Shown: piece by piece, positions 1 to 64,000 of the stretch | Layout: each line of letters starts with the position of its first letter | Numbering within the stretch: position 1 is the first letter of the stretch | Assembly: GCA_013298895.1 (NCBI GenBank) | Contig: JAAFJM010000001.1 | Location: forward strand, 186,001-250,000 | DNA length: 64,000 bases | Source: Bacteroidota bacterium | Lineage (GTDB): Bacteria > Bacteroidota > Bacteroidia > UKL13-3 | Direction: 5' to 3' | Notes under the pieces: generated by a model | Database searches by the model: none | Told to the model about the DNA's origin: nothing | The model's input: the letters and a program-made list of their open reading frames with translations, nothing else | Translations under genes and position numbers: made by a program

Positions 1-66
1 CATTGAGTTTTGTTAAAAATAAAAATTTTGCTGTTGTATATATTTTACGTTAATTCGTAAAATAAG

Positions 67-1440
67 ATGAGCGCTGAACAAACTTTTCACCAAGCTGTAA
101 AAAAATCGTTGAAAAACAGTGAACTGCAAAACCGCACCATAAATGCAGCAGGTAAGCATCAGTTTGCAATGGCCGAGGCTGTAAAACAGTTTTCCGACCT
201 CGAATTGGCGCGCAATAGGGCTAAATATATTAAATGGCGTGTAAACGAAAATTTAGATAAATACTTAATAGATTTTGAGGCAAACCTCATGCGAAAAGGT
301 GGAAAGGTAATTTGGGCAGATACAGCTCAAACGGCCTTAACAGAAATCGACCAAATTATCAAAAAAAATCAAGCTAAGTATATTGTCAAGTCAAAATCAA
401 CAATATGCAATGAAATAGGATTAAATGAATTTTTACGTTCAAAATCATATGATTTAACTGAAACCGATTTAGGCGATTTTATTGTTGATGGATTTAATGA
501 AAAGCCCTTTCATAGCATATTACCAGCAGCTCATAAAACAAAACAAGAAATTAACGATTTACTCAATCAAAAAATTAGTGCTTCGCTCGACATTGAACTA
601 AATGAGTTAACAAGAGATGTGAGAGATTACATGCGAGATAAATTCTATAAAGCGGATATTGGCATTACAGGTGCTAATTTCTTAATTGCAGAAAATGGCA
701 TGGTTTGCATTTCGGAAAACGAAGGAAATGTAAGACTTGCAAGCACTTTTGTTAAAACGCATATAGTTGTTGCAGGCATTGATAAAATGCTACCTACCTT
801 ACAAGATGTTGATTTGTTTTTTTCATTGCTTAGTAGTTATGGAAATGGGCAAAAACTTATGACATACAACACCATAGTTGGCCCTAAAGGTATTGATGAG
901 CAAGATAGTCCAACTGAATTTATAGTTATCTTGGTTGATAATGGGAGAAGTAATGTGCTATCTACACATGATCAACGTGAAGCACTTTCTTGTATCAAAT
1001 GTGGTGCGTGTCATTTTGTTTGTCCTGTTTTTACTCAAATTGGTGGTCATAGTTATGAAAGTAATTATACCGGTCCAATTGGTTCTATTATTGAACCATT
1101 ATCTCATGGTTTAAAAGAGTATAATCATCTCAGCAATGCAAGCACATCTTGTGGTAAATGCAACGATGTTTGCCCTGTAAAAATTGACATAAGCAACCAT
1201 ATTATAAGAAATAGACGAGATACCATTAATTTAGGAAAAGAATCAACTGGTGAAAAACTTGCTTGGTATACTTGGACCAAGGCTATGTTAAGTCGTAAAA
1301 ATTTAAACCGCTCATCAAGTATTAAAAATTTCACTTTTAAACAACTTTATAAAGCTGATTGGGGCGTTGAACGCGAATTCCCGAAAATTGAAGAAAAATC
1401 ATTCAATCAATTATGGCGCGAAAAGTTTGGAGGCGTTTAA
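67..1440 (+). CDS. LutB-like LUD-domain iron-sulfur protein
   Basis: This 457-residue protein belongs to the LutB/YkgF family, the iron-sulfur subunit of the LutABC system that oxidises L-lactate to pyruvate. The N-terminal ~300 residues form the LUD domain. Two ferredoxin-type clusters follow: C309, C312, C315 with C319 (CIKCGACHFVCP), and C362, C365 with C369 (CGKCNDVCP). The length matches the family. No LutA or LutC gene lies downstream in this window, and upstream sequence is cut off, so partners may precede it or be elsewhere. Assignment to the family is secure. A role specifically in lactate oxidation is inferred from the family. Confidence 0.88.
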   Translation: MSAEQTFHQAVKKSLKNSELQNRTINAAGKHQFAMAEAVKQFSDLELARNRAKYIKWRVNENLDKYLIDFEANLMRKGGKVIWADTAQTALTEIDQIIKKNQAKYIVKSKSTICNEIGLNEFLRSKSYDLTETDLGDFIVDGFNEKPFHSILPAAHKTKQEINDLLNQKISASLDIELNELTRDVRDYMRDKFYKADIGITGANFLIAENGMVCISENEGNVRLASTFVKTHIVVAGIDKMLPTLQDVDLFFSLLSSYGNGQKLMTYNTIVGPKGIDEQDSPTEFIVILVDNGRSNVLSTHDQREALSCIKCGACHFVCPVFTQIGGHSYESNYTGPIGSIIEPLSHGLKEYNHLSNASTSCGKCNDVCPVKIDISNHIIRNRRDTINLGKESTGEKLAWYTWTKAMLSRKNLNRSSSIKNFTFKQLYKADWGVEREFPKIEEKSFNQLWREKFGGV

Positions 1441-1604
1441 ATTGTAATAAAAATTTATAATTCTAATTACACTTTGAAATATAATAATTGATTGTAAATA
1501 AAGTCAATAAATTTAATGGTCTAACAAACTAAAAATATACATGACTGCGATTAAAAAATTATGAAAATAATTTTTTACATTGCCAATAAATCTTCACCAA
1601 AGTC

Positions 1605-3815
1605 ATGTTGAGTTCAGTAATTAATCAGGAGCAAGAAAACGAGCAAATTGTTAAAGCATATAGACATTTATTAAGGTCGTGTAAAGTTGCATTAAGCAAA
1701 CAAGACAGAGCGAACATTAGAGATGCATTTAACATTAGCTTAGAGGCACATAAAAGTATGAGGCGCAAAAGTGGAGAGCCTTATATACTCCACCCAATTG
1801 CAGTAGCTCAAATTTGTGCTGAAGAAATTGGATTAGGTACTACTTCTATTATTTGTGCTTTGCTCCACGACACAGTAGAAGATACTGACATTACTCTTGA
1901 ATTGTTGGATATGAAATTTGGTCCAAAAGTATCACAAATTATTGATGGACTAACTAAAATATCTGGGGTTTTCGACCAACAAGACAAGTCGATGCAAGCC
2001 GAAAATTTCAAAAAAATGCTTCTTACTTTAAGCGAAGATGTAAGGGTAATTTTAATAAAATTGGCGGATAGGCTTCATAACATGCGAACTTTAGAAAGCA
2101 TGAGTGCCAAAAGTCAATTAAAAATAGCAAGCGAAACGGCCTATGTTTATGCACCTTTAGCTCATAGATTAGGGCTTTATGCCATTAAAACTGAGCTAGA
2201 AGATTTGGCTACCAAATATCTTGACCCCGATAGTTATAACTATGTAAAAAATAGATTGCAAGAAACAAAAGCCGATCGCAATAAGTACATCAAAAATTTT
2301 ATTGATCCACTACAAAAGGCTTTAGACGAAACTGGCTTACATTATGAAATAAAAGGCAGACCCAAAAGCATACACAGCATTTTAAATAAAATGAAAAAAC
2401 AAGGTGTTGCCTTTGATGATGTATTTGATTTATTTGCTATCAGAGTTATTATTGATGATGAATACGAAAATGAAAAAAGTGATTGCTGGAAGGTGTATTC
2501 AACAGTAACCGATTTTTATACGCCAAATCCAGATAGATTGCGCGATTGGGTTAGTATTCCAAAAGCCAATGGTTATGAGAGTTTACATACCACCGTTATG
2601 GGACCAAAAGGCCGTTGGGTGGAGGTTCAAATCCGCAGTAAACGCATGGACGAAATAGCCGAAAAAGGTTATGCTGCCCATTGGAAATACAAAGATGGAG
2701 CTCAAGTAAATGATAATGGATTAGAGCAATGGTTGGCAAAGGTGCGTGAAATGCTGGAAAATACAGATGGTTCGGCTGTTGAGTTTTTAGATGATTTTAA
2801 ACTAAACTTATTTGCTGAAGAAATTTTTGTGTTTACACCCAAAGGCGATTTGCGTAAGTTACCGGCACAATCTACCGTATTGGATTTTGCTTTCGATATT
2901 CACTCAGGCTTGGGTGCCAAATGCATTGGAGCTAAGGTAAATAATAAACTGGTACCTATTACTTATAAATTAGGCAATGGCGATCAAGTTGAAATTTTAT
3001 CATCAACCAAACAAAAACCTACTGAGGAATGGTTAACATGGGTGGTTACAGCTAAAGCTAAATCAAAAATTAGAGATTACTTTAAGCAAGAACGCAACCA
3101 AAGCGTTACCATGGGTAAAGAAATTTTAGAACGTAAATTTAAAAATGCAAAAATTCCGTTTAGCAGCGAAGCCCTTAATAGCATTATTAAATTTTATAAA
3201 CTTTCAAGTGTTACAGAACTTTATTATCAATTAGTAACCGAAAAAATTGATAGAACTAAAATTGATTTAACTGCTATTTTAGAAGGTGAAACAAAAAAAC
3301 AAACACAAAGCGAAGAGCAAAAACTAGTCAAAAAGCCTACCAAGCCTTTAACCAAAGATGCGGTAATAATTGGGGATGGGGACCCAGTTGAATATGCATT
3401 TGCCAAATGTTGTAGCCCAATACCTGGTGATGATATTTTTGGTTTTGTTACAGTAGGTGAAGGGGTTAAAATTCATAGAACAAATTGTACCAATGGTATT
3501 AGTTTAATGAGTAATTATGGTTACAGAATCATAAAAGCCCGTTGGGCCGATAGTAATTTAAATAGCAGCAAATCATTCTTAACATCAATAAAAGTACAAG
3601 GAATTGATAGTGTCGGAATTGTAAGTGCTATTACCAATATTATTTCTACCCAATTGCAAATAAACATGAAATCAATAAATGTAACTGCAAACGAAGGAAT
3701 GTTTGAAGGCAATATTACCTTACAAGTAAGCGATACCAAACATTTAGAAGAATTGATGAACAAAATTAAACAAGCCAGTCAATTAATTTCAGTTACTAGG
3801 GTTGATATTGGTTAA
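1605..3815 (+). CDS. Bifunctional (p)ppGpp synthetase/hydrolase, RelA/SpoT family
   Basis: A full-length 736-residue stringent-response enzyme that makes and degrades the alarmone (p)ppGpp. The N-terminal HD hydrolase domain is intact: the HDTVED motif carries H88, D89, E92 and D93. The synthetase domain follows, with GYESLHTTV near residue 320. A TGS domain lies at about 398-460, and a C-terminal ACT domain with a cysteine-bearing zinc-finger region (AKCCSPIPGDDI) ends the protein. Both catalytic motifs are present, so it is probably the Rel/SpoT-type bifunctional enzyme of Bacteroidota. It is transcribed alone, with 164 bp upstream and 214 bp downstream without genes. Confidence 0.96.
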   Translation: MLSSVINQEQENEQIVKAYRHLLRSCKVALSKQDRANIRDAFNISLEAHKSMRRKSGEPYILHPIAVAQICAEEIGLGTTSIICALLHDTVEDTDITLELLDMKFGPKVSQIIDGLTKISGVFDQQDKSMQAENFKKMLLTLSEDVRVILIKLADRLHNMRTLESMSAKSQLKIASETAYVYAPLAHRLGLYAIKTELEDLATKYLDPDSYNYVKNRLQETKADRNKYIKNFIDPLQKALDETGLHYEIKGRPKSIHSILNKMKKQGVAFDDVFDLFAIRVIIDDEYENEKSDCWKVYSTVTDFYTPNPDRLRDWVSIPKANGYESLHTTVMGPKGRWVEVQIRSKRMDEIAEKGYAAHWKYKDGAQVNDNGLEQWLAKVREMLENTDGSAVEFLDDFKLNLFAEEIFVFTPKGDLRKLPAQSTVLDFAFDIHSGLGAKCIGAKVNNKLVPITYKLGNGDQVEILSSTKQKPTEEWLTWVVTAKAKSKIRDYFKQERNQSVTMGKEILERKFKNAKIPFSSEALNSIIKFYKLSSVTELYYQLVTEKIDRTKIDLTAILEGETKKQTQSEEQKLVKKPTKPLTKDAVIIGDGDPVEYAFAKCCSPIPGDDIFGFVTVGEGVKIHRTNCTNGISLMSNYGYRIIKARWADSNLNSSKSFLTSIKVQGIDSVGIVSAITNIISTQLQINMKSINVTANEGMFEGNITLQVSDTKHLEELMNKIKQASQLISVTRVDIG

Positions 3816-4029
3816 AGTTGGTTTCAAGCTGCTAACAACTGGCATCTAGCCTCTAGCAGCTAGCTTTGTGTTAATTTAAAATTTCATAATTAATTCTTCA
3901 TAATTCTTCCCATTTCAAAAATCACATTTCCCATTTCATAAATCATCATTCATACTTTTGCATTTACCTATCAACTGTCAACTAAAAACTATCAACTAAA
4001 ATAATTACTTTCGCGCTCGTTTAAAAAAT
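3816..4029. other. Intergenic region with dispersed repeat and promoter-like box
   Basis: This 214 bp spacer holds an imperfect hairpin (AAGCTGCTA at about 3828 with TAGCAGCT at about 3856). It also has a low-complexity run built from repeated words such as CATTTC and ATCAACT. The segment near 3968-3999 (TATCAACTG...ACTATCAACTAA) matches, in reverse complement, the sequence just after the DUF4465 gene at about 16932-16962, so it is a dispersed repeat. A TACTTTTG box at 3953-3960 fits the Bacteroidota -7 consensus TAnnTTTG and could serve tatC. No clear -33 TTG was found at the right distance. Confidence 0.4.
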
Positions 4030-4863
4030 ATGTCTTTAGATCAATTGCCAGATGACCAATTTTCCGACACCAAGGAAATGACTTTTTTTGACCATATAGA
4101 TGAGTTACGAAGCCACCTAGTACGTTCAGTAATTGCCATATTAATTGGAGCTGTAACAGCTTTTTTTAATAAATATATCTTGTTCGATATTATTATTTTT
4201 GGTCCTATGCGAACTGATTTTTTCAGTTACCGCATGTTGTGTAAATTATCGTATTGGGCTAAAGGAACCGATGAATACTGTGTAAAAAGCATTGATTTTG
4301 CCCTTAAAAACATTGACATGACAGGGCAATTTACCCAACATTTATGGATTGCATTTATTGCTGGACTTATTATAGCTTTTCCTTATATTCTTTGGCAGTT
4401 ATGGCGTTTTATTAAACCTGCTTTGAGTAAAAAAGAAATAACCTATGCGCGCGGGTTAGTATTTTTTAGCTCTGGTTTGTTTTTTATTGGAATAGCTTTT
4501 GGTTACTTTTTTTTAACCCCAGTTTCTGTTTCGTTCATGGGTTCTTACCAAGTTAGTACTTTGGTTAGCAATGAAATAAACTTAGAGTCATACATGTCGT
4601 TTGTATCAACCATTACTCTAGCTTGCGGATTAATGTTTGAAATGCCAATTTTGGTTTATTTTTTAGTAAAAATTGGCATTTTAAGTGCAAATATTATGGG
4701 TAAATACCGTAAATACGCTGTTTTGGTAATTTTGATTTTAGCCGGAATTTTAACTCCTTCGCCCGATGTGGCTAGCCAAATATTAATGGCTTTACCATTA
4801 TATTTGTTATACGAATTGAGTATTTTTATAGCAAGAGGGGTTGAGAAAAATAAAATTAGATAA
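4030..4863 (+). CDS. tatC: Sec-independent protein translocase TatC
   Basis: A 277-residue inner-membrane protein of the TatC family, the receptor that binds twin-arginine signal peptides of folded proteins. The N-terminal signature FFDHIDELRSHLVRSV is the conserved cytosolic start of TatC, and FPYILWQLWRFIKPAL is the family's second signature. Several hydrophobic segments fit the usual six-helix fold. The loop after the first helix is longer than in proteobacterial TatC, which is common in Bacteroidota. No tatA/B gene is adjacent. It precedes rpiB by 20 bp and is probably cotranscribed with it. Confidence 0.96.
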   Translation: MSLDQLPDDQFSDTKEMTFFDHIDELRSHLVRSVIAILIGAVTAFFNKYILFDIIIFGPMRTDFFSYRMLCKLSYWAKGTDEYCVKSIDFALKNIDMTGQFTQHLWIAFIAGLIIAFPYILWQLWRFIKPALSKKEITYARGLVFFSSGLFFIGIAFGYFFLTPVSVSFMGSYQVSTLVSNEINLESYMSFVSTITLACGLMFEMPILVYFLVKIGILSANIMGKYRKYAVLVILILAGILTPSPDVASQILMALPLYLLYELSIFIARGVEKNKIR

Positions 4864-4883
4864 TAAATAAATAATCACATATC

Positions 4884-5312
4884 ATGAAAATAGCCATTGC
4901 AGCCGACCATGCAGGTTTTGAGTACAAAGAAATTATCAAAGCTATGCTTACCGATTTAAATTACAACGTTACCGATTTTGGCACACACTCTACTTCATCA
5001 ATGGATTATCCTGATGTTTCACATCCGTTAGCTACAAGTATTGAAAACAAAGAAAATGAGTTAGGAATTATTATTTGCGGTAGTGGCAATGGCGTAAACA
5101 TGAGCGTAAACAAACACCAACGCATTAGAGGCGCATTATGTTGGACCGATGAAATTAGCAGCCTAGCGCGCACACACAACGATGCGAACGTTTTGGCATT
5201 ACCGGCACGTTTTATTGATATTGAACTAGCCAAACGCATTACCATGACATTTTTAACCACTCATTTTGAAGGTGGCCGCCACCAAAACAGAGTTGATAAG
5301 ATTAGTTGTTAG
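4884..5312 (+). CDS. rpiB: Ribose-5-phosphate isomerase B
   Basis: A 142-residue RpiB/LacAB-family sugar-phosphate isomerase that interconverts ribulose 5-phosphate and ribose 5-phosphate in the pentose phosphate pathway. The N-terminal IAIAADHAGFEYK motif and the catalytic loop IICGSGNGVNM, with the active-site cysteine, are intact, and the length is normal. The gene follows tatC closely and is followed by a strong bidirectional terminator. Confidence 0.95.
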   Translation: MKIAIAADHAGFEYKEIIKAMLTDLNYNVTDFGTHSTSSMDYPDVSHPLATSIENKENELGIIICGSGNGVNMSVNKHQRIRGALCWTDEISSLARTHNDANVLALPARFIDIELAKRITMTFLTTHFEGGRHQNRVDKISC

Positions 5313-5356
5313 CGGATAAAAAAACAGTTAAATAAGACGGTTAACAGCATTACATA

Positions 5357-5387
5357 AAAAAATCCGAAATAAACTTTCGGATTTTTT
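5357..5387 (+). terminator. Bidirectional intrinsic terminator after rpiB
   Basis: A 13-bp perfect stem (AAAAAATCCGAAA with TTTCGGATTTTTT, loop TAAAC) lies between rpiB and the convergent minus-strand gene ending at 5421. A-runs and T-runs on both flanks suit termination from both sides. Confidence 0.85.
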
Positions 5388-5420
5388 ATTGCAAAAACTT
5401 CTAATGTATTTCCTAATCAC

Positions 5421-6119
5421 CTAAAACCTATATCCTAAATTTAAGCCAAAGCCAGTGTTTTTGTTTGCTAAGGAACTGCTTGTTTTGGAGTTAACATTTA
5501 CCAAACCCAATTGAGAGCTAAGTGTTAAATTTAAACCATTTGCTAGTTGATAACCTACCATAAAATTGGCGCCCACATCTAAAGTTTTGAAATAAATTAA
5601 ATTATTGGTTTCGTTACTTGGTGCTTCGTCTTGAATTTTTAAATCGGTATCGTCAGGAGCTGAATTGCCGCTAAAAACAGCCGTTCCGCCAATACAATAT
5701 CCAACATAAGGTCCAAAACCCAATATTAATTTACCTGAACCAAGCATAGGTTTATAAAGCAAATTAAGTGGCATTTCAATATATTTTAAATTCAACTCAC
5801 GGGTTACACTTCGGGTTATAAAAAATTCAGTGTAATCAATAATTCCGGTTGTTCCTTTGGTTATGTATTGCAACCCAATTTGCAAATAAAACTTAGGTAC
5901 TACATAAATTTCTTCATTTATTCCCAATGTAAATCGTGGTACCAAAGTGTTGGTTAATGCTGCACCACTTTCATTGGTGCCGTTTATGTTTTGAAAATTT
6001 AGGCCACCATATACACCAAATGAAAAGCGTTTTTCGTTTGGATAGTTACTTTCGTCTTGCGCAAATACATTGATGGTTAATGTGCTTAAAATCAATAATA
6101 AGTATATTCTGTTTTTCAT
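5421..6119 (-). CDS. Outer membrane beta-barrel protein, PorT-like
   Basis: A 232-residue protein with a Sec signal peptide (MKNRIYLLLILSTLTINVFAQ) and alternating-residue strands typical of the small Bacteroidota outer-membrane barrel family (OMP_b-brl). It ends in an aromatic strand, LGYRF, the usual BAM recognition signature. No specific function can be assigned. It lies 11 bp downstream of the OmpA-type lipoprotein gene, and the two are probably one minus-strand transcript concerned with the envelope. Confidence 0.75.
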   Translation of the reverse strand: MKNRIYLLLILSTLTINVFAQDESNYPNEKRFSFGVYGGLNFQNINGTNESGAALTNTLVPRFTLGINEEIYVVPKFYLQIGLQYITKGTTGIIDYTEFFITRSVTRELNLKYIEMPLNLLYKPMLGSGKLILGFGPYVGYCIGGTAVFSGNSAPDDTDLKIQDEAPSNETNNLIYFKTLDVGANFMVGYQLANGLNLTLSSQLGLVNVNSKTSSSLANKNTGFGLNLGYRF

Positions 6120-6130
6120 AGCTGTTTTTA

Positions 6131-6808
6131 TTAGTTACCTGATTCTTTAGCTGCATCTTTACGCATTTGTTCATTGGCAGTAATTAAAAATTCAACTCTT
6201 CTGTTTTGAGCACGGGTATCTTCATCATCGTTGCTATAATTAGGAGCTGTTTCGCCATAACCTTTGGTGCTAATTCGGTAACTGCTAATGCCATTTGTTT
6301 GCAAAAAACTAGCTACTGAGGCCGCACGTTTTTTTGATAATTTCATATTGTAAGCATCAGAACCGGAATTGTCGGTATGTCCTTGAATTTCAATATTGGT
6401 TTCAGGGTATTTACTTAAAATACTGATTAGCTTATTTAAGTTTTGAGCCGAACCATTATTTAAGTTTGCTTGGTTTATATCAAATAAAATTTTGTCCGTA
6501 AATTCTACCACAATGCCTTCGCCTACTCGGTAAACTTTTGCTCCAGGAACAGTTTTCTTAATTTCTTCAGCTTGTTTATCCATTTTATTGCCAATTATTG
6601 CACCCGCAGCACCTCCAACAGTTGCGCCAATTAGCGCACCTAAAGCTGTATTGCCTGATGCTCGGCCAATTACCGCACCAATAACTGCCCCACCTCCTGT
6701 GCCAATTAATGCACCTTTTTTAGTTTTATTCAGTGCACAGCTCGAAATCAATATGCTTAAAGCCATTAGTGTTATATAATAGCTAGTAATTATGTTACTT
6801 TTTTTCAT
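6131..6808 (-). CDS. OmpA-family peptidoglycan-binding lipoprotein with glycine zipper
   Basis: A 225-residue predicted lipoprotein. The signal peptide ends at a lipobox-like ILISSC with the lipidated cysteine at residue 24. A glycine zipper (GALIGTGGGAVIGAVIG and GALIGATVGGAAGAIIG) covers about residues 32-75. The C-terminal OmpA domain has the signature IEIQGHTDNSGSDAYN and the RAQNRRVEF segment that bind diaminopimelate in peptidoglycan. It probably anchors the outer membrane to the cell wall, like YiaD-type proteins. A second in-frame ATG at codon 15 would give a shorter signal peptide. It is first in a two-gene operon with the barrel protein. Confidence 0.9.
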   Translation of the reverse strand: MKKSNIITSYYITLMALSILISSCALNKTKKGALIGTGGGAVIGAVIGRASGNTALGALIGATVGGAAGAIIGNKMDKQAEEIKKTVPGAKVYRVGEGIVVEFTDKILFDINQANLNNGSAQNLNKLISILSKYPETNIEIQGHTDNSGSDAYNMKLSKKRAASVASFLQTNGISSYRISTKGYGETAPNYSNDDEDTRAQNRRVEFLITANEQMRKDAAKESGN

Positions 6809-6989
6809 GTAGTTGGTTGGTATTAATTAAGCTACAAACGTAATTAACCAAAGCTTAAAAAAATTACACATAAAACCTTAAATGTTACATAATTGCTTGT
6901 ACTAGCAATTCGAAATTTGTTTTTAAATTGATTCGGGTCATAAATAAAAATGGTGCTTAGTTGAAACTTGCAAACTTTATTTAAAAATA

Positions 6990-8756
6990 ATGAGTACCAA
7001 AAATTTCAACGCACATAGTTTTCATATTCCGGTTATGGGTATTGGTTTTACCATCGATTCACCTATAAAAGTGGCAGCTTATGGCATTTCATCTACACTC
7101 TCTTTGGTTGATGATGTTTTGATGGAAAAATTGCGCGCATTTTATTCAGAAAAATGGAATTTGCCTTTTGAGGCCATTACCAATAAAGTAGAAGACTCAA
7201 GGGCTAAACGCATTACGGCTTATTTAAATATGGTTGATCAAATTGTGAAACAAAAGTTTGAACAATTAAAACAATCGGTAGCCGAAAAAGGTGGCGAGTT
7301 TGAAAAATACATGAATATGTTGCCCGATTATGCCGAAATAAAAAAGCAATTCAACAGTTTTATTGATAATAATAAAACCATTGACGACCTTAAAAATTGG
7401 GCTAATACCCATTTACAAATGGGTAGCATTGATGTAAATATAATGACCAAATTAGACAAGGAAAATAAGTTTAATAACGAAAAACTTCCTGTAATTTACA
7501 ACGATGCCCATGCAGCTTTGCGTGGTTTTGCTAACAGTAATTTACATTCGTCTATTGTACTTTCGGCAGGTATGAACCCAAGACTTTACGCTTATTTTGA
7601 GCAATTAGACAACTTTTTTCTAGACCAAAATGGTAATTTAGAAAAAAAGGTGATTTTAAAAATTAGTGATTACCGTTCTGCTTTAATTCAAGGAAAATTT
7701 TTAGCTAAGAAAGGTATTTGGATTTCGGAATACAGGGTTGAATCGGGTTTAAATTGTGGTGGACATGCTTTTGGAAGTGATGCTTCGCTAATGGGGCCTA
7801 TTTTAGAAGAATTTAAACAAAACAAACAAGAGTTAATAAATGCCATTCACCAAGTGTATATAGCTGCTTTGGCCGAAAAAAACAAGTTTGTGCCTGCTGA
7901 ACCTTTGCCCGTTAAATTTACTACTCAAGGTGGAGTTGGCACAGCAGAAGAGCATCAGTTTTTATTAGAAAAATATGAGTTAGATTCAATTGGCTGGGGA
8001 ACGCCATTTTTATTGGTTCCTGAAGCCACCACTGTAGATAACGAAACATTAGATTTGCTTTGCAAGGCAAAAGAAACTGATTTGTATTTAAGCAGTATTT
8101 CGCCATTAGGGGTTCCATTTAACTCGTTAAAAGGCAACACCAAAGATTCTGAAAGATTAGAATGGATAGCTAAAGGAAGACCGGGAAGCAGCTGTCCGCG
8201 CGAGTTTGCTAAACTTAATAACGATTTTACCGAAGAGGTAATTTGTACGGCATCGCGCCAATATCAAAACCTAAAGTTACAAGCATTACAAGCACAAGAT
8301 TTACCAACTGAGGAGTTAGAAGCGGCCAACGATTTAGCCATGCAAAAAACTTGTTTATGTGTGGGTTTAGGTACTTCGGCTTTATTGGTAAATGATTTGA
8401 ATACTCGTACCGAAGGCCCTGGAGTAGCAGTTTGCCCTGGTCCAAATATGGCTTATTACTCTAAAATTGTTTCGCTACAAACCATGTGTGGCCATATTTA
8501 TGGTAAAGAAAATTTGGTAGATAATCCTAACAGACCTCATGTGTTTTTAAAAGAATTGGAACTAAATTTAGATTTTTACCATAACCAACTTAAAAGTTAT
8601 TTAGCCAAACCAACCGATGCAATGAAAAAACAGCTCAATAATATGGCCAAAAACTTAGAAAGTGGAATTCATTATTACATGGAATTATTCCATAATCAGC
8701 CCAATATGATCAATCAATTAGCTACTTATAAAATAACAACTTTAACAAATGGATAA
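6990..8756 (+). CDS. Large conserved protein of unknown function
   Basis: A 588-residue protein without signal peptide or membrane helices, so probably cytoplasmic. I do not recognise its family. It contains glycine-rich and loop motifs suggestive of a TIM-barrel or FMN/phosphate-binding enzyme: RVESGLNCGGHAFGSDAS, FTTQGGVGTAEEHQFLL and SIGWGTPFLLVPEATTV. It also has cysteines clustered late in the chain (GSSCPREF, KTCLCVGLG, AVCPGPN, MCGH) that could hold a metal or cluster. Resemblance to glutamate-synthase or nitronate-monooxygenase barrels is only a guess. It overlaps a 30-codon membrane-protein gene by 8 bp and may be cotranscribed with the DinB remnant. Confidence 0.7.
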   Translation: MSTKNFNAHSFHIPVMGIGFTIDSPIKVAAYGISSTLSLVDDVLMEKLRAFYSEKWNLPFEAITNKVEDSRAKRITAYLNMVDQIVKQKFEQLKQSVAEKGGEFEKYMNMLPDYAEIKKQFNSFIDNNKTIDDLKNWANTHLQMGSIDVNIMTKLDKENKFNNEKLPVIYNDAHAALRGFANSNLHSSIVLSAGMNPRLYAYFEQLDNFFLDQNGNLEKKVILKISDYRSALIQGKFLAKKGIWISEYRVESGLNCGGHAFGSDASLMGPILEEFKQNKQELINAIHQVYIAALAEKNKFVPAEPLPVKFTTQGGVGTAEEHQFLLEKYELDSIGWGTPFLLVPEATTVDNETLDLLCKAKETDLYLSSISPLGVPFNSLKGNTKDSERLEWIAKGRPGSSCPREFAKLNNDFTEEVICTASRQYQNLKLQALQAQDLPTEELEAANDLAMQKTCLCVGLGTSALLVNDLNTRTEGPGVAVCPGPNMAYYSKIVSLQTMCGHIYGKENLVDNPNRPHVFLKELELNLDFYHNQLKSYLAKPTDAMKKQLNNMAKNLESGIHYYMELFHNQPNMINQLATYKITTLTNG

Positions 8757-8841
8757 GATAATTTTTGGAATTGTATTGCTGCATTTGGTTGCAGGTTTTG
8801 GTTGGGTTATTTATAAAATGGAGTTCAAAAACAGGAAATAA
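8749..8841 (+). CDS. 30-residue single-span membrane protein
   Basis: A very short reading frame that starts inside the end of the preceding gene (8 bp overlap) and stops at TAA, sharing one base with the ATG of the DinB frame (TAATG). This is classic translational-coupling geometry. The product begins MDKIIFGIVLLHLVAGFGWV. It is one hydrophobic helix of about 20 residues followed by a basic tail (KMEFKNRK), so N-out or N-in topology is possible. No function is known. The tight overlaps with both neighbours are the main support for it being real. Confidence 0.6.
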   Translation: MDKIIFGIVLLHLVAGFGWVIYKMEFKNRK

Positions 8842-9295
8842 TGCAACCACAAACCGAAACACTTTTAGCGCTATGGATAGAGGCTAGAACAAGATTTACC
8901 AATCAATTAACTAAATTAATCGAGGCCAATTTGCAGAAAAGATTACCGCCTTCGCCAAATTCAGTTGGGTTTTTAATAAGGCATATTGGTGATGTAGAAT
9001 GCTTTTTGCTAAAAATGTATTTGGCGATAGCAGCATAAAGGTGTCGGCTCAAACAGTAATTGCGCAAAAGGATACTGGCGAATGGATTCATTTAGAAGAG
9101 CTATTAAGTTATGTAGCACATTCATTTTCTGTATTAGAAACCATTGTTAAAACCCAAACTGATGCTGATTGGAATAGCATAATTACCACTAAAGAATTTG
9201 GAACCAAAACTAAAGCTGAAGCCTTTGGTAGAATTGTATCGCATACTGCTTACCATGCAGGTCAAATGGCTATATTGGTTAAGTATGGAATATAG
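8841..9295 (+). pseudogene. DinB-family protein, disrupted by a -1 frameshift
   Basis: Two overlapping frames together encode one DinB/YfiT-like four-helix protein of about 150 residues. Frame one (8841-9038) gives the N-terminal helices, ending in VGFLIRHIGDVECFLLK. The second frame carries NVFGDSSIKV through the C-terminal VSHTAYHAGQMAILVKYG. The metal-ligand histidines expected of the family fall in RHIGD and HTAYHAGQ, in different frames. The frames join at an A-run near 9010-9014 (GCTAAAAATG), where one extra A would restore a continuous protein. A sequencing or assembly indel, a true pseudogene, or slippage on the A-run are all possible. Confidence 0.75.
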
Positions 9296-9333
9296 AAAAA
9301 GCCACTATAAATACTGAAAATGTATTAAATAAA

Positions 9334-10221
9334 TTAATCTTTACTTGCTTTAAATAGAAGTTCTTTTTCCGACTTACTTAAGCTTTCATAGCCACTTTTA
9401 CTTATTTTATCAAGAATAGCATCTATATCGGCTTGATTTGGCTTGTTTATATTGTTGGCTGTGATTGGCCTATTTTTACTCTCTCCTTTATGATGAATAG
9501 TAAGTTTAGATTTAGGTTTAAATATATTACCAAAGAACGAACTAACTGAATGTACTGCATTGGTAAAAGCATTATTGGTATATAAATATTTAATAAATAA
9601 ATAGCCAGCCAATGCACCTCCTAAATGTGCAATTCTTCCACCTGCATTACTGCTTGGAATATTGAGTAAATCAATTAAAACACTAAAAATAGCTATGTAT
9701 CTTAACTGAACAGCAAAAACGCCAAATAACATGACAGTATATTGGGGTAATAAAGTGGCTGCAGCAGTAACCATGGCTAAAACCCCAGCTGATGCTCCCA
9801 AGGCATAAGAATCAGGTAAAGCATCTTTAAATACAGGAAAAACGTTGTAAAAAAGTAAGTATAACAAACCTCCTCCAATACCACCCAAAAAATATATTTG
9901 ATACACACGCGCATTACCCAAATATTCGTGTAACAACATTCCTAGCCAATACATCCATAACATATTAAATAGTATATGAAAAAAGCCAGAATGCAAAAAC
10001 ATATAAGTTACCAAACCCCATGGATGAGTGATAAAATTAGTTGGAGAAGCGTATAACACAAAAAGTTTTTGAACAGAATCCAAAATATCTGTGGCTTGAA
10101 ATAACCAAAATAATAAATGAGCAATAGCAAAAACTAAATATACAGCCACATTTAGCGCAATGAGTTTTACCACTGCATTATTCTGTGCAAGCTTATATTT
10201 TATATCATCGAAAAAAGACAT
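9334..10221 (-). CDS. Rhomboid-family intramembrane serine protease
   Basis: A 295-residue polytopic membrane protein. The rhomboid catalytic dyad is visible: S144 in GASAGVLAM and H199 in RIAHLGGALAGY. The conserved LFNMLWMYWLG helix motif precedes them. A hydrophilic C-terminal tail of about 60 residues ends in DIDAILDKISKSGYESLSK..., a small helical domain seen at the end of Bacteroidota rhomboids. It should cleave transmembrane substrates within the inner membrane, and the substrate is unknown. It is the last gene of the mutL-rhomboid-rhomboid transcript, 28 bp after the other rhomboid. Confidence 0.9.
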   Translation of the reverse strand: MSFFDDIKYKLAQNNAVVKLIALNVAVYLVFAIAHLLFWLFQATDILDSVQKLFVLYASPTNFITHPWGLVTYMFLHSGFFHILFNMLWMYWLGMLLHEYLGNARVYQIYFLGGIGGGLLYLLFYNVFPVFKDALPDSYALGASAGVLAMVTAAATLLPQYTVMLFGVFAVQLRYIAIFSVLIDLLNIPSSNAGGRIAHLGGALAGYLFIKYLYTNNAFTNAVHSVSSFFGNIFKPKSKLTIHHKGESKNRPITANNINKPNQADIDAILDKISKSGYESLSKSEKELLFKASKD

Positions 10222-10249
10222 AGATTACTTTAATAAAAAAACGAATATA

Positions 10250-11002
10250 TTAATATAATGTTTTACGATTGGTTTTATTCCAATATTTGATCAAAATATA
10301 ACCAAACAACATACCACCCAAATGCGCCAAATGCCCAACATTATCACCTTTAAACTTTCCAAATTCTAGAAAAATTTCTAAAGCAGCCAATCCTACCACT
10401 AAATATTTGGCTTTTACAGGAAATGGAATAATAAACATCATAAGTTCTGTATTAGGAAAAAACATCCCGAATGCCAAAAGAATACCAAAACCAGCACCAC
10501 TTGCACCTACTGTGCAAGTGTTAATTAGGGTATTTATTTGAGCGTAAGTAGTATCAACATAATTTTTACTATTATTATAAAGATCAGTACCGTTAGTCAA
10601 AATAAAGTTAAACTCATCAACACTTATTTGATGAGACAATCGATAAATCATTAAATATTTCACCAAAACATAAAACAATGCAGCTCCAAATCCAGTAAAA
10701 AAATAATAAACTAAAAATCTTTTCCAACCCCAAAGTATCTCAATAGATGAACCTAAAAAAATCAAACCCAACATATTAAATCCTAAATGGGAAAAATCAA
10801 CATGCATAAACATGTGTGTAATCAGTTGGTATGGTTTAAAATTATCACTCAAAGGAGAATATAGCCCTAAGTAATAATACAAATCAATGCCTCTATTTGC
10901 CAATGCATAAGTAGCAATAAAAAAAAGCACATTGATAATAACTAAGTTTTTTACAACTGGAGGAATTCCATACAAACTTGGCGGACGATATTGTTGATAC
11001 AT
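10250..11002 (-). CDS. Rhomboid-family intramembrane serine protease
   Basis: A 250-residue rhomboid with the dyad S169 (GASGAGFG) and H227 (GHLAHLGGMLFGY), and the MFMHVDFSHLGFNMLGL motif. A polar insert of about 45 residues (roughly 120-165) separates early helices from the catalytic helix, longer than in minimal bacterial rhomboids. It lies 12 bp after mutL and before a second, divergent rhomboid. The pair probably has different substrates. No regulatory signal was seen between the genes. Confidence 0.9.
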   Translation of the reverse strand: MYQQYRPPSLYGIPPVVKNLVIINVLFFIATYALANRGIDLYYYLGLYSPLSDNFKPYQLITHMFMHVDFSHLGFNMLGLIFLGSSIEILWGWKRFLVYYFFTGFGAALFYVLVKYLMIYRLSHQISVDEFNFILTNGTDLYNNSKNYVDTTYAQINTLINTCTVGASGAGFGILLAFGMFFPNTELMMFIIPFPVKAKYLVVGLAALEIFLEFGKFKGDNVGHLAHLGGMLFGYILIKYWNKTNRKTLY

Positions 11003-11014
11003 ATTTTTTAAATT

Positions 11015-12865
11015 TTATTTAAACATATTGGCCAAATCGGCCATGCTTAGAGTAAGTAAACAAGCTTTTCCATCTGGCGAGTATTTGGGTTCGCTACATG
11101 CAAAAAGTTCATCTACCATTCGGTTCATTTCATCGGTTGCAAGCACAGTGCCAGCCTTAATTGCTGCCTTTTTGGCTAAAATTTTGGCAATTAACTCATG
11201 TTTGCTATCAGCTAAGTTTTTATTGTTTTTATAATTACTTATCAAATCTAAAATTAACTCATGCTCATTGCTATATTGCATTTCAGCAGGTACGCCATTC
11301 ACCACAAAAGTGCCTTTGCCAAACTCGTTTACATCAAAACCTAAGGTTTTTATTTCGGGTAAAATTTCCAATAAAATACTTTCGTCAATGGCATTTAAAG
11401 TAATGGCTTTAGGAAATAATTTTTGTTGGCTAGCAATAGGTTGCTGTTTAATAGCTGCCAAATATTTTTCGAACAAAATACGTTCGTGTGCCGCCTGCTG
11501 ACTGATAAGTAATAACCCACTTTTAATTTGGGTAGCAATATAAGTTTGCTGTATTTGTAAAAACTGCTGACTGGTTTGCTTATTATTCTCAATTAAGGTT
11601 TGCTGTGCAACGTTATTTTCCGATTTCGGAATTTCAGATGGAACATCAGGTGCAGCTATTTTAAATAAATCTTCCCAATTGGTAGTTTGTTGCTTTTTAA
11701 AATTACGCGAACTGGCATATTCATTTTTCAACCAATCGTTTTTGCCTCCACTTACTTTGCCTACTAGCTGCGTTTCACTACTTTGGATATTGTTGAAATG
11801 TGTAGCTTGGTTATTGTATAAATCGCGGTTTAAAAACTGATTGTCTTCATAGCTTTTATCTAAAGTGGGTGTTTCAAAATTTTCGCCTAACACTTTGCGA
11901 GTAACTGCACGTAATATTTGGTAAATATTGCGCTCATCTTCAAACTTTACCTCTGTTTTGGTTGGGTGAATATTTACATCTACCTTACTTGGGTCAATTT
12001 CAATATTGATACAATAAAATGGATATTGATCTTTGGCAATGATGTTTTCAAACCCACTCACAATGGCGTGATTCAAATAAGCATCTTTAATAAATCGGTT
12101 ATTTACAAAAATATATTGGTCGCCTCTGGTTTTTTTAGCAATTTGAGGTTTGCCAATAAAACCACTTGCATTGATAATGGTAGTTTGTTCCTCAAAAAGT
12201 AATAAATCATCTGGCTTTTTATCGTCAAACAAATCGCTTATTCTAAAAGCCAAATCGGCTGGTTTTAGGTTGTGCATTTGATCATCGTTATGCCATAACT
12301 CAAAACCTATATGTGGATTAGCTAAAGCTGCTCGAGTAAATTCATCAATAATATGGCGCAACTCCACAGGATTTGACTTTAAAAAATTTCTACGAGCTGG
12401 TATATTAAAGAATAAATTTTTAACAGAAATACTGGTTCCTGTTTGCCATGAAATGGCTTCGTGCTTTATGATATTGCTACCTTCAATTAAAATATAAGTA
12501 CCAATGGTATCTTCATTTCGTTTGGTTTTAAGTTCTACTTGAGCCACCGAAGCTACAGAAGCCAATGCCTCACCCCTAAAACCCATTGTTTTTATTTTAA
12601 AAACATCTTCAATGGTTTTTATTTTTGAGGTAGCGTGACGTTCCCAACACATACGTGCATCGGTTTCACTCATTCCTTTTCCATTGTCAATAACCTGAAC
12701 TAAAGCTTTTCCAGCATCTTTTAAAATTAGTTTTATATGTGTAGCGCCAGCATCTATGCTGTTATCTAACAACTCTTTAACTATACTTGCTGGCCTTTGA
12801 ATTACCTCGCCTGCAGCTATTTGGTTAGCCACATGTTCGGGTAAAAGCTTGATGATATCTGACAT
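11015..12865 (-). CDS. mutL: DNA mismatch repair protein MutL
   Basis: A 616-residue MutL. The GHKL ATPase motifs are intact: KELLDNSIDAGA, VIDNGKGM, and TMGFRGEALASVASV. The N-terminal half ends with the DVNIHPTKTEVKF lever segment. A low-complexity Gln/Asn-rich linker covers about residues 330-425, followed by the dimerisation domain. In that domain the segment LLLISQQAAHERILFEKY stands where metal-dependent MutL endonucleases carry DQHA(x)2E(x)4E. The Asp and His are replaced by Ser and Gln, so nicking activity is doubtful. It is the first gene of a three-gene operon with two rhomboids. Confidence 0.96.
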   Translation of the reverse strand: MSDIIKLLPEHVANQIAAGEVIQRPASIVKELLDNSIDAGATHIKLILKDAGKALVQVIDNGKGMSETDARMCWERHATSKIKTIEDVFKIKTMGFRGEALASVASVAQVELKTKRNEDTIGTYILIEGSNIIKHEAISWQTGTSISVKNLFFNIPARRNFLKSNPVELRHIIDEFTRAALANPHIGFELWHNDDQMHNLKPADLAFRISDLFDDKKPDDLLLFEEQTTIINASGFIGKPQIAKKTRGDQYIFVNNRFIKDAYLNHAIVSGFENIIAKDQYPFYCINIEIDPSKVDVNIHPTKTEVKFEDERNIYQILRAVTRKVLGENFETPTLDKSYEDNQFLNRDLYNNQATHFNNIQSSETQLVGKVSGGKNDWLKNEYASSRNFKKQQTTNWEDLFKIAAPDVPSEIPKSENNVAQQTLIENNKQTSQQFLQIQQTYIATQIKSGLLLISQQAAHERILFEKYLAAIKQQPIASQQKLFPKAITLNAIDESILLEILPEIKTLGFDVNEFGKGTFVVNGVPAEMQYSNEHELILDLISNYKNNKNLADSKHELIAKILAKKAAIKAGTVLATDEMNRMVDELFACSEPKYSPDGKACLLTLSMADLANMFK

Positions 12866-13009
12866 AATTAGGAACTACAAAAAACCGTAAATTTTAGCAG
12901 ATTATGAAATTTAGTTAAGGAATGTTCAAAAGTACTTGTCTTCCAACCAAAGCCATCGCTTAAAGAGATGGATTAGGTATCTATAATAACCACCAAAATT
13001 ATTTTTTAC

Positions 13010-13039
13010 TTGTTCGTTTAAACATTCAAATTATATTTG
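13010..13039 (+). promoter_or_regulatory. Bacteroidota sigma-type promoter of the B12 locus
   Basis: TTG at 13010-13012 and TATATTTG at 13032-13039 are separated by 19 bp. They match the Bacteroidota housekeeping consensus TTG-N(17-23)-TAnnTTTG. Initiation about 6-7 bp downstream would fall at the 5' edge of the cobalamin riboswitch, which supports the call. Confidence 0.7.
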
Positions 13040-13044
13040 CTGCG

Positions 13045-13260
13045 CATTTGGTTTTTAAAGAAGCTGTTTGGCTATTTCAAAAATTAAAAGGGAATCAGGT
13101 GAAAAACCTGAACAGTACCCGCTGCTGTGAGTATCATATTTTAACCATAAAAAGTTAAAGTCAATTTTTGTTTCAAATCTTTGTCACTGTTGCGCCAAGC
13201 GAAACGGGAAGACCAAACAAAAGTGATACGAGTCAGAAGACCTGCCAATTGCAAAAACAT
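13045..13260 (+). promoter_or_regulatory. Cobalamin (adenosylcobalamin) riboswitch
   Basis: The conserved core is plainly visible. AAAAGGGAATCAGGTGAAAA starts near 13087, followed by ACCTGAACAGTACCCGCTGC, the GTCACTG element near 13184, the CGGGAAG segment near 13205, and the B12 box AGTCAGAAGACCTGCC at about 13231-13246. A GTTTTT/AAAAAC pairing (13051-13056 with 13253-13258) can close the element. Past it, TTTCGGGAATAAAGG, a small hairpin and a T-run (about 13308-13330) could form the expression platform. It should repress the downstream BtuB-like receptor operon when cobalamin is plentiful. Confidence 0.96.
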
Positions 13261-13414
13261 ATTGTAGCTTTCGGGAATAAAGGCTTGCAGTGGTTTCGAT
13301 TTATTTTAACTTTTAAAAAGTTTCTTTTTTCGGCATCATTACTTCAACGATAAATTGATGTATGCTTTGTTGCATGTATTAATTTCCGTTTGCTACAGTT
13401 TAATTTTATAAAAA

Positions 13415-15292
13415 ATGATAAAATACTATTGTACATTGGTAATGAATTGCGTGTTCTTTTGGGCTTTTGCTCAAACAGAAACCAATGATTCTGCCCAAAA
13501 ATTACAAACAGTATTTATTAAAAGTTTAAGACTAGAAAGTCTAAATAAAAGCACCGTAATTCAAAACATAACTCCAATAGAATTACAAAGCCGACAAGGA
13601 AGCAGCATGGCTGAAGTATTGCAAGAAAACACACCTGTTTTTATTCGCAATTACGGTTCGGGCGGATTGGCTACCGCAAGTTTTAGAGGAAGTAATGCTT
13701 ACCACACCCCTGTAATTTGGAACGGAATTAATATTCAAAACCCCATGAATGGGCAAATTGATTTTAGCAGCATTCCAGTTTTTTTAAGCGATGAAATTAG
13801 CTTGCAATATGGCGGTAATGGTGGAGTTTGGGGAAGTGGCTCTATGGCTGGATTATTATTTATTAATAGCCAAATTGCTTCGCACCAAAAACCCAAAATT
13901 GAACTTTTTACAAGCGTTTTTGATTATGGTATTTTTCAAAATGGTTTTAAAATTAGCTTTAATTACAAAAAACTATTTTCAAGCACTAAGGTATTTAACA
14001 GTTTTGGTAATAATAATTTTGAATATGACTATAAAGGTCAGAATTTTACTCAAAAAAATGCCCATTTAACCAATAATGGTTTTCAGCAAGTATTGGCATT
14101 TACCAAAAATAATAAAACCAATTTTACAGGATTAATTTGGTACAATGAAAGTGAAAAACAGATAGCCCCAAACATCAATGCAGCCAATAATGATGCTGTA
14201 CAAAAAGATAAAAATTTACGCACTGCTATTACCTGGCAAAACAAAACTTTAAGAAGTAATAACGAAATAAAATTGGCCTATTTTTATGATGAAATATACT
14301 TTAAGAGTAACGATATAAGTGCATCAAATAATAAGAGTTATACCTACAATATTTCTGCTGAAAAAAATTATTCTATAAACACCAATAATTCAATCCATTT
14401 GGGAATCATAAACTGGTTAGCTTTTGCCAATGTTGACGGTTATAACGAGCAGGTAAATCAGAATAGATTAGCAGCATTTGTGTATTTTAAAAACACCAGT
14501 AAAAACAAAAATACTCAACAACAAATTGGCTTAAGAAAAGAATTGGTAAACGCAGATTTTATTCCCTTTATGCCCAGTTATTATTTACAACAAAAAATAC
14601 TTAAAAATATATTGTTAAAAGTGAATGTAGCTGCAACTTATCGCTTGCCTACTTTTAACGATTTATATTGGAAAAACGGTGGCAATTTAAACCTACAATC
14701 AGAATATGGTTGGGGAACAGATTTGGCCATCAATCACATCAAAAAAATCAAAGCATTTGCGTTTGACTATACCTTTTCGTTGTTTTATAAAACCACCGAA
14801 AATTATATACAATGGATTCCTATTAACTCAGCTATTTTTTCGCCCATCAATATTGGAAATGTTAATGCTAGAGGAATAGAAATATTGGCAAAAAATGCTG
14901 TGAGTTTCAATAAAAACAACTTGTTTCAGCTTAACTATATTGGAAGTTTTTTACAAGCAATTGATACCAAAACAGAGCTGCAATTGATATTTACACCAAG
15001 AATAAAACATGTATTTAATGTAATTTATAATTATCAAAATTTAACCATCAAATACAACCATACTTATACCGGTGTAAGCTTTACCAAAAGTGATTTAAGC
15101 GAATGGAATAATGATTTTGAATTAGGGAATCTGTCAATTTCAAAAACCACTAATTTCAAAAATCAGAACGATTTAAATATTCAATTAGGTGTGAATAATA
15201 TTTGGAACAAGAGCTTTCAAGTAATGCCCGATAGACCAATGCCACTAAGAAATTATCAAATAACTTTACAATATTCACTTACAAAACAATAA
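13415..15292 (+). CDS. btuB: TonB-dependent vitamin B12 receptor, BtuB-like
   Basis: A 625-residue outer-membrane receptor with a signal peptide ending FAQ, a plug domain (VLQENTPVFIRNYGSGGLATASFRGSN is its family hallmark region, about residues 67-95), and a 22-strand-type barrel ending in a Tyr-rich strand (ITLQYSLTKQ). It takes cobalamin across the outer membrane using TonB energy. The substrate assignment rests on the cobalamin riboswitch directly upstream and on the BtuG-like gene downstream. No long N-terminal carboxypeptidase-like domain of the SusC type is present. The next gene starts 7 bp after its stop, so the locus is an operon. Confidence 0.92.
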   Translation: MIKYYCTLVMNCVFFWAFAQTETNDSAQKLQTVFIKSLRLESLNKSTVIQNITPIELQSRQGSSMAEVLQENTPVFIRNYGSGGLATASFRGSNAYHTPVIWNGINIQNPMNGQIDFSSIPVFLSDEISLQYGGNGGVWGSGSMAGLLFINSQIASHQKPKIELFTSVFDYGIFQNGFKISFNYKKLFSSTKVFNSFGNNNFEYDYKGQNFTQKNAHLTNNGFQQVLAFTKNNKTNFTGLIWYNESEKQIAPNINAANNDAVQKDKNLRTAITWQNKTLRSNNEIKLAYFYDEIYFKSNDISASNNKSYTYNISAEKNYSINTNNSIHLGIINWLAFANVDGYNEQVNQNRLAAFVYFKNTSKNKNTQQQIGLRKELVNADFIPFMPSYYLQQKILKNILLKVNVAATYRLPTFNDLYWKNGGNLNLQSEYGWGTDLAINHIKKIKAFAFDYTFSLFYKTTENYIQWIPINSAIFSPINIGNVNARGIEILAKNAVSFNKNNLFQLNYIGSFLQAIDTKTELQLIFTPRIKHVFNVIYNYQNLTIKYNHTYTGVSFTKSDLSEWNNDFELGNLSISKTTNFKNQNDLNIQLGVNNIWNKSFQVMPDRPMPLRNYQITLQYSLTKQ

Positions 15293-15299
15293 AACTATT

Positions 15300-16931
15300 A
15301 TGAAAAATAAATTTATAAAAATAGCAAGCGTTTTAAGTTTTGCTGCCTTATTTAGCCTAAATGTTCAGGCACAAACCGCCACTTTTGAAGACATTCAATT
15401 ACAAGGTACTAACAGTGTAAAAATTCCGAATACTGGAACTGTAACTAGCAATTTTACCAGTGGTTCTTGTACTTTTTCAAACAGCTATACCATTTCGTTT
15501 GGTGGCTATTGGAACAGCGGTTGGGCTTATTCAAAAGTAAATGATACCACCACTGCGGGCTTTACTAATTTATATGGAAGTTATGCCAATAAAGGATTTA
15601 ATAACAGCAACAATTATGCTGTTTCTCAAAACGAAACATTTATAAAAATAAACCAAAATACTTTAACAGGTTTATATGTAACCAATACTACTTATGCGGC
15701 TTTAAGCATGAAAAATGGTGATGCATTTGCTAAAAAATTTGGTGGCACCAATGGCAATGATAGCGATTGGTTTAAACTAACCATTAACGCATACCAAAAC
15801 GGAAATTTAAAAACAGAAAAAGTAGAGTTTTACTTAGCTGATTATAGATTTAACGATAATTTACAAGATTATATAGTAAAAGATTGGACCTTTGTAAACC
15901 TTACTTCTTTAGGCGGTTTAGATAGTTTAAAATTTACTTTAACTAGCAGCGATACCAACCAATTTGGACTAAAAACACCTGCATTTTTTTGTGTTGATCA
16001 TATAATAACCAATGCCGATACAGCCACTTTCGAAAACTTAAATTTACCATTTGGCCAAGATTATTGGAACAGAGGTAGTAAAGTTTTTACTGAAGAATAT
16101 CGCAGTGGTGGTATTAAACTTCTAAGTGAATTTACTGTAAGCCCTTCTTATAATTACTGGAGTTCAGGATATGCTATTTCAAATAGTTCTGATTCTACTA
16201 CTGAAGGTTTTACCAATTTATACAGTTCAGCTAATGGTAAAGGTGCATTGAATTCGAAAAATTATGCTGTAAGCAAGGGAAATAGTTTTTTTAAAACAAT
16301 TGTTCTAAGCGGTTTAGACGCTGATTTAGAGGCAAAAGGTATTTGGATAAACAATGGAACTTATCCATATTTTAGTATGCTTAAAGGAGATGGATTTGGT
16401 AAAAAATTTGGCGGTCAATCGGGTAATGATTCTGATTTTTTTAGAGTTATCATTAAATCAAAAAGAAGAGCAATTATGAATAAAGATAGTGTTGTTTTTT
16501 ATTTAGCTGATTTTAGAAATACTGATAATAGTAAAGATTATATTATAAAAGATTGGGCTTATGTTGATTTAAGTAAATTGGGTGTTTTTGATACAATATT
16601 TTTCAAATTAGAATCGAGCGATGTAGGGCAATTTGGAATGAATACACCCTCATTTTTTTGTATAGATAATTTTGAATATAATGTTATTACAAGTGTTAAC
16701 GAAGTTGCCAAAAATAATGCTGTAAAAATTTATCCAAATCCAAGTACTGAAAATATTTATGTAAACTATGAAAGCGATTTTAGTGTTATTAATATCATTA
16801 ATTTACAAGGTAAAAATGTATTGCAAAGCAAAAATAAAAATATTGACATTAGTGGTTTAGAAAACGGTATTTACATTGCACAAATTATGACAGAAAATGG
16901 CGTGTTAAATAGTAAGTTTGTAAAACAATAA
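15300..16931 (+). CDS. Tandem DUF4465 surface protein with T9SS sorting domain
   Basis: A 543-residue secreted protein with signal peptide (ending NVQAQ). Two similar DUF4465 domains occupy about residues 25-235 and 240-455. Matching segments include GYWNSGWAYSKVNDTTT/YNYWSSGYAISNSSDSTT and FGGTNGNDSDWFKLTI/FGGQSGNDSDFFRVII. The last ~70 residues are a T9SS type A sorting domain (VKIYPNPSTENIYV ... GIYIAQI ... SKFVKQ), so it is exported and attached at the cell surface. DUF4465 genes recur beside cobalamin-controlled TonB receptors in Bacteroidota, so a role in capturing B12 or its analogues at the surface is likely but inferred. Confidence 0.88.
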   Translation: MKNKFIKIASVLSFAALFSLNVQAQTATFEDIQLQGTNSVKIPNTGTVTSNFTSGSCTFSNSYTISFGGYWNSGWAYSKVNDTTTAGFTNLYGSYANKGFNNSNNYAVSQNETFIKINQNTLTGLYVTNTTYAALSMKNGDAFAKKFGGTNGNDSDWFKLTINAYQNGNLKTEKVEFYLADYRFNDNLQDYIVKDWTFVNLTSLGGLDSLKFTLTSSDTNQFGLKTPAFFCVDHIITNADTATFENLNLPFGQDYWNRGSKVFTEEYRSGGIKLLSEFTVSPSYNYWSSGYAISNSSDSTTEGFTNLYSSANGKGALNSKNYAVSKGNSFFKTIVLSGLDADLEAKGIWINNGTYPYFSMLKGDGFGKKFGGQSGNDSDFFRVIIKSKRRAIMNKDSVVFYLADFRNTDNSKDYIIKDWAYVDLSKLGVFDTIFFKLESSDVGQFGMNTPSFFCIDNFEYNVITSVNEVAKNNAVKIYPNPSTENIYVNYESDFSVINIINLQGKNVLQSKNKNIDISGLENGIYIAQIMTENGVLNSKFVKQ

Positions 16932-16971
16932 GTTAGTTGATAGTTGTCGGTTGTCAGTTGATAGGATATAC

Positions 16972-17053
16972 TCGTCATTGCGAGGAACAGCCTGTCCCGA
17001 TGAGGTGGGATAGCAATCTCACAGCCAGATTTCTTCGTGCCTCGCAATGACGA
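16972..17053. repeat. Dispersed palindromic repeat (TCGTCATTGCGAG family)
   Basis: A 13-bp perfect inverted repeat, TCGTCATTGCGAG at 16972-16984 and CTCGCAATGACGA at 17041-17053, encloses about 56 bp containing GCAATCTCAC. This repeat type is scattered through genomes of many bacteria. Here it sits between two genes of the B12 operon, so the mRNA would carry a long hairpin that could dampen or stabilise expression of downstream genes. It is immediately preceded by a copy of the TATCAACTG dispersed repeat in reverse orientation. Confidence 0.75.
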
Positions 17054-17070
17054 ACAAAAAATAAAATATA

Positions 17071-18057
17071 ATGAAAAATAAATTATTAGTTTTAGCTATA
17101 ATTATTTGCAAATTCGCATTTGCTCAGTTTGACCCGCAAGTTGGCTTTGGAAGCACCAAGGCTATAAGCAAGGACAGTAGCATAATTAAAGGTTGGGCTA
17201 CTAGTTGTAAAGTTACACGCGGTTGGCAAAATTACTTAGATACCACATTAGGTAAAGCCACAGTTGGTAGCGAGTTTTACGGAACTTTAGCGGCCGATGG
17301 ACAAGTAATTAGTTTAGGTGACTCGGGTATAGCAGTTTTACAATTTGAAAATCCAATTTCAGACAAAGAAGGCCCCGATTTTTGTATATTTGAAAATGGG
17401 TTTATTGTTAACAATACCAAAGGCGAAAGCCATACTGAAATGGCATTTGTAGAAGTAAGTAGCGATGGAATAAATTATGTACGTTTTCCTTCACAATGTT
17501 TGTTAGACTCTAACATTCAAAAGGGAAATTTTGAAGGCTCCGATGTAAGTTTAATTGATGGTTTAGCGGGTAAGTATATTGGCGGTTATGGCACTCCTTT
17601 CGACCTCAATATTTTTGCGCCTTTGTCATCTATTAATATTGGAAAAATTACCCATGTTCGCTTAATTGATGTAGTTGGGAACAAAGATGCCGCCTTTCCT
17701 GCTCGCGATAAAAATGGAAGAAAAATTATTGATCCTTGGCCAACTCCATTTGCAGCAAGCGGCTTTGATTTAGATGCAGTTGGTGTTATTAATCAATTAT
17801 ACAATACCAATATTTTTCAAGCCAAAGATTTTCCATTTACATTATTTCCAAATCCAGTAAATAACGGAGAAAATTTAATTATTGATAACCTAAACAATGC
17901 AGAGGTAAGCATCAGCAGTTTACAAGGCCAAACATTATTTACTATAAATGCTAATACAAAAATTGAAATTGAAACCAATAAACTTTTAACAGGAATTTAT
18001 GTCCTGAGTATTGCTCAACAAAACAAAGTTTATCATCAAAAAATTAGTGTTAATTAA
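17071..18057 (+). CDS. Secreted cell-surface protein with T9SS sorting domain, B12 locus
   Basis: A 328-residue protein with a signal peptide (ending FAQ), a globular domain of about 235 residues, and a T9SS type A sorting domain (FTLFPNPVNNGENLIID ... GIYVLSIAQQNKVYHQKISVN). The globular part has the motifs VLQFENPISDKEGPDFCIFE, FVEVSSDGINYVRFPS and GKITHVRLIDVVG. Similar proteins accompany cobalamin-riboswitch TonB receptors in Bacteroidota. I do not know a characterised function. Position between the DUF4465 protein and the BtuG-like lipoprotein suggests a surface accessory in corrinoid uptake. Confidence 0.82.
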   Translation: MKNKLLVLAIIICKFAFAQFDPQVGFGSTKAISKDSSIIKGWATSCKVTRGWQNYLDTTLGKATVGSEFYGTLAADGQVISLGDSGIAVLQFENPISDKEGPDFCIFENGFIVNNTKGESHTEMAFVEVSSDGINYVRFPSQCLLDSNIQKGNFEGSDVSLIDGLAGKYIGGYGTPFDLNIFAPLSSINIGKITHVRLIDVVGNKDAAFPARDKNGRKIIDPWPTPFAASGFDLDAVGVINQLYNTNIFQAKDFPFTLFPNPVNNGENLIIDNLNNAEVSISSLQGQTLFTINANTKIEIETNKLLTGIYVLSIAQQNKVYHQKISVN

Positions 18058-18066
18058 ACAATTGCT

Positions 18067-19107
18067 TTGAAAAAAATATTTATCATTTTCACCATTGCTT
18101 TGTTTGCAATAAGCAGTTGCGATAAAGCACCGAACCTGCCTGAAAAAACTGCCCTTCCCGACTCCACCTTAGGAGGTGTTTTTATAATAAATGAAGGTAA
18201 TTATACACAAGGCAATGCAGAGTTAAGTTTTTTAGATTTAGGCCTAAACCAAAAGTTTGATAATGTTTTCTCACAAGCTAATAATAGGAAACTAGGCGAT
18301 GTTTTTCAATCTATGAACATCATCAATGGCAAAGCATATTTGGTTGTAAATAATTCAAGTAAAATTGAAATTATCAATCCAAAAACATTTAAAAGTATAG
18401 GCACCATTAATGGTTTGCGCTCTCCACGATATATTATAAAAACAAGTACCAATAAAGCTTATGTAAGCGATATTTATGACAACCATATTTTTGTGGTTGA
18501 CTTAAGCTACAATCAAATTTTAAAGAAAATTCCGCTTTGGGGTTGGGTAGAAGAAATGATTTCGATAAATGGAAAAACATATGCTACCAATCTGCGTGGT
18601 AGTTATATAAATATTATTGATGAAAATACCGACCAAATAATTGATAGCATTGAAACACCATTTGCTCCAAAAAATATCCTAAAAGATTCCAGTAATCATT
18701 TATGGGTTCTTTGTGGTGATGCCAATGCCAGTAATAAAAAGCATTTTATTGTAAAAATAGATTTAGAAACCAAACAAATTACAAAACAATTTGAAATAAA
18801 AACGCCTCAAACTAATGCCAATAAACTGCGCATAAATGCAATAGGAAATACCTTATTTTGGATTGATGAAGGAGTTTTTAAAATGTCAACCAATGATAGT
18901 ATTTTACCACCAAATCCAATCATAGATAAACAACAACGCATTTTTTACGGCTTAGCCATTGACCCAAAATACCATGAAATTATGGTAAGCGATGCCAAAG
19001 ATTTTAACTCTAACAGCGATGTTTACCGATATGATTTTAATGGGCAATTACAAGGCAAATTTACAGGTGGAAAAATTACCAGCGATTTTTATTTTTACTA
19101 CAATTAA
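18067..19107 (+). CDS. BtuG-like beta-propeller surface lipoprotein (DUF5074/YncE type)
   Basis: A 346-residue predicted lipoprotein. It begins at TTG; the signal peptide ends FAISSC with the cysteine at residue 18. The mature part is made of YVTN/YncE-like propeller repeats (KIEIINPKTFKSIGTING, NHIFVVDLSYNQILKKI, SYINIIDENTDQIIDSI). Bacteroides BtuG proteins are propellers of this kind that bind cobalamin with very high affinity and cap BtuB. Presence in the same riboswitch-controlled operon as the BtuB-like receptor supports the same role here. Its stop is followed directly by the DUF5522 gene (1 bp overlap). Confidence 0.85.
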   Translation: MKKIFIIFTIALFAISSCDKAPNLPEKTALPDSTLGGVFIINEGNYTQGNAELSFLDLGLNQKFDNVFSQANNRKLGDVFQSMNIINGKAYLVVNNSSKIEIINPKTFKSIGTINGLRSPRYIIKTSTNKAYVSDIYDNHIFVVDLSYNQILKKIPLWGWVEEMISINGKTYATNLRGSYINIIDENTDQIIDSIETPFAPKNILKDSSNHLWVLCGDANASNKKHFIVKIDLETKQITKQFEIKTPQTNANKLRINAIGNTLFWIDEGVFKMSTNDSILPPNPIIDKQQRIFYGLAIDPKYHEIMVSDAKDFNSNSDVYRYDFNGQLQGKFTGGKITSDFYFYYN

Positions 19108-19292
19108 TGGACTCGAAAATTAAAACATTAATCACCAAAAGTAATATTCCTAAAAGGAGTGATTTAAAAGAAGGCACTCACTTTTATTACAATGAAAATG
19201 GCTACATGGTGTTTACCGAACTGTACCATAAACTACGTGGCTATTGCTGCAATAGCGGTTGCAAACATTGTCCTTACGGGTTTAAGAAATAG
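19107..19292 (+). CDS. DUF5522 small cysteine-rich protein
   Basis: A 61-residue cytoplasmic protein whose C-terminus GYCCNSGCKHCPYGFKK is the hallmark of the DUF5522 family. The four to five cysteines probably bind a metal. The ATG overlaps the last base of the BtuG-like stop codon, so it is translationally coupled to the B12 operon. In other Bacteroidota small proteins of this family accompany varied genes, so a direct B12 role is not established. Confidence 0.82.
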   Translation: MDSKIKTLITKSNIPKRSDLKEGTHFYYNENGYMVFTELYHKLRGYCCNSGCKHCPYGFKK

Positions 19293-19380
19293 AAAATCAA
19301 TTATTTGAATTTGGTCATATTTTCCCAATTATTTTTTTTAAATCTTTTGATTGCTATTTTGCATGATTAAATATTAAAAA

Positions 19381-21735
19381 ATGAAGAAAATAATTTTACT
19401 AGGTATTTCTTATTTTATCGGCTTACAAGTATTTGCACAAAGAAGCAATTGTCCTGTATCGCCCGAAGCCAATACAATAACACAAACCGATGGTTCAAAA
19501 ATAACGTTGGTGGCTTATGGAAATGAGCAAGAAAGTTACATAGAAACAATTGAAGGTTACACTGTATTGGTTAATGGAAATGGTATTTTCGAATATGCCT
19601 ATATTGATGCAAACGGAAACTTAAGTCCAAGCGGAATTAAGGCTACAAATGCAAATACATTTGCTGGCAAAAACAGTTTTTCAAAACACTTACGTTACAG
19701 TAAAACCCAACAAGCCATTTTAGCTGAAACTTTTTCGCAACTTACTAAATTTGAAAACACCACTCTTAAAAAAGCTGGACCACAAGGTTTTCCAACAAAA
19801 GGCACTCATAAAGTTTGTGTACTTTTAATTGAATATCCTGATTTAAGAGCTACTGTTCAGAAAAGCATCGTTGAAAATTTATTCAATCAAACAAATTACA
19901 ATGTTACCGGTAGTTTTAAAGATTATTATTTAAGGACATCATTTGGTCAATTAACATTAAACAGTGATGTTTTTGGTTGGTATATGGCCGACATGAATTA
20001 TATTAATTATGGTAAAGGAAATGAAAACTATAGCAGCAATACGCAAGATTTGGTGAGAGATGCCGTTGTGGCAGCGGATTCTGCAGGTGTTGATTTTTCG
20101 ATTTACGACAATGACAATGATGGAGAAGTAGATGGTTTGGTACTTTTACATGCAGGTATTGGAGCTGAAGAACAAAGTGCACCAAATGCCAATAATTATA
20201 TTTGGAGTTTTAGAAGTACATATTGGGGTGGATTAACCACTGATGATGGTAAAAGTATTGGTTCTTTTTGCTTTTTTCCTGAAAAAAGATACAATAATGG
20301 ATCATACAGTACAGTTGGAATTGGTGTAATGACCCACGAATTTGGACACATATTAGATTTGCCTGATTTATACAGTACGCAAAGCAAAGGCGAGGGAGCA
20401 GGAAGTTTTACAAATATGGCAGGCGGGCCATGGCTTAATGGGGAAAGAACACCTTGTCTTTTTGACGCATGGAGTAGAATGGTAATGGAATGGCACACAC
20501 CTACTGTAATAGCTAAAAATGGCACTTACACCATACCAAAAGCATTGGCCGATAGTAATTTTAGCTATAGAATAAACACGTCAAGAAATAATGAATATTT
20601 TTTATTAGAAAACAGACAGTTAAAAGGAAATGATAAGTATATACCTGGAAAAGGCTTAGCTATTTGGCACATTAATACCAACTATGCCAAGCTGCTTTCG
20701 GCAGGTGGAGGCAATAATGTAAACAATGATACTGCTCGATACGGAACAGGACTAATGCAAGCAGACGGGCTTAGACAATTAGAAAGAGGGACAAATAGAG
20801 GAGATGGAGGCGATTTATTTCCGGGTACTGCGAATAATAAGAATTTCAGTAATACTACCAACCCTTCTAGCTATTTGCATCCTACTTCGCAAGGAGTTAG
20901 AACACCTTCTAATATTACAATAACAAATATTACCCTAAATGCTGATAGTTCAATTACCTTTAATTTAGGAACAAAATCAACAGCCTCATTCACAAGTGGA
21001 CCAACCAGTGGTTGTATGCCTTACAAAGTTAATTTTGTAAATAGCTCCCTTTTTGCTAATAAATATAAATGGAATTTTGGTGATGGTTCTGCAGAGGTAA
21101 TGGACGAAAATCCTTCTTATACCTATAAAAAAGTTGGGACTTTCATTGCTAAACTTTATGTGTTGGATTCGGTCAATAATCCAATCGATTCAACTTCTGC
21201 CACTTATATAATTAAAGATAGTCCAAAAGCATCAGGTACAATAACCCGATTAAGTGCAGATTCATTTTACTTTGTAAATAATTGTAGCAATTATGACTTT
21301 ATGATTTGGCGATTAGGTACAAGTTCAAATAATTCAATTGATCCATTTGGATATAAATTTAAATCCCTTGGTAAAATCCCTATTACATTACTTGCCTATA
21401 AATCAAGTTGTACCGATACTTTTAAATCGGAAGTAGATATTTGGACAACAGGATTAGAAAAAAACAATTTTATTGAGAATTTGAATTGTTTTCCTAATCC
21501 ATTTAGCCATGAAATTTCTTTAAGTTTTAATGCGGAAGATGCATGTAATGGCAGTATGGAGGTACTAAATGTTTTTGGTCAACAAACATATAATGCTAAT
21601 ATTGATGTAAAAAAGGGAGTAAATAGTTTTATTTTTACCAATAAAGATGATTTATGGGTTAATGGTATTTATTTTATTAAGTTGGTAGTAAACAATAAAA
21701 CAAGTGTTATAAAAATAGTGAAAACCGATAATTAA
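19381..21735 (+). CDS. Secreted M6-family metalloprotease with PKD and T9SS domains
   Basis: A 784-residue extracellular zinc protease of the immune-inhibitor-A-like M6 family. The signal peptide ends VFAQ. The zinc motif HEFGHILDLPDLY has H319, E320 and H323. A PKD-like domain lies at about 540-615 (KWNFGDGSAEVMDENPSYTY), and the C-terminal ~85 residues form a T9SS type A sorting domain (LNCFPNPFSHEISLSF ... GIYFIKLVV ... VIKIVK). It should degrade proteins outside the cell after T9SS export. It has its own upstream gap of 88 bp and a terminator behind it. Confidence 0.93.
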   Translation: MKKIILLGISYFIGLQVFAQRSNCPVSPEANTITQTDGSKITLVAYGNEQESYIETIEGYTVLVNGNGIFEYAYIDANGNLSPSGIKATNANTFAGKNSFSKHLRYSKTQQAILAETFSQLTKFENTTLKKAGPQGFPTKGTHKVCVLLIEYPDLRATVQKSIVENLFNQTNYNVTGSFKDYYLRTSFGQLTLNSDVFGWYMADMNYINYGKGNENYSSNTQDLVRDAVVAADSAGVDFSIYDNDNDGEVDGLVLLHAGIGAEEQSAPNANNYIWSFRSTYWGGLTTDDGKSIGSFCFFPEKRYNNGSYSTVGIGVMTHEFGHILDLPDLYSTQSKGEGAGSFTNMAGGPWLNGERTPCLFDAWSRMVMEWHTPTVIAKNGTYTIPKALADSNFSYRINTSRNNEYFLLENRQLKGNDKYIPGKGLAIWHINTNYAKLLSAGGGNNVNNDTARYGTGLMQADGLRQLERGTNRGDGGDLFPGTANNKNFSNTTNPSSYLHPTSQGVRTPSNITITNITLNADSSITFNLGTKSTASFTSGPTSGCMPYKVNFVNSSLFANKYKWNFGDGSAEVMDENPSYTYKKVGTFIAKLYVLDSVNNPIDSTSATYIIKDSPKASGTITRLSADSFYFVNNCSNYDFMIWRLGTSSNNSIDPFGYKFKSLGKIPITLLAYKSSCTDTFKSEVDIWTTGLEKNNFIENLNCFPNPFSHEISLSFNAEDACNGSMEVLNVFGQQTYNANIDVKKGVNSFIFTNKDDLWVNGIYFIKLVVNNKTSVIKIVKTDN

Positions 21736-21757
21736 GTACATTAACCAATATTAATAG

Positions 21758-21789
21758 AAATGCAAGCTATAATATGTGCTTGCATTTTT
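21758..21789 (+). terminator. Intrinsic terminator after the M6 protease gene
   Basis: A 10-bp perfect stem AAATGCAAGC / GCTTGCATTT with a 10-nt loop, followed by a T-rich tract (TTTATTTTAT). It sits 23 bp after the stop codon. Confidence 0.8.
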
Positions 21790-22025
21790 ATTTTATAAAA
21801 ATTCAATGCGCTGATAATTTGATTGTTGCAATATTTATGTTTTGATATGAAAAAAAACATATAAAAATTTAATTTATTTAAGTAGCTGTTTTTCAGTATA
21901 TAGCGTTTTCTTTTTATTTTGAAATGAAATTTTGTTATGAAAAATGATTAAAAGGCTGTAAAATTATCCGACATTTGCAAGTCAATTTTACAACCAATAA
22001 AAGTAGAGAGGAAAAATAAATAGCC

Positions 22026-22889
22026 ATGAGGCAACTAAAAATCAGTAAACAGTTTACCAACCGTGAGAGTAAATCGTTAGATAAATATCTAAACGAAATT
22101 AGCAAGGTTTCCATGATTGATGCGCAAGAAGAAGTAGAGCTTGCACGTAGAATTAGAGAGGGAGATCAAGTAGCTTTGGAGCGTTTGGTAAATGCAAATT
22201 TACGTTTTGTGGTTTCTGTATCAAAGCAATACCAAAACCAAGGTTTAACACTTGGTGATTTAATAAACGAAGGAAATTTAGGATTAATAAAAGCAGCCAA
22301 AAGATTTGATGAAACCCGTGGTTTTAAATTCATTTCTTATGCTGTTTGGTGGATTCGTCAATCAATTTTACAGGCTTTAGCGGACCAAAGTCGTATTGTT
22401 CGTTTACCTTTAAATAAGGTTGGTTCAATAGGTAGAATTGGAAATGCTGCTGCTAAGTTAGAGCAAGAATTAGAGCGTGAACCAACTGTAGAAGAAATTG
22501 CCTTATCTATGGATATTCCAATTTTAGAAGTAGAGAATGCATTACGTAGCACTGGTCGTCATTTATCAATTGATGCGCCTTTAACGGAAGGAGAGGACAA
22601 TACTTTATTAGGTATTTTGGATAGCAATGATGAGCCAAGACCAGATGTTCAGTTAATCAACGAATCGTTACAAAAAGAAATTAACCGTGTTATTTCAACA
22701 TTAAGCGAAAAAGAAAAAGATGTGTTGAAATTCTATTATGGTTTAGATGGTGGACCAGCGCATACACTAGAAGATATCAGTGAAAAAATTGGTTTAACAC
22801 GCGAGCGTGTGCGCCAAATTAAAGAAAAAGCACTTCGCAGATTACGTAAATCATCTAAGAGCAAAATTTTAAAATCTTATTTAGGATAA
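22026..22889 (+). CDS. rpoD: Primary RNA polymerase sigma factor, RpoD/SigA family
   Basis: A 287-residue sigma-70 factor of the short Bacteroidota type lacking the long region 1.1. Region 1.2 is [20 protein letters not shown]. Region 2 has [37 protein letters not shown] and the [11 protein letters not shown] core. Region 3 follows, and region 4 contains [19 protein letters not shown], the helix-turn-helix for the -33 element. It recognises the TTG/TAnnTTTG promoter type seen before the B12 locus. It is transcribed alone with a strong terminator. Confidence 0.97.
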
Positions 22890-22909
22890 TTTTTTTAGAA
22901 ACAATAAAT

Positions 22910-22946
22910 AAATCCCAATTGTATTAATTTGCAATTGGGATTTTTT
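22910..22946 (+). terminator. Bidirectional terminator after rpoD
   Basis: A 12-bp perfect stem AAATCCCAATTG / CAATTGGGATTT with a 10-nt loop, then a T-run. It separates rpoD from the convergent lipoprotein gene ending at 22982. A near-identical copy lies at about 24254-24291. Confidence 0.88.
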
Positions 22947-22981
22947 ATATAAATCTATTCGAAGGATAAATATTAAAGTTA

Positions 22982-23368
22982 CTACTTAGACCCACTAATT
23001 TCATGGTATATTCCTCCTCCTTGTCCGCCAGAATTACGAATTATATTTACTTTTAAAGCACTTTCAAATACTCCTGAACTCATGCGAGTATCTTTTGGGA
23101 AAATAAAGTTACCTTTTTCATCTATTTCTGCCGTAATTTCATCGTCTGGAGTATATTTTATTCTTATTTCTTTTGTATTACTTGCCAATTCAATGAGGCC
23201 AACAAATTCTAAAGAATCTGACAAGTGATAACCAATATACTTTGTATTATGTTCTTCCCTCTCCACCTTAAAAAACCAACTGCCCGTATATTTTTTACGA
23301 TAATCAACAGGTTCTTTGGTGCAACCAAAAATTAGGCAAAGAGTAATTAAGATAATTAATTTTTGCAT
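22982..23368 (-). CDS. Small lipoprotein of unknown function
   Basis: A 128-residue predicted lipoprotein: the signal peptide ends CLIFGC with the cysteine at residue 16. The mature part contains YTGSWFFKVEREE and beta-rich sequence resembling small lipocalin-like or immunoglobulin-like Bacteroidota lipoproteins, without a recognised domain. It starts 2 bp after the stop of the other small lipoprotein, so both are read from one minus-strand message. Confidence 0.7.
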   Translation of the reverse strand: MQKLIILITLCLIFGCTKEPVDYRKKYTGSWFFKVEREEHNTKYIGYHLSDSLEFVGLIELASNTKEIRIKYTPDDEITAEIDEKGNFIFPKDTRMSSGVFESALKVNIIRNSGGQGGGIYHEISGSK

Positions 23369-23370
23369 GA

Positions 23371-23853
23371 TTAATTTATTGGAATAATTTCGAAGGTTCC
23401 ATTTATAGGTGTAGTATCAACTTTTGAGGTAAATGCACTATCTTTCACTATATAGTTCCAACTACAATTTCCTTTTAATATGTACCTTTCATTATTATTA
23501 TTAAAGCTACCTGTTACATAAATTTTATCAAATAAAATATACCCCCCTGCATCAAGTCTCCATAAATTAGGATAAGTGTTTTTAAAGTTTAATGTTCCAT
23601 TAAAAGTATTATTATTTTTACTTATTAAAGAAGTAAAATCTGTACTTTCTTTATATCTAATTTCAAATTTATTTCCTAAATTTTTTATCCTAATATCATC
23701 GTATTGCCTTGAAATACTATCTGATATAGTACCATCCTTTTCAATTCCTTTAAATGTAGCTATATAATATCCATCGTATGGTATTGAATCTTTAACGCAA
23801 TTTGAAAACGTAAATATGATGACAGTAATTAAGGTTAATTTAAATTGTTTCAT
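23371..23853 (-). CDS. Small lipoprotein of unknown function
   Basis: A 160-residue predicted lipoprotein: signal peptide ending FTFSNC, cysteine at residue 19, then VKDSIPYDGYYIATFKG. It shares with its downstream neighbour the arrangement of lipidated cysteine, short spacer and a Y-x-G-x-(W/Y) strand, so the two may be diverged paralogues. No function is recognised. It is the first gene of the pair. Its promoter should lie in the 518 bp gap beyond 23853. Confidence 0.7.
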   Translation of the reverse strand: MKQFKLTLITVIIFTFSNCVKDSIPYDGYYIATFKGIEKDGTISDSISRQYDDIRIKNLGNKFEIRYKESTDFTSLISKNNNTFNGTLNFKNTYPNLWRLDAGGYILFDKIYVTGSFNNNNERYILKGNCSWNYIVKDSAFTSKVDTTPINGTFEIIPIN

Positions 23854-24189
23854 ATCTATACCCAGAATAAAAATAATGTAGTTGATTGATGGTATCGCAA
23901 TTTAATTTTTTTACATGAATGTGATCCTATCAAAAAAACTTTTTAAGAACATAGAACTAAACTCTTACCCGAATTATTAATCATATTTTTTCACAAGTAA
24001 TATTTTTTAATATGTAAAATTTATTTTTCATTTGGTTGCAAAACATAAAAAATTACGTTCTGCATAAAGTTCTAATAAAACTTTTTTATGCGAAATTTTA
24101 TTTAAGTACAACAAACCATTTATAATATGTAATTGAATTTAATTGCAAGAGCAATTTGAAATAAAAAATTCAACACCTTTTTAATGGAA
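23854..24189. other. Gene-free AT-rich spacer
   Basis: About 336 bp with no convincing reading frame on either strand, very AT-rich. It probably holds the minus-strand promoter of the lipoprotein pair. I see no RNA gene or strong hairpin here. Confidence 0.4.
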
Positions 24190-24367
24190 CTTTGGTAATT
24201 ATACGTCTGACGCCTTAGCAGCGCAATGGCTTTTTAAGCGTCTGACGAAAGTGAAATCCAAATTGTATTAATTTGCAATTGGGATTTTTTAGTTAAATAG
24301 GCCTTTGGTAATTATCCGTCTAACGCCTTGGCAGCGCAATGGCTTTTTAAGCGTCTGACGGAAGTGA
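24190..24367. repeat. 65-bp direct repeat pair flanking a copy of the rpoD terminator
   Basis: Two 65-bp copies (24190-24254 and 24303-24367), about 92% identical, begin CTTTGGTAATTAT and end near AAGCGTCTGACG(A/G)AAGTGA. Each has two CGTC-n-GACG mini-palindromes about 26 bp apart; in copy two one is changed to CGTCTAACG. Between them, at 24254-24291, is a hairpin nearly identical to the rpoD terminator at 22910-22946. The GC-rich words contrast with the AT-rich surroundings. The block abuts the stop of the minus-strand gene at 24372 and may have been built by duplication or by a small mobile repeat. Confidence 0.75.
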
Positions 24368-24371
24368 GAAT

Positions 24372-25058
24372 TTAATTTACATTATTAGTTTCATTACCAA
24401 AAATAAATTTTAACCCTAAAGATAAATTGGTTGGTATAAATGAAACTGCAATATTATTTGTAATATTAGTATTGCTTGTTTCAGGAGAATGCGAATAACT
24501 AAAAAAGTTGGTTTGCCCTTCTATCATTAGGTTTGGTTTGATTAAATAAGCTGCACCCAAATTGCCACCCAAACTAAATGCCCAATAATCAGAATTCCCT
24601 TTATATTCAGGAGAACCAAAATTATTTGATTGGACATAAGAATTTTCAATGTATGAGGCAGCAATAGCTGGCGTAAAAGTAAAGGCAACCTTATTAGTAG
24701 CAAACCAATACTTTTTAAATTGAACCTGCAAACCATAGTTCTTAAAGTTGTAATTGTAGTCGTAAGTATTAGAGGCTAATGTAGTTTTTTCGTTGATAGT
24801 ATTAATACCATAATTGAGGCCAACTCCAAAACTTAAATTTTTACCTATAAAATACTCGAAAACTGGTTGAACGGCAAAACCTAAGGTATTTCTGGTTGTT
24901 TCGGTAGCTGAGGTATTTGAGTTTCTTTCATTACTCGATTTGTTTAGGTTATAATTTGCAGCTAGGTTAAACCCTAAGGCTTTTGCACCTTTATTTATTT
25001 GGGCGTTAGCCATTAAAACTGATAATAGGGTGAATGCTGTTATTATTGTTTTTTTCAT
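24372..25058 (-). CDS. Outer membrane beta-barrel protein
   Basis: A 228-residue protein with signal peptide (ending LMANAQ) and amphipathic beta strands (FAVQPVFEYFIGKNLSFGVGLNYG, LSLGLKFIFG) typical of small Bacteroidota outer-membrane barrels. Asn/Ser/Thr-rich loops separate strands. No specific function is recognised. It is monocistronic, with the 65-bp repeat block immediately behind it. Confidence 0.72.
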   Translation of the reverse strand: MKKTIITAFTLLSVLMANAQINKGAKALGFNLAANYNLNKSSNERNSNTSATETTRNTLGFAVQPVFEYFIGKNLSFGVGLNYGINTINEKTTLASNTYDYNYNFKNYGLQVQFKKYWFATNKVAFTFTPAIAASYIENSYVQSNNFGSPEYKGNSDYWAFSLGGNLGAAYLIKPNLMIEGQTNFFSYSHSPETSNTNITNNIAVSFIPTNLSLGLKFIFGNETNNVN

Positions 25059-25232
25059 AAATTACGTTGTTTTACTTTTATAAAATGAATTTAAATTATT
25101 GGTTTTATACCCCCAAAATTTTAATTTTTTGCGATTATCTTACTTACTTTTTCGTTAACAAATTTATTTTTTAATATTTTTATTTATGTACTTAAATTAG
25201 TTAAATGTACATGACTTTTTATGGAACAATAA

Positions 25233-25979
25233 TTAAAAAAATAAAACCAACGAAAACACAGGCCTTGACATTTCAGCTATTTTAGTAATAGTTTCCGTTT
25301 CATCAATATAAATGAGTTCATTATCATAGATTTTTGACCCATAAATATTAATCAAATTATTAAGTGCAATTCCAACACCAAAATGTTTAAACATTTGATA
25401 ATTGAGGGCAAGATTGCAATTAACACCATAATTTAAACGAGAACCGCCATATTCTCTAGTATTATAGTTTGCTTGTCCTACTTTATTATCAGCTATTTTT
25501 TTTTCGAAAAAGTTAACATTAAGATTAGCCAATCCTTCTACGGTCAAACTTACCTTTTTTTTCTTATCTATAAAGAATAGTTTACCTATTCCCTTTTGGT
25601 AATTAAATCTCAATCCAGTAATTTCTTCAGTTTTTTCTCTTTTCTCCCAATTATCTTTATCTATATATTTTTGATAAGGCAAAGAGGAATAGTATTTGTC
25701 TTTTCCTATTCCAACCTGGAAAATGGCTAGAAAACGATGGGGTAAAACAATATAACCTTTAACATCAATGCCAGCACTATAATAGGAATATTTCATTGGT
25801 TCTTCTATTACAGGGTATCCTGGAATACTGGTATTGGAATTAATGTTTGTTATTCTATAGTTATTGTCGTTTTTATCGCTGGTAAAATAGGGGTTTATAA
25901 AGAGGATAAACTTACTTGAATCTTGAGCTAATAAAGTATTAGCCAATAGCAAACTAATGATTAAGACTGTATTTTTCAT
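25233..25979 (-). CDS. Secreted, probably outer-membrane, protein of unknown function
   Basis: A 248-residue protein with signal peptide (ending LLAQ) and strand-like alternation throughout, ending in the hydrophobic strand RPVFSLVLFF, as expected of an outer-membrane barrel. It is the last of four genes in a minus-strand operon and starts 1 bp after the stop of the propeller lipoprotein gene. It could be the outer-membrane partner of that system. This is inferred from position only. Confidence 0.65.
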   Translation of the reverse strand: MKNTVLIISLLLANTLLAQDSSKFILFINPYFTSDKNDNNYRITNINSNTSIPGYPVIEEPMKYSYYSAGIDVKGYIVLPHRFLAIFQVGIGKDKYYSSLPYQKYIDKDNWEKREKTEEITGLRFNYQKGIGKLFFIDKKKKVSLTVEGLANLNVNFFEKKIADNKVGQANYNTREYGGSRLNYGVNCNLALNYQMFKHFGVGIALNNLINIYGSKIYDNELIYIDETETITKIAEMSRPVFSLVLFF

Positions 25980-25980
25980 A

Positions 25981-27273
25981 TTAATATTTTACTTCTTCTG
26001 GCAGTTTATAACAAATAGCTTTGTTTCTATCTTGCACATAAAAACAACGTTTTTGTTCATTTATAGCTACCCCATATTGTAAGCAACCATTTGGTAATGA
26101 AACAGGCTTGTTAAAAACAATGGCTCCATTGTCTAAATTCAAAATCAATAAATTATCACATTGAGTAGAGAAGAGGTAGTTTTTAAATACTGATGCATCG
26201 AAAGAAGTAAAGTTGATAGGAGTTAGACCTAAATTATTTAAACTAGCAAATTTTGATTCCCAAACACTAATTCCTGTGTTTTGATTCAAACTAAGTGCGG
26301 TACATTCACTTGTATTTGAAGCATTATCACTTAAAACAATAATATTGTTTTTGTAAAGGAACAAACTTGATCCATATTCTGGCAATTCCTTATTCCATAT
26401 TATACTCCCATCATTTACATCCATGGCGATTAATTCAGCAAAACCTCCATTTTTTGAATTGATAGCAAATGTATAAACCTTATTCTCCATGTTTAACATT
26501 TTACAAACCCTAAATTCTGAATATTTATTTGTGTAATCTCTTTTCCATTCAAATTGTTTGGTATTTAGATTAAATCCACAAACTTTCGAAACGGTTTTAA
26601 GCCTCCCATTTAAGGTATAATCCATGTACAAAGTGAAAACCATTATTTTTTCTCCTTTAGCATTTCTAGAGCTTGCAATGGAGGTACCTAGTACCCTATC
26701 AACGAGTAACGTATCGTTAAAAGTGCAAACCAATTCCCATTTGGGTTCAATATATTTGGTTCTGTAAATATAATAAGTAGAATTTTCTGTTTTACTACCA
26801 AACCCATGATAAATATATCCTTCTTCATCCTTATATATTTGTGGGGAACCAATCATGCTATCCATTTGGTGTTTCCAAAGGGTTTGCCCTGTGTGCATAT
26901 TTAGTGCATATGTACAATTACCACTACATAGAATTAAAGCACTATTTATTTCAATGTTTTTTCCACCTCCAAAATTTTCTTCTACTTTAAAATAATCAGC
27001 CCATTGCCATTTTAATTTTCCAGTATTTCCGTCAAATAGCTTAAAAATTTCTCCTGCAGGATTAGTATATCTTGAACTCATTAATACATCCTTATTGATG
27101 GTGAATTTGGGCGTAATACCAAATCCAATAGGTGCTGTCCATAAAGTATCTAATGCTGGAGTAGGATGTCCCCAAAGATTTTTATAAGGAAGAGGCTTTA
27201 TAGCCTCTTCTTTACACTTACTGCTACTTAAAAAAATAAATAGCAAATAAATAACTACATTATACCCTTTCAT
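25981..27273 (-). CDS. PQQ-like beta-propeller lipoprotein
   Basis: A 430-residue predicted lipoprotein: signal peptide with SSSKC, cysteine at residue 20. The repeats resemble PQQ-type propeller blades, each with a Trp docking turn, for example FDGNTGKLKWQW, LNMHTGQTLWKHQ, MDVNDGSIIWNKE and LNQNTGISVWESK. Such propellers usually act as binding scaffolds rather than enzymes. It is the third gene of the operon with the lipase-like protein (2 bp gap) and could bind the substrate or the barrel partner. No cofactor ligand set for PQQ is obvious. Confidence 0.82.
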   Translation of the reverse strand: MKGYNVVIYLLFIFLSSSKCKEEAIKPLPYKNLWGHPTPALDTLWTAPIGFGITPKFTINKDVLMSSRYTNPAGEIFKLFDGNTGKLKWQWADYFKVEENFGGGKNIEINSALILCSGNCTYALNMHTGQTLWKHQMDSMIGSPQIYKDEEGYIYHGFGSKTENSTYYIYRTKYIEPKWELVCTFNDTLLVDRVLGTSIASSRNAKGEKIMVFTLYMDYTLNGRLKTVSKVCGFNLNTKQFEWKRDYTNKYSEFRVCKMLNMENKVYTFAINSKNGGFAELIAMDVNDGSIIWNKELPEYGSSLFLYKNNIIVLSDNASNTSECTALSLNQNTGISVWESKFASLNNLGLTPINFTSFDASVFKNYLFSTQCDNLLILNLDNGAIVFNKPVSLPNGCLQYGVAINEQKRCFYVQDRNKAICYKLPEEVKY

Positions 27274-27275
27274 AA

Positions 27276-29153
27276 TTATTTTTTTGGAATTGCGAAAAAT
27301 GTGCCGTATTCCCCTTCATATAAAAGGTTCAATACTTCTTTAGTAATAGGACTGTTTTTCATTTGATCATGATTGGTTTTGTCTAAAGGTATAATTTCAT
27401 GGGAAAAACCAGAAGAAACTTTTATTTCTTTTGCTGCCGATTCTGCTAATACCACCCCGTCATTAGGTTTGTATGAGTGAGTTGTTCTAAATTCAGGAAT
27501 TACAGTTAGATTTCCAGTACATGGACCTTGCCACTCTGAACCGTTATGACCTCTAAAACGATAATTAGCATAAGCAACATTTACAGGTTGAATACTGCAA
27601 GCGCTATTAGTAGTATTAAAGTTGTAATCGATATTAATATTTACTGGAGGTACGCCAGAATTAATTGGATTATACCTATTGTCTCTACAATCTAAATTGC
27701 CAACAACACGACAGTTTAAAGTTGTATGTGAAACCCTTGCACCTACTATATCCGTTAAATAATAATCATTGGCATTGGTAAGCCAAACTTTAGCTTTGTC
27801 ATAAGAACGATAATTTTCAATGCATGCATTTTTGTTAGAAGTGGCATTGTATCCTAGTAATCCTAAACCCCAATTAAATCCAAGGAGAAAACTAGATGTA
27901 TAAAATAACGCTTCTTGGTTGCCATAATGGTTGGCCATGATTTGCTCATAATTACTGAGGGCATCAAATTCATTAATCATGCCATAAACACTTACTTCTA
28001 ATTGTTCATCCTTATCATATCCAAAAATAATTTCTTGATCTTTTAGTTCATCTTCCCCTAAAGCAAGTACACTACTCATAAACTTCCATAATACTGGTGC
28101 CTTTTCTACTCCATAAAACTGAACAACAGGTGCTTCTAGTTCATATTCTGAAAGACCTTGAACATGACCATTTGGTGAATTATATCCAGTTAAATATTTT
28201 GATCCATTGTAATAATCTAAGGTTGTTCTTTTGTAATAATTATCTAATGCAAATGGAATAATTGATTTTGAGACCAAACCACAACTTGAATTGACTATTT
28301 TTTCCTGCATGTCACTAGATATTAATAGCTTTGTGCCAAAATTACTGTTGATTTTAGGAATAACATAAGCTCCAGTCAAACTTTTGCAAGCCTCAAGCAT
28401 AAAATTAGGGACTTTATTACTTAAATCAGGCCTTGTATTATTTAATATTTCAGCACCGTCATGAGGAGTACCAAAAGTGACAAGCCCATGAGGAAGGTTT
28501 TTGAAAGTGTTAGGATTAATGGCACTTTGCCTTAGCCATTCTCTACCCACAATGCCACCTTGACTGTGAGCTATAATAAAGTCCTTTGAGGTTCTTTCTG
28601 TTATTGGTACTTCATTGTCCATATAATCTTCAACATCTTGTGTAGCAGATAGTATTCCTAAATCTTCACTATATAGTTGGATAGGATGAGAGCCAGAAGA
28701 AGGTATACCACGATATGAGTTTGCTTTTCGCGCGGGAAATACTACTTCATTATTTTTCATAACACCATACTCAGTAGCTTGTGCAGCTACAGCCCAAGAT
28801 CCGGTAGTGCCATTTAATCCATGTATCCAAAAAATATTAACATCGCCTGGTGATTTCCCTAAACCACCACTTCCAATTACCAAAGTAGTGGTATCAATGG
28901 CCGCAGAATCAAAGTGCATAGAGTCGCTTGGTTCAAATGGCAAATCTCTCAATAAAGGTGGTTTGGAAAGTCGGAAGCAAGGATCAAATTCAGGCATTGC
29001 ATACAAATCCAATCCATGTTTTTGCAATTGCAATTTTAATGAATCCTCGTGCTTAAAATTATTAAGCTTAACTTGATTTTCTTGTGCTTTAGTTAAATTG
29101 ATATGAATCAAAATACTAAAGATTATAACTAAATGTTTTGTATATTTTTTCAT
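27276..29153 (-). CDS. Secreted lipase-like alpha/beta hydrolase
   Basis: A 625-residue protein with signal peptide (ending LTKAQ). An alpha/beta-hydrolase domain covers about residues 100-330. The oxyanion-hole strand is IFWIHGLNGTTGSW (HG at 111-112), the nucleophile elbow is AHSQGGIVG with S197, and FGTPHDGAEIL is typical of triacylglycerol lipases and related esterases. The C-terminal half has no recognised domain and no T9SS sorting domain. It could act in the periplasm or be surface-held by operon partners. Substrate unknown. Confidence 0.8.
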   Translation of the reverse strand: MKKYTKHLVIIFSILIHINLTKAQENQVKLNNFKHEDSLKLQLQKHGLDLYAMPEFDPCFRLSKPPLLRDLPFEPSDSMHFDSAAIDTTTLVIGSGGLGKSPGDVNIFWIHGLNGTTGSWAVAAQATEYGVMKNNEVVFPARKANSYRGIPSSGSHPIQLYSEDLGILSATQDVEDYMDNEVPITERTSKDFIIAHSQGGIVGREWLRQSAINPNTFKNLPHGLVTFGTPHDGAEILNNTRPDLSNKVPNFMLEACKSLTGAYVIPKINSNFGTKLLISSDMQEKIVNSSCGLVSKSIIPFALDNYYKRTTLDYYNGSKYLTGYNSPNGHVQGLSEYELEAPVVQFYGVEKAPVLWKFMSSVLALGEDELKDQEIIFGYDKDEQLEVSVYGMINEFDALSNYEQIMANHYGNQEALFYTSSFLLGFNWGLGLLGYNATSNKNACIENYRSYDKAKVWLTNANDYYLTDIVGARVSHTTLNCRVVGNLDCRDNRYNPINSGVPPVNINIDYNFNTTNSACSIQPVNVAYANYRFRGHNGSEWQGPCTGNLTVIPEFRTTHSYKPNDGVVLAESAAKEIKVSSGFSHEIIPLDKTNHDQMKNSPITKEVLNLLYEGEYGTFFAIPKK

Positions 29154-29167
29154 TGTGTTAATATTTA

Positions 29168-30199
29168 TTAGTGTTTAAAAAAATTTGCAGTTAAGGAAAT
29201 TTGATTATTAGTTATTACTTGTAAAACATATTGACCAGGGGGTATATTTGGTAAATTCACCAAAAAAGTATTTTGGTTATTGTTATCAATATTGATAGTA
29301 TTTCCATTTAATACATTGATAACTTTAACACTGGAAATACTATTTGCTTCGTTAAGTTGAACAGCCGCAGTAAATACTCCCTCGTTAGGATTTGGGTAAA
29401 TATTTATACTTTCAGTTTTTTCTAAAGATTTACTAATTAGTTTTCCATTATCCTGAATATCATATTCATTATAGTAAATAAGTTTTACATCAGTAATGCA
29501 TGGCCCTTTAATCGAATATAGGAACCTTTCTGTTTTATCAATTTTTAGTAAAAAACCTTTATTGTCTAAATATGGCTCATAGCCTTTAGTTTCCTTAGTT
29601 TTTACCCCATCATTATCCGTATATTCTGTTAAAATAGTATAATTGTTTTTATTGAACGTTATACTTTTTGTAGGTAATATCATTTTTGTAATACCATTAG
29701 CCACATTTTTAACTATAATATTTTGGGTTGTTAATTGAGCAATCGCATTTTCGGTGAACTCAGGGAAGGCAGTTAAACCAGGGTGATAGCCATTGCTTTG
29801 AATAAAAAGCTTCCTTTTATTTCTATCTATTATTTGTTCAGGTGAATAAGCAATGCTTTTCATTAAATTGCCGGATTCATCATATAATTCTATGTTATTA
29901 GAAGTATATCTGAATTCTTTGGCTAGTTTCATCCAGTTTTTTTTGTATTCATTATTGTCAACTTTTACTTTAAATTCTGTTTCAAAAGCACTATTAATAG
30001 ATTGAGAATATGTTTTTTCAACAACTTTTAATTCATGCTTTATCTTTTCTGTCTCTGTTACAATCTTTAAATCAGCAGTATCAATTATTCCATAATTATA
30101 CTCTACAATTTTATTAGTTTGTTTGTAAATAATATTCTGCCCAAACGCAAATGTTTGCATAAAACAAAATATTACAATAACTATATTTATTTTTTTCAT
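29168..30199 (-). CDS. T9SS-secreted protein of unknown function
   Basis: A 343-residue protein: signal peptide (ending FAFGQ), a globular part of about 240 residues with no recognised domain, and a T9SS type A sorting domain at the end (SINIYPNPNEGVFTAAV ... PPGQYVLQVITN). It is the first gene of the minus-strand four-gene operon that continues into the lipase-like gene 14 bp later. Its long 5' leader seems to fold. Confidence 0.8.
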   Translation of the reverse strand: MKKINIVIVIFCFMQTFAFGQNIIYKQTNKIVEYNYGIIDTADLKIVTETEKIKHELKVVEKTYSQSINSAFETEFKVKVDNNEYKKNWMKLAKEFRYTSNNIELYDESGNLMKSIAYSPEQIIDRNKRKLFIQSNGYHPGLTAFPEFTENAIAQLTTQNIIVKNVANGITKMILPTKSITFNKNNYTILTEYTDNDGVKTKETKGYEPYLDNKGFLLKIDKTERFLYSIKGPCITDVKLIYYNEYDIQDNGKLISKSLEKTESINIYPNPNEGVFTAAVQLNEANSISSVKVINVLNGNTINIDNNNQNTFLVNLPNIPPGQYVLQVITNNQISLTANFFKH

Positions 30200-30240
30200 T
30201 TTGTTTGATTAATATTTGAAATTCGTTGAAATTAAAATTG

Positions 30241-30408
30241 AGTGCTTTTACTTTCAATTGGTGCCAAAGCGCAAGCAACCTAGGCCATACACGCAGTATT
30301 GCATTTTATAATTTTTTAGCTACTTTCGCAGCTAGATAGGGTGAAGTTTTATTAGCATAACAAGCACTTTATTAAAGGCTTACCTTAGTTGCCGCTTTGG
30401 TAAGCCTT
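30241..30408 (-). ncRNA. Candidate structured RNA leader with pseudoknot
   Basis: Read on the minus strand, this 168-nt stretch upstream of the T9SS/lipase operon has compatible helices. There is a perfect 10-bp hairpin (30399-30408 with 30375-30384). A 7-bp hairpin capped by a GAAA tetraloop lies at 30317-30334. A 7-bp closing stem pairs 30362-30368 with 30241-30247. Long-range pairing joins the loop of the first hairpin (30388-30398) to 30266-30279: GTTGC with GCAAC and CGCTTT with AAAGCG, with a 3-nt bulge. The GAAA loop and a G-U pair favour the minus strand. I do not recognise the class. A riboswitch-like leader is possible. Confidence 0.4.
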
Positions 30409-30667
30409 GTCTTTTAACAAACTTCAAAATATTTTTTTTTAATTGCAAGTGATTTTTTAAAATCAAAATCAAATTGTTTATTATCAAACATATAATTTAT
30501 ATTAAATATAATATTTTAAGTATTTTAAAGCATATTTTTTCATAAAACTGCTGGTTAAATAATAAAAAGTAACACTAGAAAAAAAATACGTTTATTTAAA
30601 TAATTTAATATTGTCTTCAACTTAATGCTAAATTACTTTCATAAAGCTCTTTCTATAAACAAACAAC
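30409..30667. other. AT-rich divergent promoter region
   Basis: No gene is visible in this very AT-rich spacer between the minus-strand T9SS/lipase operon and yyaL. A TATGTTTG box (minus strand, 30485-30492) fits the TAnnTTTG -7 consensus and could start the structured leader transcript, but no good -33 TTG was found at the right spacing. Confidence 0.35.
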
Positions 30668-32677
30668 ATGACCACATCACCTAAATATACCAATGCATTA
30701 ATTCATGCTTCAAGTCCTTATTTATTGCAACACGCACACAATCCAGTAAATTGGGTAGAGTGGAGCGAAGAAACGCTGCAAAGGGCCAAAAACGAAGACA
30801 AAATGATATTGGTAAGTATAGGTTATTCGGCTTGCCATTGGTGCCATGTAATGGAACACGAAAGTTTTGAAAACGAAGAAGTGGCCGAACTGATGAACCA
30901 ACACTTTATTTGCATAAAAGTAGATAGAGAAGAACGCCCCGATATTGACCAAATTTATATGGATGCAGTGCAATTGCTAACAGGCAGAGGAGGTTGGCCG
31001 TTAAACTGTTTTGCATTGCCCGATGGAAGACCCCTGCATGGTGGTACTTATTTTCCTATTGAGCAATGGAAAAAAACATTGCAATCCATTGCCGATTTTT
31101 ATAGAGATAGAAAAGAAGAAGCTTTTCAATATGCGGCTGAATTAACCAGTGGCATCAATAAATTAGACCATATTATTCCTGTAGAAAATGCAGAAATTAA
31201 ACTTGAAACCATTGATAAAGCAGTGGAAAACTGGAGCAAAAACTTCGATTTAATTTATGGCGGTTATAATTGGGCACCCAAATTCCCTATGCCTAATAAT
31301 TGGGTGTTTTATTTACAATATTACAAACAAAGCAATAATCCTTTGTATTTAGATGCTGTTATTAAAACACTAGATGGCATGGCAAATGGCGGCATTTTTG
31401 ATCAAATAGAAGGAGGATTTGCGCGCTACAGTACCGATTTATATTGGAAAGCACCTCATTTTGAAAAAATGCTTTACGATAATGGTCAGCTTGTGGGTTT
31501 ATATGCCAACGCTTATCAGTTAACTAAAAATAACCTTTACAAAGACATTGTTTACAAAACCCACCAATTTTTACAACATGAACTAACCCACGAAACAGGT
31601 TTATTTTATTCGGCCTTAGATGCCGATAGCGAAGGTGTAGAAGGAAAATATTATATATGGACACGCCAAGAATTGGTAAGTATTTTAGGCGATGATGAAC
31701 CTTTGTTTAGCATTTATTATTCGGTAGATGCATATGGAAATTGGGAACATGGGGCTAATATTTTATACAAAACACGCAGCCACGAAGGGTTAGAAAAATT
31801 AACGGGTAAAACCATTATTGAAATAGAACAAATCATAAAAAAATGCAATACCTTATTGCTTACCGAACGCAATAAAAAAACCAAACCGGGACTAGATGAT
31901 AAAGTAATCACAAGCTGGAATGCATTGATAATTTCAGGCTATTGCGAAGCTTTTAAAGCATTTGGAGAAAATGCATTTTATACCACAGCACAAAAGGCAT
32001 TGGATAGCATTTTACAATACCTTTGGGTAGATAAAACTTTATATCGAATTTATAAAAATGGTAAAATTAGCATTCCGGGTTTTGCAGAAGATTATGCTTG
32101 TTTAACCAAAGCTTTGATTGATTTTTACCAAATTAGTTTTGACGAAAAATATTTAATAAAAGCCAACGAGTTAATGGAACTAAGCAAGGCTTATTTTTAT
32201 AGCGAAGAAAAAAAATTGTTTTACTTTAAATCGAATACGGATGCTGCTTTGATAGCGCGCAAGTTAGATTTAACCGATGATGTAATACCAAGTGCCAACA
32301 GCATATTTGGGCATTGTTTGCAAGCCTTGAGTTTTTATTTTAGCAATAACCATTACGAAAAAATGGTGGATGACATGCTGCTTTTGGTGCAGCAAAAATT
32401 TGCCAAAACTACCAGCAGTTATACCAATTGGATGCAATTAAGTTTAAATAAACTACAAGGGGTAAAACAAATAGTAATAGCCGGACCCGAAGCCAAAAAT
32501 TATTTTGAGCAATTAAACCAAAACTATTTGCCCAATACCCTTTTTGCATTGGCAGCAGAACAATCGGTTATTTCCTTGGTAAAAGACAAATTACCCATAG
32601 AAAACAAAACCACCATTTATATTTGCCAAGATAAAACTTGCGGATTGCCTGTGTTTAGTTTGGAAGGGATAGGTTAA
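30668..32677 (+). CDS. yyaL: YyaL-like DUF255 thioredoxin-domain protein
   Basis: A 669-residue protein of the YyaL/SSP411 family. The N-terminal DUF255 thioredoxin-like domain holds [12 protein letters not shown] and the CxxC motif in [14 protein letters not shown]. The rest is an alpha/alpha-toroid resembling glycan-processing enzymes ([29 protein letters not shown]). The biochemical role of the family is not settled. No signal peptide is seen. Its last ~70 bp (from 32607) recur twice downstream at 34232 and 36648, marking the edge of an accessory island. Confidence 0.92.
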
Positions 32678-32697
32678 AAAATTCTTTATTATTTTAT

Positions 32698-32803
32698 ACC
32701 GCAAAGGTCACTAAGGTTTTTCGCAATGAACGCAAAGATTTGATTTAAAACTGAAACTTCTTTTTGCGAACTTTGCTTTTGCCTTTGTGTACTTTGCGTT
32801 TAA
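32698..32803. repeat. ACCGCAAAGG palindromic repeat, copy 1
   Basis: A ~106-bp imperfect palindrome beginning ACCGCAAAGGTCACTAAGG and ending CTTTGTGTACTTTGCG. Inner words CGCAATGAACGCAAAG and TTTTTGCGAACTTTGC pair with each other. A second copy, about 90% identical, lies at 36739-36842. In both places it follows a copy of the yyaL 3' end by about 20 bp. Confidence 0.8.
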
Positions 32804-32912
32804 ATTATTTCTTATTAAATGTAATATATACAAATTGTATTATCCGCAATCGCTAGCTTCCCGCAAGTATGCCTATTAAAAAGCCTTTGGCAAAAAAATA
32901 CCAAAACCGCTT

Positions 32913-33098
32913 TAGGTAATAATAACTTGTTTGGTTGCAGCAAAAGAATATTGATAAAAAAATAAGGAGACCTTTTGATGGTTTTTAGTGTAAAAAATTA
33001 AATTCGTAAAATATAAAATGTGTTAAAAGTTACATAAAGCCAACACTAATAAATAGGCTTTGTATAGTTTTGTTACATATATAAACAAGTTATGTAGC
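32913..33098 (+). repeat. Upstream module of cargo cassette 1 (with promoter-like box)
   Basis: About 185 bp directly before the TIR gene, repeated before the orphan gene at 35611-35798 with roughly 85% identity. Shared words include GACCTTTTGATGGTTTTTAG, TGTAAAAAATTAAATTCGTA, ATATAAAATGTGTTA and TAGTTTTGTTACA. TAGTTTTG at 33065-33072 matches the -7 consensus and lies 52 bp before the start codon. In the other copy the distance is 46 bp, so the module plausibly supplies the promoter. Identity ends just after AAACAAGTTAT, some 25 bp short of the cargo start codon. Confidence 0.8.
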
Positions 33099-33123
33099 AT
33101 TTTAAAACGACACCTACAAAAAT

Positions 33124-34062
33124 ATGAACGCACTTGAAAAGATAAAGTTAATTGACGACATAGGAACTACATTACAATCACGTATGACATTTTCTGAAAT
33201 TGACGCTTATTTCAGTGCCTATGGAATTCCAACTGACCATCAGCCGAGTTATAATAGTAAAAGGGTTTATGTTAAAGAAATTCTTCCAAAAATTAATGAT
33301 GACATAGTAATTCAAATTGCCAATGAGCTACAAATAGAACATAATTATAATAACAAGTTGCCTACATTTAAAGACTCGACAACTACTTTTTGGAAGACAG
33401 GCCATTTCAAATTATTTATAAGCCATCTTTCGGCATTCAAAAAAACAATTGGACATTTAAAGACAGATTTAGAAAAATATGGTATCAGTTCTTTTGTAGC
33501 ACATGAAGACATCGAACCAACCAAGGAATGGCAAGAAGAAATAGAAAAAGGACTTTTTTCAATGGATGCTTTGTGTGCGGTTTTAATGCCTGGATTCAAA
33601 GAGAGTAATTGGACAGATCAGGAGGTTGGAGTTGCAGTCGGACGTGGAGTACTTGTAATACCAATAAGAAAAGAACTCGACCCATATGGCTTCATAGGAA
33701 AATATCAAGGTTTTCAAGCGGTAGGGAAAAATGTTGATCAAGTTGGAGAAGCAATTTTTTTAATAATTTCTAAGAATCCAAAGACTCGTAACAGAATAAT
33801 TTCCTGCTTAGTTGATTTGCTCTTGCTTTCAAATAATAAGACTGAAGCGTTAGAGAGAATAAATGCGATAAGGAAAATTAATGACTTACCTAAAGAAAGA
33901 GTTATTCAAATGAAAACTGGATTTACAGAAAATGACAACCTCAAGGACATCGAAATAATTAGAAATTTCAATGAACTGATTAAGCTATATAATATTCAAG
34001 GAGTAAAACTTAAAGATTTTGACAAGGTTCAAGAAAAAGAAAGTGATGACTTACCTTTTTAA
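33124..34062 (+). CDS. TIR-domain protein with SSB-like C-terminal tail
   Basis: A 312-residue soluble protein. Residues 1-90 form a mostly helical N-terminal region not recognised. Residues 95-205 are a TIR domain: box 1 KLFISHLSAF (96-105), HEDIEPTKEWQEEIEKGL in the BB-loop region, and SNWTDQEVGVAVGRG, whose E167 sits where catalytic TIR domains carry the NAD-hydrolysing glutamate. A helical C-terminal region ends in EKESDDLPF. That tail equals the DDLPF end of the SSB-like DUF3127 protein encoded 2.9 kb downstream. Frequent GAC and ACA codons differ from the neighbours. A defence NADase is likely from the domain but unproven. Confidence 0.85.
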   Translation: MNALEKIKLIDDIGTTLQSRMTFSEIDAYFSAYGIPTDHQPSYNSKRVYVKEILPKINDDIVIQIANELQIEHNYNNKLPTFKDSTTTFWKTGHFKLFISHLSAFKKTIGHLKTDLEKYGISSFVAHEDIEPTKEWQEEIEKGLFSMDALCAVLMPGFKESNWTDQEVGVAVGRGVLVIPIRKELDPYGFIGKYQGFQAVGKNVDQVGEAIFLIISKNPKTRNRIISCLVDLLLLSNNKTEALERINAIRKINDLPKERVIQMKTGFTENDNLKDIEIIRNFNELIKLYNIQGVKLKDFDKVQEKESDDLPF

Positions 34063-34091
34063 AATGAACTAAGAAAAAACGATAGATAATA

Positions 34092-34290
34092 GGCGTTTGG
34101 AAAAAAAGCAGGTTCAGTGCTTAAATGAACATTCGGTTTTCAAATAAACATTAGTGCTAAACGGAAATTAAGTGGTTTTAAATCCGCCAACTCCTTGTAG
34201 CTTAAAATCGTTACCTCAACCCCATTTATATAAAACTACCATTTACATTTGCTAAGATAAAACTTGCGGATTGCCTGTGTTTAGGTTGGA
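34092..34290 (+). repeat. Downstream module of cargo cassette 1 plus partial yyaL 3' copy
   Basis: The first part (34092-34231) shares GGTTCAGTGCT, CCGCCAACT, TTACCTCAACCCCATTTATA and intervening words with the module after the orphan gene (36491-36647). It runs into 34232-34290, a degenerate copy of the last bases of yyaL (ACTACCATTTACATTTGC, AAGATAAAACTTGCGGATTG). The copy diverges before the yyaL stop codon. No coding capacity. Confidence 0.75.
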
Positions 34291-34665
34291 AAACCTCATC
34301 TGTGGTTAAATAATAAAATTAACCCCACTATCCGTAAAGTTAGCAAAGCGCTCAAGGGATTTATAATGAATGTAGTGTCTCCAACATTGGCCTAAAAAGT
34401 AAAGTTATTTGCATTTGTTTTACCGAAGCGTTATCAATAGCATAGAAAACCAATTTTATTTACTTTTTTTTTATACTTTTATAGGCATATTTAAACTCAT
34501 TTTGTTTCCTTTAGCTAACGGATTTACAGTCTGTTGTTAGTGTTCATGATTTAAAAACGAAAGACATAGACATTGACAAAACAAATACAAATACCAAAAA
34601 ATATTTACATTTAAACTTTTATAGCAAACTCCATTCATTATAAAAAACAGCTACTAATAAAAAAA
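34291..34665. other. Spacer before the SDR gene
   Basis: No gene is visible on either strand. A 30-bp AT-rich word (CAATTTTATTTACTTT and following) at 34451-34480 recurs at 35490-35518 beyond the SDR gene, so the SDR gene too is framed by a short direct repeat. A TTGTTAGTG-containing palindrome-like stretch lies near 34520-34540. Confidence 0.45.
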
Positions 34666-35367
34666 ATGATAGTATTAAAAGACAAAAATGCTTTAGTGAC
34701 AGGATCGAGCCGTGGCATTGGGCAACAGATAGTAGAGGGTTTAGCAAAATTAGGTTGCAACGTAATTGTACATGGGCGAACAAAAGAAAGTTGCACTACT
34801 ACTCTTCAGCTTTTACAAAAATATCCTGTGAAAAAATATTGCGTTTATGGTGTTTTGTCTGATGAGAATCAGGTCAATGATTTGATTAAGCAAGTACAAA
34901 ATTTAAATATTAGGATTGATATTTTATATAACAATGCAGCAATAATGACACCATATCAGCAAGATTATTGGAAGCACAGTTGGGAGGATTGGATGATGAG
35001 TATGAAAGTGAATGTTTTTGCAATGTATAGTTTGTGTAGTTCATTTATTCCACCAATGATTGAGAACGGTTTTGGACGAATAATTAATCTTACTTCAAGT
35101 ATAAAAGACCAACCAGAACTCGCACCTTATGGAGCATCAAAATGGGCAGTTAATAAATTGACTGAAGATATCGCAATAAAACTTGTTGGCACTGGCGTTA
35201 GAATAAATACCCTTGACCCAGGATGGCTTCGAACTGACTTAGGGGGTGAATTTGCCGAACATCCTGTAGAAGCAGTTTTGCCTGGAGCTCTTGCCCCAGC
35301 GCTAATTGACGATAATGGGCCAAATGGCGATTTTTTCTCAGCAATTAACCATCATCTTGATTTGTAG
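34666..35367 (+). CDS. Short-chain dehydrogenase/reductase (SDR)
   Basis: A 233-residue classical SDR. The cofactor motif TGSSRGIGQ, the NNAA motif (ILYNNAAIM) and the catalytic YGASKWAVNK (Tyr-x-x-x-Lys) with the upstream Ser in NLTSSIKD are all intact. It would oxidise or reduce a small alcohol/ketone substrate with NAD(P); the substrate cannot be read from sequence. It stands alone between the two repeat-framed cassettes, has a terminator 210 bp downstream, and is flanked by a 30-bp direct repeat, so it is probably part of the acquired island. Confidence 0.88.
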   Translation: MIVLKDKNALVTGSSRGIGQQIVEGLAKLGCNVIVHGRTKESCTTTLQLLQKYPVKKYCVYGVLSDENQVNDLIKQVQNLNIRIDILYNNAAIMTPYQQDYWKHSWEDWMMSMKVNVFAMYSLCSSFIPPMIENGFGRIINLTSSIKDQPELAPYGASKWAVNKLTEDIAIKLVGTGVRINTLDPGWLRTDLGGEFAEHPVEAVLPGALAPALIDDNGPNGDFFSAINHHLDL

Positions 35368-35578
35368 TTTTGCTTTTAAATACAACCAACAACGTAAACT
35401 AAGCATAGTTGTAGCAAAGCAATATGTTATAATAATGTATTATGGTTATGTGGGATAAATAGTTCCATGTGTTTTGACTATTAAAAAAACAATTTTATTT
35501 ACTTTGATTTTTATACTTCGCACTCGCTCGCATATTGCGAGGGAACATTTCAATAAGCCTCTGGCTTGCAAAAACTTT
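35368..35578. other. Spacer after the SDR gene
   Basis: No gene is seen. It contains the second copy (35490-35518) of the AT-rich word found before the SDR gene, then a GC-richer stretch with CGCTCGCATATTGCGAGG. Confidence 0.4.
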
Positions 35579-35610
35579 AAACGCTTTAACTAAAACTAAA
35601 GCGTTTTTTT
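35579..35610 (+). terminator. Intrinsic terminator ahead of cassette 2
   Basis: A 10-bp perfect stem AAACGCTTTA / TAAAGCGTTT with an 8-nt loop and a T-run. It insulates the promoter-bearing module of the next cassette from transcription coming from the SDR gene. Confidence 0.8.
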
Positions 35611-35798
35611 AGGTAAGAAGAACTTGTTTTTTGCAGCCAAAGAATAATGATAGAAAAATAAGAAGACCTTTTGATGGTTTTTAGTGTAAAAAATTAAATT
35701 CGTAAAAAATATAAAATGTGTTAGAACTTACAAAAAGCCAATACTAATTAGAAGGCTTTGAGTAGTTTTGTTACACATATAAACAAGTTATAAGCAAC
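35611..35798 (+). repeat. Upstream module of cargo cassette 2 (with promoter-like box)
   Basis: Second copy of the ~185-bp module seen before the TIR gene. The TAGTTTTG box is at 35763-35770 and homology ends after AAACAAGTTAT, about 20 bp before the start codon of the orphan gene. The cargo genes that follow are unrelated, so the module, not the gene, is the conserved unit. Confidence 0.8.
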
Positions 35799-35815
35799 CT
35801 TAGAGACACTGCATC

Positions 35816-36484
35816 ATGGACAAAACACTATCATATTTTGTTTATAGGCCACCCAAATCAAATTCACACGGACATGGGGTGCGGGACAAAAACGTAAGAC
35901 GTGCAACTCAAAACCTTATTGACAGTTTTGTAACTAGTTTTAAAGCGACAACCGACAACAGGCTTCAATTGACGTTAAGTTACGATAAGAATAACGAATT
36001 GCAAAAAGCGCATAAGACAATTGAGAAGCTTAACGAATTCTTAGGTATTTCAAAAAGAGAATGGGACAACGCAGGTTTTGAGAATATGGACAATACAATT
36101 ACTTGGGAAAATGAAAATACAAATATTCTAGAGTTCTTATATTATGTTGAAAAACTAAAAGACGATAGTTATTTACCGTTATCTAGATATTGGATTTCTT
36201 CCTTTTATCAATACGGGAAAAGTCCCGAGCCTAATGGACATATTATGTGTTCAATTGAAGCAGGAAGACTTTTTGTTAGACTGCACTTAATTATCCCTTA
36301 CCCAATTGACAACGATAAATGTTACGAACTGATTTACAAATTTCACAAATCACTTCCTTTTAAATTAAATGGTAATCATTTTAGAAGACTTGGACCAAGT
36401 AAAAGAGGGTATGGACAATGGAAACTAGACGAAGAAACTCAAAAACGACTTGACGAATGTTTAATAAAATCGAAGGCGAAATAA
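35816..36484 (+). CDS. Orphan cargo protein of unknown function
   Basis: A 222-residue soluble protein with no signal peptide and no domain I recognise. Visible features are a basic, His-containing start (RPPKSNSHGHGVRDKNVRR), a central charged region, and a C-terminal GNHFRRLGPSKRGYGQW segment that could bind nucleic acid. Codon use (GAC, ACA) resembles the TIR gene more than the neighbours. It shares both flanking modules with the TIR gene, so it was probably captured at the same kind of site. A defence or stress role is only inferred from that company. Confidence 0.7.
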   Translation: MDKTLSYFVYRPPKSNSHGHGVRDKNVRRATQNLIDSFVTSFKATTDNRLQLTLSYDKNNELQKAHKTIEKLNEFLGISKREWDNAGFENMDNTITWENENTNILEFLYYVEKLKDDSYLPLSRYWISSFYQYGKSPEPNGHIMCSIEAGRLFVRLHLIIPYPIDNDKCYELIYKFHKSLPFKLNGNHFRRLGPSKRGYGQWKLDEETQKRLDECLIKSKAK

Positions 36485-36490
36485 AGGCTG

Positions 36491-36720
36491 TTTATAATAC
36501 GGGTTTGGCAAAAGTGGTGGTTCAGTGCTCCTAGACAAATTTGTAGTTAATCAAAGTTTGGTTCTTCGCATCAATCCCGATGCATCGGGATGGTGAAAAT
36601 CGCCAACTTCTTATAGCTGCGAATCATTACATCAACCCCATTTATACAAAACCACCATTTACTTATACCAAGATAAAACTTTCGGATTGCCTTTGTTTAG
36701 TTTGGGGGGGATTGGTTAAA
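36491..36720 (+). repeat. Downstream module of cargo cassette 2 plus yyaL 3' copy
   Basis: 36491-36647 corresponds to the module after the TIR gene (GGTTCAGTGCT, CGCCAACTT, TACATCAACCCCATTTATA). It also carries an 18-nt perfect palindrome, ATCCCGATGCATCGGGAT at 36574-36591, absent from copy 1. 36648-36720 is a decayed copy of the yyaL 3' end including its stop region (GATTGGTTAAA). The short reading frame through this stretch is built from repeats and is not a gene. Confidence 0.75.
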
Positions 36721-36738
36721 ATAATTCTTTGCTTTTTT

Positions 36739-36842
36739 ACCGCAAAGGTCACTAAGGTTTTTCGCAATGAACGCAAAGATTTTATTTAAAACCGAAACTT
36801 ATTTTTGCGAACTTAGCTTTTGTCTTTGTGTACTTTGCGGTT
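36739..36842. repeat. ACCGCAAAGG palindromic repeat, copy 2
   Basis: About 104 bp matching 32698-32803, with complementary ends ACCGCAAAG and CTTTGCGGT at the borders. It follows the yyaL 3' copy exactly as copy 1 follows the real yyaL, marking the far edge of the island. Confidence 0.8.
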
Positions 36843-36944
36843 AAAATATTTTTTATTAAAAGTAAAATAAACAAATTGTACTTTTAAAATCAATAAACTT
36901 TCCACAACATTTATTATTTAAAAATAAAGTATTTTATTTGCCAT

Positions 36945-37328
36945 ATGGATTTGAAAGGAAAAGTAATTTTAACCATGCCATTAGTTACTGGCGAAGGTAA
37001 AAATGGCCAATGGCGCAAACAAGAGTTTGTTATAGAAACAGGCGATCAATACCCTAAAAAAGTATTATTTAGTTTAATGGGAGCTAAAATTGACCAAAAC
37101 CCAGTAGTAGTTGGACAAGAAGTAGTAGTAAGTTTTGATGCTGAAAGCAGAGAATATAACGGAAGATATTATACCAACTTAAATGCCTGGAAAGTAAGTG
37201 CTTCAGGTGCTAGTAACGGTGCTCCGCAAAATAATTTCCAACCAAGTGCGCCTCAAAATAACTTTGAAGCACCTGCAAATATGTCGTTTAGCAGCGATGA
37301 TAGCGCTTCGGACGATTTACCATTTTAA
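36945..37328 (+). CDS. DUF3127 OB-fold protein with SSB-type tail
   Basis: A 127-residue protein of the Bacteroidota DUF3127 family. The N-terminal ~90 residues (MDLKGKVILTMPLVTGEGKNG ... EVVVSFDAESREYNGRYYTNLNAWKV, given in part) form a predicted OB-fold like single-stranded-DNA-binding proteins. A flexible Asn/Gln/Pro/Ser linker leads to the acidic end DSASDDLPF, which matches the SSB C-terminal peptide that recruits RecQ, RecO, PriA and other DNA-processing enzymes. It probably binds DNA or RNA as a second SSB. It sits just outside the island and has a terminator. Confidence 0.88.
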   Translation: MDLKGKVILTMPLVTGEGKNGQWRKQEFVIETGDQYPKKVLFSLMGAKIDQNPVVVGQEVVVSFDAESREYNGRYYTNLNAWKVSASGASNGAPQNNFQPSAPQNNFEAPANMSFSSDDSASDDLPF

Positions 37329-37352
37329 TAACTGAAATTTCGTAATATAGCT

Positions 37353-37382
37353 AAGGCTACCTGTTAAAGGTGGCCTTTTTTA
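37353..37382 (+). terminator. Intrinsic terminator after the DUF3127 gene
   Basis: A 9-bp stem AAGGCTACC / GGTGGCCTT with one G-U pair and a 7-nt loop, then TTTTTTA. Confidence 0.82.
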
Positions 37383-37468
37383 TTTTATAACTGCCACATT
37401 TTTAAACCAAAACAACATTTTTAAAAACAGCAATTTAATGCTAGTTTTTTTTAAATTGCACCCACTAA

Positions 37469-38713
37469 ATGAAACCAACTGATATAGTAATTATAGGCGC
37501 AGGACCAGCAGGTTGCAGCACATCGCTTTTTTTAGCTAAAAATAAAATTCCACATACCATTATTGATAAGGCTTTGTTTCCGCGTGATAAAGTTTGTGGC
37601 GATGCCTTGAGCGGAAAAGTGGTGTATGTAATGAAACAGCTTAACGAGCAAATGATTTATGATTACAACCAAAACAGCAATCAGTTTTTGCCTAGTTGGG
37701 GTGTAAAATTTGTGGCTCCTAATGGTAAATCAATTGATATTCCGTTTAAAAACGATATTAGCAAAGAAACGCATGCGCCTGGTTTTATTAGTAAACGCAT
37801 TGATTTTGATGCCAGTTTATTTAACAGATTAGACCGAAATTATGCGCAAGTATTTGATGGAACCGAACTTATAAATGTTGAAAAAACAAATAATGGTATA
37901 AACCTTCAACTTAAAAACCATACTGAAGAGTTTGAAATTAAAGATGTAAAAATGCTGATTGGTGCTGAAGGCGATCGCTCTATTGTTGCTAAAAAACTAT
38001 CTAACATAAAAAAAGAAAACGACCATTACTGCGCTGGAATTAGGGCTTATTACGAAGGTGTTACCGAATTACATGCTCAAAATTTTATAGAACTACATTT
38101 TTTAGAAGAACTGCTGCCAGGTTATTTTTGGATTTTTCCATTACCAAACGGTCAAGCTAATATAGGTGCAGGCATGTTAAGTTCATCGGTTAGTGCCAAA
38201 AAAGTAAATTTAAAAGAAGATATGTTGCGCGCCATTGCCAATAATCCTAAAATAAAACACCGTTTTACCAATGCTAATTTAGTGGGCAAAATTCAAGGTT
38301 GGGGATTGCCTTTGGGCAGCAAAAAACGTGTAATTAGTGGTGATAATTTTTTACTTACTGGCGATGCTGCAAGTTTAATTGATCCATTTACTGGCGAGGG
38401 AATTGGGAATGCCATGTATAGCGGAATGTTGGCTGCTGCACATATTCAAAATTGTATAACTCAAAATAACTTTAGTGCAAGCTTTAACCAACAATACGAT
38501 ACTGCCTTTTACGACAGACAATGGGATGAATTAAAACTGAGCCATACCATGCAAAAGTTATGTAAATACCCATGGTTATTTAATTTTGTTGTAAATAAAG
38601 CCAATAAAAATAGAGCCTTGCGCGAAACCATTAGTTGTATGTTTGAAGACCTAGATTTGAGAGCAAAATTGCGTAATCCTTTATTCTATGCAAAATTGCT
38701 TATTAACGATTAA
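37469..38713 (+). CDS. Geranylgeranyl-reductase-family FAD oxidoreductase
   Basis: A 414-residue flavoprotein. The FAD-binding GxGxxG motif is DIVIIGAGPAGCSTS at the start. FPRDKVCGDALSGK carries the CGD motif of the geranylgeranyl reductase family, and LTGDAASLIDPFTGEGIG is the second FAD motif. It would reduce isoprenoid chains or act as a monooxygenase-like enzyme; the substrate is unknown. In Bacteroidota such genes often stand near lipid or quinone genes. The next gene begins 14 bp later. Confidence 0.88.
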   Translation: MKPTDIVIIGAGPAGCSTSLFLAKNKIPHTIIDKALFPRDKVCGDALSGKVVYVMKQLNEQMIYDYNQNSNQFLPSWGVKFVAPNGKSIDIPFKNDISKETHAPGFISKRIDFDASLFNRLDRNYAQVFDGTELINVEKTNNGINLQLKNHTEEFEIKDVKMLIGAEGDRSIVAKKLSNIKKENDHYCAGIRAYYEGVTELHAQNFIELHFLEELLPGYFWIFPLPNGQANIGAGMLSSSVSAKKVNLKEDMLRAIANNPKIKHRFTNANLVGKIQGWGLPLGSKKRVISGDNFLLTGDAASLIDPFTGEGIGNAMYSGMLAAAHIQNCITQNNFSASFNQQYDTAFYDRQWDELKLSHTMQKLCKYPWLFNFVVNKANKNRALRETISCMFEDLDLRAKLRNPLFYAKLLIND

Positions 38714-38727
38714 TCAAATTAAAATTT

Positions 38728-39261
38728 ATGTTTGATAATATTAAGAACTTTATTGGGAAAATAATTTTAAGCAATCAGGTAAGTGCTAAAAAAAACAGGC
38801 ATTTATTTATGCCTTTTGATAAAGCGCAAGAAATTGGAATTATTTATAATGCAAGTGAAAGCAACAACGAGCAAAAAATCCAGCAGTTTGCTAGTGACTT
38901 AAGAAATGAAGGAAAAAAAGTTTACTTACTAGGATTTGTTAATGAAAAAGAATTAAGTTACAAAAAAGTACCACATATTAGCAGCGAATTTTATTGGAAA
39001 GAAAAACTTAATTTTTTCAATTTACCTAGTGCTGAAAAAATTGGCAGGTTCATTGACACCCCCTTTGATTTACTTTTTAATGTTTACCATGAAGAAAATA
39101 TATCACTCCAAGGTGTTTCGGTTTTGAGTAAAGCCAAATATCAGCTAGGAGCTCAAATGAACCTTGCAACTCAATTATTTGACATAACAATAGATACAGG
39201 AGATAATAAAGATTTATACTATTTAGCCAAACAAATGGAGTTTTATTTAAAGGCAATTTGA
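38728..39261 (+). CDS. DUF6913 protein
   Basis: A 177-residue soluble protein of the DUF6913 family, found almost only in Bacteroidota. Recognisable parts are IGIIYNASESNNEQKIQQF, VYLLGFVNEKEL and the closing DLYYLAKQMEFYLKAI. The function is unknown. It follows the FAD-dependent reductase gene closely and may share its transcript. Confidence 0.78.
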   Translation: MFDNIKNFIGKIILSNQVSAKKNRHLFMPFDKAQEIGIIYNASESNNEQKIQQFASDLRNEGKKVYLLGFVNEKELSYKKVPHISSEFYWKEKLNFFNLPSAEKIGRFIDTPFDLLFNVYHEENISLQGVSVLSKAKYQLGAQMNLATQLFDITIDTGDNKDLYYLAKQMEFYLKAI

Positions 39262-39317
39262 CAAAAAAATGCCAATTAAAATTATTCAATTCTAGTTTAT
39301 AAGATATATTTGTACCT

Positions 39318-40091
39318 ATGTTAAAAAGCAACCATACGTTGTTATTTATTTTATTATTGACAAGTAATTTATCGTTTGCACAAAAAAAAGGTGATGATTA
39401 CAGTAATAAAATTTTTAATTTTCAATTTATATACAATGGACAAAACCCAAGTGGTGATTGGTCAAAGATGTATGGAATAAGTCATGGCTTAGGCTTTGGT
39501 GTAAATTATAAAAGTCAAACAAATTGGGTTTTAAATACTGAAGGCAGTTTTATGCTTTCTGGAAATATTAAAAGTGAAGCCGTTAATTTAATTAATTTAA
39601 CCAACAGCAATAACTATATTTTTAACTCAAACAATGGAACCCCGGCAACTGTTGATATTACAATGAGGGGCTTTAATGGATTTGTAAAAATTGGTAAGGT
39701 TTTTCCAATAGCAAGGTTCAATAAAAATCATGGCTTTTTTGTTCAGGCAGGCGCTGGTTATTTAATGCATTATATAAACTTTAATATTCCTCAAAGTACA
39801 GTTGTTCAGCTAAATGAAACTAACCAGCGAGGCTATGATAGATTGCATGCAGGTCCAGCCACCAATCAATTTATTGGTTACTTTTACCAATCAGAAAATA
39901 GATTAATTAACTTTTACATAGGTATTGATTTCACACAAGCATTCACTAAAAATTTGAGGGAATTTAATTACGATACAAAACAATACGACACTGGCAGCAA
40001 ACAAGATAATATAACTGCATTTCGATTTGCATGGATGATACCTATTTATTTAAGTAACAAAAATGATGAGTTTAATTTTGAAACAAAGTAA
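39318..40091 (+). CDS. Outer membrane beta-barrel-like protein
   Basis: A 257-residue protein with a signal peptide (ending LSFAQ) and strand-like repeats (HGLGFGVNYKSQTNWVLNTEG, GFFVQAGAGYLMHY, FRFAWMIPIYL). It is probably an outer-membrane barrel. It ends 2 bp before the WaaA gene, and the pairing suggests a link to the lipopolysaccharide-bearing outer membrane, although no specific role is known. Confidence 0.72.
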   Translation: MLKSNHTLLFILLLTSNLSFAQKKGDDYSNKIFNFQFIYNGQNPSGDWSKMYGISHGLGFGVNYKSQTNWVLNTEGSFMLSGNIKSEAVNLINLTNSNNYIFNSNNGTPATVDITMRGFNGFVKIGKVFPIARFNKNHGFFVQAGAGYLMHYINFNIPQSTVVQLNETNQRGYDRLHAGPATNQFIGYFYQSENRLINFYIGIDFTQAFTKNLREFNYDTKQYDTGSKQDNITAFRFAWMIPIYLSNKNDEFNFETK

Positions 40092-40093
40092 AT

Positions 40094-41362
40094 ATGTGGT
40101 ATTTAGGTTATTTACTTTATCTCATAAGCACCAATAGTTATTTTTTAATAGTTAAAATAATTTCACCATTTAATAAAAGAGCAAAATTATTTGTAGAAGG
40201 CCGAAAAGATTTAATTGATTTAATCACCAAAAAAATTGTTCATGATAGTAGAAAAAGTATTTGGTTTCATGTAGCTTCATTAGGAGAATTTGAGCAAGCC
40301 CGACCTGTAATTGAACAAATAAAATTAATTTGCCCATACCATAAAATAATTGTTACTATTTTTTCACCTTCAGGATACGAACCTCGGAAAAATGATTCCA
40401 TAGCAGATTACATTTTTTACTTACCTAACGACACTAAAAAAAATGCACAAGCCTTAATCAAACTTTTTAAACCTTCTATGGTTTTTTGGGTTAAATACGA
40501 TTTTTGGTTTCACTATTTAACACAGTTAAAAAATAATAATATCCCTACTTTCCTTATTGCAGCTAGCTTTCATTCCAATCAAATTTACTTTAAAAAATAT
40601 GCTGTATTTTACAAACAATTACTTAGTGACTTTAGCTTTATTTTTACTCAGAACGAAACAAGTACTAAGTTACTAAAAACAATAAATATTAATCATGTAA
40701 AAACCACGGGAGACACAAGATTTGATAGGGTTTTCAATACACTAAAACAAACTGAAAATCTACCATTAATTGAATTATTTAAAGGTAATAATTTATTAAT
40801 AGTTATAGGAAGTAGTTACAAATTTGAAGAGGAGATGTTAACTAGTTTTTTAAATGAATATCAAGGAAAAAATTACAAGTTAATTATAGCACCTCATTTT
40901 ATTAACGAGGAGCGATTGTTAGAAATAGAAAAAATAATTCCTAAAAAAACAATTCGATATAGCAACGCCAATGCAACTAATATTTCTAATTATCAATCAC
41001 TTGTAATTGACAATATAGGCATGTTAAATCAAATATATAAATATGCTGATATTTCATTTATTGGTGGTGGTTTTAAAAACAAAGGACTACATAATATTTT
41101 GGAAGCTGCAACTTTTGGTAATGCCATTATTTTTGGAAATAAAATAGGGTATTTCCCAGAGGCAATAGAATTTGTAAAAATTAAAGGTGCTTTATGTGTA
41201 AAAAACCAAGAAGAGTTTAACAGTTATTTTAATAAATTATTGACAGACGACCTTTGGAGAAATGAATTAGGTGATAAAGCAAATCAAGAAATTATTACAA
41301 ATATTGGGGCAACTGAAAAAATAATTAAATATATTTCAAAAGCTTATTTACATTTGAATTAA
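40094..41362 (+). CDS. waaA: 3-deoxy-D-manno-octulosonic acid (Kdo) transferase
   Basis: A 422-residue GT30 glycosyltransferase that adds Kdo to lipid A in the inner membrane. An N-terminal membrane-anchoring helix is followed by WFHVASLGEFEQARPVI, whose Glu in GEFEQARP is the catalytic base of the family. The C-terminal nucleotide-sugar domain contains SFIGGGFKNKGLHNILEAATFG. The length fits Bacteroidota WaaA. It lies directly behind the barrel protein gene (2 bp) and 11 bp before a T9SS gene. Confidence 0.93.
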   Translation: MWYLGYLLYLISTNSYFLIVKIISPFNKRAKLFVEGRKDLIDLITKKIVHDSRKSIWFHVASLGEFEQARPVIEQIKLICPYHKIIVTIFSPSGYEPRKNDSIADYIFYLPNDTKKNAQALIKLFKPSMVFWVKYDFWFHYLTQLKNNNIPTFLIAASFHSNQIYFKKYAVFYKQLLSDFSFIFTQNETSTKLLKTININHVKTTGDTRFDRVFNTLKQTENLPLIELFKGNNLLIVIGSSYKFEEEMLTSFLNEYQGKNYKLIIAPHFINEERLLEIEKIIPKKTIRYSNANATNISNYQSLVIDNIGMLNQIYKYADISFIGGGFKNKGLHNILEAATFGNAIIFGNKIGYFPEAIEFVKIKGALCVKNQEEFNSYFNKLLTDDLWRNELGDKANQEIITNIGATEKIIKYISKAYLHLN

Positions 41363-41373
41363 ACAATACCATT

Positions 41374-42099
41374 ATGAAAAAAATTTATTTACTTACTTTA
41401 TTAACTTTTTCTGCCTTCTTGGGCTATGCTCAATGTACACCTGACCCAAATTGGAATACCAATGGAATAAGTCCTAGTATATTGCCGAATGGCAATGTAA
41501 ATACCGAATATTCAACCATTATTTCATTTAAAACACCAAAAGATACTTCATTGGTATACTCGGGTCAACAATACAATGCTACCATAGATTCTGCCAGAGC
41601 TGAAACAATAAAAAATGTCCCTCCAGGATTTACTTGGGCATGTAATGTTTCAAACTGCACTTGGAAAGGTGGAGATAAAGGTTGTGCTTTACTTTCAGGG
41701 AAAGCTGATTCAACAAATTTAAAATACTATGAAATTAAAGTTTATGTACGTTCATGGATTACTGTTCAAGGTTTGGGCTTTCAGTTAGAGCGTCTTGATT
41801 CAAGCACCATTGATTTTTACATAACAGGTGGAAAAAACAGCGTTCAAAACATTGCACCTACCCCTAAATTTACTTTTTACCCTAATCCAGTAAAAAATAC
41901 ATTACAAATTGAAACTCAAAACTTAATTGAGAAAAACACAATTATTACCATTACAGATTTGGCTGGTAAAGTATTAACAACAAAAACTTTACAAGTTAAC
42001 AATGGCACCATTGATGTAGCAGATTTGCCAAAAGGATTGCATTTAATTAACTTTAAAAACAGCAATTATTCACGTACTCAAAAACTAGTAATTGAGTAA
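41374..42099 (+). CDS. T9SS-secreted protein of unknown function
   Basis: A 241-residue protein: signal peptide (ending LGYAQ), about 140 residues of unrecognised beta-rich sequence, including a cysteine pair in TWACNVSNCTWKGGDKGC, and a T9SS type A sorting domain (KFTFYPNPVKNTLQIETQN ... HLINFKNSNYSRTQKLVIE). It is probably surface-exposed. It follows waaA by 11 bp, but the pairing may be fortuitous. Confidence 0.78.
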   Translation: MKKIYLLTLLTFSAFLGYAQCTPDPNWNTNGISPSILPNGNVNTEYSTIISFKTPKDTSLVYSGQQYNATIDSARAETIKNVPPGFTWACNVSNCTWKGGDKGCALLSGKADSTNLKYYEIKVYVRSWITVQGLGFQLERLDSSTIDFYITGGKNSVQNIAPTPKFTFYPNPVKNTLQIETQNLIEKNTIITITDLAGKVLTTKTLQVNNGTIDVADLPKGLHLINFKNSNYSRTQKLVIE

Positions 42100-42205
42100 T
42101 ATAAAGCAGTTTTAAAATTTGCGATAAACAATTAATTTGCGCTTTTATAATTATTTTAAAAATAATAGCAAACAAATTTTAAAAAGTATCGTTTGTTAAT
42201 ACAAC

Positions 42206-44128
42206 ATGGAAATAAAAGCCGGACAATATTTAGACCCCATTAAATTTCCAGCTGATTTACGTAAAGTAGATGAGGCTGATTTAGTTAATGTTTGTGCAGA
42301 TTTACGTCAGTATATAATTGATACTGTTTCAGTTTATGGTGGACACTTTGGTGCAAGTTTAGGCGTAGTGGAGCTTTCGGTAGCTTTGCATTATGCTTTT
42401 AACACCCCATACGACCAATTGGTTTGGGACGTTGGTCACCAAGCTTATGGACATAAAATATTAACAGGTAGAAGAGATAAATTTTACACCAATAGGGTTT
42501 ATAAAGGCATTTCAGGTTTTCCAAAACGTGCTGAAAGTGAATATGATACTTTTGGTGTAGGCCATTCATCAACTTCTATTTCGGCTGCATTGGGCATGGC
42601 TGTAGCTTCGCGCTTAAAAGGCGAGCTTGATAGACAACATATTGCCATAATTGGTGATGGTGCCATGACAGCTGGTTTGGCTTTTGAAGGATTAAATCAT
42701 GCAGGTGTTGAAAACAGCAATATCATTGTAATTTTAAATGATAATTGCATGAGCATTGACCCAAATGTGGGTGCTTTAAAAGAATATTTAACTGATATTA
42801 CAACAAGCCCAACATACAATAAATTTAAGGATGATGTTTGGAAAGCTTTAAATAAATTAGATAAGGTTGGCAAGTTTTCGAGCGATGTAATCTCAAAAAT
42901 TCACGATACTTTAAAATCAGGTTTATTGCGCCAAAGCAATATGTTTGAATCGTTAAGATTCAGGTATTTTGGCCCAGTAGATGGACACGATGTAAATCAT
43001 TTGGTGAAAGTTTTAGAAGATTTAAAAAAGATTCCTGGACCCAAATTATTGCATTGTGTTACAGTTAAAGGAAAAGGTTATGCCTTGGCTGAAAAAGACC
43101 AAACCAAATGGCATGCTCCAGGTTTGTTTGATAAAGTTACAGGCGAAATTTTTAAAACAGTTTCAGAAAAACCACAACCACCAAAATACCAAGATGTATT
43201 TGGAAATACTCTGGTTGAACTAGCTGAAGAAAATAAAAAAATAGTTGGTATTACACCTGCTATGCCTTCGGGTTCATCGTTAAATATTATGATGAAAGCT
43301 ATGCCTGACAGAGCTTTTGATGTGGGAATTGCAGAGCAACATGCTGTAACATTCTCGGCAGGATTAGCTACTCAAGGTTTAGTTCCTTTTTGTAATATAT
43401 ATTCATCGTTTATGCAACGTGCTTACGACCAAGTAGTGCACGATGTAGCTTTACAAAACTTACATGTGGTTTTCTGCATGGACAGAGCTGGTTTAGCTGG
43501 TGCCGATGGACAAACACATCACGGAATGATTGATATTCCTTACATGCGTTGTGTACCAAATATGGTGGTTTCAGCACCAATGAACGAGGAAGAATTACGT
43601 AACTTAATGTATACTGCTTCATTAGATAAAAATGCAGGACCATTCTCTATACGTTATCCTCGCGGAAATGGCACCACTCCTAATTGGAAAACGCCATTAC
43701 AAGAATTACCAATTGGTAAAGGCCGTAAGTTAAAAGATGGTGATGATGTTGCAATTGTATCATTTGGAACAGCAGGAAATTTAGCTTCGGAAGCCATTGA
43801 AAAACTAACTGAAGAAGGCATCAATGTAGCCCATTACGATTTACGTTACGTAAAACCAATTGATAAAGAAATGCTACATGAGGTTTTTGGAAAATACAGT
43901 AAAGTTATCACTGTAGAAGACGGAACCATAGTAGGTGGAGCAGGTAGCGCTATTTTAGAATTTATGGCTGAAAATAATTACCACGCATCGGTTAAAATGC
44001 TAGGTATGCCTGATAAAATAACTGAACATGGCGAACAACCAGAACTGTATGCTGAATGCGGTTTTGATGCCAAATCAATTAGAATACAAGTTAAGAAAAT
44101 GCTGCTTGAAAATGCTGTAAACGCTTAA
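42206..44128 (+). CDS. dxs: 1-deoxy-D-xylulose-5-phosphate synthase
   Basis: A 640-residue thiamine-diphosphate enzyme that condenses pyruvate and glyceraldehyde 3-phosphate, the first step of the MEP isoprenoid pathway. Family motifs are YGGHFGASLGVVEL, LVWDVGHQAYGHKILTGR, the ThDP-binding GDGAMTAGLAFEGLNHAG ... NDNCMS, and the transketolase-type domain DVGIAEQHAVTFSAGLATQG. Length and domain order are normal. It is transcribed alone and ends at a strong terminator. Confidence 0.97.
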   Translation: MEIKAGQYLDPIKFPADLRKVDEADLVNVCADLRQYIIDTVSVYGGHFGASLGVVELSVALHYAFNTPYDQLVWDVGHQAYGHKILTGRRDKFYTNRVYKGISGFPKRAESEYDTFGVGHSSTSISAALGMAVASRLKGELDRQHIAIIGDGAMTAGLAFEGLNHAGVENSNIIVILNDNCMSIDPNVGALKEYLTDITTSPTYNKFKDDVWKALNKLDKVGKFSSDVISKIHDTLKSGLLRQSNMFESLRFRYFGPVDGHDVNHLVKVLEDLKKIPGPKLLHCVTVKGKGYALAEKDQTKWHAPGLFDKVTGEIFKTVSEKPQPPKYQDVFGNTLVELAEENKKIVGITPAMPSGSSLNIMMKAMPDRAFDVGIAEQHAVTFSAGLATQGLVPFCNIYSSFMQRAYDQVVHDVALQNLHVVFCMDRAGLAGADGQTHHGMIDIPYMRCVPNMVVSAPMNEEELRNLMYTASLDKNAGPFSIRYPRGNGTTPNWKTPLQELPIGKGRKLKDGDDVAIVSFGTAGNLASEAIEKLTEEGINVAHYDLRYVKPIDKEMLHEVFGKYSKVITVEDGTIVGGAGSAILEFMAENNYHASVKMLGMPDKITEHGEQPELYAECGFDAKSIRIQVKKMLLENAVNA

Positions 44129-44146
44129 CTCCAATATCGTTCAATA

Positions 44147-44180
44147 AAAAAACCTGCACTTTAAAAATGCGGGTTTTTTT
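44147..44180 (+). terminator. Intrinsic terminator after dxs
   Basis: A 12-bp stem AAAAAACCTGCA / TGCGGGTTTTTT with one G-U pair and a 9-nt loop, followed by T-rich sequence. Confidence 0.85.
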
Positions 44181-44239
44181 ATGTTTTTAAAAATAAACTG
44201 ATTTTATTTATTGTATCATTTTTTATTGTTGTAAAACAA

Positions 44240-44247
44240 TACTTTTG
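44240..44247 (+). promoter_or_regulatory. Possible -7 promoter box of hutU
   Basis: TACTTTTG matches the TAnnTTTG consensus 36 bp before the hutU start codon. A TTG at the standard distance upstream was not found, so this is tentative. Confidence 0.35.
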
Positions 44248-44282
44248 AAAATTACTTTTTACTATTAACTACTTATTATAAA

Positions 44283-45968
44283 ATGACAAAACATACAGAT
44301 TTACACGCTGCCACTGGCAATACATTAAGTTGCAAAGGTTGGGTTCAAGAGGCTGCTTTGCGCATGCTATACAATAATCTAGACCCTGATGTGGCCGAAA
44401 AGCCAGACGATTTAGTGGTTTATGGTGGAATAGGAAAAGCTGCCCGTAATTGGGAAAGTTTTGATTTAATAGTAAAAGCTTTACAAGATTTAGAGGAAGA
44501 TGAAACCCTTTTAATACAAAGCGGTAAGCCTGTTGGTATTTTACCTACTCATAAAGATGCTCCAAGGGTTTTAATTTCAAACTCTATGTTGGTGCCCAAG
44601 TGGGCTAATTGGGAAACTTTTCATGAGTTAGATAAAAAAGGCTTAATGATGTATGGCCAAATGACTGCCGGAAGTTGGATTTACATTGGTTCGCAAGGAA
44701 TTGTACAAGGAACTTACGAAACATTTGCCGAAGCGGCTCGCCAACATTTTGGAGGTACTTTAAAAGGAACCTTAACAGTAACAGCTGGTTTAGGTGGAAT
44801 GGGTGGTGCTCAACCACTTTCTGTTACCATGTGTGATGGTGTTTGTTTGGCTGCCGAAATGGTAGAATGGCGTATTAAAAAACGTATAGAAACGCGTTAT
44901 TTAGACGTAATGAGCCGAGATATTGACCAAGCTATTGACATGGCTTTAAAAGCCAAAGCTGAAGGCAAACGCCTTTCAATTGGTGTACTTTGTAATGTGA
45001 TTGATTTATTAGAACGTTTAATAGAACGTAATATTACTCCTGATTTATTAACCGACCAAACTTCTGCTCACGATCCATTAAACGGATATTATCCTGAAGG
45101 AATAGCTGAGGAAGTAGCCGACCACATGCGCAAAGCTGAGCCAGATAAATATGTAGAAAAATCGTTAGATACCATGGCACACCATGTAAAATTAATGATT
45201 GAGTTACAACAAAAAGGTGCTATTGTTTTTGATTATGGAAATAACTTACGCGGACAAGCCAAAGATCAACGCCATGTAGAAAATGCATTTGCATTCCCAG
45301 GTTTTGTACCTGCTTACATTCGTCCTTTGTTTTGCGAAGGAAAAGGCCCTTTCCGTTGGGTGGCTTTAAGTGGAAACCCTAACGATATTTACGTAACCGA
45401 CCAAGTAATGAAAGAATTATTTCCAGAAAACACTTCATTGCACCGTTGGTTAGATATGGCGCAAGAACGTATTGCTTTCCAAGGTTTGCCTGCACGTATT
45501 TGTTGGATAGGACAAGGTGATAGAGAAAAAGCTGCCTTGGCTTTTAATGAATTGGTAAGAACTGGAAAAGTAAAAGGACCAATCGTTATTGGAAGAGACC
45601 ATTTAGATACAGGTTCGGTGGCTTCGCCAAATAGAGAAACTGAAGCCATGAAAGACGGCAGCGATGCGGTAGCAGATTGGCCAATTTTAAATTCATTAAT
45701 CAATACTGCTGGAGGCGCTAGTTGGGTTTCAATCCATCATGGTGGTGGAGTTGGAATGGGTTATAGCATTCATGCAGGAATGGTAATTGTAGCCGATGGA
45801 ACTGAAGATGCTGCACGCAGGTTAAAACGTGTATTACACAACGACCCTGCAATGGGCGTTATCCGCCATGCTGATGCCGGTTACGACATTGCTATTGATA
45901 CAGCCAGAAAACACCGCTTAGACATCAAAGAAAGATTGAAAGACAAAGAAGATAAACCTGGTTACTAG
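44283..45968 (+). CDS. hutU: Urocanate hydratase
   Basis: A 561-residue urocanase that converts urocanate to imidazolone propionate in histidine degradation, using tightly bound NAD+. Family motifs are visible: [19 protein letters not shown], the NAD-binding [24 protein letters not shown], and [20 protein letters not shown] with the active-site cysteine. The length is typical. No hutH, hutI or hutG gene lies beside it here, so the rest of the pathway must be elsewhere. Confidence 0.97.
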
Positions 45969-46039
45969 TTATTCCTTTAAGTCAATTCGAGCGAATTCGA
46001 GAATAATGTATAGTTTTTGACTCCGCTCGAACAGACCAT

Positions 46040-46073
46040 AAAAAATCTCATTCAAAGTTGAATGGGATTTTTT
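46040..46073. terminator. Bidirectional terminator between hutU and a convergent gene
   Basis: A 15-bp stem AAAAAATCTCATTCA / TGAATGGGATTTTTT with one G-U pair and a 4-nt loop, bordered by A- and T-runs. It lies 3 bp before the end of the convergent gene. Confidence 0.85.
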
Positions 46074-46076
46074 GTT

Positions 46077-46520
46077 TTATTCCAAAATGCACTCATACGT
46101 TATACCTATCAGCTTATTGTTAATTCCTTCTTTAAATACTGCTGTTTGTGCCTCTTCAAACTTTTTATCGTCATCAAGGTAAAATATGCGTTCGGTTTTA
46201 ATTTTGTTCTTTTTCCCTTTATAAATAAACGTATAATTTACATCCAAATTAACGGCTGACTTTTTTAAATTACTTCTTCTTACGCCATTATTGGTACTTA
46301 CTTGATAGGTGGCTTTGATAACTAAATCATTATTATTATAAATTTCTACTTCTTCTTTACTTCTATTATTTTTTAATATTATTTGATTGTCATTTCCCAT
46401 CAAGGTATCCTTTTTTGATATAACAATCTTCAATTTGCTTATTTTGAGGTTCACATATTGGGCTTTTAAAACACTACCAATAGTGCACGATAAAAAGATT
46501 AATAAAAATAGTTTTTTCAT
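46077..46520 (-). CDS. Small secreted protein of unknown function
   Basis: A 147-residue protein. I start it at the ATG at 46520 because that codon begins a clean signal peptide (MKKLFLLIFLSCTIGSVLKAQ); the frame is open upstream to 46604 but that extension would bury the signal. The mature part is basic, with repeated charged beta-like segments (LKISKLKIVISKKD). No domain recognised. It diverges from the next gene with only 46 bp between start codons. Confidence 0.65.
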   Translation of the reverse strand: MKKLFLLIFLSCTIGSVLKAQYVNLKISKLKIVISKKDTLMGNDNQIILKNNRSKEEVEIYNNNDLVIKATYQVSTNNGVRRSNLKKSAVNLDVNYTFIYKGKKNKIKTERIFYLDDDKKFEEAQTAVFKEGINNKLIGITYECILE

Positions 46521-46566
46521 TTTGTTTTTTTTGTTTATTTGTTTTTCAAATTTAATAAAAACATTC

Positions 46567-46980
46567 ATGAAAAACATTCTAAAAAACTTACTTCCAGCAA
46601 CCATTATTGCCGTGGCAATCTTTGCAGGACTTTCATTTAAAAACTCAACAAAACAATCAAATTCAACAGTTTATGAATACAAACAATTTTCCACTGTTGA
46701 GTCAATCATTTCAGGCGGTATGGGTCGTTCAAGAATTTTAACAACCGATGAAAAAGGTACTTTGGTTGAAAAAGATTTATTGAATTTTTATAGTTTAGTA
46801 GGAATCAATTTTGGCAATATTGCCAATAACGATAGAGCAATAGTTGACAAAATAAATGAGTGGACCAATAGTGGTTGGGAATTAACTGAAGTAACCTCAG
46901 GAGCACAAACAAACATGAGTAATGGCTCAACAAGTAACGGTATTTTTATTACTCGATATTTATTTAGAAAAGCCAAATAA
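46567..46980 (+). CDS. Small membrane-anchored or secreted protein of unknown function
   Basis: A 137-residue protein. The start at 46567 gives MKNILKNLLPATIIAVAIFAG, a signal or anchor helix; the frame upstream of it is antisense to the neighbouring gene and is not credible. The remainder contains YEYKQFSTVESIISGGMG and SGWELTEVTSGAQ, the latter resembling the DUF4177-like WELV motif found in small Bacteroidota proteins. Function unknown. It is followed by a 17-bp perfect terminator. Confidence 0.68.
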   Translation: MKNILKNLLPATIIAVAIFAGLSFKNSTKQSNSTVYEYKQFSTVESIISGGMGRSRILTTDEKGTLVEKDLLNFYSLVGINFGNIANNDRAIVDKINEWTNSGWELTEVTSGAQTNMSNGSTSNGIFITRYLFRKAK

Positions 46981-46984
46981 CCAT

Positions 46985-47022
46985 ACAAAGAATCCCGTTC
47001 AATTCTGAACGGGATTCTTTGT
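46985..47022. terminator. Bidirectional intrinsic terminator
   Basis: A 17-bp perfect stem ACAAAGAATCCCGTTCA / TGAACGGGATTCTTTGT with loop ATTC, between a plus-strand gene ending at 46980 and the PBP1A gene ending at 47039 on the minus strand. Confidence 0.9.
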
Positions 47023-47038
47023 TTAGCAATTATTAAAA

Positions 47039-49258
47039 TTATTCTTCCATAAAATCATCAGTAGTTGTTTTGGAATCAGGTTTAAACTTATCGCAATCAA
47101 GTTCAATGGTTAACTCAGATTTAGGCTCAGACCAATAAGGAACGATTTCAGCTAGTTTCTGGGCTTGTACTGCTTTCATATAATTTCCAAAAATGGGCAT
47201 TGCCATTGCTGAGCCGCTTCCTAAATCCATACTTCTAAAATGAATGGCTCTATCCTCAAATCCTGTCCAAATACCCGTGGTTAAAGTTGGTGTAATTCCA
47301 ATGAACCAACCATCACTGTAATTTTGTGTAGTTCCTGTTTTACCACCAACGGCCCCTTGCACACCATATTGATACTTAACCTTAGCCGCAGTTCCATGTG
47401 CGGTAACTTTTTCAAGCATTTTGCACATTACATAACTTGTTTGTTCGTTCAATGCTTCTCTGCTTTCTACCTTAGGTTCGTATATGATATTTCCATTTTT
47501 GTCGGTAATTTTAACTAAATAATTGGGTTTAATCCAAACACCTTTATTGGCAAAAGTGCTGAAAGCTCCAGTCATTTCAAAAACCGAAATATCTGCAGTT
47601 CCTAAAGCTGTTGCAGGATAAGGCCCCATAGGACTTTCAACACCCATTTTTTTAGCAATATTAATTACTTGTTTTATGGCATCGGAGCCCAAACTTTTTA
47701 ACACATTCAATGCTATTAAATTTACTGAAAATTGTAAACCTCTAAACATTGTCATATCGCCTGTAGTGTATTGTTCATCGGCATTGCCTGGTTTGTAATC
47801 AGGGTAACCTTCAAACTGAACTGGTTTATTAGGAAAAATGGTACAAGGTGAAACACCATTATCAACTGCTAAGGTATAAACAAATGGTTTAAATGTAGAA
47901 CCTACTTGGCGTTTAGAATTTTGGTTCACATGGTCGTATTTAAAATATTTATAATTATTTCCGCCTACCCAAGCCTTAACCTGCCCTGTTCTCGGGTCCA
48001 TACTCATCATACCACATTGCATAAAATACTTGTAATATTTTAAACTGTCTAATGGAGTCATCATTGTATCAATTTCGCCACGTGCGCTACTATAAACTTT
48101 CATTTTCACAACAGTGTTAAATTGTTCATCAATTTCGGTTTTTGATAAATTTTGTTCTTTACAAAGTTTGTACCTATCGCTCCGTTTCATAGCCATCTCC
48201 AATAGTTCTTTATGAGAGCCCCAAGGCTCTCTGCCTTTCCAATGTGCGTAGAATTTTTTTTGCATTGTTGCCAAATGTTCCTCCACTGCTAATTCTGCTT
48301 GCGCTTGCATTTTTGCATTAATGGTGGTATAAATTTTCAATCCATCTTTGTATAAATTAAAACCATTTTCTTCCGCCCATTCCATTAATTCAACGCGTAA
48401 ATGCTCTCTAAAATAAGTTGCTAAACCTTCATTGTGGTCATCTTCTTGATAGTTCAATTTTATTGCCTCATTTTTAAACTTTCTGGCCTCATTTTCGGTT
48501 AAATAACCATTTTTTAGCATTTGATTTAAAACTGTATTTCTTCTGTTTAATGCGCTAGCAGGATTTCTGTTGGGATTAAATTTGGTAATTCCTTTTAGCA
48601 TACCAACCAAAAGAGCTGCTTCTGGTGCATTTAATTCTTTGGGAGTTTTACCAAAAAAAACTTTTGAAGCACTTCTAATACCAAAGGCGTTTCCTCCAAA
48701 CTCAACCGTATTAAAATACATAGTTAATATTTCTTGTTTGGTATAACGCTGTTCAATTCTTATAGCCGTTATCCACTCTTGTAGTTTTGTTATTACTTTT
48801 TGATGGATATGCTTGAAGCGCTTGCGTGGAAATAAGTTTTTAGCAAGTTGTTGGGTAATTGTACTTCCTCCTTGCCTGCGGCCAATTAAATTATATGCTA
48901 TAATGGTAAATAAACGGTTATTATCAATTCCACTATGTTCATAAAAACGGATATCTTCGGTAGCAATTAGTGCATTTAATAATTGTGGACTTAACTCTTC
49001 AAAATTTGCATTACTTCTATTTTGCAAAAAATACTTTCCCATTAATATGCCATCGCTACTATAAACCTCACTTGCTAGTAGTGTTTTGGGATTTTCCAAC
49101 TCTTCCAATGGAGGTAGTTTGTATGAGGTAGGAACCCAATCTTTCCAGAGAATTGTTATTAAAATTGATAAAATAAAAATACCACTAAATGCAAAAATCC
49201 AAAGCCATTTAATGTATTTGTTATATTTCTTATCAAATATTTGATTTATTAAACTCAT
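47039..49258 (-). CDS. Penicillin-binding protein 1A (transglycosylase/transpeptidase)
   Basis: A 739-residue class A PBP that polymerises and cross-links peptidoglycan. It has a short cytosolic tail, one membrane helix (residues ~18-38), a GT51 glycosyltransferase domain (ATEDIRFYEHSGID, GGSTITQQLAKNLF, RRNTVLNQML), and a transpeptidase domain with STFK (active-site Ser), SVN and KTGT motifs. It is read from the minus strand, and its start is 1 bp after the stop of the SprE-like gene, so the two are an operon. Confidence 0.95.
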   Translation of the reverse strand: MSLINQIFDKKYNKYIKWLWIFAFSGIFILSILITILWKDWVPTSYKLPPLEELENPKTLLASEVYSSDGILMGKYFLQNRSNANFEELSPQLLNALIATEDIRFYEHSGIDNNRLFTIIAYNLIGRRQGGSTITQQLAKNLFPRKRFKHIHQKVITKLQEWITAIRIEQRYTKQEILTMYFNTVEFGGNAFGIRSASKVFFGKTPKELNAPEAALLVGMLKGITKFNPNRNPASALNRRNTVLNQMLKNGYLTENEARKFKNEAIKLNYQEDDHNEGLATYFREHLRVELMEWAEENGFNLYKDGLKIYTTINAKMQAQAELAVEEHLATMQKKFYAHWKGREPWGSHKELLEMAMKRSDRYKLCKEQNLSKTEIDEQFNTVVKMKVYSSARGEIDTMMTPLDSLKYYKYFMQCGMMSMDPRTGQVKAWVGGNNYKYFKYDHVNQNSKRQVGSTFKPFVYTLAVDNGVSPCTIFPNKPVQFEGYPDYKPGNADEQYTTGDMTMFRGLQFSVNLIALNVLKSLGSDAIKQVINIAKKMGVESPMGPYPATALGTADISVFEMTGAFSTFANKGVWIKPNYLVKITDKNGNIIYEPKVESREALNEQTSYVMCKMLEKVTAHGTAAKVKYQYGVQGAVGGKTGTTQNYSDGWFIGITPTLTTGIWTGFEDRAIHFRSMDLGSGSAMAMPIFGNYMKAVQAQKLAEIVPYWSEPKSELTIELDCDKFKPDSKTTTDDFMEE

Positions 49259-49259
49259 T

Positions 49260-52004
49260 CTAATGTTTCTCTTGTAATTTTTTGTAAAAATTGAAATATT
49301 TATCCATTTGTTTGTCGCGCATTACGTTTTTGTAATTTGTAATTGAGATAACAAAATCTAGATAAGGTTGATTAACTTTTAGTTTTGATGTAATTACATT
49401 ATTGGCAACAATTCCTTTATAGTAATCTTCGGCTTTTTTCTGATTTGGAAACTCTCTGACCAAAATATATTGATAGCCTTCATTTCCCATTAAAGCGTTA
49501 ACTTTTAGGTTATCTTCAGATGCATAGGCTTCATTGTAAGAATATAGTTTTTCAACAAACTCCGTATAATTAGCTTTAGCATCTTTAACTGCAAAAACAT
49601 AATAGTATTTATCATTTGCATCCATATTAAATTCAGCTAAAATGGAATCCTTTTTCTGGACAATCGTAGTTTCTTTAGCTTTATTTAAAATGGCTAAAAT
49701 TTCATCTGCTTTTAAAGCTACATCAGTTTTGGGAAATTCTTTTGATACTGATAATAAGGCTAGTTTATATTCTTCTATCTTACTTGTTTTGCCAATTGCT
49801 AATGCATTAATAAGTTCAAATTTAGGTCGTAATAAATTTCCTGGATATTTCTTATCAACTTGAGCTTTTAAATCAAATACAGTTTGATAATTACCTAATT
49901 TAAATGCGTTAAAAACGCTATCATATAAAACCACAACTTCCTTATTTGCATCCGTACTAGCTGTATTTATTGGTTTCCCTCGCAGTAATAGCGCATAAGT
50001 GTTATTTGGATAATTATTTAAGAGGTCATCTTTATACTTACCAGCATTTTTTGATTCCTTGTTTTCAATATGACTTTTATGTAAATAATACCAAGTTTCG
50101 GGTTCATATTCACTATTGGGGAATTTGCTTTGTAATATGTTAAAATAAGTAATTGCTTCCTTATAATTTTTTATTTTGCTGTAATAGATAGTGCCAATAT
50201 TATGCAATGCCTCTAACATATTTAAATTAGAGTTTTCAATTGCTTGATTACTGTAAGGTATATTTTTTACCCAAGCATCTTTATTTTTATCACCAAATAT
50301 ATCTGCTTGCTTGTCAGAATCCTTATTTGAAGCTACTTCATCCTTATTTTTTTCTTTGGCAGTATCCTTTGATTTTATATTTTCACCTTCCTCAGTGGAG
50401 TCCTTTTCCGTATTTGGTTTGCTTGGTTTTTCTTTTTGTGATAATCGCCAATAATCTTCATTTAATCTGTTTCCCCATTTACGCGAATTAAAAAACTCAT
50501 TGGCACCAGAGTTGCTCAAATTTGTATTGTAAAAATACCATTGAGAGCCATTGGCAGAATTGTCAAAAGCCACAGGAGCATTTGTATTATTGGCAGTTTG
50601 ATTTTGATTGGCAGCAATACTATTTTCAATTATTTTTTGGTTTCTAGCTGCTTTAATTTCTTGTTCTTTCTTTTTATTGTCGGCTAAAATCCATTCTTCC
50701 ACTTTCCTACTTAAATCCTTTTTACTTAGTTTACTAAGCATTTGTAAACTATCTTCTGTTTCGTATACGGTTAAATTATTAATTAAATCATTAAGTACAT
50801 TTTTAGTACCAATAATTATTGGATAATTTTTTTCATTTTTGTCAAATGTACTTGCTGTTGTATCATAGTAAGCTTTGGCAAACTTATACTCTTTTAAATC
50901 AAAATATAATTTGGCTAATTCGTAACATGATTTGGCTTTTTGGTTAGCAGCTGTAGTTGAGTTTTGAATTGACTTTTTAAATGAGATTATTGCAGGTTGA
51001 TAATTTTTTTGTGATAATTCTAGTTTACCTAATTCATAATAAATTTGACCTAAATAATCGGTATTTTTATCATCCTTAGCCATTTTTTTCAAACTCTTAC
51101 GAACCATGTTGACAGCCTTTTTGTCATTGATATTGTAAAGTCTTGTAATGTTTATATTGGCATTGAATGCAAATTCATAGCTAGGAACTAAACTTATTAC
51201 TTTATTAAAATTATAAATGGCATTTATATTATCATTTGCCAATGAATATAATTGACCCAAAATAAACCTGTACCTAATTTTTTGGTCTTTGTTTAAGCTT
51301 CCTTCAGCAAATACTTTATTCAGGTTTTCAATTGCCGATTTATATTTTTCAAGTTTTATATTTACATCAGCTGCTGTTAAATATACTTCTGTTACATCTT
51401 TTTTATTAATATTCTTAGATGATAATACTAAACCAATTACAGCCTCGGCTTCCATTGGTTTTCCTAATCCCATATATGATTTAGCAATCCAAGCTGTACT
51501 TAAATTTTTATATTCAAGTGGGTATTTGCTAATCATGTACTGCATTGCTTCTTGACATGCATAATAATCGCGTTTAAAAAAATGTGTTTTTGCTATAGCA
51601 AACCAAGCTTCGTCAGTATAAGATCCTACTTTATGCAACTGAATTGTTCCTGAGAACTTTTTCATTGCTTCGTCTAAAATATTTAATACTCCTTTTGCTG
51701 CTGCATCATTGCCATAAGGGAAAATAGCTAGTATGTTGTTAAAATCGTTTACATGGCCTTTGTTTAATACCTCAATAGCATCATTTAATTTTTGTTCTCC
51801 ATTGAAGTAAATATTATAATGCCCCACCAAACTGTGCCATTTTTTATTCAGCCATTTTTCTTTGTTGGGATTACAAGCATATGCAATTAACATACTTAAA
51901 AGCAGTATTGTCAAGCCCTTTACAAAATTTCTATTATATTTATATTTCAAAAGCAATCTATTTTTATATTTTTGGAAAAAATATGAGTTCACAATTTTAA
52001 GCAT
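49260..52004 (-). CDS. sprE: SprE/PorW-like T9SS TPR lipoprotein
   Basis: A 914-residue lipoprotein: the signal region ends LLSMLIAYAC, followed by NPNKEKWLNKKWHSLVGHYNIYFNGEQKL, the sequence that begins the SprE/PorW family. Long TPR arrays occupy about residues 100-420 and 610-760, separated by a charged, low-complexity linker (KEKPSKPNTEKDSTEEGE). SprE/PorW is needed for T9SS function and gliding. The annotated start gives an unusually long n-region and lies only 11 bp from a divergent gene, so translation may begin downstream. It is the first gene of an operon with PBP1A. Confidence 0.8.
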   Translation of the reverse strand: MLKIVNSYFFQKYKNRLLLKYKYNRNFVKGLTILLLSMLIAYACNPNKEKWLNKKWHSLVGHYNIYFNGEQKLNDAIEVLNKGHVNDFNNILAIFPYGNDAAAKGVLNILDEAMKKFSGTIQLHKVGSYTDEAWFAIAKTHFFKRDYYACQEAMQYMISKYPLEYKNLSTAWIAKSYMGLGKPMEAEAVIGLVLSSKNINKKDVTEVYLTAADVNIKLEKYKSAIENLNKVFAEGSLNKDQKIRYRFILGQLYSLANDNINAIYNFNKVISLVPSYEFAFNANINITRLYNINDKKAVNMVRKSLKKMAKDDKNTDYLGQIYYELGKLELSQKNYQPAIISFKKSIQNSTTAANQKAKSCYELAKLYFDLKEYKFAKAYYDTTASTFDKNEKNYPIIIGTKNVLNDLINNLTVYETEDSLQMLSKLSKKDLSRKVEEWILADNKKKEQEIKAARNQKIIENSIAANQNQTANNTNAPVAFDNSANGSQWYFYNTNLSNSGANEFFNSRKWGNRLNEDYWRLSQKEKPSKPNTEKDSTEEGENIKSKDTAKEKNKDEVASNKDSDKQADIFGDKNKDAWVKNIPYSNQAIENSNLNMLEALHNIGTIYYSKIKNYKEAITYFNILQSKFPNSEYEPETWYYLHKSHIENKESKNAGKYKDDLLNNYPNNTYALLLRGKPINTASTDANKEVVVLYDSVFNAFKLGNYQTVFDLKAQVDKKYPGNLLRPKFELINALAIGKTSKIEEYKLALLSVSKEFPKTDVALKADEILAILNKAKETTIVQKKDSILAEFNMDANDKYYYVFAVKDAKANYTEFVEKLYSYNEAYASEDNLKVNALMGNEGYQYILVREFPNQKKAEDYYKGIVANNVITSKLKVNQPYLDFVISITNYKNVMRDKQMDKYFNFYKKLQEKH

Positions 52005-52015
52005 ATTCAGTTAAA

Positions 52016-52375
52016 TTGGAATCAAAAAGAAAAAAGTTTTTACGCAAGTTACAATTACCGCTGCGATTAGTTATCATCAATGACGAAACGTTTGAAGAAA
52101 AGTTTTCGTTTAAATTAACACCTATGAATGTTTTTGTAGGCGCAAGTTCGTTTGTGGTTTTATTTGGACTAGCCATTATTTTACTAGTATTTTCCACACC
52201 TTTTCGCGAATTACTGCCAGGTTACGGTGATAATGATACAAAGCAAAATTTGCAGGAATTACTTTATAAAACTGATTCAATTGAAAAGTCATTGCGCGAA
52301 AAAGATATTTTTTTAAAAAATAAAATTAATATTTTAAATGGCGGTGAAGGATTAAATGACTCTTTATATAATTAA
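52016..52375 (+). CDS. Short single-span membrane protein
   Basis: A 119-residue protein starting at TTG. It has a basic N-terminus (ESKRKKFLRKLQLPLRLVIIN), the motif NDETFEEKFSFKLTPMNVFVG, one membrane helix (about residues 38-60) and TPFRELLPGYGDN. This is the N-terminal module of Bacteroidota M23 (LytM) peptidases, but the peptidase domain is absent here. It may be a truncated relative or a stand-alone partner of another protein. It diverges from the sprE start by 11 bp. Its stop codon abuts the stop of the convergent adenylyltransferase gene with no gap. Confidence 0.7.
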   Translation: MESKRKKFLRKLQLPLRLVIINDETFEEKFSFKLTPMNVFVGASSFVVLFGLAIILLVFSTPFRELLPGYGDNDTKQNLQELLYKTDSIEKSLREKDIFLKNKINILNGGEGLNDSLYN

Positions 52376-52867
52376 TTAAATTTCCTTTATTCTTTTTTCT
52401 ATAGCGCTGGTTGAATAACCTGGCAAAAAATCGATGGTTTTAACCATGCCGCCTTTGGATGTAACTATGTCGTAACCAACAATGTTTTCAGGTTGGTAAT
52501 CGCTTCCTTTTACCAACACATCTGGTTGAACCAATTTTATTAAATCGTAAGGAGTTTCTTCGTTAAATAATACTACAGCACTTACGCATTGCAAAGCAGC
52601 CATAATTAATAATCGCGATTGCTCATCTTGTATGGGCCTGTGAGGCCCTTTTAGTTTGCTTACCGAAGCATCGGTGTTTAATCCCATTACCAATACATCG
52701 CCAAGGTCGGCAGCACGGTTAAGGTAATCAATATGCCCTTTATGAACCAAATCGAAACAACCATTGCTAAACACAATTTTTTTACCTTGTGCTTGCCAAG
52801 TTGCTACCTGAGTTTTTAAAGTTTCCCAAGTATGAATTTTGCTGTGAATACTTTCAATATGAGTCAT
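52376..52867 (-). CDS. rfaE2: D-glycero-beta-D-manno-heptose 1-phosphate adenylyltransferase
   Basis: A 163-residue nucleotidyltransferase matching the C-terminal (adenylyltransferase) half of HldE/RfaE. Motifs are FSNGCFDLVHKGHIDYLN with the HxGH ATP site, KGSDY and GYSTSAIEKRI. It activates heptose 1-phosphate for lipopolysaccharide core synthesis, although Bacteroidota homologues may serve other sugars. The kinase half is not present in this window. Its 3' end abuts the stop codon of the convergent gene exactly. Confidence 0.92.
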   Translation of the reverse strand: MTHIESIHSKIHTWETLKTQVATWQAQGKKIVFSNGCFDLVHKGHIDYLNRAADLGDVLVMGLNTDASVSKLKGPHRPIQDEQSRLLIMAALQCVSAVVLFNEETPYDLIKLVQPDVLVKGSDYQPENIVGYDIVTSKGGMVKTIDFLPGYSTSAIEKRIKEI

Positions 52868-52944
52868 TTGATTATTGCGGGTTATTTATTGCGAGTTTGT
52901 TTATTTCGGGTTGATTATTTTGCCTATTGTCAATTGCTTATTGC

Positions 52945-53874
52945 CTATTTGAAATTAATAAGCCAACTTACAGTTTCCTCAGCATCTGCAATTGACCAAG
53001 AATGTGGATTTTTTCTCCCTGTTAGTTTGCGATAACCTTTGTTATTAGTCAAAACCAATTTAGCTTTTTTATTACCCATTAACCTCAGTGCATTAATAAC
53101 CATTGAAGCATCAAGTGTATTCAAATCATACATACTTCTGTTTCTTTCTTCCATTTGCCATATAATATCTGGTTCAGAAATAAGCAAAATTGGGCAATCT
53201 TTTAAATGCTGAATGTTTGTTTGATTGGTGTCTGAAAATGAATAAGGAGAAATGATATGAAAAGGCGTTTTGTCAATGTAGGGAGTACTTTGAAATTCGT
53301 ATTGTAATCGTTTTATAAAATAATCAGCTTCCATTTTTGCAATATTAACCGTGCTGTACTTTGCGGCATACTCCAAACTGTAATACATTTTTTCAAAATC
53401 TATCGGTGCATCAATGGCAAAAATTGCTTTTGGTTTTACTAAAGTTTTTGAACTATGAGCCCTTTCAGCATATTTTATAATACCCGAACCACCCAGAGAA
53501 AATCCACCTAAATAAAGTGGCTTATCGGTTAAATTATATTTTTTTTGAATAGTTGGAATTAATGCATCTAAGTTTAATTGAGATAATGAATCAATAAAAA
53601 AAGTTTGTGTTCCATATTGCAATGATGCAAAAACAGTAATTAATCCGTTTTTAGCAGCTACAGTTTGAATAGTTGTTTCCTTGGCTGCATTTTGTGGTGT
53701 TTCTCCAAAACTGGTTAAAAGTAATAATAATCCTGTTGGTTCAATTGACGGTTTGTAAGCAATGTAGTAATTTGTATTTGTATCTTTTGGATTACTATAA
53801 ACAACCTCTGATTTCTGAGCAAGAAGATTGAGTGTTAAAAAAAACGCACTAAAAAAAACTGCAACTCTTTTCAT
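52945..53874 (-). CDS. Secreted alpha/beta hydrolase-like protein
   Basis: A 309-residue protein with signal peptide (ending LLAQ). The central segment PLYLGGFSLGGSGIIKYAE contains the GxSxG nucleophile elbow (GFSLGG). ILLISEPDIIWQMEERN probably carries the acid residue, and NPHSWSIADAEETVSWL the catalytic His. It is likely an esterase or carbohydrate esterase-like hydrolase in the periplasm; the substrate is unknown. Confidence 0.75.
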   Translation of the reverse strand: MKRVAVFFSAFFLTLNLLAQKSEVVYSNPKDTNTNYYIAYKPSIEPTGLLLLLTSFGETPQNAAKETTIQTVAAKNGLITVFASLQYGTQTFFIDSLSQLNLDALIPTIQKKYNLTDKPLYLGGFSLGGSGIIKYAERAHSSKTLVKPKAIFAIDAPIDFEKMYYSLEYAAKYSTVNIAKMEADYFIKRLQYEFQSTPYIDKTPFHIISPYSFSDTNQTNIQHLKDCPILLISEPDIIWQMEERNRSMYDLNTLDASMVINALRLMGNKKAKLVLTNNKGYRKLTGRKNPHSWSIADAEETVSWLINFK

Positions 53875-53969
53875 AATTTGGTTATTTATATTTAAGATTC
53901 ATGTTTATACTAGTTTATTAACCTTAAACGCCTTTTTATTTTTTTGCTTATTGCCTATTGCCAAATAGT

Positions 53970-54947
53970 TTACTTTTTTTTCACAAATAAAATCAAGCTA
54001 CTTATTAAACCTAAGGCAATTAATAAAACCATTTGTGCTCCATGCACCATGGTGGCATATGCTACCCCATCGGCTGAGGCCACACCAAAAAGTAATAAAC
54101 TTTGGCTAATAAAATAATGGTAAGTTCCTGCTCCTGCTCCCGGTGCTGGTAATGCCACACCTATAGAACCAATTGCAAATACTGTTAAGCATGCTGCAAA
54201 GTTTAAATGTTCAGTGCTTTGCAATGCAAAAAAGCAGAAATACATCATTAATATGTAACAAGCCCAAATACTAATTGACAGAAATACAAATAAATATGGT
54301 TTTTTTACATTTTTGATGCTCAATAAACCATCGGTAAAGCCTTTTAAGACGCCTAATATTTTGGTAAATAAAGGATGCGATTTTATTTTATTGCGAAGCA
54401 CAAAAGCTACCGCAGCTAAAATTATAATTAAACCCAATAAAATCCATTTGATTGGAAAGCTATTGGAGGCAGCTTGCGTTTGGTTATTGGCTAAAGCTTT
54501 TTGAATAAAATCCCAAATTAGATTAAACTGAATTAGGAAAACCAAACCCAATAAAAACAGCATGATGATTACATCGAAAATGCGCTCAGTAACTACACTT
54601 CCCAACGATTTTTCAACTGGTAAATTATCTGATTTGTTTAAACTGGCACAGCGAGCAACTTCGCCAGCACGCGGAATAAAATAATTCATCATATAGCCAA
54701 TTAATACGGCATAAAAACTGTTACTGGTTTTTATTTTGTAATTCATGGCATCGTACATCAATACCGCGCGGTATGCTCGCAACCAATGGCTAAATATAGA
54801 AACTAGAAGGCCAACGCTTAACCACCATAAATTGGCAGTTGCAATTTTTTGCCAAAGTTCGGCCCAATTTTGGTCCTTAAAAACGTAATACATAAACCCG
54901 CCACCTACTAAAAGAATGACTAAATATTGAATTACCTTTTTAAGCAT
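53970..54947 (-). CDS. Flippase-like membrane protein, LPG synthase TM family
   Basis: A 325-residue polytopic inner-membrane protein of the lysylphosphatidylglycerol synthase TM family (the flippase-like part, without the synthetase domain). Motifs are LRAYRAVLMYDAMNYKI, MMNYFIPRAGEVARC and GSIGVALPAPGAGAGTYHYF. It may move a lipid-linked substrate. It lies 4 bp after panD and is probably cotranscribed with it, a pairing I believe is common in Bacteroidota. Confidence 0.85.
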   Translation of the reverse strand: MLKKVIQYLVILLVGGGFMYYVFKDQNWAELWQKIATANLWWLSVGLLVSIFSHWLRAYRAVLMYDAMNYKIKTSNSFYAVLIGYMMNYFIPRAGEVARCASLNKSDNLPVEKSLGSVVTERIFDVIIMLFLLGLVFLIQFNLIWDFIQKALANNQTQAASNSFPIKWILLGLIIILAAVAFVLRNKIKSHPLFTKILGVLKGFTDGLLSIKNVKKPYLFVFLSISIWACYILMMYFCFFALQSTEHLNFAACLTVFAIGSIGVALPAPGAGAGTYHYFISQSLLLFGVASADGVAYATMVHGAQMVLLIALGLISSLILFVKKK

Positions 54948-54951
54948 TTAA

Positions 54952-55299
54952 TTAGTTTAATTTGTTATTGTGGTCGGTGTAAACGGCAATAGGTTGGTAT
55001 TTTTTTGCCTCTTCAAAATCCATGCTGCAATACGATATAATAATAACAGGATCGCCAACAGCAGCCTTGCGAGCCGCAGGTCCGTTAAGGCAAATCATGC
55101 CTGAACCTCTTTCGCCTTTTATAATGTAAGTTTCTAAGCGTTCGCCATTGTTTACATTAACTACTTGAACTTTTTCGTTTTCTATCATATTGGCTGCATC
55201 CATCAAATCTTCGTCAATAGATATGCTGCCTACGTAATGCAACTCTGTTTGCGTAACTTTTACGCGGTGTATTTTTGATTTTAATAATTGTATTTGCAT
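54952..55299 (-). CDS. panD: Aspartate 1-decarboxylase
   Basis: A 115-residue pyruvoyl-dependent enzyme that makes beta-alanine for pantothenate and CoA. The self-cleavage site G24-S25 (YVGSISID) and the conserved [20 protein letters not shown] segment are intact. The start residues [17 protein letters not shown] are typical. It heads a two-gene minus-strand transcript with the flippase-like gene. Confidence 0.95.
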
Positions 55300-55871
55300 A
55301 GCAATAATTCTGGCGCAAAGCTAAATCAATTTAATTGATATGCCAAAAAATAAGGAATTTAGCTTGAAAGTTTATTTTGAATGAAGGGTTTTGAAATTAG
55401 TTAACACAGGGACAAGGCAAAAAAATCTTAATCCATGTCCCCTAATGCTTTTGCATTAAGCTAAGGAAAACTCCAAAGGAGTTTAATATTAATAGCCACC
55501 AGTGAAACTGGTGGTAACAAGTATGGATAAACACACCAAAAATCCCTCAAAATTTGCGCAAAGCTGAAGGCTTTGCGCAAATTTTGAGGGATTTTTTAAA
55601 ACAGGTTGCGTTCATTTTTCAACGGGTTAATCCCGATTGCAATCGGGACTGTTGTTACAAAAGTATCGTTCCTACGGAACTATAAGTTATATAGATGTTT
55701 ACATGAATAAACCATAAATTAAGTTGAAGACAATGCGAATGCTTTTGGGCTTAGAGTGGCCTGCTTTTGATGCATTGGGATTACCGACCTCACGCACATC
55801 GCTAATGGAAAAATCAAAATATTAATTTCGACTTTAATTATTTGTTTTCAGGCTCGCAGTGAAAGCAAAAT
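55300..55871. repeat. Gene-free region with a cluster of six hairpins
   Basis: No gene is visible. Between 55443 and 55680 lie six perfect or near-perfect inverted repeats: TAATGC/GCATTA (55443-55458), AAACTCC/GGAGTTT (55468-55484), CCACCAGT/ACTGGTGG (55496-55514), a 27-bp perfect stem with a 5-nt loop (55538-55596), the 18-nt palindrome TCCCGATTG/CAATCGGGA (55631-55648), and GTTCC/GGAAC (55668-55680). The last two types are common dispersed palindromes in Bacteroidota. The long stem may be a terminator or small mobile repeat. A transcript through the region would be strongly folded. Confidence 0.7.
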
Positions 55872-57407
55872 TTACAATTCCTCCAAATGGTTTAAATAAT
55901 AATCAGCTTGGGCTAATGTTTTTTGTTTTTCATCGGTTGCCATTCGGTTTAACACATTGTACATCATACCAATGCGGTTGTTTTTTTCGAGCAATGGACG
56001 ATTGCGTTCATAAAAATGCCAATACAAACTATTAAACGGACAAGCATTTTTGGCATATTTTAGTTTTTTGTCATAGTGGCAATTACCACAGTAATCGCTC
56101 ATTTTATCAATATAATTGGCAGATGAAATATAAGGTTTGCTACCCACAATTCCTCCATCGGCAAACTGACTCATACCGCGCGTATTGGTAATTTCAACCC
56201 ATTGAATGGCATCAATATAAATACCTAAATACCAATTATCTACCTCACTTGGATCAATGCCTGCCAAAAGTGTAAAATTGCCAGTTACCATCAAACGCTG
56301 AATGTGATGCGCATAAGCATTATCCAAACTGTTTTGAACAGCATTTTTCACACAATTCATTTTGGAATTGCCTGTCCAAAAATATTCGGGAAGTTTGGTT
56401 TGGTGGTTAAAATAATTGAGGGTTTCGTATTCAGGCATTTTCCACCAATAAATTCCGCGCATGTACTCGCGCCAACCAATTATTTGCCTCACAAATCCTT
56501 CAATTTGCGATAATGAAATCAATGCGGGTTTGGCCAACCAAGCTGCAATACATTTTTGAACCACATATAATGGCGAAATGAGTTTGATATTTAAAGCAAA
56601 CGACAACCTTGAATGAAAAAGCAATTGCGCTTTTTGGCTCATTGCATCTTGAAATTGACCAAAATAAGGCAGCGAATGTTGGATAAAATAATCTAAAATG
56701 GTATTGGCTTGTTCTAAGTTTATTGGCCAGTTAAATTCCTTCGCGTTTATATTGCCAAAATACTTGGCTCCGCTAACTTTAACTTCCTCAAAAATACTTT
56801 CTAAATTGTTCGAAATGGCGTTGTGTTTTGGTTCGATTGGAGTGCCTTTCCATTTATTGCGGTTATCTGCGTCATAATTCCATTTGCCACCAATTGGTTT
56901 TCCATCAGGCTCTAATAAAATATTGTATTGCTTGCGCATTTGGCGGTAAAAAGTTTCCATTAAAATTTGTTTTTTACCTTCAAAAAGTTTTGCTACCGTG
57001 TCTCGTTCACTTAAAAAATGTTCGGTATTGGCCACAGAATATGGAATGTTTAATTTGCTACAAAAGTCCTTTAATTGTTCATCTAATCGGTATTCGTCAG
57101 GTAGTTGGTATTCAAATTGTTCAATATTATTTTCATGGATAATTTGTAAAATATTATTGGTAAGCGATTGGGTGTTTTTAGCATCATTTATTTTATAATA
57201 AACTACTGTATGCCCTGCCTTTTCTAAACTTTGGGCAAAGTGGCGCATAGCTGCAAAAAAGCCAACTATTTTTTGAATATGATGTGTTACATAATCGGTT
57301 TCTTGCCTCATTTCAAAAAGGCAAAAAATGGTATTATCATTTACAATTTTAAACCACGAATGGTCCAAATTTAATTGATCGCCAAGTATCAGTTTAAGTG
57401 TTTTCAC
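55872..57407 (-). CDS. Fe-S bacterial cryptochrome/photolyase
   Basis: A 511-residue photolyase-related protein (FeS-BCP, PhrB type). The N-terminal domain begins LKLILGDQLNLDHSWF. The FAD-binding helical domain contains GFVRQIIGWREYMRGIYWW and TNTRGMSQFADGG. The C-terminal cysteines in DYCGNCHYDKKLKYAKNACPFNSLYW, with others upstream, can ligate the 4Fe-4S cluster. Characterised members repair (6-4) photoproducts using light. It is transcribed alone, downstream of the hairpin cluster region. Confidence 0.92.
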   Translation of the reverse strand: MKTLKLILGDQLNLDHSWFKIVNDNTIFCLFEMRQETDYVTHHIQKIVGFFAAMRHFAQSLEKAGHTVVYYKINDAKNTQSLTNNILQIIHENNIEQFEYQLPDEYRLDEQLKDFCSKLNIPYSVANTEHFLSERDTVAKLFEGKKQILMETFYRQMRKQYNILLEPDGKPIGGKWNYDADNRNKWKGTPIEPKHNAISNNLESIFEEVKVSGAKYFGNINAKEFNWPINLEQANTILDYFIQHSLPYFGQFQDAMSQKAQLLFHSRLSFALNIKLISPLYVVQKCIAAWLAKPALISLSQIEGFVRQIIGWREYMRGIYWWKMPEYETLNYFNHQTKLPEYFWTGNSKMNCVKNAVQNSLDNAYAHHIQRLMVTGNFTLLAGIDPSEVDNWYLGIYIDAIQWVEITNTRGMSQFADGGIVGSKPYISSANYIDKMSDYCGNCHYDKKLKYAKNACPFNSLYWHFYERNRPLLEKNNRIGMMYNVLNRMATDEKQKTLAQADYYLNHLEEL

Positions 57408-57464
57408 ACAGATTTAAACTTAATTTTGGAGTTAATGTTTTTAGTAAAATTTCCGTTGGCTAAA

Positions 57465-58124
57465 TTAACCTAAAATAGCTCTATTTAAAAAATCGTTCAA
57501 AGGTTTCATGGCCTTAAATGCGCTTTGGCATTGGCTCAATAATTCTTTTTCGGTTAATCCTTTGTCTTTAATGGGCAAATAGGCTAAAAAACCTTTGTGC
57601 TTGATAAATTCAATGGCAAGGTTTTCGGCATCATAACCTTTTGGTGGACGTTGTAATTTATCGCCAGTTAAAGTACCAAAATGTTTTACAAAATTTTTGT
57701 GTTCAATAATGCCTTTAAATTCTTCAAAATTATAATCAATCTCTTGTCTAATGGCGGCCAATTTATCTGGCATAGGTTGGTAAGAACCTCCAGCTATAAA
57801 GCATTCGCCTGGTTGTATGTGAACATAGTATCCGCAAAAGTCGGCTGCTTTGCCACCTTTGCTTAAACTAATTCCAAAGTTATTTTTATATGGATTTTTA
57901 TTAGCGGAAAAACGCACATCTCTATTAATTCTAAAAATACATTTTTTAGGATCTAAATCGGCCATTTCAGGGTCAAAGGCTGCTGTTTGGGTTATTAAAT
58001 TCGATACCAACTCAAGCCAATCTTTACGCAATTTTTCATATTCAGGTCGGTTTAAATCAAACCAATCTTTGTTATTGTTTTTTTGTAAATTATTTAGAAA
58101 ACCTAAAAGCGCTTGTACATCCAT
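57465..58124 (-). CDS. DUF2461 protein
   Basis: A 219-residue soluble protein of the DUF2461 family. Signatures are FLNNLQKNNNKDWFDLNRPEYEK, FRINRDVRFSANKNPYKNNFG and GYYVHIQPGECFIAGGSYQP, each of normal spacing. The function of the family is not established. Confidence 0.9.
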   Translation of the reverse strand: MDVQALLGFLNNLQKNNNKDWFDLNRPEYEKLRKDWLELVSNLITQTAAFDPEMADLDPKKCIFRINRDVRFSANKNPYKNNFGISLSKGGKAADFCGYYVHIQPGECFIAGGSYQPMPDKLAAIRQEIDYNFEEFKGIIEHKNFVKHFGTLTGDKLQRPPKGYDAENLAIEFIKHKGFLAYLPIKDKGLTEKELLSQCQSAFKAMKPLNDFLNRAILG

Positions 58125-58205
58125 TTTTTAGTAATTAAAATTCAATATTATAAAATATCAAATAAACGAAACAGAAAATTGTTTGAATGGGGGGAATTAT
58201 TGCTA

Positions 58206-58676
58206 TTAAATCTTCTTTCTACGGGTTAAAAATTGTTTATAAGCAAATAAACTTATAAAATAAACCACCAAACCAATTGGAATACAAATAACTAGCCAAC
58301 CTAAAATGGCTGAAATTTGTGAATTTAGCAATGAAATTATTTTTTGTAAAAAGGCACTTTGGGCAAATAATTCAATTTCTAATTTAATTACTTCAGTTTT
58401 AAATAAGTTGATACTAAAATAGTTGCCTAATTGGTAAAACGGCACCAACAATATTAATTGTAAAGGCGCAACTAACCAATTGACCAATTGAATTACAACA
58501 ATATTTAATTTAAAAATAAAGGCAAAAATAAAACACAAAACAGAGGTTAATCCAATAAAAGGAAACAAGCCTAAAGTTACTCCAAAACTTATTGTTAGCG
58601 CTAGCTGAAAAGGTGTTAATCCGTAAGTGAAAATTTGAATAAATTTGGTTTTAAATTTTTGGAGGAGCTTTTGCAT
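58206..58676 (-). CDS. DUF2062 membrane protein
   Basis: A 156-residue membrane protein of the DUF2062 family: FQLALTISFGVTLGLFPFIG is its glycine/proline-rich first helix, and NWLVAPLQLILLVPFYQLGN the second conserved region. In other bacteria this domain is found alone or fused to glycosyltransferases. The function is unknown. The gene diverges from ligA. Confidence 0.85.
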   Translation of the reverse strand: MQKLLQKFKTKFIQIFTYGLTPFQLALTISFGVTLGLFPFIGLTSVLCFIFAFIFKLNIVVIQLVNWLVAPLQLILLVPFYQLGNYFSINLFKTEVIKLEIELFAQSAFLQKIISLLNSQISAILGWLVICIPIGLVVYFISLFAYKQFLTRRKKI

Positions 58677-58727
58677 GCCGCTAATTTTGGCTCAAAGGTA
58701 AATTGTTTAACATTATTTAATTGATAA

Positions 58728-60866
<2,139 letters not shown>

Positions 60867-60872
60867 GCAAAA

Positions 60873-62147
60873 ATGAAACGTATATTTTTAACATTATTAT
60901 TGTTTAAAACGTTTGGCTTATTAGCGCAAAACGATGTGATTACAGTAAAATTAGATACTTGGGGAAAAGACGATAGGTTTCATAAATACGAAAACACTTT
61001 GGCCTTGTTTAAAGTGCAAGGCGATACCATAAAAAGTTTAGATTTTGAAGACCTAAGACCTGCTGTTGACATAATTATAAAAAAACCTCAAGGTTACAGA
61101 AATTATGCATATGGTTATTTGTTCTTTACAGGTTCTTCAAATTTACTAAATCCAGGTTTTGTAACTGTGTTAGTAGCTGATTACAATACTGTAGCAGCAA
61201 CACTTTGGGTTGATAATAACCAAAATTTTGATTTTACGGATGATGAAAAAAGGACTCTTCCCTATTTTTCTAACAAAGGAATTGAAATAGAAATAGGTGA
61301 TGATAAGAATGGCAAAAACAGAATAGCATTAACAAGAACAATGCTGTTTGGAAAACTTGATTTAAGAAAATACAAAGATGAATACTATAATTATTATTAC
61401 AAGGACAGAACATTTATAGGCCTTGATTACACTTACAGAGAACAGCGATATTTGGCCAAAAGTGGAATAGTAAAACTAAATGATGATAGTTTTAGAATTG
61501 CGCTACATGATGGTAACTCTAATGGTAGATTTAATGATAATGATACCGATAGATTGATTGTAATTAATTATAACGACTCTATTTTTGATACAACAAACGA
61601 CTTGTTTTCAAGTAAATTAAGCTCAGATAAAAAGAATAACTACTTTGAAAAAAATGGTAAAATATTTGAAATAATTGAAGCAGACCCATTGGGGAATTAT
61701 GTGAAAATAAAATTATCAAATAGTGATTTATTATTTGGTAAAATAGCTGTTGGAAAGAAGATACCCAAAGTAAATATTACAACACACAGAGGAGAAAAAA
61801 AGAATTTAAAAAAATTAAGAAAGCATCAAGTATTCATGTATTTTACCTCCTTAACTTCAAAAAACTTTGAAAAGGATACAGCCATTTTACGAAAAATAGC
61901 AGCCATTGATTCATGTAGTATAAGGGTCATAATGTTTTTATACGCCAATAAAAGTTATACTGTAAGAATATTTGGTAGCCAAAGCAAAGCTAATTATACA
62001 ATAGCTTTAGGGCATAAAATATTAAATAAAAAACTTGGAATTAGAGGTTTGCCTCAAACACTTTTGGTGGGCAAACGAAGAAAAGTAATCAAATATGGTA
62101 TTACACCAGAAGAATATTTAAAAACATTGACCCAAACAGCAGATTAA
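60873..62147 (+). CDS. Secreted thioredoxin-fold protein lacking the CxxC motif
   Basis: A 424-residue protein with signal peptide (ending LLAQ). Residues ~25-290 form a domain rich in Asp/Asn (calcium-binding-like DGNSNGRFNDNDTD, VDNNQNFDFTDDE). From about residue 292 a thioredoxin/AhpC-like fold follows: GKKIPKVNITTHRGEKKNLK, then FMYFTSLTSKNFEKD where redox-active family members carry WCxxC, and the cis-Pro region GIRGLPQTLLVGKRRK. With no catalytic cysteines it may be a binding or chaperone-like protein. It follows ligA by 6 bp and precedes the two-component genes. Confidence 0.72.
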   Translation: MKRIFLTLLLFKTFGLLAQNDVITVKLDTWGKDDRFHKYENTLALFKVQGDTIKSLDFEDLRPAVDIIIKKPQGYRNYAYGYLFFTGSSNLLNPGFVTVLVADYNTVAATLWVDNNQNFDFTDDEKRTLPYFSNKGIEIEIGDDKNGKNRIALTRTMLFGKLDLRKYKDEYYNYYYKDRTFIGLDYTYREQRYLAKSGIVKLNDDSFRIALHDGNSNGRFNDNDTDRLIVINYNDSIFDTTNDLFSSKLSSDKKNNYFEKNGKIFEIIEADPLGNYVKIKLSNSDLLFGKIAVGKKIPKVNITTHRGEKKNLKKLRKHQVFMYFTSLTSKNFEKDTAILRKIAAIDSCSIRVIMFLYANKSYTVRIFGSQSKANYTIALGHKILNKKLGIRGLPQTLLVGKRRKVIKYGITPEEYLKTLTQTAD

Positions 62148-62224
62148 AAATAACGTCAAAATAATTCTTTATTAATTCTGTTATAATGCAACGTGTTGAT
62201 ATAGCAATCAGATTAAAAAATAAA

Positions 62225-62905
62225 ATGAAAGTATTAATAGTAGAAGACGAACCTAAAGTTGCCTCGTTTTTAAAACAAGGATTAGAAGAGCAAGCTTTTG
62301 ATGTAACAATAGCTTATGATGGATTTTTTGGTAAAAAAATGGCACTTGATAATTACTACGATGTAATTGTACTTGATTTATTAATTCCATACATTAACGG
62401 AATTGACTTATGTAAACAGTTGAGAACAGAAGGGTTAAAAGCACCTATTTTGATGCTAACAGCTCTTGGAAGTACAGATGATAAGGTGCTTGGACTTGAG
62501 GCTGGTGCCGATGATTATTTGGTTAAGCCATTTGAATTTAGAGAACTTGTAGCGAGATTAAGGGCACTTTGCAATAGATACACGGATAATTTACAAGACC
62601 AAAAAGTTTTGAAATTAGCTGACCTGGAATTAGATTTATACAAAAAAGTGGTTCGCAGAGGTGGAAAAAGTATTGATTTAACGGCCAAAGAATTTAGTTT
62701 ATTAGAGTATTTATTACGCAATAAAAACCGTGTTATATCTCGTGCTGAAATTGCAGAAAAAGTTTGGGATGTGAACTTTGATACAGGTACAAATATTATT
62801 GATGTTTATATTAATTTTCTACGTAAAAAAGTAGATAAAGAATTTTCATTAAAACTCATTTATACAATGGTAGGTATGGGTTATATAATGAAAGAGCCTG
62901 ATTAA
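62225..62905 (+). CDS. OmpR-family DNA-binding response regulator
   Basis: A 226-residue response regulator. The receiver domain starts MKVLIVEDEPKVASFLK, with the acidic pair E7/D8, phosphorylation site D51 (VLDLLIPYI), the conserved Thr in LMLTALGST and the Lys in VKPFEF. The winged-helix output domain follows (LTAKEFSLLEYLLRNKNRVISR ... NIIDVYINFLRKKVD). The frame extends 13 codons upstream, but the start at 62225 gives the standard N-terminus. A histidine kinase gene follows 69 bp later, behind a hairpin. Confidence 0.95.
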   Translation: MKVLIVEDEPKVASFLKQGLEEQAFDVTIAYDGFFGKKMALDNYYDVIVLDLLIPYINGIDLCKQLRTEGLKAPILMLTALGSTDDKVLGLEAGADDYLVKPFEFRELVARLRALCNRYTDNLQDQKVLKLADLELDLYKKVVRRGGKSIDLTAKEFSLLEYLLRNKNRVISRAEIAEKVWDVNFDTGTNIIDVYINFLRKKVDKEFSLKLIYTMVGMGYIMKEPD

Positions 62906-62915
62906 AAGTCATTAA

Positions 62916-62960
62916 AATAATAAAAGCTGCTTAGATTCTAAGTAGCTTTTATTATTTTTA
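62916..62960 (+). terminator. Terminator-like hairpin between regulator and kinase genes
   Basis: A 19-bp stem AATAATAAAAGCTGCTTAG / CTAAGTAGCTTTTATTATT with one G-U pair and a 3-nt loop, followed by TTTTA. It lies between two genes expected to be cotranscribed, so it may attenuate kinase expression relative to the regulator. Confidence 0.75.
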
Positions 62961-62974
62961 CCCAAAAGATATTT

Positions 62975-64000
62975 ATGAATATAAAAAATGTACTTACATT
63001 AAAGTTTACAGGAATAATATCTGTTTTATTGGTATTGTTTTCAATATTTATTTTTAAATTTTCCAACTCATACAGGGAAACAACATTTAATGAAAGGTTA
63101 AAAGCTTCAACAGAAAATATATTATTTAAGATTTTAGACTCTAATAAAGTAAATAAAGAACTTGTGCAATTATGTTTTGAACACAATCTAAATATATTCC
63201 CCAAACAAATACTGCTAATTTATGAAGAAAATGGCTCTATTTTTTTTAAATCTAAGGATATTGAACCAGCAATTGATACATTTCTCAAAGAAGAACTTAA
63301 GTTAAAAAATGAGATAAACTTTGTAAAATCAGACAATGTTTATGTGGCATACAATTATTTGCACAAAGGTAGGACTTTCACTGTAATTACATCGGCAATT
63401 GATGAGGTTGGAAGCCTTAAAATGGAAGCTTTAGAAATTAGTTTAGTAACCTTAGTAATACTTGGAATTGCTATTACTATTTTTTTAGGCAGGTATTTTG
63501 CTGAACAAGCACTAAATCCTATTAAAGAAGTAATCAACCAAGTTGAAAAAATATCAGAAACTAATTTGTTTGAAAGGGTAGATGAAGGAAACGGGAAAGA
63601 TGAAATTGCCAAATTGGCTATTACGTTTAATCAAGTTTTAGATAGATTGGAAAACTCTTTTAAACTCCAAAAAACCTTTGTATCAAATGCCTCACATGAG
63701 TTTAGAACACCATTAACTGTTATGAAAGGTCAGATAGAAGTTTTGTTATTACAACCTAGAACAACAGAAACGTATATAAAAACATTTGCATCACTTCTAG
63801 ATGATATCAATAATCAAATTAATTTAATTAACGGTCTAGCCAATTTAGCAAGTGCAAATGCCAATTTCCCAAATACTAGTTATGAAAATATTAATATAAT
63901 TGACTTGCTAGATGATTGTGTTACTGAATTGGCAAAAAACAAAAAGTACAATGTAATTCTTAATATTAATGATATTTTAGAGAATGAAAGTACCTTATTT
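62975..64000 (+). CDS. Sensor histidine kinase, cut by the window end
   Basis: The first 342 codons of a two-component sensor kinase. A signal-anchor helix (residues ~10-28) is followed by a periplasmic sensor segment, a second membrane helix (residues ~160-178), a HAMP domain, and the HisKA dimerisation box SNASHEFRTPLTVMKG with the phospho-accepting His at residue 241. The ATPase domain lies beyond the window. It is the probable partner of the regulator just upstream. No ligand can be inferred. Confidence 0.93.
   Translation, partial: MNIKNVLTLKFTGIISVLLVLFSIFIFKFSNSYRETTFNERLKASTENILFKILDSNKVNKELVQLCFEHNLNIFPKQILLIYEENGSIFFKSKDIEPAIDTFLKEELKLKNEINFVKSDNVYVAYNYLHKGRTFTVITSAIDEVGSLKMEALEISLVTLVILGIAITIFLGRYFAEQALNPIKEVINQVEKISETNLFERVDEGNGKDEIAKLAITFNQVLDRLENSFKLQKTFVSNASHEFRTPLTVMKGQIEVLLLQPRTTETYIKTFASLLDDINNQINLINGLANLASANANFPNTSYENINIIDLLDDCVTELAKNKKYNVILNINDILENESTLF

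What the first reader, a model, noticed from the sequence alone, without database searches (positions are those of the whole stretch)
30241..30408. Pseudoknot-like leader RNA before a secreted lipase operon
On the minus strand a perfect 10-bp hairpin, a GAAA-capped hairpin and a 7-bp closing stem coexist. In addition, the loop of the first hairpin can pair over 11 bp (5+6, one 3-nt bulge) with a distal segment. That many compatible helices in 168 nt is unlikely by chance in AT-rich spacer DNA, and position in the 5' leader suits a regulatory RNA.
Basis: seen in the sequence. Interest (0 to 1): 0.6.

Follow-up and report, generated by a model that had tools for sequence, protein, structure and literature searches.

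The report
Cassette-swapping leader with hidden octapeptide gene
The stretch is the start of a messenger RNA that carries a tiny eight-amino-acid gene wrapped in RNA hairpins, and the same start is found in front of unrelated, swappable genes for exported proteins in related lake bacteria, which suggests a shared control switch for interchangeable surface proteins.

Summary
A covariance model finds 18 copies in 7 of the 10 genomes held of this freshwater Bacteroidota genus and none in 87 genomes of other genera. All 17 copies with the whole stretch carry an 8-codon upstream ORF, MLIKLHPI-stop (window 30358-30332). All 6 of its variable columns out of 27 are silent; 1 of 200,000 simulations does as well. 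A GAAA hairpin starts directly after its stop codon in 17 of 17 copies. The 5' hairpin and a 3' H-type pseudoknot show compensatory changes. The closing stem looks like chance. Downstream genes differ from copy to copy but encode exported proteins (15 of 16 by a simple test). At one locus two genomes share the leader up to 60 nt past the uORF start, then carry unrelated cargo. Best reading: a leader-peptide (uORF) attenuator whose 5' module is a common control unit for exchangeable exported-protein cassettes. The signal and output step are inferred.

The parts
30244..30408 (-). leader element as a whole (P1 to the 3' strand of pseudoknot helix S2)
   Evidence: 18 copies by covariance model in 7 of 10 genomes of the genus; alignments A2, A3, A5
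30375..30408 (-). hairpin P1 (10 bp in the window, 14-nt loop); in the other copies a lower stem plus a GGUG/CACC apex
   Evidence: 6 of 10 pairs with changes on both sides, 0 of 500 shuffles as high
30332..30358 (-). upstream ORF ATG CTA ATA AAA CTT CAC CCT ATC TAG = MLIKLHPI-stop
   Evidence: 17 of 17 copies encode MLIKLHPI-stop; all 6 variable columns silent
30320..30331 (-). hairpin P2 with GAAA loop, starting directly after the uORF stop codon
   Evidence: 0-nt spacing in 17 of 17; 100% of cells paired
30284..30302 (-). hairpin P3 (sequence variable, hairpin kept in four kinds of 3' half)
   Evidence: 88% of cells paired; folds of the other kinds
30260..30280 (-). pseudoknot helix S1 (GGU(U)GC 30280-30275 with GCACC 30264-30260)
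   Evidence: 93% of cells paired in the homologues as aligned; in the window 5 bp with a bulged U (sequence)
30244..30270 (-). pseudoknot helix S2 (GCUUU 30270-30266 with AAAGC 30248-30244)
   Evidence: 100% paired, 2 of 5 pairs with changes on both sides
   Evidence: partly kept in homologues, inconclusive
29168..30199 (-). first cargo gene, 343 aa, signal peptide and T9SS type A sorting domain
   Evidence: TIGR04183 33.3 bits, cut-off 23
27276..29153 (-). second cargo gene, 625 aa secreted, weakly esterase/lipase-like
   Evidence: Palm_thioest 20.5 bits and DUF676 18.5 bits, both below cut-off
25981..27273 (-). third cargo gene, 430 aa lipoprotein-like beta-propeller (PQQ_2)
22982..25979 (-). 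remaining cargo genes of the island (248, 228, 160 and 128 aa)
   Evidence: the 228-aa protein is OMP_b-brl_2
30668..32677 (+). left flank of the insertion site: thioredoxin-like 669-aa gene
   Evidence: abuts the rpoD-like gene in 4 related genomes
22026..22889 (+). right flank of the insertion site: rpoD-like sigma factor gene, 287 aa
   Evidence: sigma factor named by inspection of its sequence

Best explanation
This is the 5' leader of an mRNA for exported proteins. It holds an upstream ORF of eight codons (MLIKLHPI) followed at once by a small hairpin, and it is flanked by a 5' hairpin and a 3' pseudoknot. Shown by comparison: the reading frame is kept through silent changes, the hairpins and the pseudoknot through compensatory changes, and the 5' module (P1, uORF, P2) is shared while the 3' half and the genes behind it are exchanged. 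Inferred: the uORF is translated; its ribosome pauses or terminates slowly at the HPI-stop end under some condition, with P2 inside the ribosome footprint; and this changes folding further down (pseudoknot versus another fold, possibly the P1-apex to pseudoknot-strand helix) and so the yield of the cargo mRNA. Because the start region of the first gene is not sequestered in pseudoknot-free folds, the output is more likely Rho-dependent or pausing-based termination, or mRNA stability, than classic hiding of the ribosome-binding site. Recombination within the leader lets new exported-protein cassettes come under the same control.
For: 17 of 17 copies encode MLIKLHPI-stop with 6 silent variable columns; 1 of 200,000 simulations equals it. 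A codon-degenerate MLIKLHPI-stop pattern matched 5 times in 395 genomes of the class, all in these leaders. P2 starts directly after the stop in 17 of 17. P1 covaries: 6 pairs changed on both sides, 0 of 500 shuffles. S2 of the pseudoknot is 100% paired with 2 compensated pairs. The uORF stop lies 121-186 nt before the first gene in 15 of 16 cases, same strand in all. 15 of 16 first genes look exported by a simple N-terminal test against 22 of 49 ORFs of the window, and 9 of 16 have the T9SS sorting domain. Locus D-2, G001 against G002: 93% identity runs through the leader to uORF +60, the cargo is unrelated, and 96.6% identity resumes 4 nt after the last cargo stop.
Against: No transcript, ribosome-profiling or reporter data exist here. 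The copies come from one genus and from few independent events, so counts of copies overstate independence. The uORF codons are nearly fixed (21 of 27 columns invariant, including third positions of ATA, AAA and CCT), so constraint is not on the peptide alone. Pseudoknot-free folding shows no change of the first gene's start region when a ribosome sits on the uORF stop, and no intrinsic terminator was seen by eye. A TAnnTTTG-type promoter is found at the expected place (90-103 nt before the uORF) in only 7 of 17 copies, with one further match farther upstream in the window. Most T9SS genes (107-150 matches per genome) lack the element, as do 3 of 10 genomes of the genus.
Confidence: 0.6

Rival explanations
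1. A metabolite- or ion-binding riboswitch: the invariant stretch is the ligand-binding core and the match to a reading frame is accidental; the exchangeable 3' halves are expression platforms.
For: Highly conserved apparently unpaired core between hairpins, pseudoknot, position in a 5' leader, different 3' halves on one 5' module.
Against: All 6 variable columns fit one reading frame ending in TAG or TGA exactly at the hairpin. Cargo shows no shared metabolism. No Rfam riboswitch matches.
Confidence: 0.15
2. Mainly a DNA-level exchange site: the repeat is kept because homologous recombination between copies (and between REP palindromes at the other end) swaps cargo, and any RNA role is secondary.
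For: Cargo swap with a breakpoint inside the leader at locus D-2 and at the first codons at D-1; REP palindromes at island ends and a single REP in the empty site of G008 and G007; same loci, different cargo.
Against: Compensatory changes in helices and silent changes in the uORF need selection on RNA and peptide. No recombinase is linked as far as noticed. Orientation is always sense to the cargo. Cargo also turned over at locus T without the element (G003).
Confidence: 0.12
3. The octapeptide itself is the product (a small signal or protein-binding peptide) and the RNA structures only tune its translation.
For: The amino-acid sequence is invariant in 17 of 17 copies.
Against: Zero spacing to P2 and a conserved structured context point to cis action; no export signal in 8 residues; several copies per genome would be redundant.
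Confidence: 0.06
4. The uORF raises translation by ribosome reinitiation at the downstream gene.
For: Such a role has been proposed for bacterial leader genes (PMC4833913, abstract start in a search listing).
Against: The gap of 121-186 nt with stable hairpins between stop and next start is long for reinitiation (general knowledge).
Confidence: 0.05

Closest known systems
Translational and transcriptional attenuators with leader peptides (ermC, cat; tetQ of Bacteroides CTnDOT)
   Same: Short uORF in the 5' leader next to alternative hairpins; tetQ shows the principle in Bacteroides (PMC5418344, passages). A 5-codon cat-86 leader peptide is recalled, not looked up.
   Different: Those hide the ribosome-binding site or use terminators before one resistance gene; here neither was found, and the same leader heads many unrelated exported-protein genes.
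toiL uORF of E. coli topAI
   Same: uORF in a structured upstream region, linked to Rho-dependent termination (PMC12121999, abstract).
   Different: Single locus, antibiotic sensing, ribosome-binding site occluded by structure.
Bacteroid-trp leader (Rfam RF01692)
   Same: Bacteroidetes leader motif listed as probably cis-regulatory (PMC2864571, table passage); that it encodes a leader peptide is recalled.
   Different: No match to our region at any reported score; different gene context.
Integron-like or allele-exchange systems for surface proteins (e.g. P. gingivalis allelic exchange)
   Same: Interchangeable cargo at fixed loci (PMC5266723, abstract start in a search listing).
   Different: No integrase or attC-type palindrome noticed; the shared part is a leader with a uORF.

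Membership tests
Leader-peptide (uORF) attenuator | short conserved ORF upstream of the main gene | tested here: met
   17 of 17 MLIKLHPI-stop, silent variation only
Leader-peptide (uORF) attenuator | conserved RNA structure adjoining the uORF | tested here: met
Leader-peptide (uORF) attenuator | output device: ribosome-binding site hidden or intrinsic terminator | tested here: not met
   start region 56-87% unpaired and unchanged with a ribosome on the uORF stop (pseudoknots not modelled); terminator judged by eye only
Leader-peptide (uORF) attenuator | condition-dependent ribosome stalling in the uORF | not testable with these tools
   needs ribosome profiling or toeprinting
Known Rfam RNA families (incl. 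Flavo-1, Bacteroidales-1, Bacteroid-trp) | covariance-model match at or near the gathering score | tested here: not met
   only sub-threshold matches (PK-SPCSV 18.6 of 36; antisense trpB 31 of 59)
Riboswitch | ligand-binding core not explained by coding | tested here: inconclusive
   the core is explained by a reading frame, but nearly fixed codons leave room for RNA constraint
Integron cassette array | attC-type recombination sites and a linked integrase | tested here: inconclusive
   no such palindrome and no recombinase noticed in ORF lists of the fetched islands; no dedicated integrase search was made

The most novel reading that the evidence does not exclude
A modular control socket: one genus-wide 5' module (hairpin P1, octapeptide MLIKLHPI, GAAA hairpin) senses translation through an arrest-type octapeptide, and exported-protein cassettes with their own 3' leader module are plugged in behind it by recombination inside the leader. 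Unrelated surface proteins in different species thus come under one signal.
Probability: 0.35. Interest if true: 0.82.

Novelty: new variant of a known kind. Interest (0 to 1): 0.66.

Why it matters
Leader-peptide control is known mostly for single genes of resistance or amino-acid metabolism. A conserved octapeptide leader shared by unrelated, exchangeable exported-protein operons would be a way for accessory surface genes to acquire regulation at the moment of acquisition. The cassette breakpoint inside the leader makes that testable. It would also add a candidate arrest peptide of only eight residues in Bacteroidota, whose translation initiation is unusual (recalled).

Tried and rejected
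Rfam: nothing. Dokdonia pacifica pattern hit L071: chance, no hairpins. Viral hit L166: no GAAA hairpin after it; the first viral pattern gave 0. RNAalifold's closing helix CUAC..GUAG rejected: the two rows it loses are those where S2 changed in a compensated way. Weak R2 hits L120, L121, L128 and L129 judged chance by eye; L122, L130, L135 and L138 not inspected; L139 is the truncated G002 copy. L134 and L140 kept as mosaic leaders (P1 plus another middle) and not counted among the 18. Three P1-pattern hits in coding sequence rejected. Second frame near P3 (MQCCV) rejected: not kept between copies (sequences). Literature: no paper with MLIKLHPI; searches listed nothing describing this leader. 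The library lacks most subscription papers, and Wang 2005 on tetQ is not held.

Full report
Observation. The window segment 30241-30408 read on the minus strand contains the helices described. Alone they are weak evidence: z -1.85; the 7-bp closing stem is matched in 75 of 300 shuffles; the loop-distal helix in 0.7% (Watson-Crick) or 6.7% (with G-U) of 5000 shuffles. Rfam has no match.

Homologues. BLAST of 97 related genomes showed several partial copies per genome in the same genus. A covariance model from 10 copies (R1) gave 18 matches in 7 of the 10 genomes held of the genus and none in the 87 genomes of other genera in that set; the genus-only run agreed, and in the order search 7 of 64 genomes matched, all of this genus. 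One copy is cut at a contig start and one at a contig end. A pattern scan of genome contigs found only lake metagenome-assembled genomes of Bacteroidota plus one chance hit in Dokdonia; 'lake' is my reading of the isolate names. The second model, R2 (5' module only), recovered the same 18 and two weak orthologous relatives, L134 and L140, with P1 and a similar 3' motif but another middle.

Structure. P1: 6 of 10 pairs have changes on both sides; for P1 and P2 together 0 of 500 shuffles are as high; P2 is paired in every row (15 rows). The 3' pseudoknot of the main kind: S1 93% and S2 100% of cells paired, with 1 and 2 compensated pairs; P3 88% (10 rows). Five copies have three other kinds of 3' half (L031 at 6029, L038; L037; L046, L051), in which P3 is again predicted as a hairpin. 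With the window row included it is 77% paired with 3 compensated pairs, against 28-65% for slid controls. It excludes the pseudoknot and, in other copies, the P1 apex, so I treat it as a possible alternative state, unproven.

The uORF. The invariant stretch between P1 and P2 reads ATG CTN ATA AAA CTN CAY CCT ATY TAG or TGA: MLIKLHPI-stop in 17 of 17 copies that contain it. The six variable columns are all silent; 1 of 200,000 simulations of four single and one double change does the same. The test counts types of change, not copies, but the copies are related and were found partly through this sequence. P2 (YURYGAAAGUAG) begins with zero spacing after the stop in 17 of 17. The codon-degenerate pattern occurs 5 times in 395 genomes of the class, all in these leaders. 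'MLIKLHPI' is in no paper of the library.

Genes behind the leader. 16 distinct first genes were examined. All lie on the same strand; 15 of 16 have signal-peptide-like N-termini by a hydropathy rule, the exception (L036) having an apparent frameshift in the signal peptide; the same rule accepts 22 of 49 ORFs of the window. Pfam Por_Secre_tail matches 9 of 16, all among the 11 with the main 3' half, none of the 5 others (the window's own match is just under the Pfam cut-off); NCBIfam TIGR04183 confirms those nine above its cut-off. Four of the nine look like one family, so independence is limited. The seven genomes with the element hold 107-150 TIGR04183 matches each, so the leader serves a small subset.

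Cassette exchange. Locus T lies between the thioredoxin-like gene and an rpoD-like gene. It is empty in G001, G005, G007 and G008, holds leader plus cargo in the window genome, G006, G009 and G004 (right flank of G004 differs), and holds cargo without the leader in G003, whose thioredoxin-like protein is 97% identical to the window's; G002's contig ends too early to tell. Locus D lies between a methyltransferase and a DegP-like gene. It is empty with one REP palindrome in G007 and G008 and holds about 10 kb with two leaders in G001. At D-2, G001 and G002 are 93% identical through the leader up to uORF +60, then carry 4.0 and 3.0 kb of unrelated cargo, and are 96.6% identical again from 4 nt after the last cargo stop. 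At D-1 the identity ends just after the first codons of the cargo gene. In G004 the last gene of the G001 D-2 cargo (97% identical) sits at D-1.

Mechanism. Shown: conserved peptide frame, conserved structures, fixed hairpin-to-stop spacing, exchange of cargo behind a constant 5' module. Inferred: translation of the uORF, a pause near HPI-stop and a switch downstream. Hiding of the ribosome-binding site is not supported by pseudoknot-free folds (start region 56-87% unpaired in 14 copies, nearly the same with a ribosome at the stop), so Rho-dependent termination, pausing or mRNA stability is preferred. Nothing identifies the signal.

Known relatives. Leader-peptide attenuation is known, also in Bacteroides for tetQ (PMC5418344, passages read), and uORF control tied to Rho is shown for toiL (PMC12121999, abstract only). 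I found no described family with this peptide or structure in the searches named.

Noticed in passing
window 13032-13263 (+): Cobalamin riboswitch, 91.4 bits.
   Followed up: no
L134 (G001:C6:38315-38417) and L140 (G002:C452:973-1076): Orthologous mosaic leaders with P1 and a CGGCUGUUUGCGCUUAGGCAGC motif but a different middle, before a 250-253 aa secreted gene; a 19-codon frame (MFHTLNKTIIYANLTQKIR, read by eye) lies in between.
   Followed up: partly
L031, L029, L110 upstream of the leaders: Operator-like palindrome TGGTACTTTATGACCATATATGGTTACAAAGTACCA plus GTACCAT repeats before a TACTTTTG-type promoter; GTACCAT is upstream of 7 of 17 leaders.
   Followed up: partly
L031 rc 8315-10054; L029 2850-4589; L110 rc: A histidine kinase and response regulator pair (named by eye) sits between two leader-headed cassettes; the response regulator occurs only in G001, G002 and G004 of 10 genomes.
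   Followed up: no
L029 2223-2780 and L110 rc 2915-3472: A protein that looks like a REP-associated tyrosine transposase (named by recall) next to two kinds of REP-like palindromes at cassette ends.
   Followed up: partly
L036 6440-6670: First gene of the G004 locus T cassette appears frameshifted at a T run within its signal peptide; assembly error or phase variation.
   Followed up: no
L108 (G003, beside DegP): Several tandem small lipoproteins sharing the N-terminal motif PFACNPKEEIAPENPC; the same motif is in the second gene behind the L134 leader.
   Followed up: no
window 33124-34062 (+): 312-aa protein that looks like a TIR-domain protein (by eye, recalled), close to the island.
   Followed up: no
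L046 1448-1559 and L051 1543-1653: Sub-threshold trpB RNA motif on the strand opposite to the leader in both G005 copies (30-31 bits, gathering score 59), probably chance.
   Followed up: no

Follow-up and report, generated by a model that had tools for sequence, protein, structure and literature searches.

Two putative integrase-less integron units in a Bacteroidota genome and a candidate recombinase class lacking the IntI-specific domain

How do two genes without mutual similarity come to lie between copies of the same modules? The question is raised by a TIR-domain gene and an orphan gene in the window, by which we mean the whole 64-kb stretch of DNA analysed here. A sequence-only reading had described a shared module of ~185 bp before each gene and a second shared module after it, and had likened the arrangement to a cassette system that lacks an enzyme of its own or is mobilised in trans. 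The layout was confirmed (Table 1), including both reading frames, the upstream module (89% identity over 185 bp, E 2.5e-64), a related module of ~140 bp 3′ of each gene, and a TAGTTTTG box upstream of both ATGs (33065-33072, at 51 bp, and 35763-35770, at 45 bp). The cassette interpretation is likewise supported, since each unit appears to consist of an attI-type site with promoter, a gene and an attC site, in a genome where neither IntI nor the recombinase class described below (X-type) was found at the thresholds given there. Judging from sequence comparison, tracing these modules has likely led to a widespread integron class of Bacteroidota, whose likely recombinase lacks a domain thought essential for all integron integrases.

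Table 1 Features of the locus, in window coordinates
Feature	Coordinates	Strand	Remarks
yyaL-like gene (DUF255/Thioredox_DsbH), intact	30668..32677	+	flanking copies derive from its 3′ end with intergenic sequence (32604-32839)
Upstream module 1: attI-type site and putative promoter	32911..33093	+	profile match 33015-33092; predicted crossover G33089^T33090
Cassette 1: attI crossover to attC R′ core G^TT	33090..34210	+	predicted limits
TIR-domain gene, 312 aa	33124..34062	+	Pfam TIR_2 1.2e-13; weak ThsB-like PADLOC matches
attC 1, hybrid/degenerate	34083..34218	+	halves of two types, GGCGTTTGG (left) and CGCCAACTCCTTGTAGC (right); R′ reads GTTACCT, R″ is altered (TAAT)
Partial yyaL 3′ end	34232..34322	+	tail resembles that of relative G044
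SDR gene, 233 aa	34666..35367	+	between the two units
Upstream module 2: attI-type site and putative promoter	35608..35791	+	profile match 35713-35790 (E 6e-6); predicted crossover G35787^T35788
Cassette 2: attI crossover to altered R′ core ATTA	35788..36626	+	predicted limits
Orphan gene, 222 aa	35816..36484	+	no Pfam or PADLOC match
attC 2, hybrid/degenerate	36491..36634	+	R′ ATTA in place of GTTA; R″ TAAT
yyaL 3′-end copy and its downstream intergenic sequence	36646..36880	+	89% to 32604-32839

The upstream and downstream modules

By homology, the two upstream modules are identified as integron attI-type insertion sites with a putative promoter. An attI profile built solely from sites adjoining the X-type recombinase in related genomes (24 sites) returned them as its first and second matches in 64 kb (PWM 35.6 and 27.9 bits, next 6.1; nhmmer 6e-6 and 0.003). 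Identity between the modules ends exactly at ...ATAAACAAGTTAT, and a G^TT crossover would fall within the ATAAACAAG^TTA of the upstream module. Module 1 also carries an AAAGCC...GGCTTT hairpin. We take the TAGTTTTG box to fit the Bacteroidota -7 box TAnnTTTG, and a promoter of this type would drive the first cassette. Half of the attI regions (21 of 42) contain a TAnnTTTG box, usually positioned between -85 and -96 (~90 nt ahead of the crossover), against a shuffle mean of 2, and a box of this type is also present in both window modules. Its placement counts against a full correspondence: in the window units the box follows the attI hairpin, whereas beside X-type it lies about 90 nt upstream.

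The downstream modules are identified, by covariance-model matches and homology, as attC sites that are hybrid and partly decayed. Where the sequence-only reading had seen no canonical attC core, cmsearch places attC sites with altered R boxes in both positions (attC 2, E 2.4e-11; attC 1, E 1e-9; next best in 64 kb, 0.43). The model was started from a site picked by eye, a choice on which neither the controls nor the phylum sample depend. Single genes stand in tandem in relatives G044, G037, G036 and G013, each followed by a long hairpin, and copies of one such hairpin, used as a blast query, turned up in 10/10 genomes of the genus. Homology between unrelated cassettes spans R″ AAC to R′ GTTA, 16 of the 17 stem pairs show compensatory change in a 15-sequence alignment, and bottom-strand folds follow the attC plan of paired R box, 4-nt unpaired spacer, L box and stem. 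As in integrons, cassettes are bounded by attC sites with a conserved hairpin and R″/R′ boxes with AAC/GTT. Arrays of G039 and G041 likewise contain hybrids of the two stem types seen in the window. Longer arrays exist elsewhere in the window genome, with at least 8 attC on one contig (G000:C37, L109) and 4 on another (G000:C7, L110), and no integrase was found there either.

Each gene and its downstream attC hairpin would thus form a cassette, inserted at attI by site-specific recombination. The earlier idea of a promoter and 3′ sequence travelling as one frame around exchangeable genes fits less well in its strict form: in an integron the attI site and promoter would be a fixed platform, and it is the gene that would move, with its own attC. 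The orphan gene was absent from every other genome of the genus searched. Scanning the 10 kb around this locus against Rfam gave no match.

The downstream module is indeed shared by both genes, but its right-hand tail, overlooked in the sequence-only reading, is yyaL 3′-end sequence. A copy of this 3′ end follows each attC, the first matching over 60 bp (34232-34291, 93%). This tail is local flank and not part of the cassette, and cassette recombination does not account for the copies, which look like the product of a 3′-end-targeted insertion that restores the host gene. In relative G040 yyaL directly adjoins the DUF3127 gene, indicating that this whole region is an insertion; the SDR gene, with its surroundings (34306-35615), occupies the same place in G044 (94.7%) and is therefore older than both cassette units.

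Several repeats accompany the region. The yyaL-like 3′ end is a recurrent insertion point, present in three copies in the window genome (30668-32839, 34205-34322 and 36596-36880) and in two each in G036, G044 and G037 (further coordinates: L125 541-1283; L119 1738-1810; L120 8904-9201); in G037 an unrelated lipoprotein-like gene sits between the copies. REP-like, hairpin-rich repeats of ~115 bp (CACTCGCTAGCATCTTGCTAGTGAG ... AACCGCTTTAGcc..CTAAAGCGGTT; L033 5541-5770 and 8365-8711; window 35516-35610) stand three in tandem before the attI-type module of G044 and as one divergent copy before window module 2. A 37-bp direct repeat (89%) lies on both sides of the SDR gene (34443-34478 and 35482-35518) and is possibly another frame.

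The yyaL copies bear on the best-surviving alternative, a local tandem duplication of a promoter/terminator frame in which one gene was replaced by homologous recombination or decay, with no site-specific system involved. They flank both units and show clearly that duplication or re-insertion has taken place here, and in the window genome the 185-bp module occurs in its two known places only. Against duplication as the whole explanation, identity stops precisely at G^TT, the same point as in independent X-type attI sites, and attC sites are present. The sequence-only reading had proposed searching this and related genomes with the module, and would have yielded to a local duplication with no other cargo in any genome; the search found the module in G044, G036, G037 and G013, at the head of other cassettes. 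A scan of all GTDB contigs with an upstream-module pattern returned two MAGs only. We consider this alternative improbable.

The X-type recombinase beside related arrays

Sub-threshold IntI matches include a class of recombinases of 345-383 aa, often 1-3 kb before attC or at contig ends. Around 40 candidate loci we counted 65 attC matches in 412 kb, compared with 0 in 323 kb around 20 XerC/D control loci. When attC were placed against the recombinase gene (n=59), 54 lay downstream on the same strand, 0 downstream on the opposite strand and 5 upstream. An attI site is found 70-130 nt past the X-type stop codon, as a conserved region with repeats ending TATAANNAAG^TTA. Contigs L172 and L179 end exactly at the GTTA crossover, as expected if the population holds different cassettes there. 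Likewise, two homologous plasmids (Chryseobacterium sp. SNU WT5 and C. oryzae) share 90% identity across the recombinase gene and attI as far as ATAAACAAGTT, beyond which they diverge into different cassettes. At 20 further X-type loci across the phylum, four of them on single-contig chromosomes, same-strand attC arrays follow the gene in 20/20, and attI was located by regex at 18 and by eye at the other 2, where it differs slightly. The window genome (98.6% complete) has no X-type protein reaching E 1e-60 and no IntI above cut-off. The earlier remark that no integrase is present therefore stands for this genome, while the likely enzyme exists in relatives.

The X-type proteins differ from integron integrases in the very region used to recognise them. 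The spacing from KGxKDR to HxLRH is 58-59 aa in 31 X-type proteins and 60-62 in archaeal XerA, versus 100 in typical IntI (IntIs in which both motifs were found in order), and the IntI-specific insertion (~41 residues, I2 helix region) is missing in 31/31 X-type proteins measured. The alignment of X-type to VchIntIA (2a3v) falls into two stretches and lacks the IntI-specific part; TIGR02249 is likewise matched in two stretches, at 201-208 bits, below the curated cut-off of 265 and with model region ~180-238 unmatched. The best-scoring known family is archaeal XerA (NF040815, ~210-223 bits; PDB 4a8e, 5hxy), with four X-type proteins at the border of its curated cut-off of 220 (222.7, 221.6, 220.4 and 209.6 bits). 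Unlike archaeal XerA, X-type adjoins attI and cassette arrays, and 4a8e and 5hxy fall outside the X-type clade. In the tree, X-type forms one clade (100/99) apart from XerC/D and IntI. A clade of X-type with IntI is neither required nor rejected (AU p=0.56), and X-type may accordingly be a living relative of the stage preceding IntI's gain of the additional domain. Canonical IntI (TIGR02249) was rejected as the integrase in the genus, where all matches fall below cut-off.

X-type loci otherwise resemble canonical integrons. Both have attI beside the recombinase gene, with a promoter (putative for X-type) close by, attC hairpins that comprise R and L boxes, an unpaired spacer and a G^TT crossover, and same-orientation arrays of mostly single-gene cassettes with a variable cassette at attI; in the window, attI is present without an adjoining integrase gene. 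Besides lacking the ~40-residue IntI-specific insertion (~200 bits versus the 265-bit cut-off), X-type differs in an N-terminal extension of ~80 residues, a gene oriented the same way as its array, and an attC R-L spacer of 4 nt on one side and ~1 on the other.

The missing domain is where earlier work counts against a role in integration. The additional domain of IntI has been reported as necessary for activity in the IntIs studied (Messier and Roy 2001, as cited in PMC2426708). It is treated as defining, and surveys identify integrases by the IntI-specific domain (PMC2426708, PMC8352920); the domain, or I2 helix, is held to be the innovation that enabled single-strand recombination (PMC7790495, PMC4792948). 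We found no description of a patch-less integron integrase or of Bacteroidota attC arrays in the open-access literature, and a prior description elsewhere is possible.

Integrase-less units and their distribution

Taken together, we read the window as two integrase-less, one-cassette integron units, for which the X-type of relatives is the most likely integrase (probability roughly 0.86), because the same attI architecture sits behind X-type and is followed by same-strand cassette arrays. This reading draws on sequence-level evidence, namely site homology and architecture, hairpin covariation, recombinase location and orientation, and exact divergence points. In this scheme cassettes would enter attI as circles, with X-type acting on the folded attC strand. 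We infer excision and integration by X-type from comparative support, the plasmid divergence at G^TT and the contig ends at the crossover. As the window genome has no X-type gene and both attC are altered, its cassettes are probably stranded, or movable in trans only, and the current mobility of attC with altered R boxes is doubtful.

The window pair also has the features of a CALIN, with two attC 2.4 kb apart in a genome without IntI over cut-off or X-type at E 1e-60, and attC cassettes without any integrase found. It differs in retaining an attI-type site for each cassette, with one cassette each, and in that the cognate enzyme in relatives would not be IntI. Secondary insertion at attG (Loot et al. 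2024, cited in PMC12444791) likewise leaves attC cassettes away from the integrase; the window insertions lie instead at attI-type sites, although secondary insertion near the yyaL end is possible.

The units could be an ordinary CALIN, with cassettes both made and moved by canonical IntI of other hosts and X-type an unrelated neighbour. Integrase-less CALINs are a known category (PMC9024848, PMC8618304), and canonical IntI is present in 84 of 296 sampled phylum genomes. However, IntI is negatively associated with this attC type, which was found in 23/84 genomes with IntI versus 101/212 others, and among the matches listed IntI occurs in one genome of the window's class. Within the family, attC was found in 62/62 genomes searched and canonical IntI above cut-off in 1/62. 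The attI sites and arrays, moreover, physically adjoin X-type. An ordinary CALIN is, in our estimate, slightly less probable still than duplication. The single canonical IntI of the family (L118 1388-2400, G005:C58) is split across two reading frames near a contig end.

Least probable is that the genes are passengers of another element, such as an IS91 type with a tyrosine recombinase, whose ends or resolution sites the hairpins would be: an IS91 transposase and a different tyrosine recombinase do occur by attC in G036:C45 and within the C. oryzae plasmid array, but that recombinase is ruled out as the enzyme by its separate tree group and its location, and X-type loci have multi-cassette, same-strand arrays in which a single hairpin follows each gene or small group of genes, and their attI lies at a fixed distance. 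The IS91-family transposases with their own tyrosine recombinase lie at L111 7580-9885 (G036:C45) and, inside a cassette array, at L217 10969-12911.

Beyond the genus, attC of one structural type was found in 124/296 genomes of the phylum sample, with an Xer-like enzyme at array heads, whereas the IntegronFinder 2.0 survey lists one complete integron in Bacteroidetes and otherwise integrase-only elements (PMC9024848). All genomes with a strong X-type carry attC (31/31, versus 93/265 others; p=1.6e-13), the cut-off for strong X-type (1e-110) having been chosen after scores were seen. Counting against a simple pairing of enzyme and site, attC is still present in 78 of the 189 sampled genomes without strong X-type or IntI, which may point to losses, to gaps in the assemblies or to a third enzyme; many of the genomes sampled are MAGs.

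We think it fairly probable that these data reflect a phylum-wide integron class of Bacteroidota in which the integrase does without the I2/additional domain when recombining folded attC hairpins, and of which the window units are orphaned platforms. If so, a large and unsurveyed pool of mobile single genes exists, including defence-like ones such as the window TIR gene. If X-type is active, it does what the I2 helix is thought to have enabled, and the origin of integron recombination becomes directly testable.

Two further observations concern plasmids. In the Chryseobacterium plasmid array L216, a cassette-like unit of ~150-170 bp, nearly or entirely devoid of coding sequence, recurs at 10150-10325, 12244-12420 and 14626-14800. 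The Salmonella IncC plasmid CP082616.1 (L218 4001-4480) carries a recombinase fragment that shares 67% identity with X-type across 160 aa, close to macrolide-resistance genes and an IS91-like element, which hints that relatives of X-type extend to plasmids of Enterobacteriaceae.
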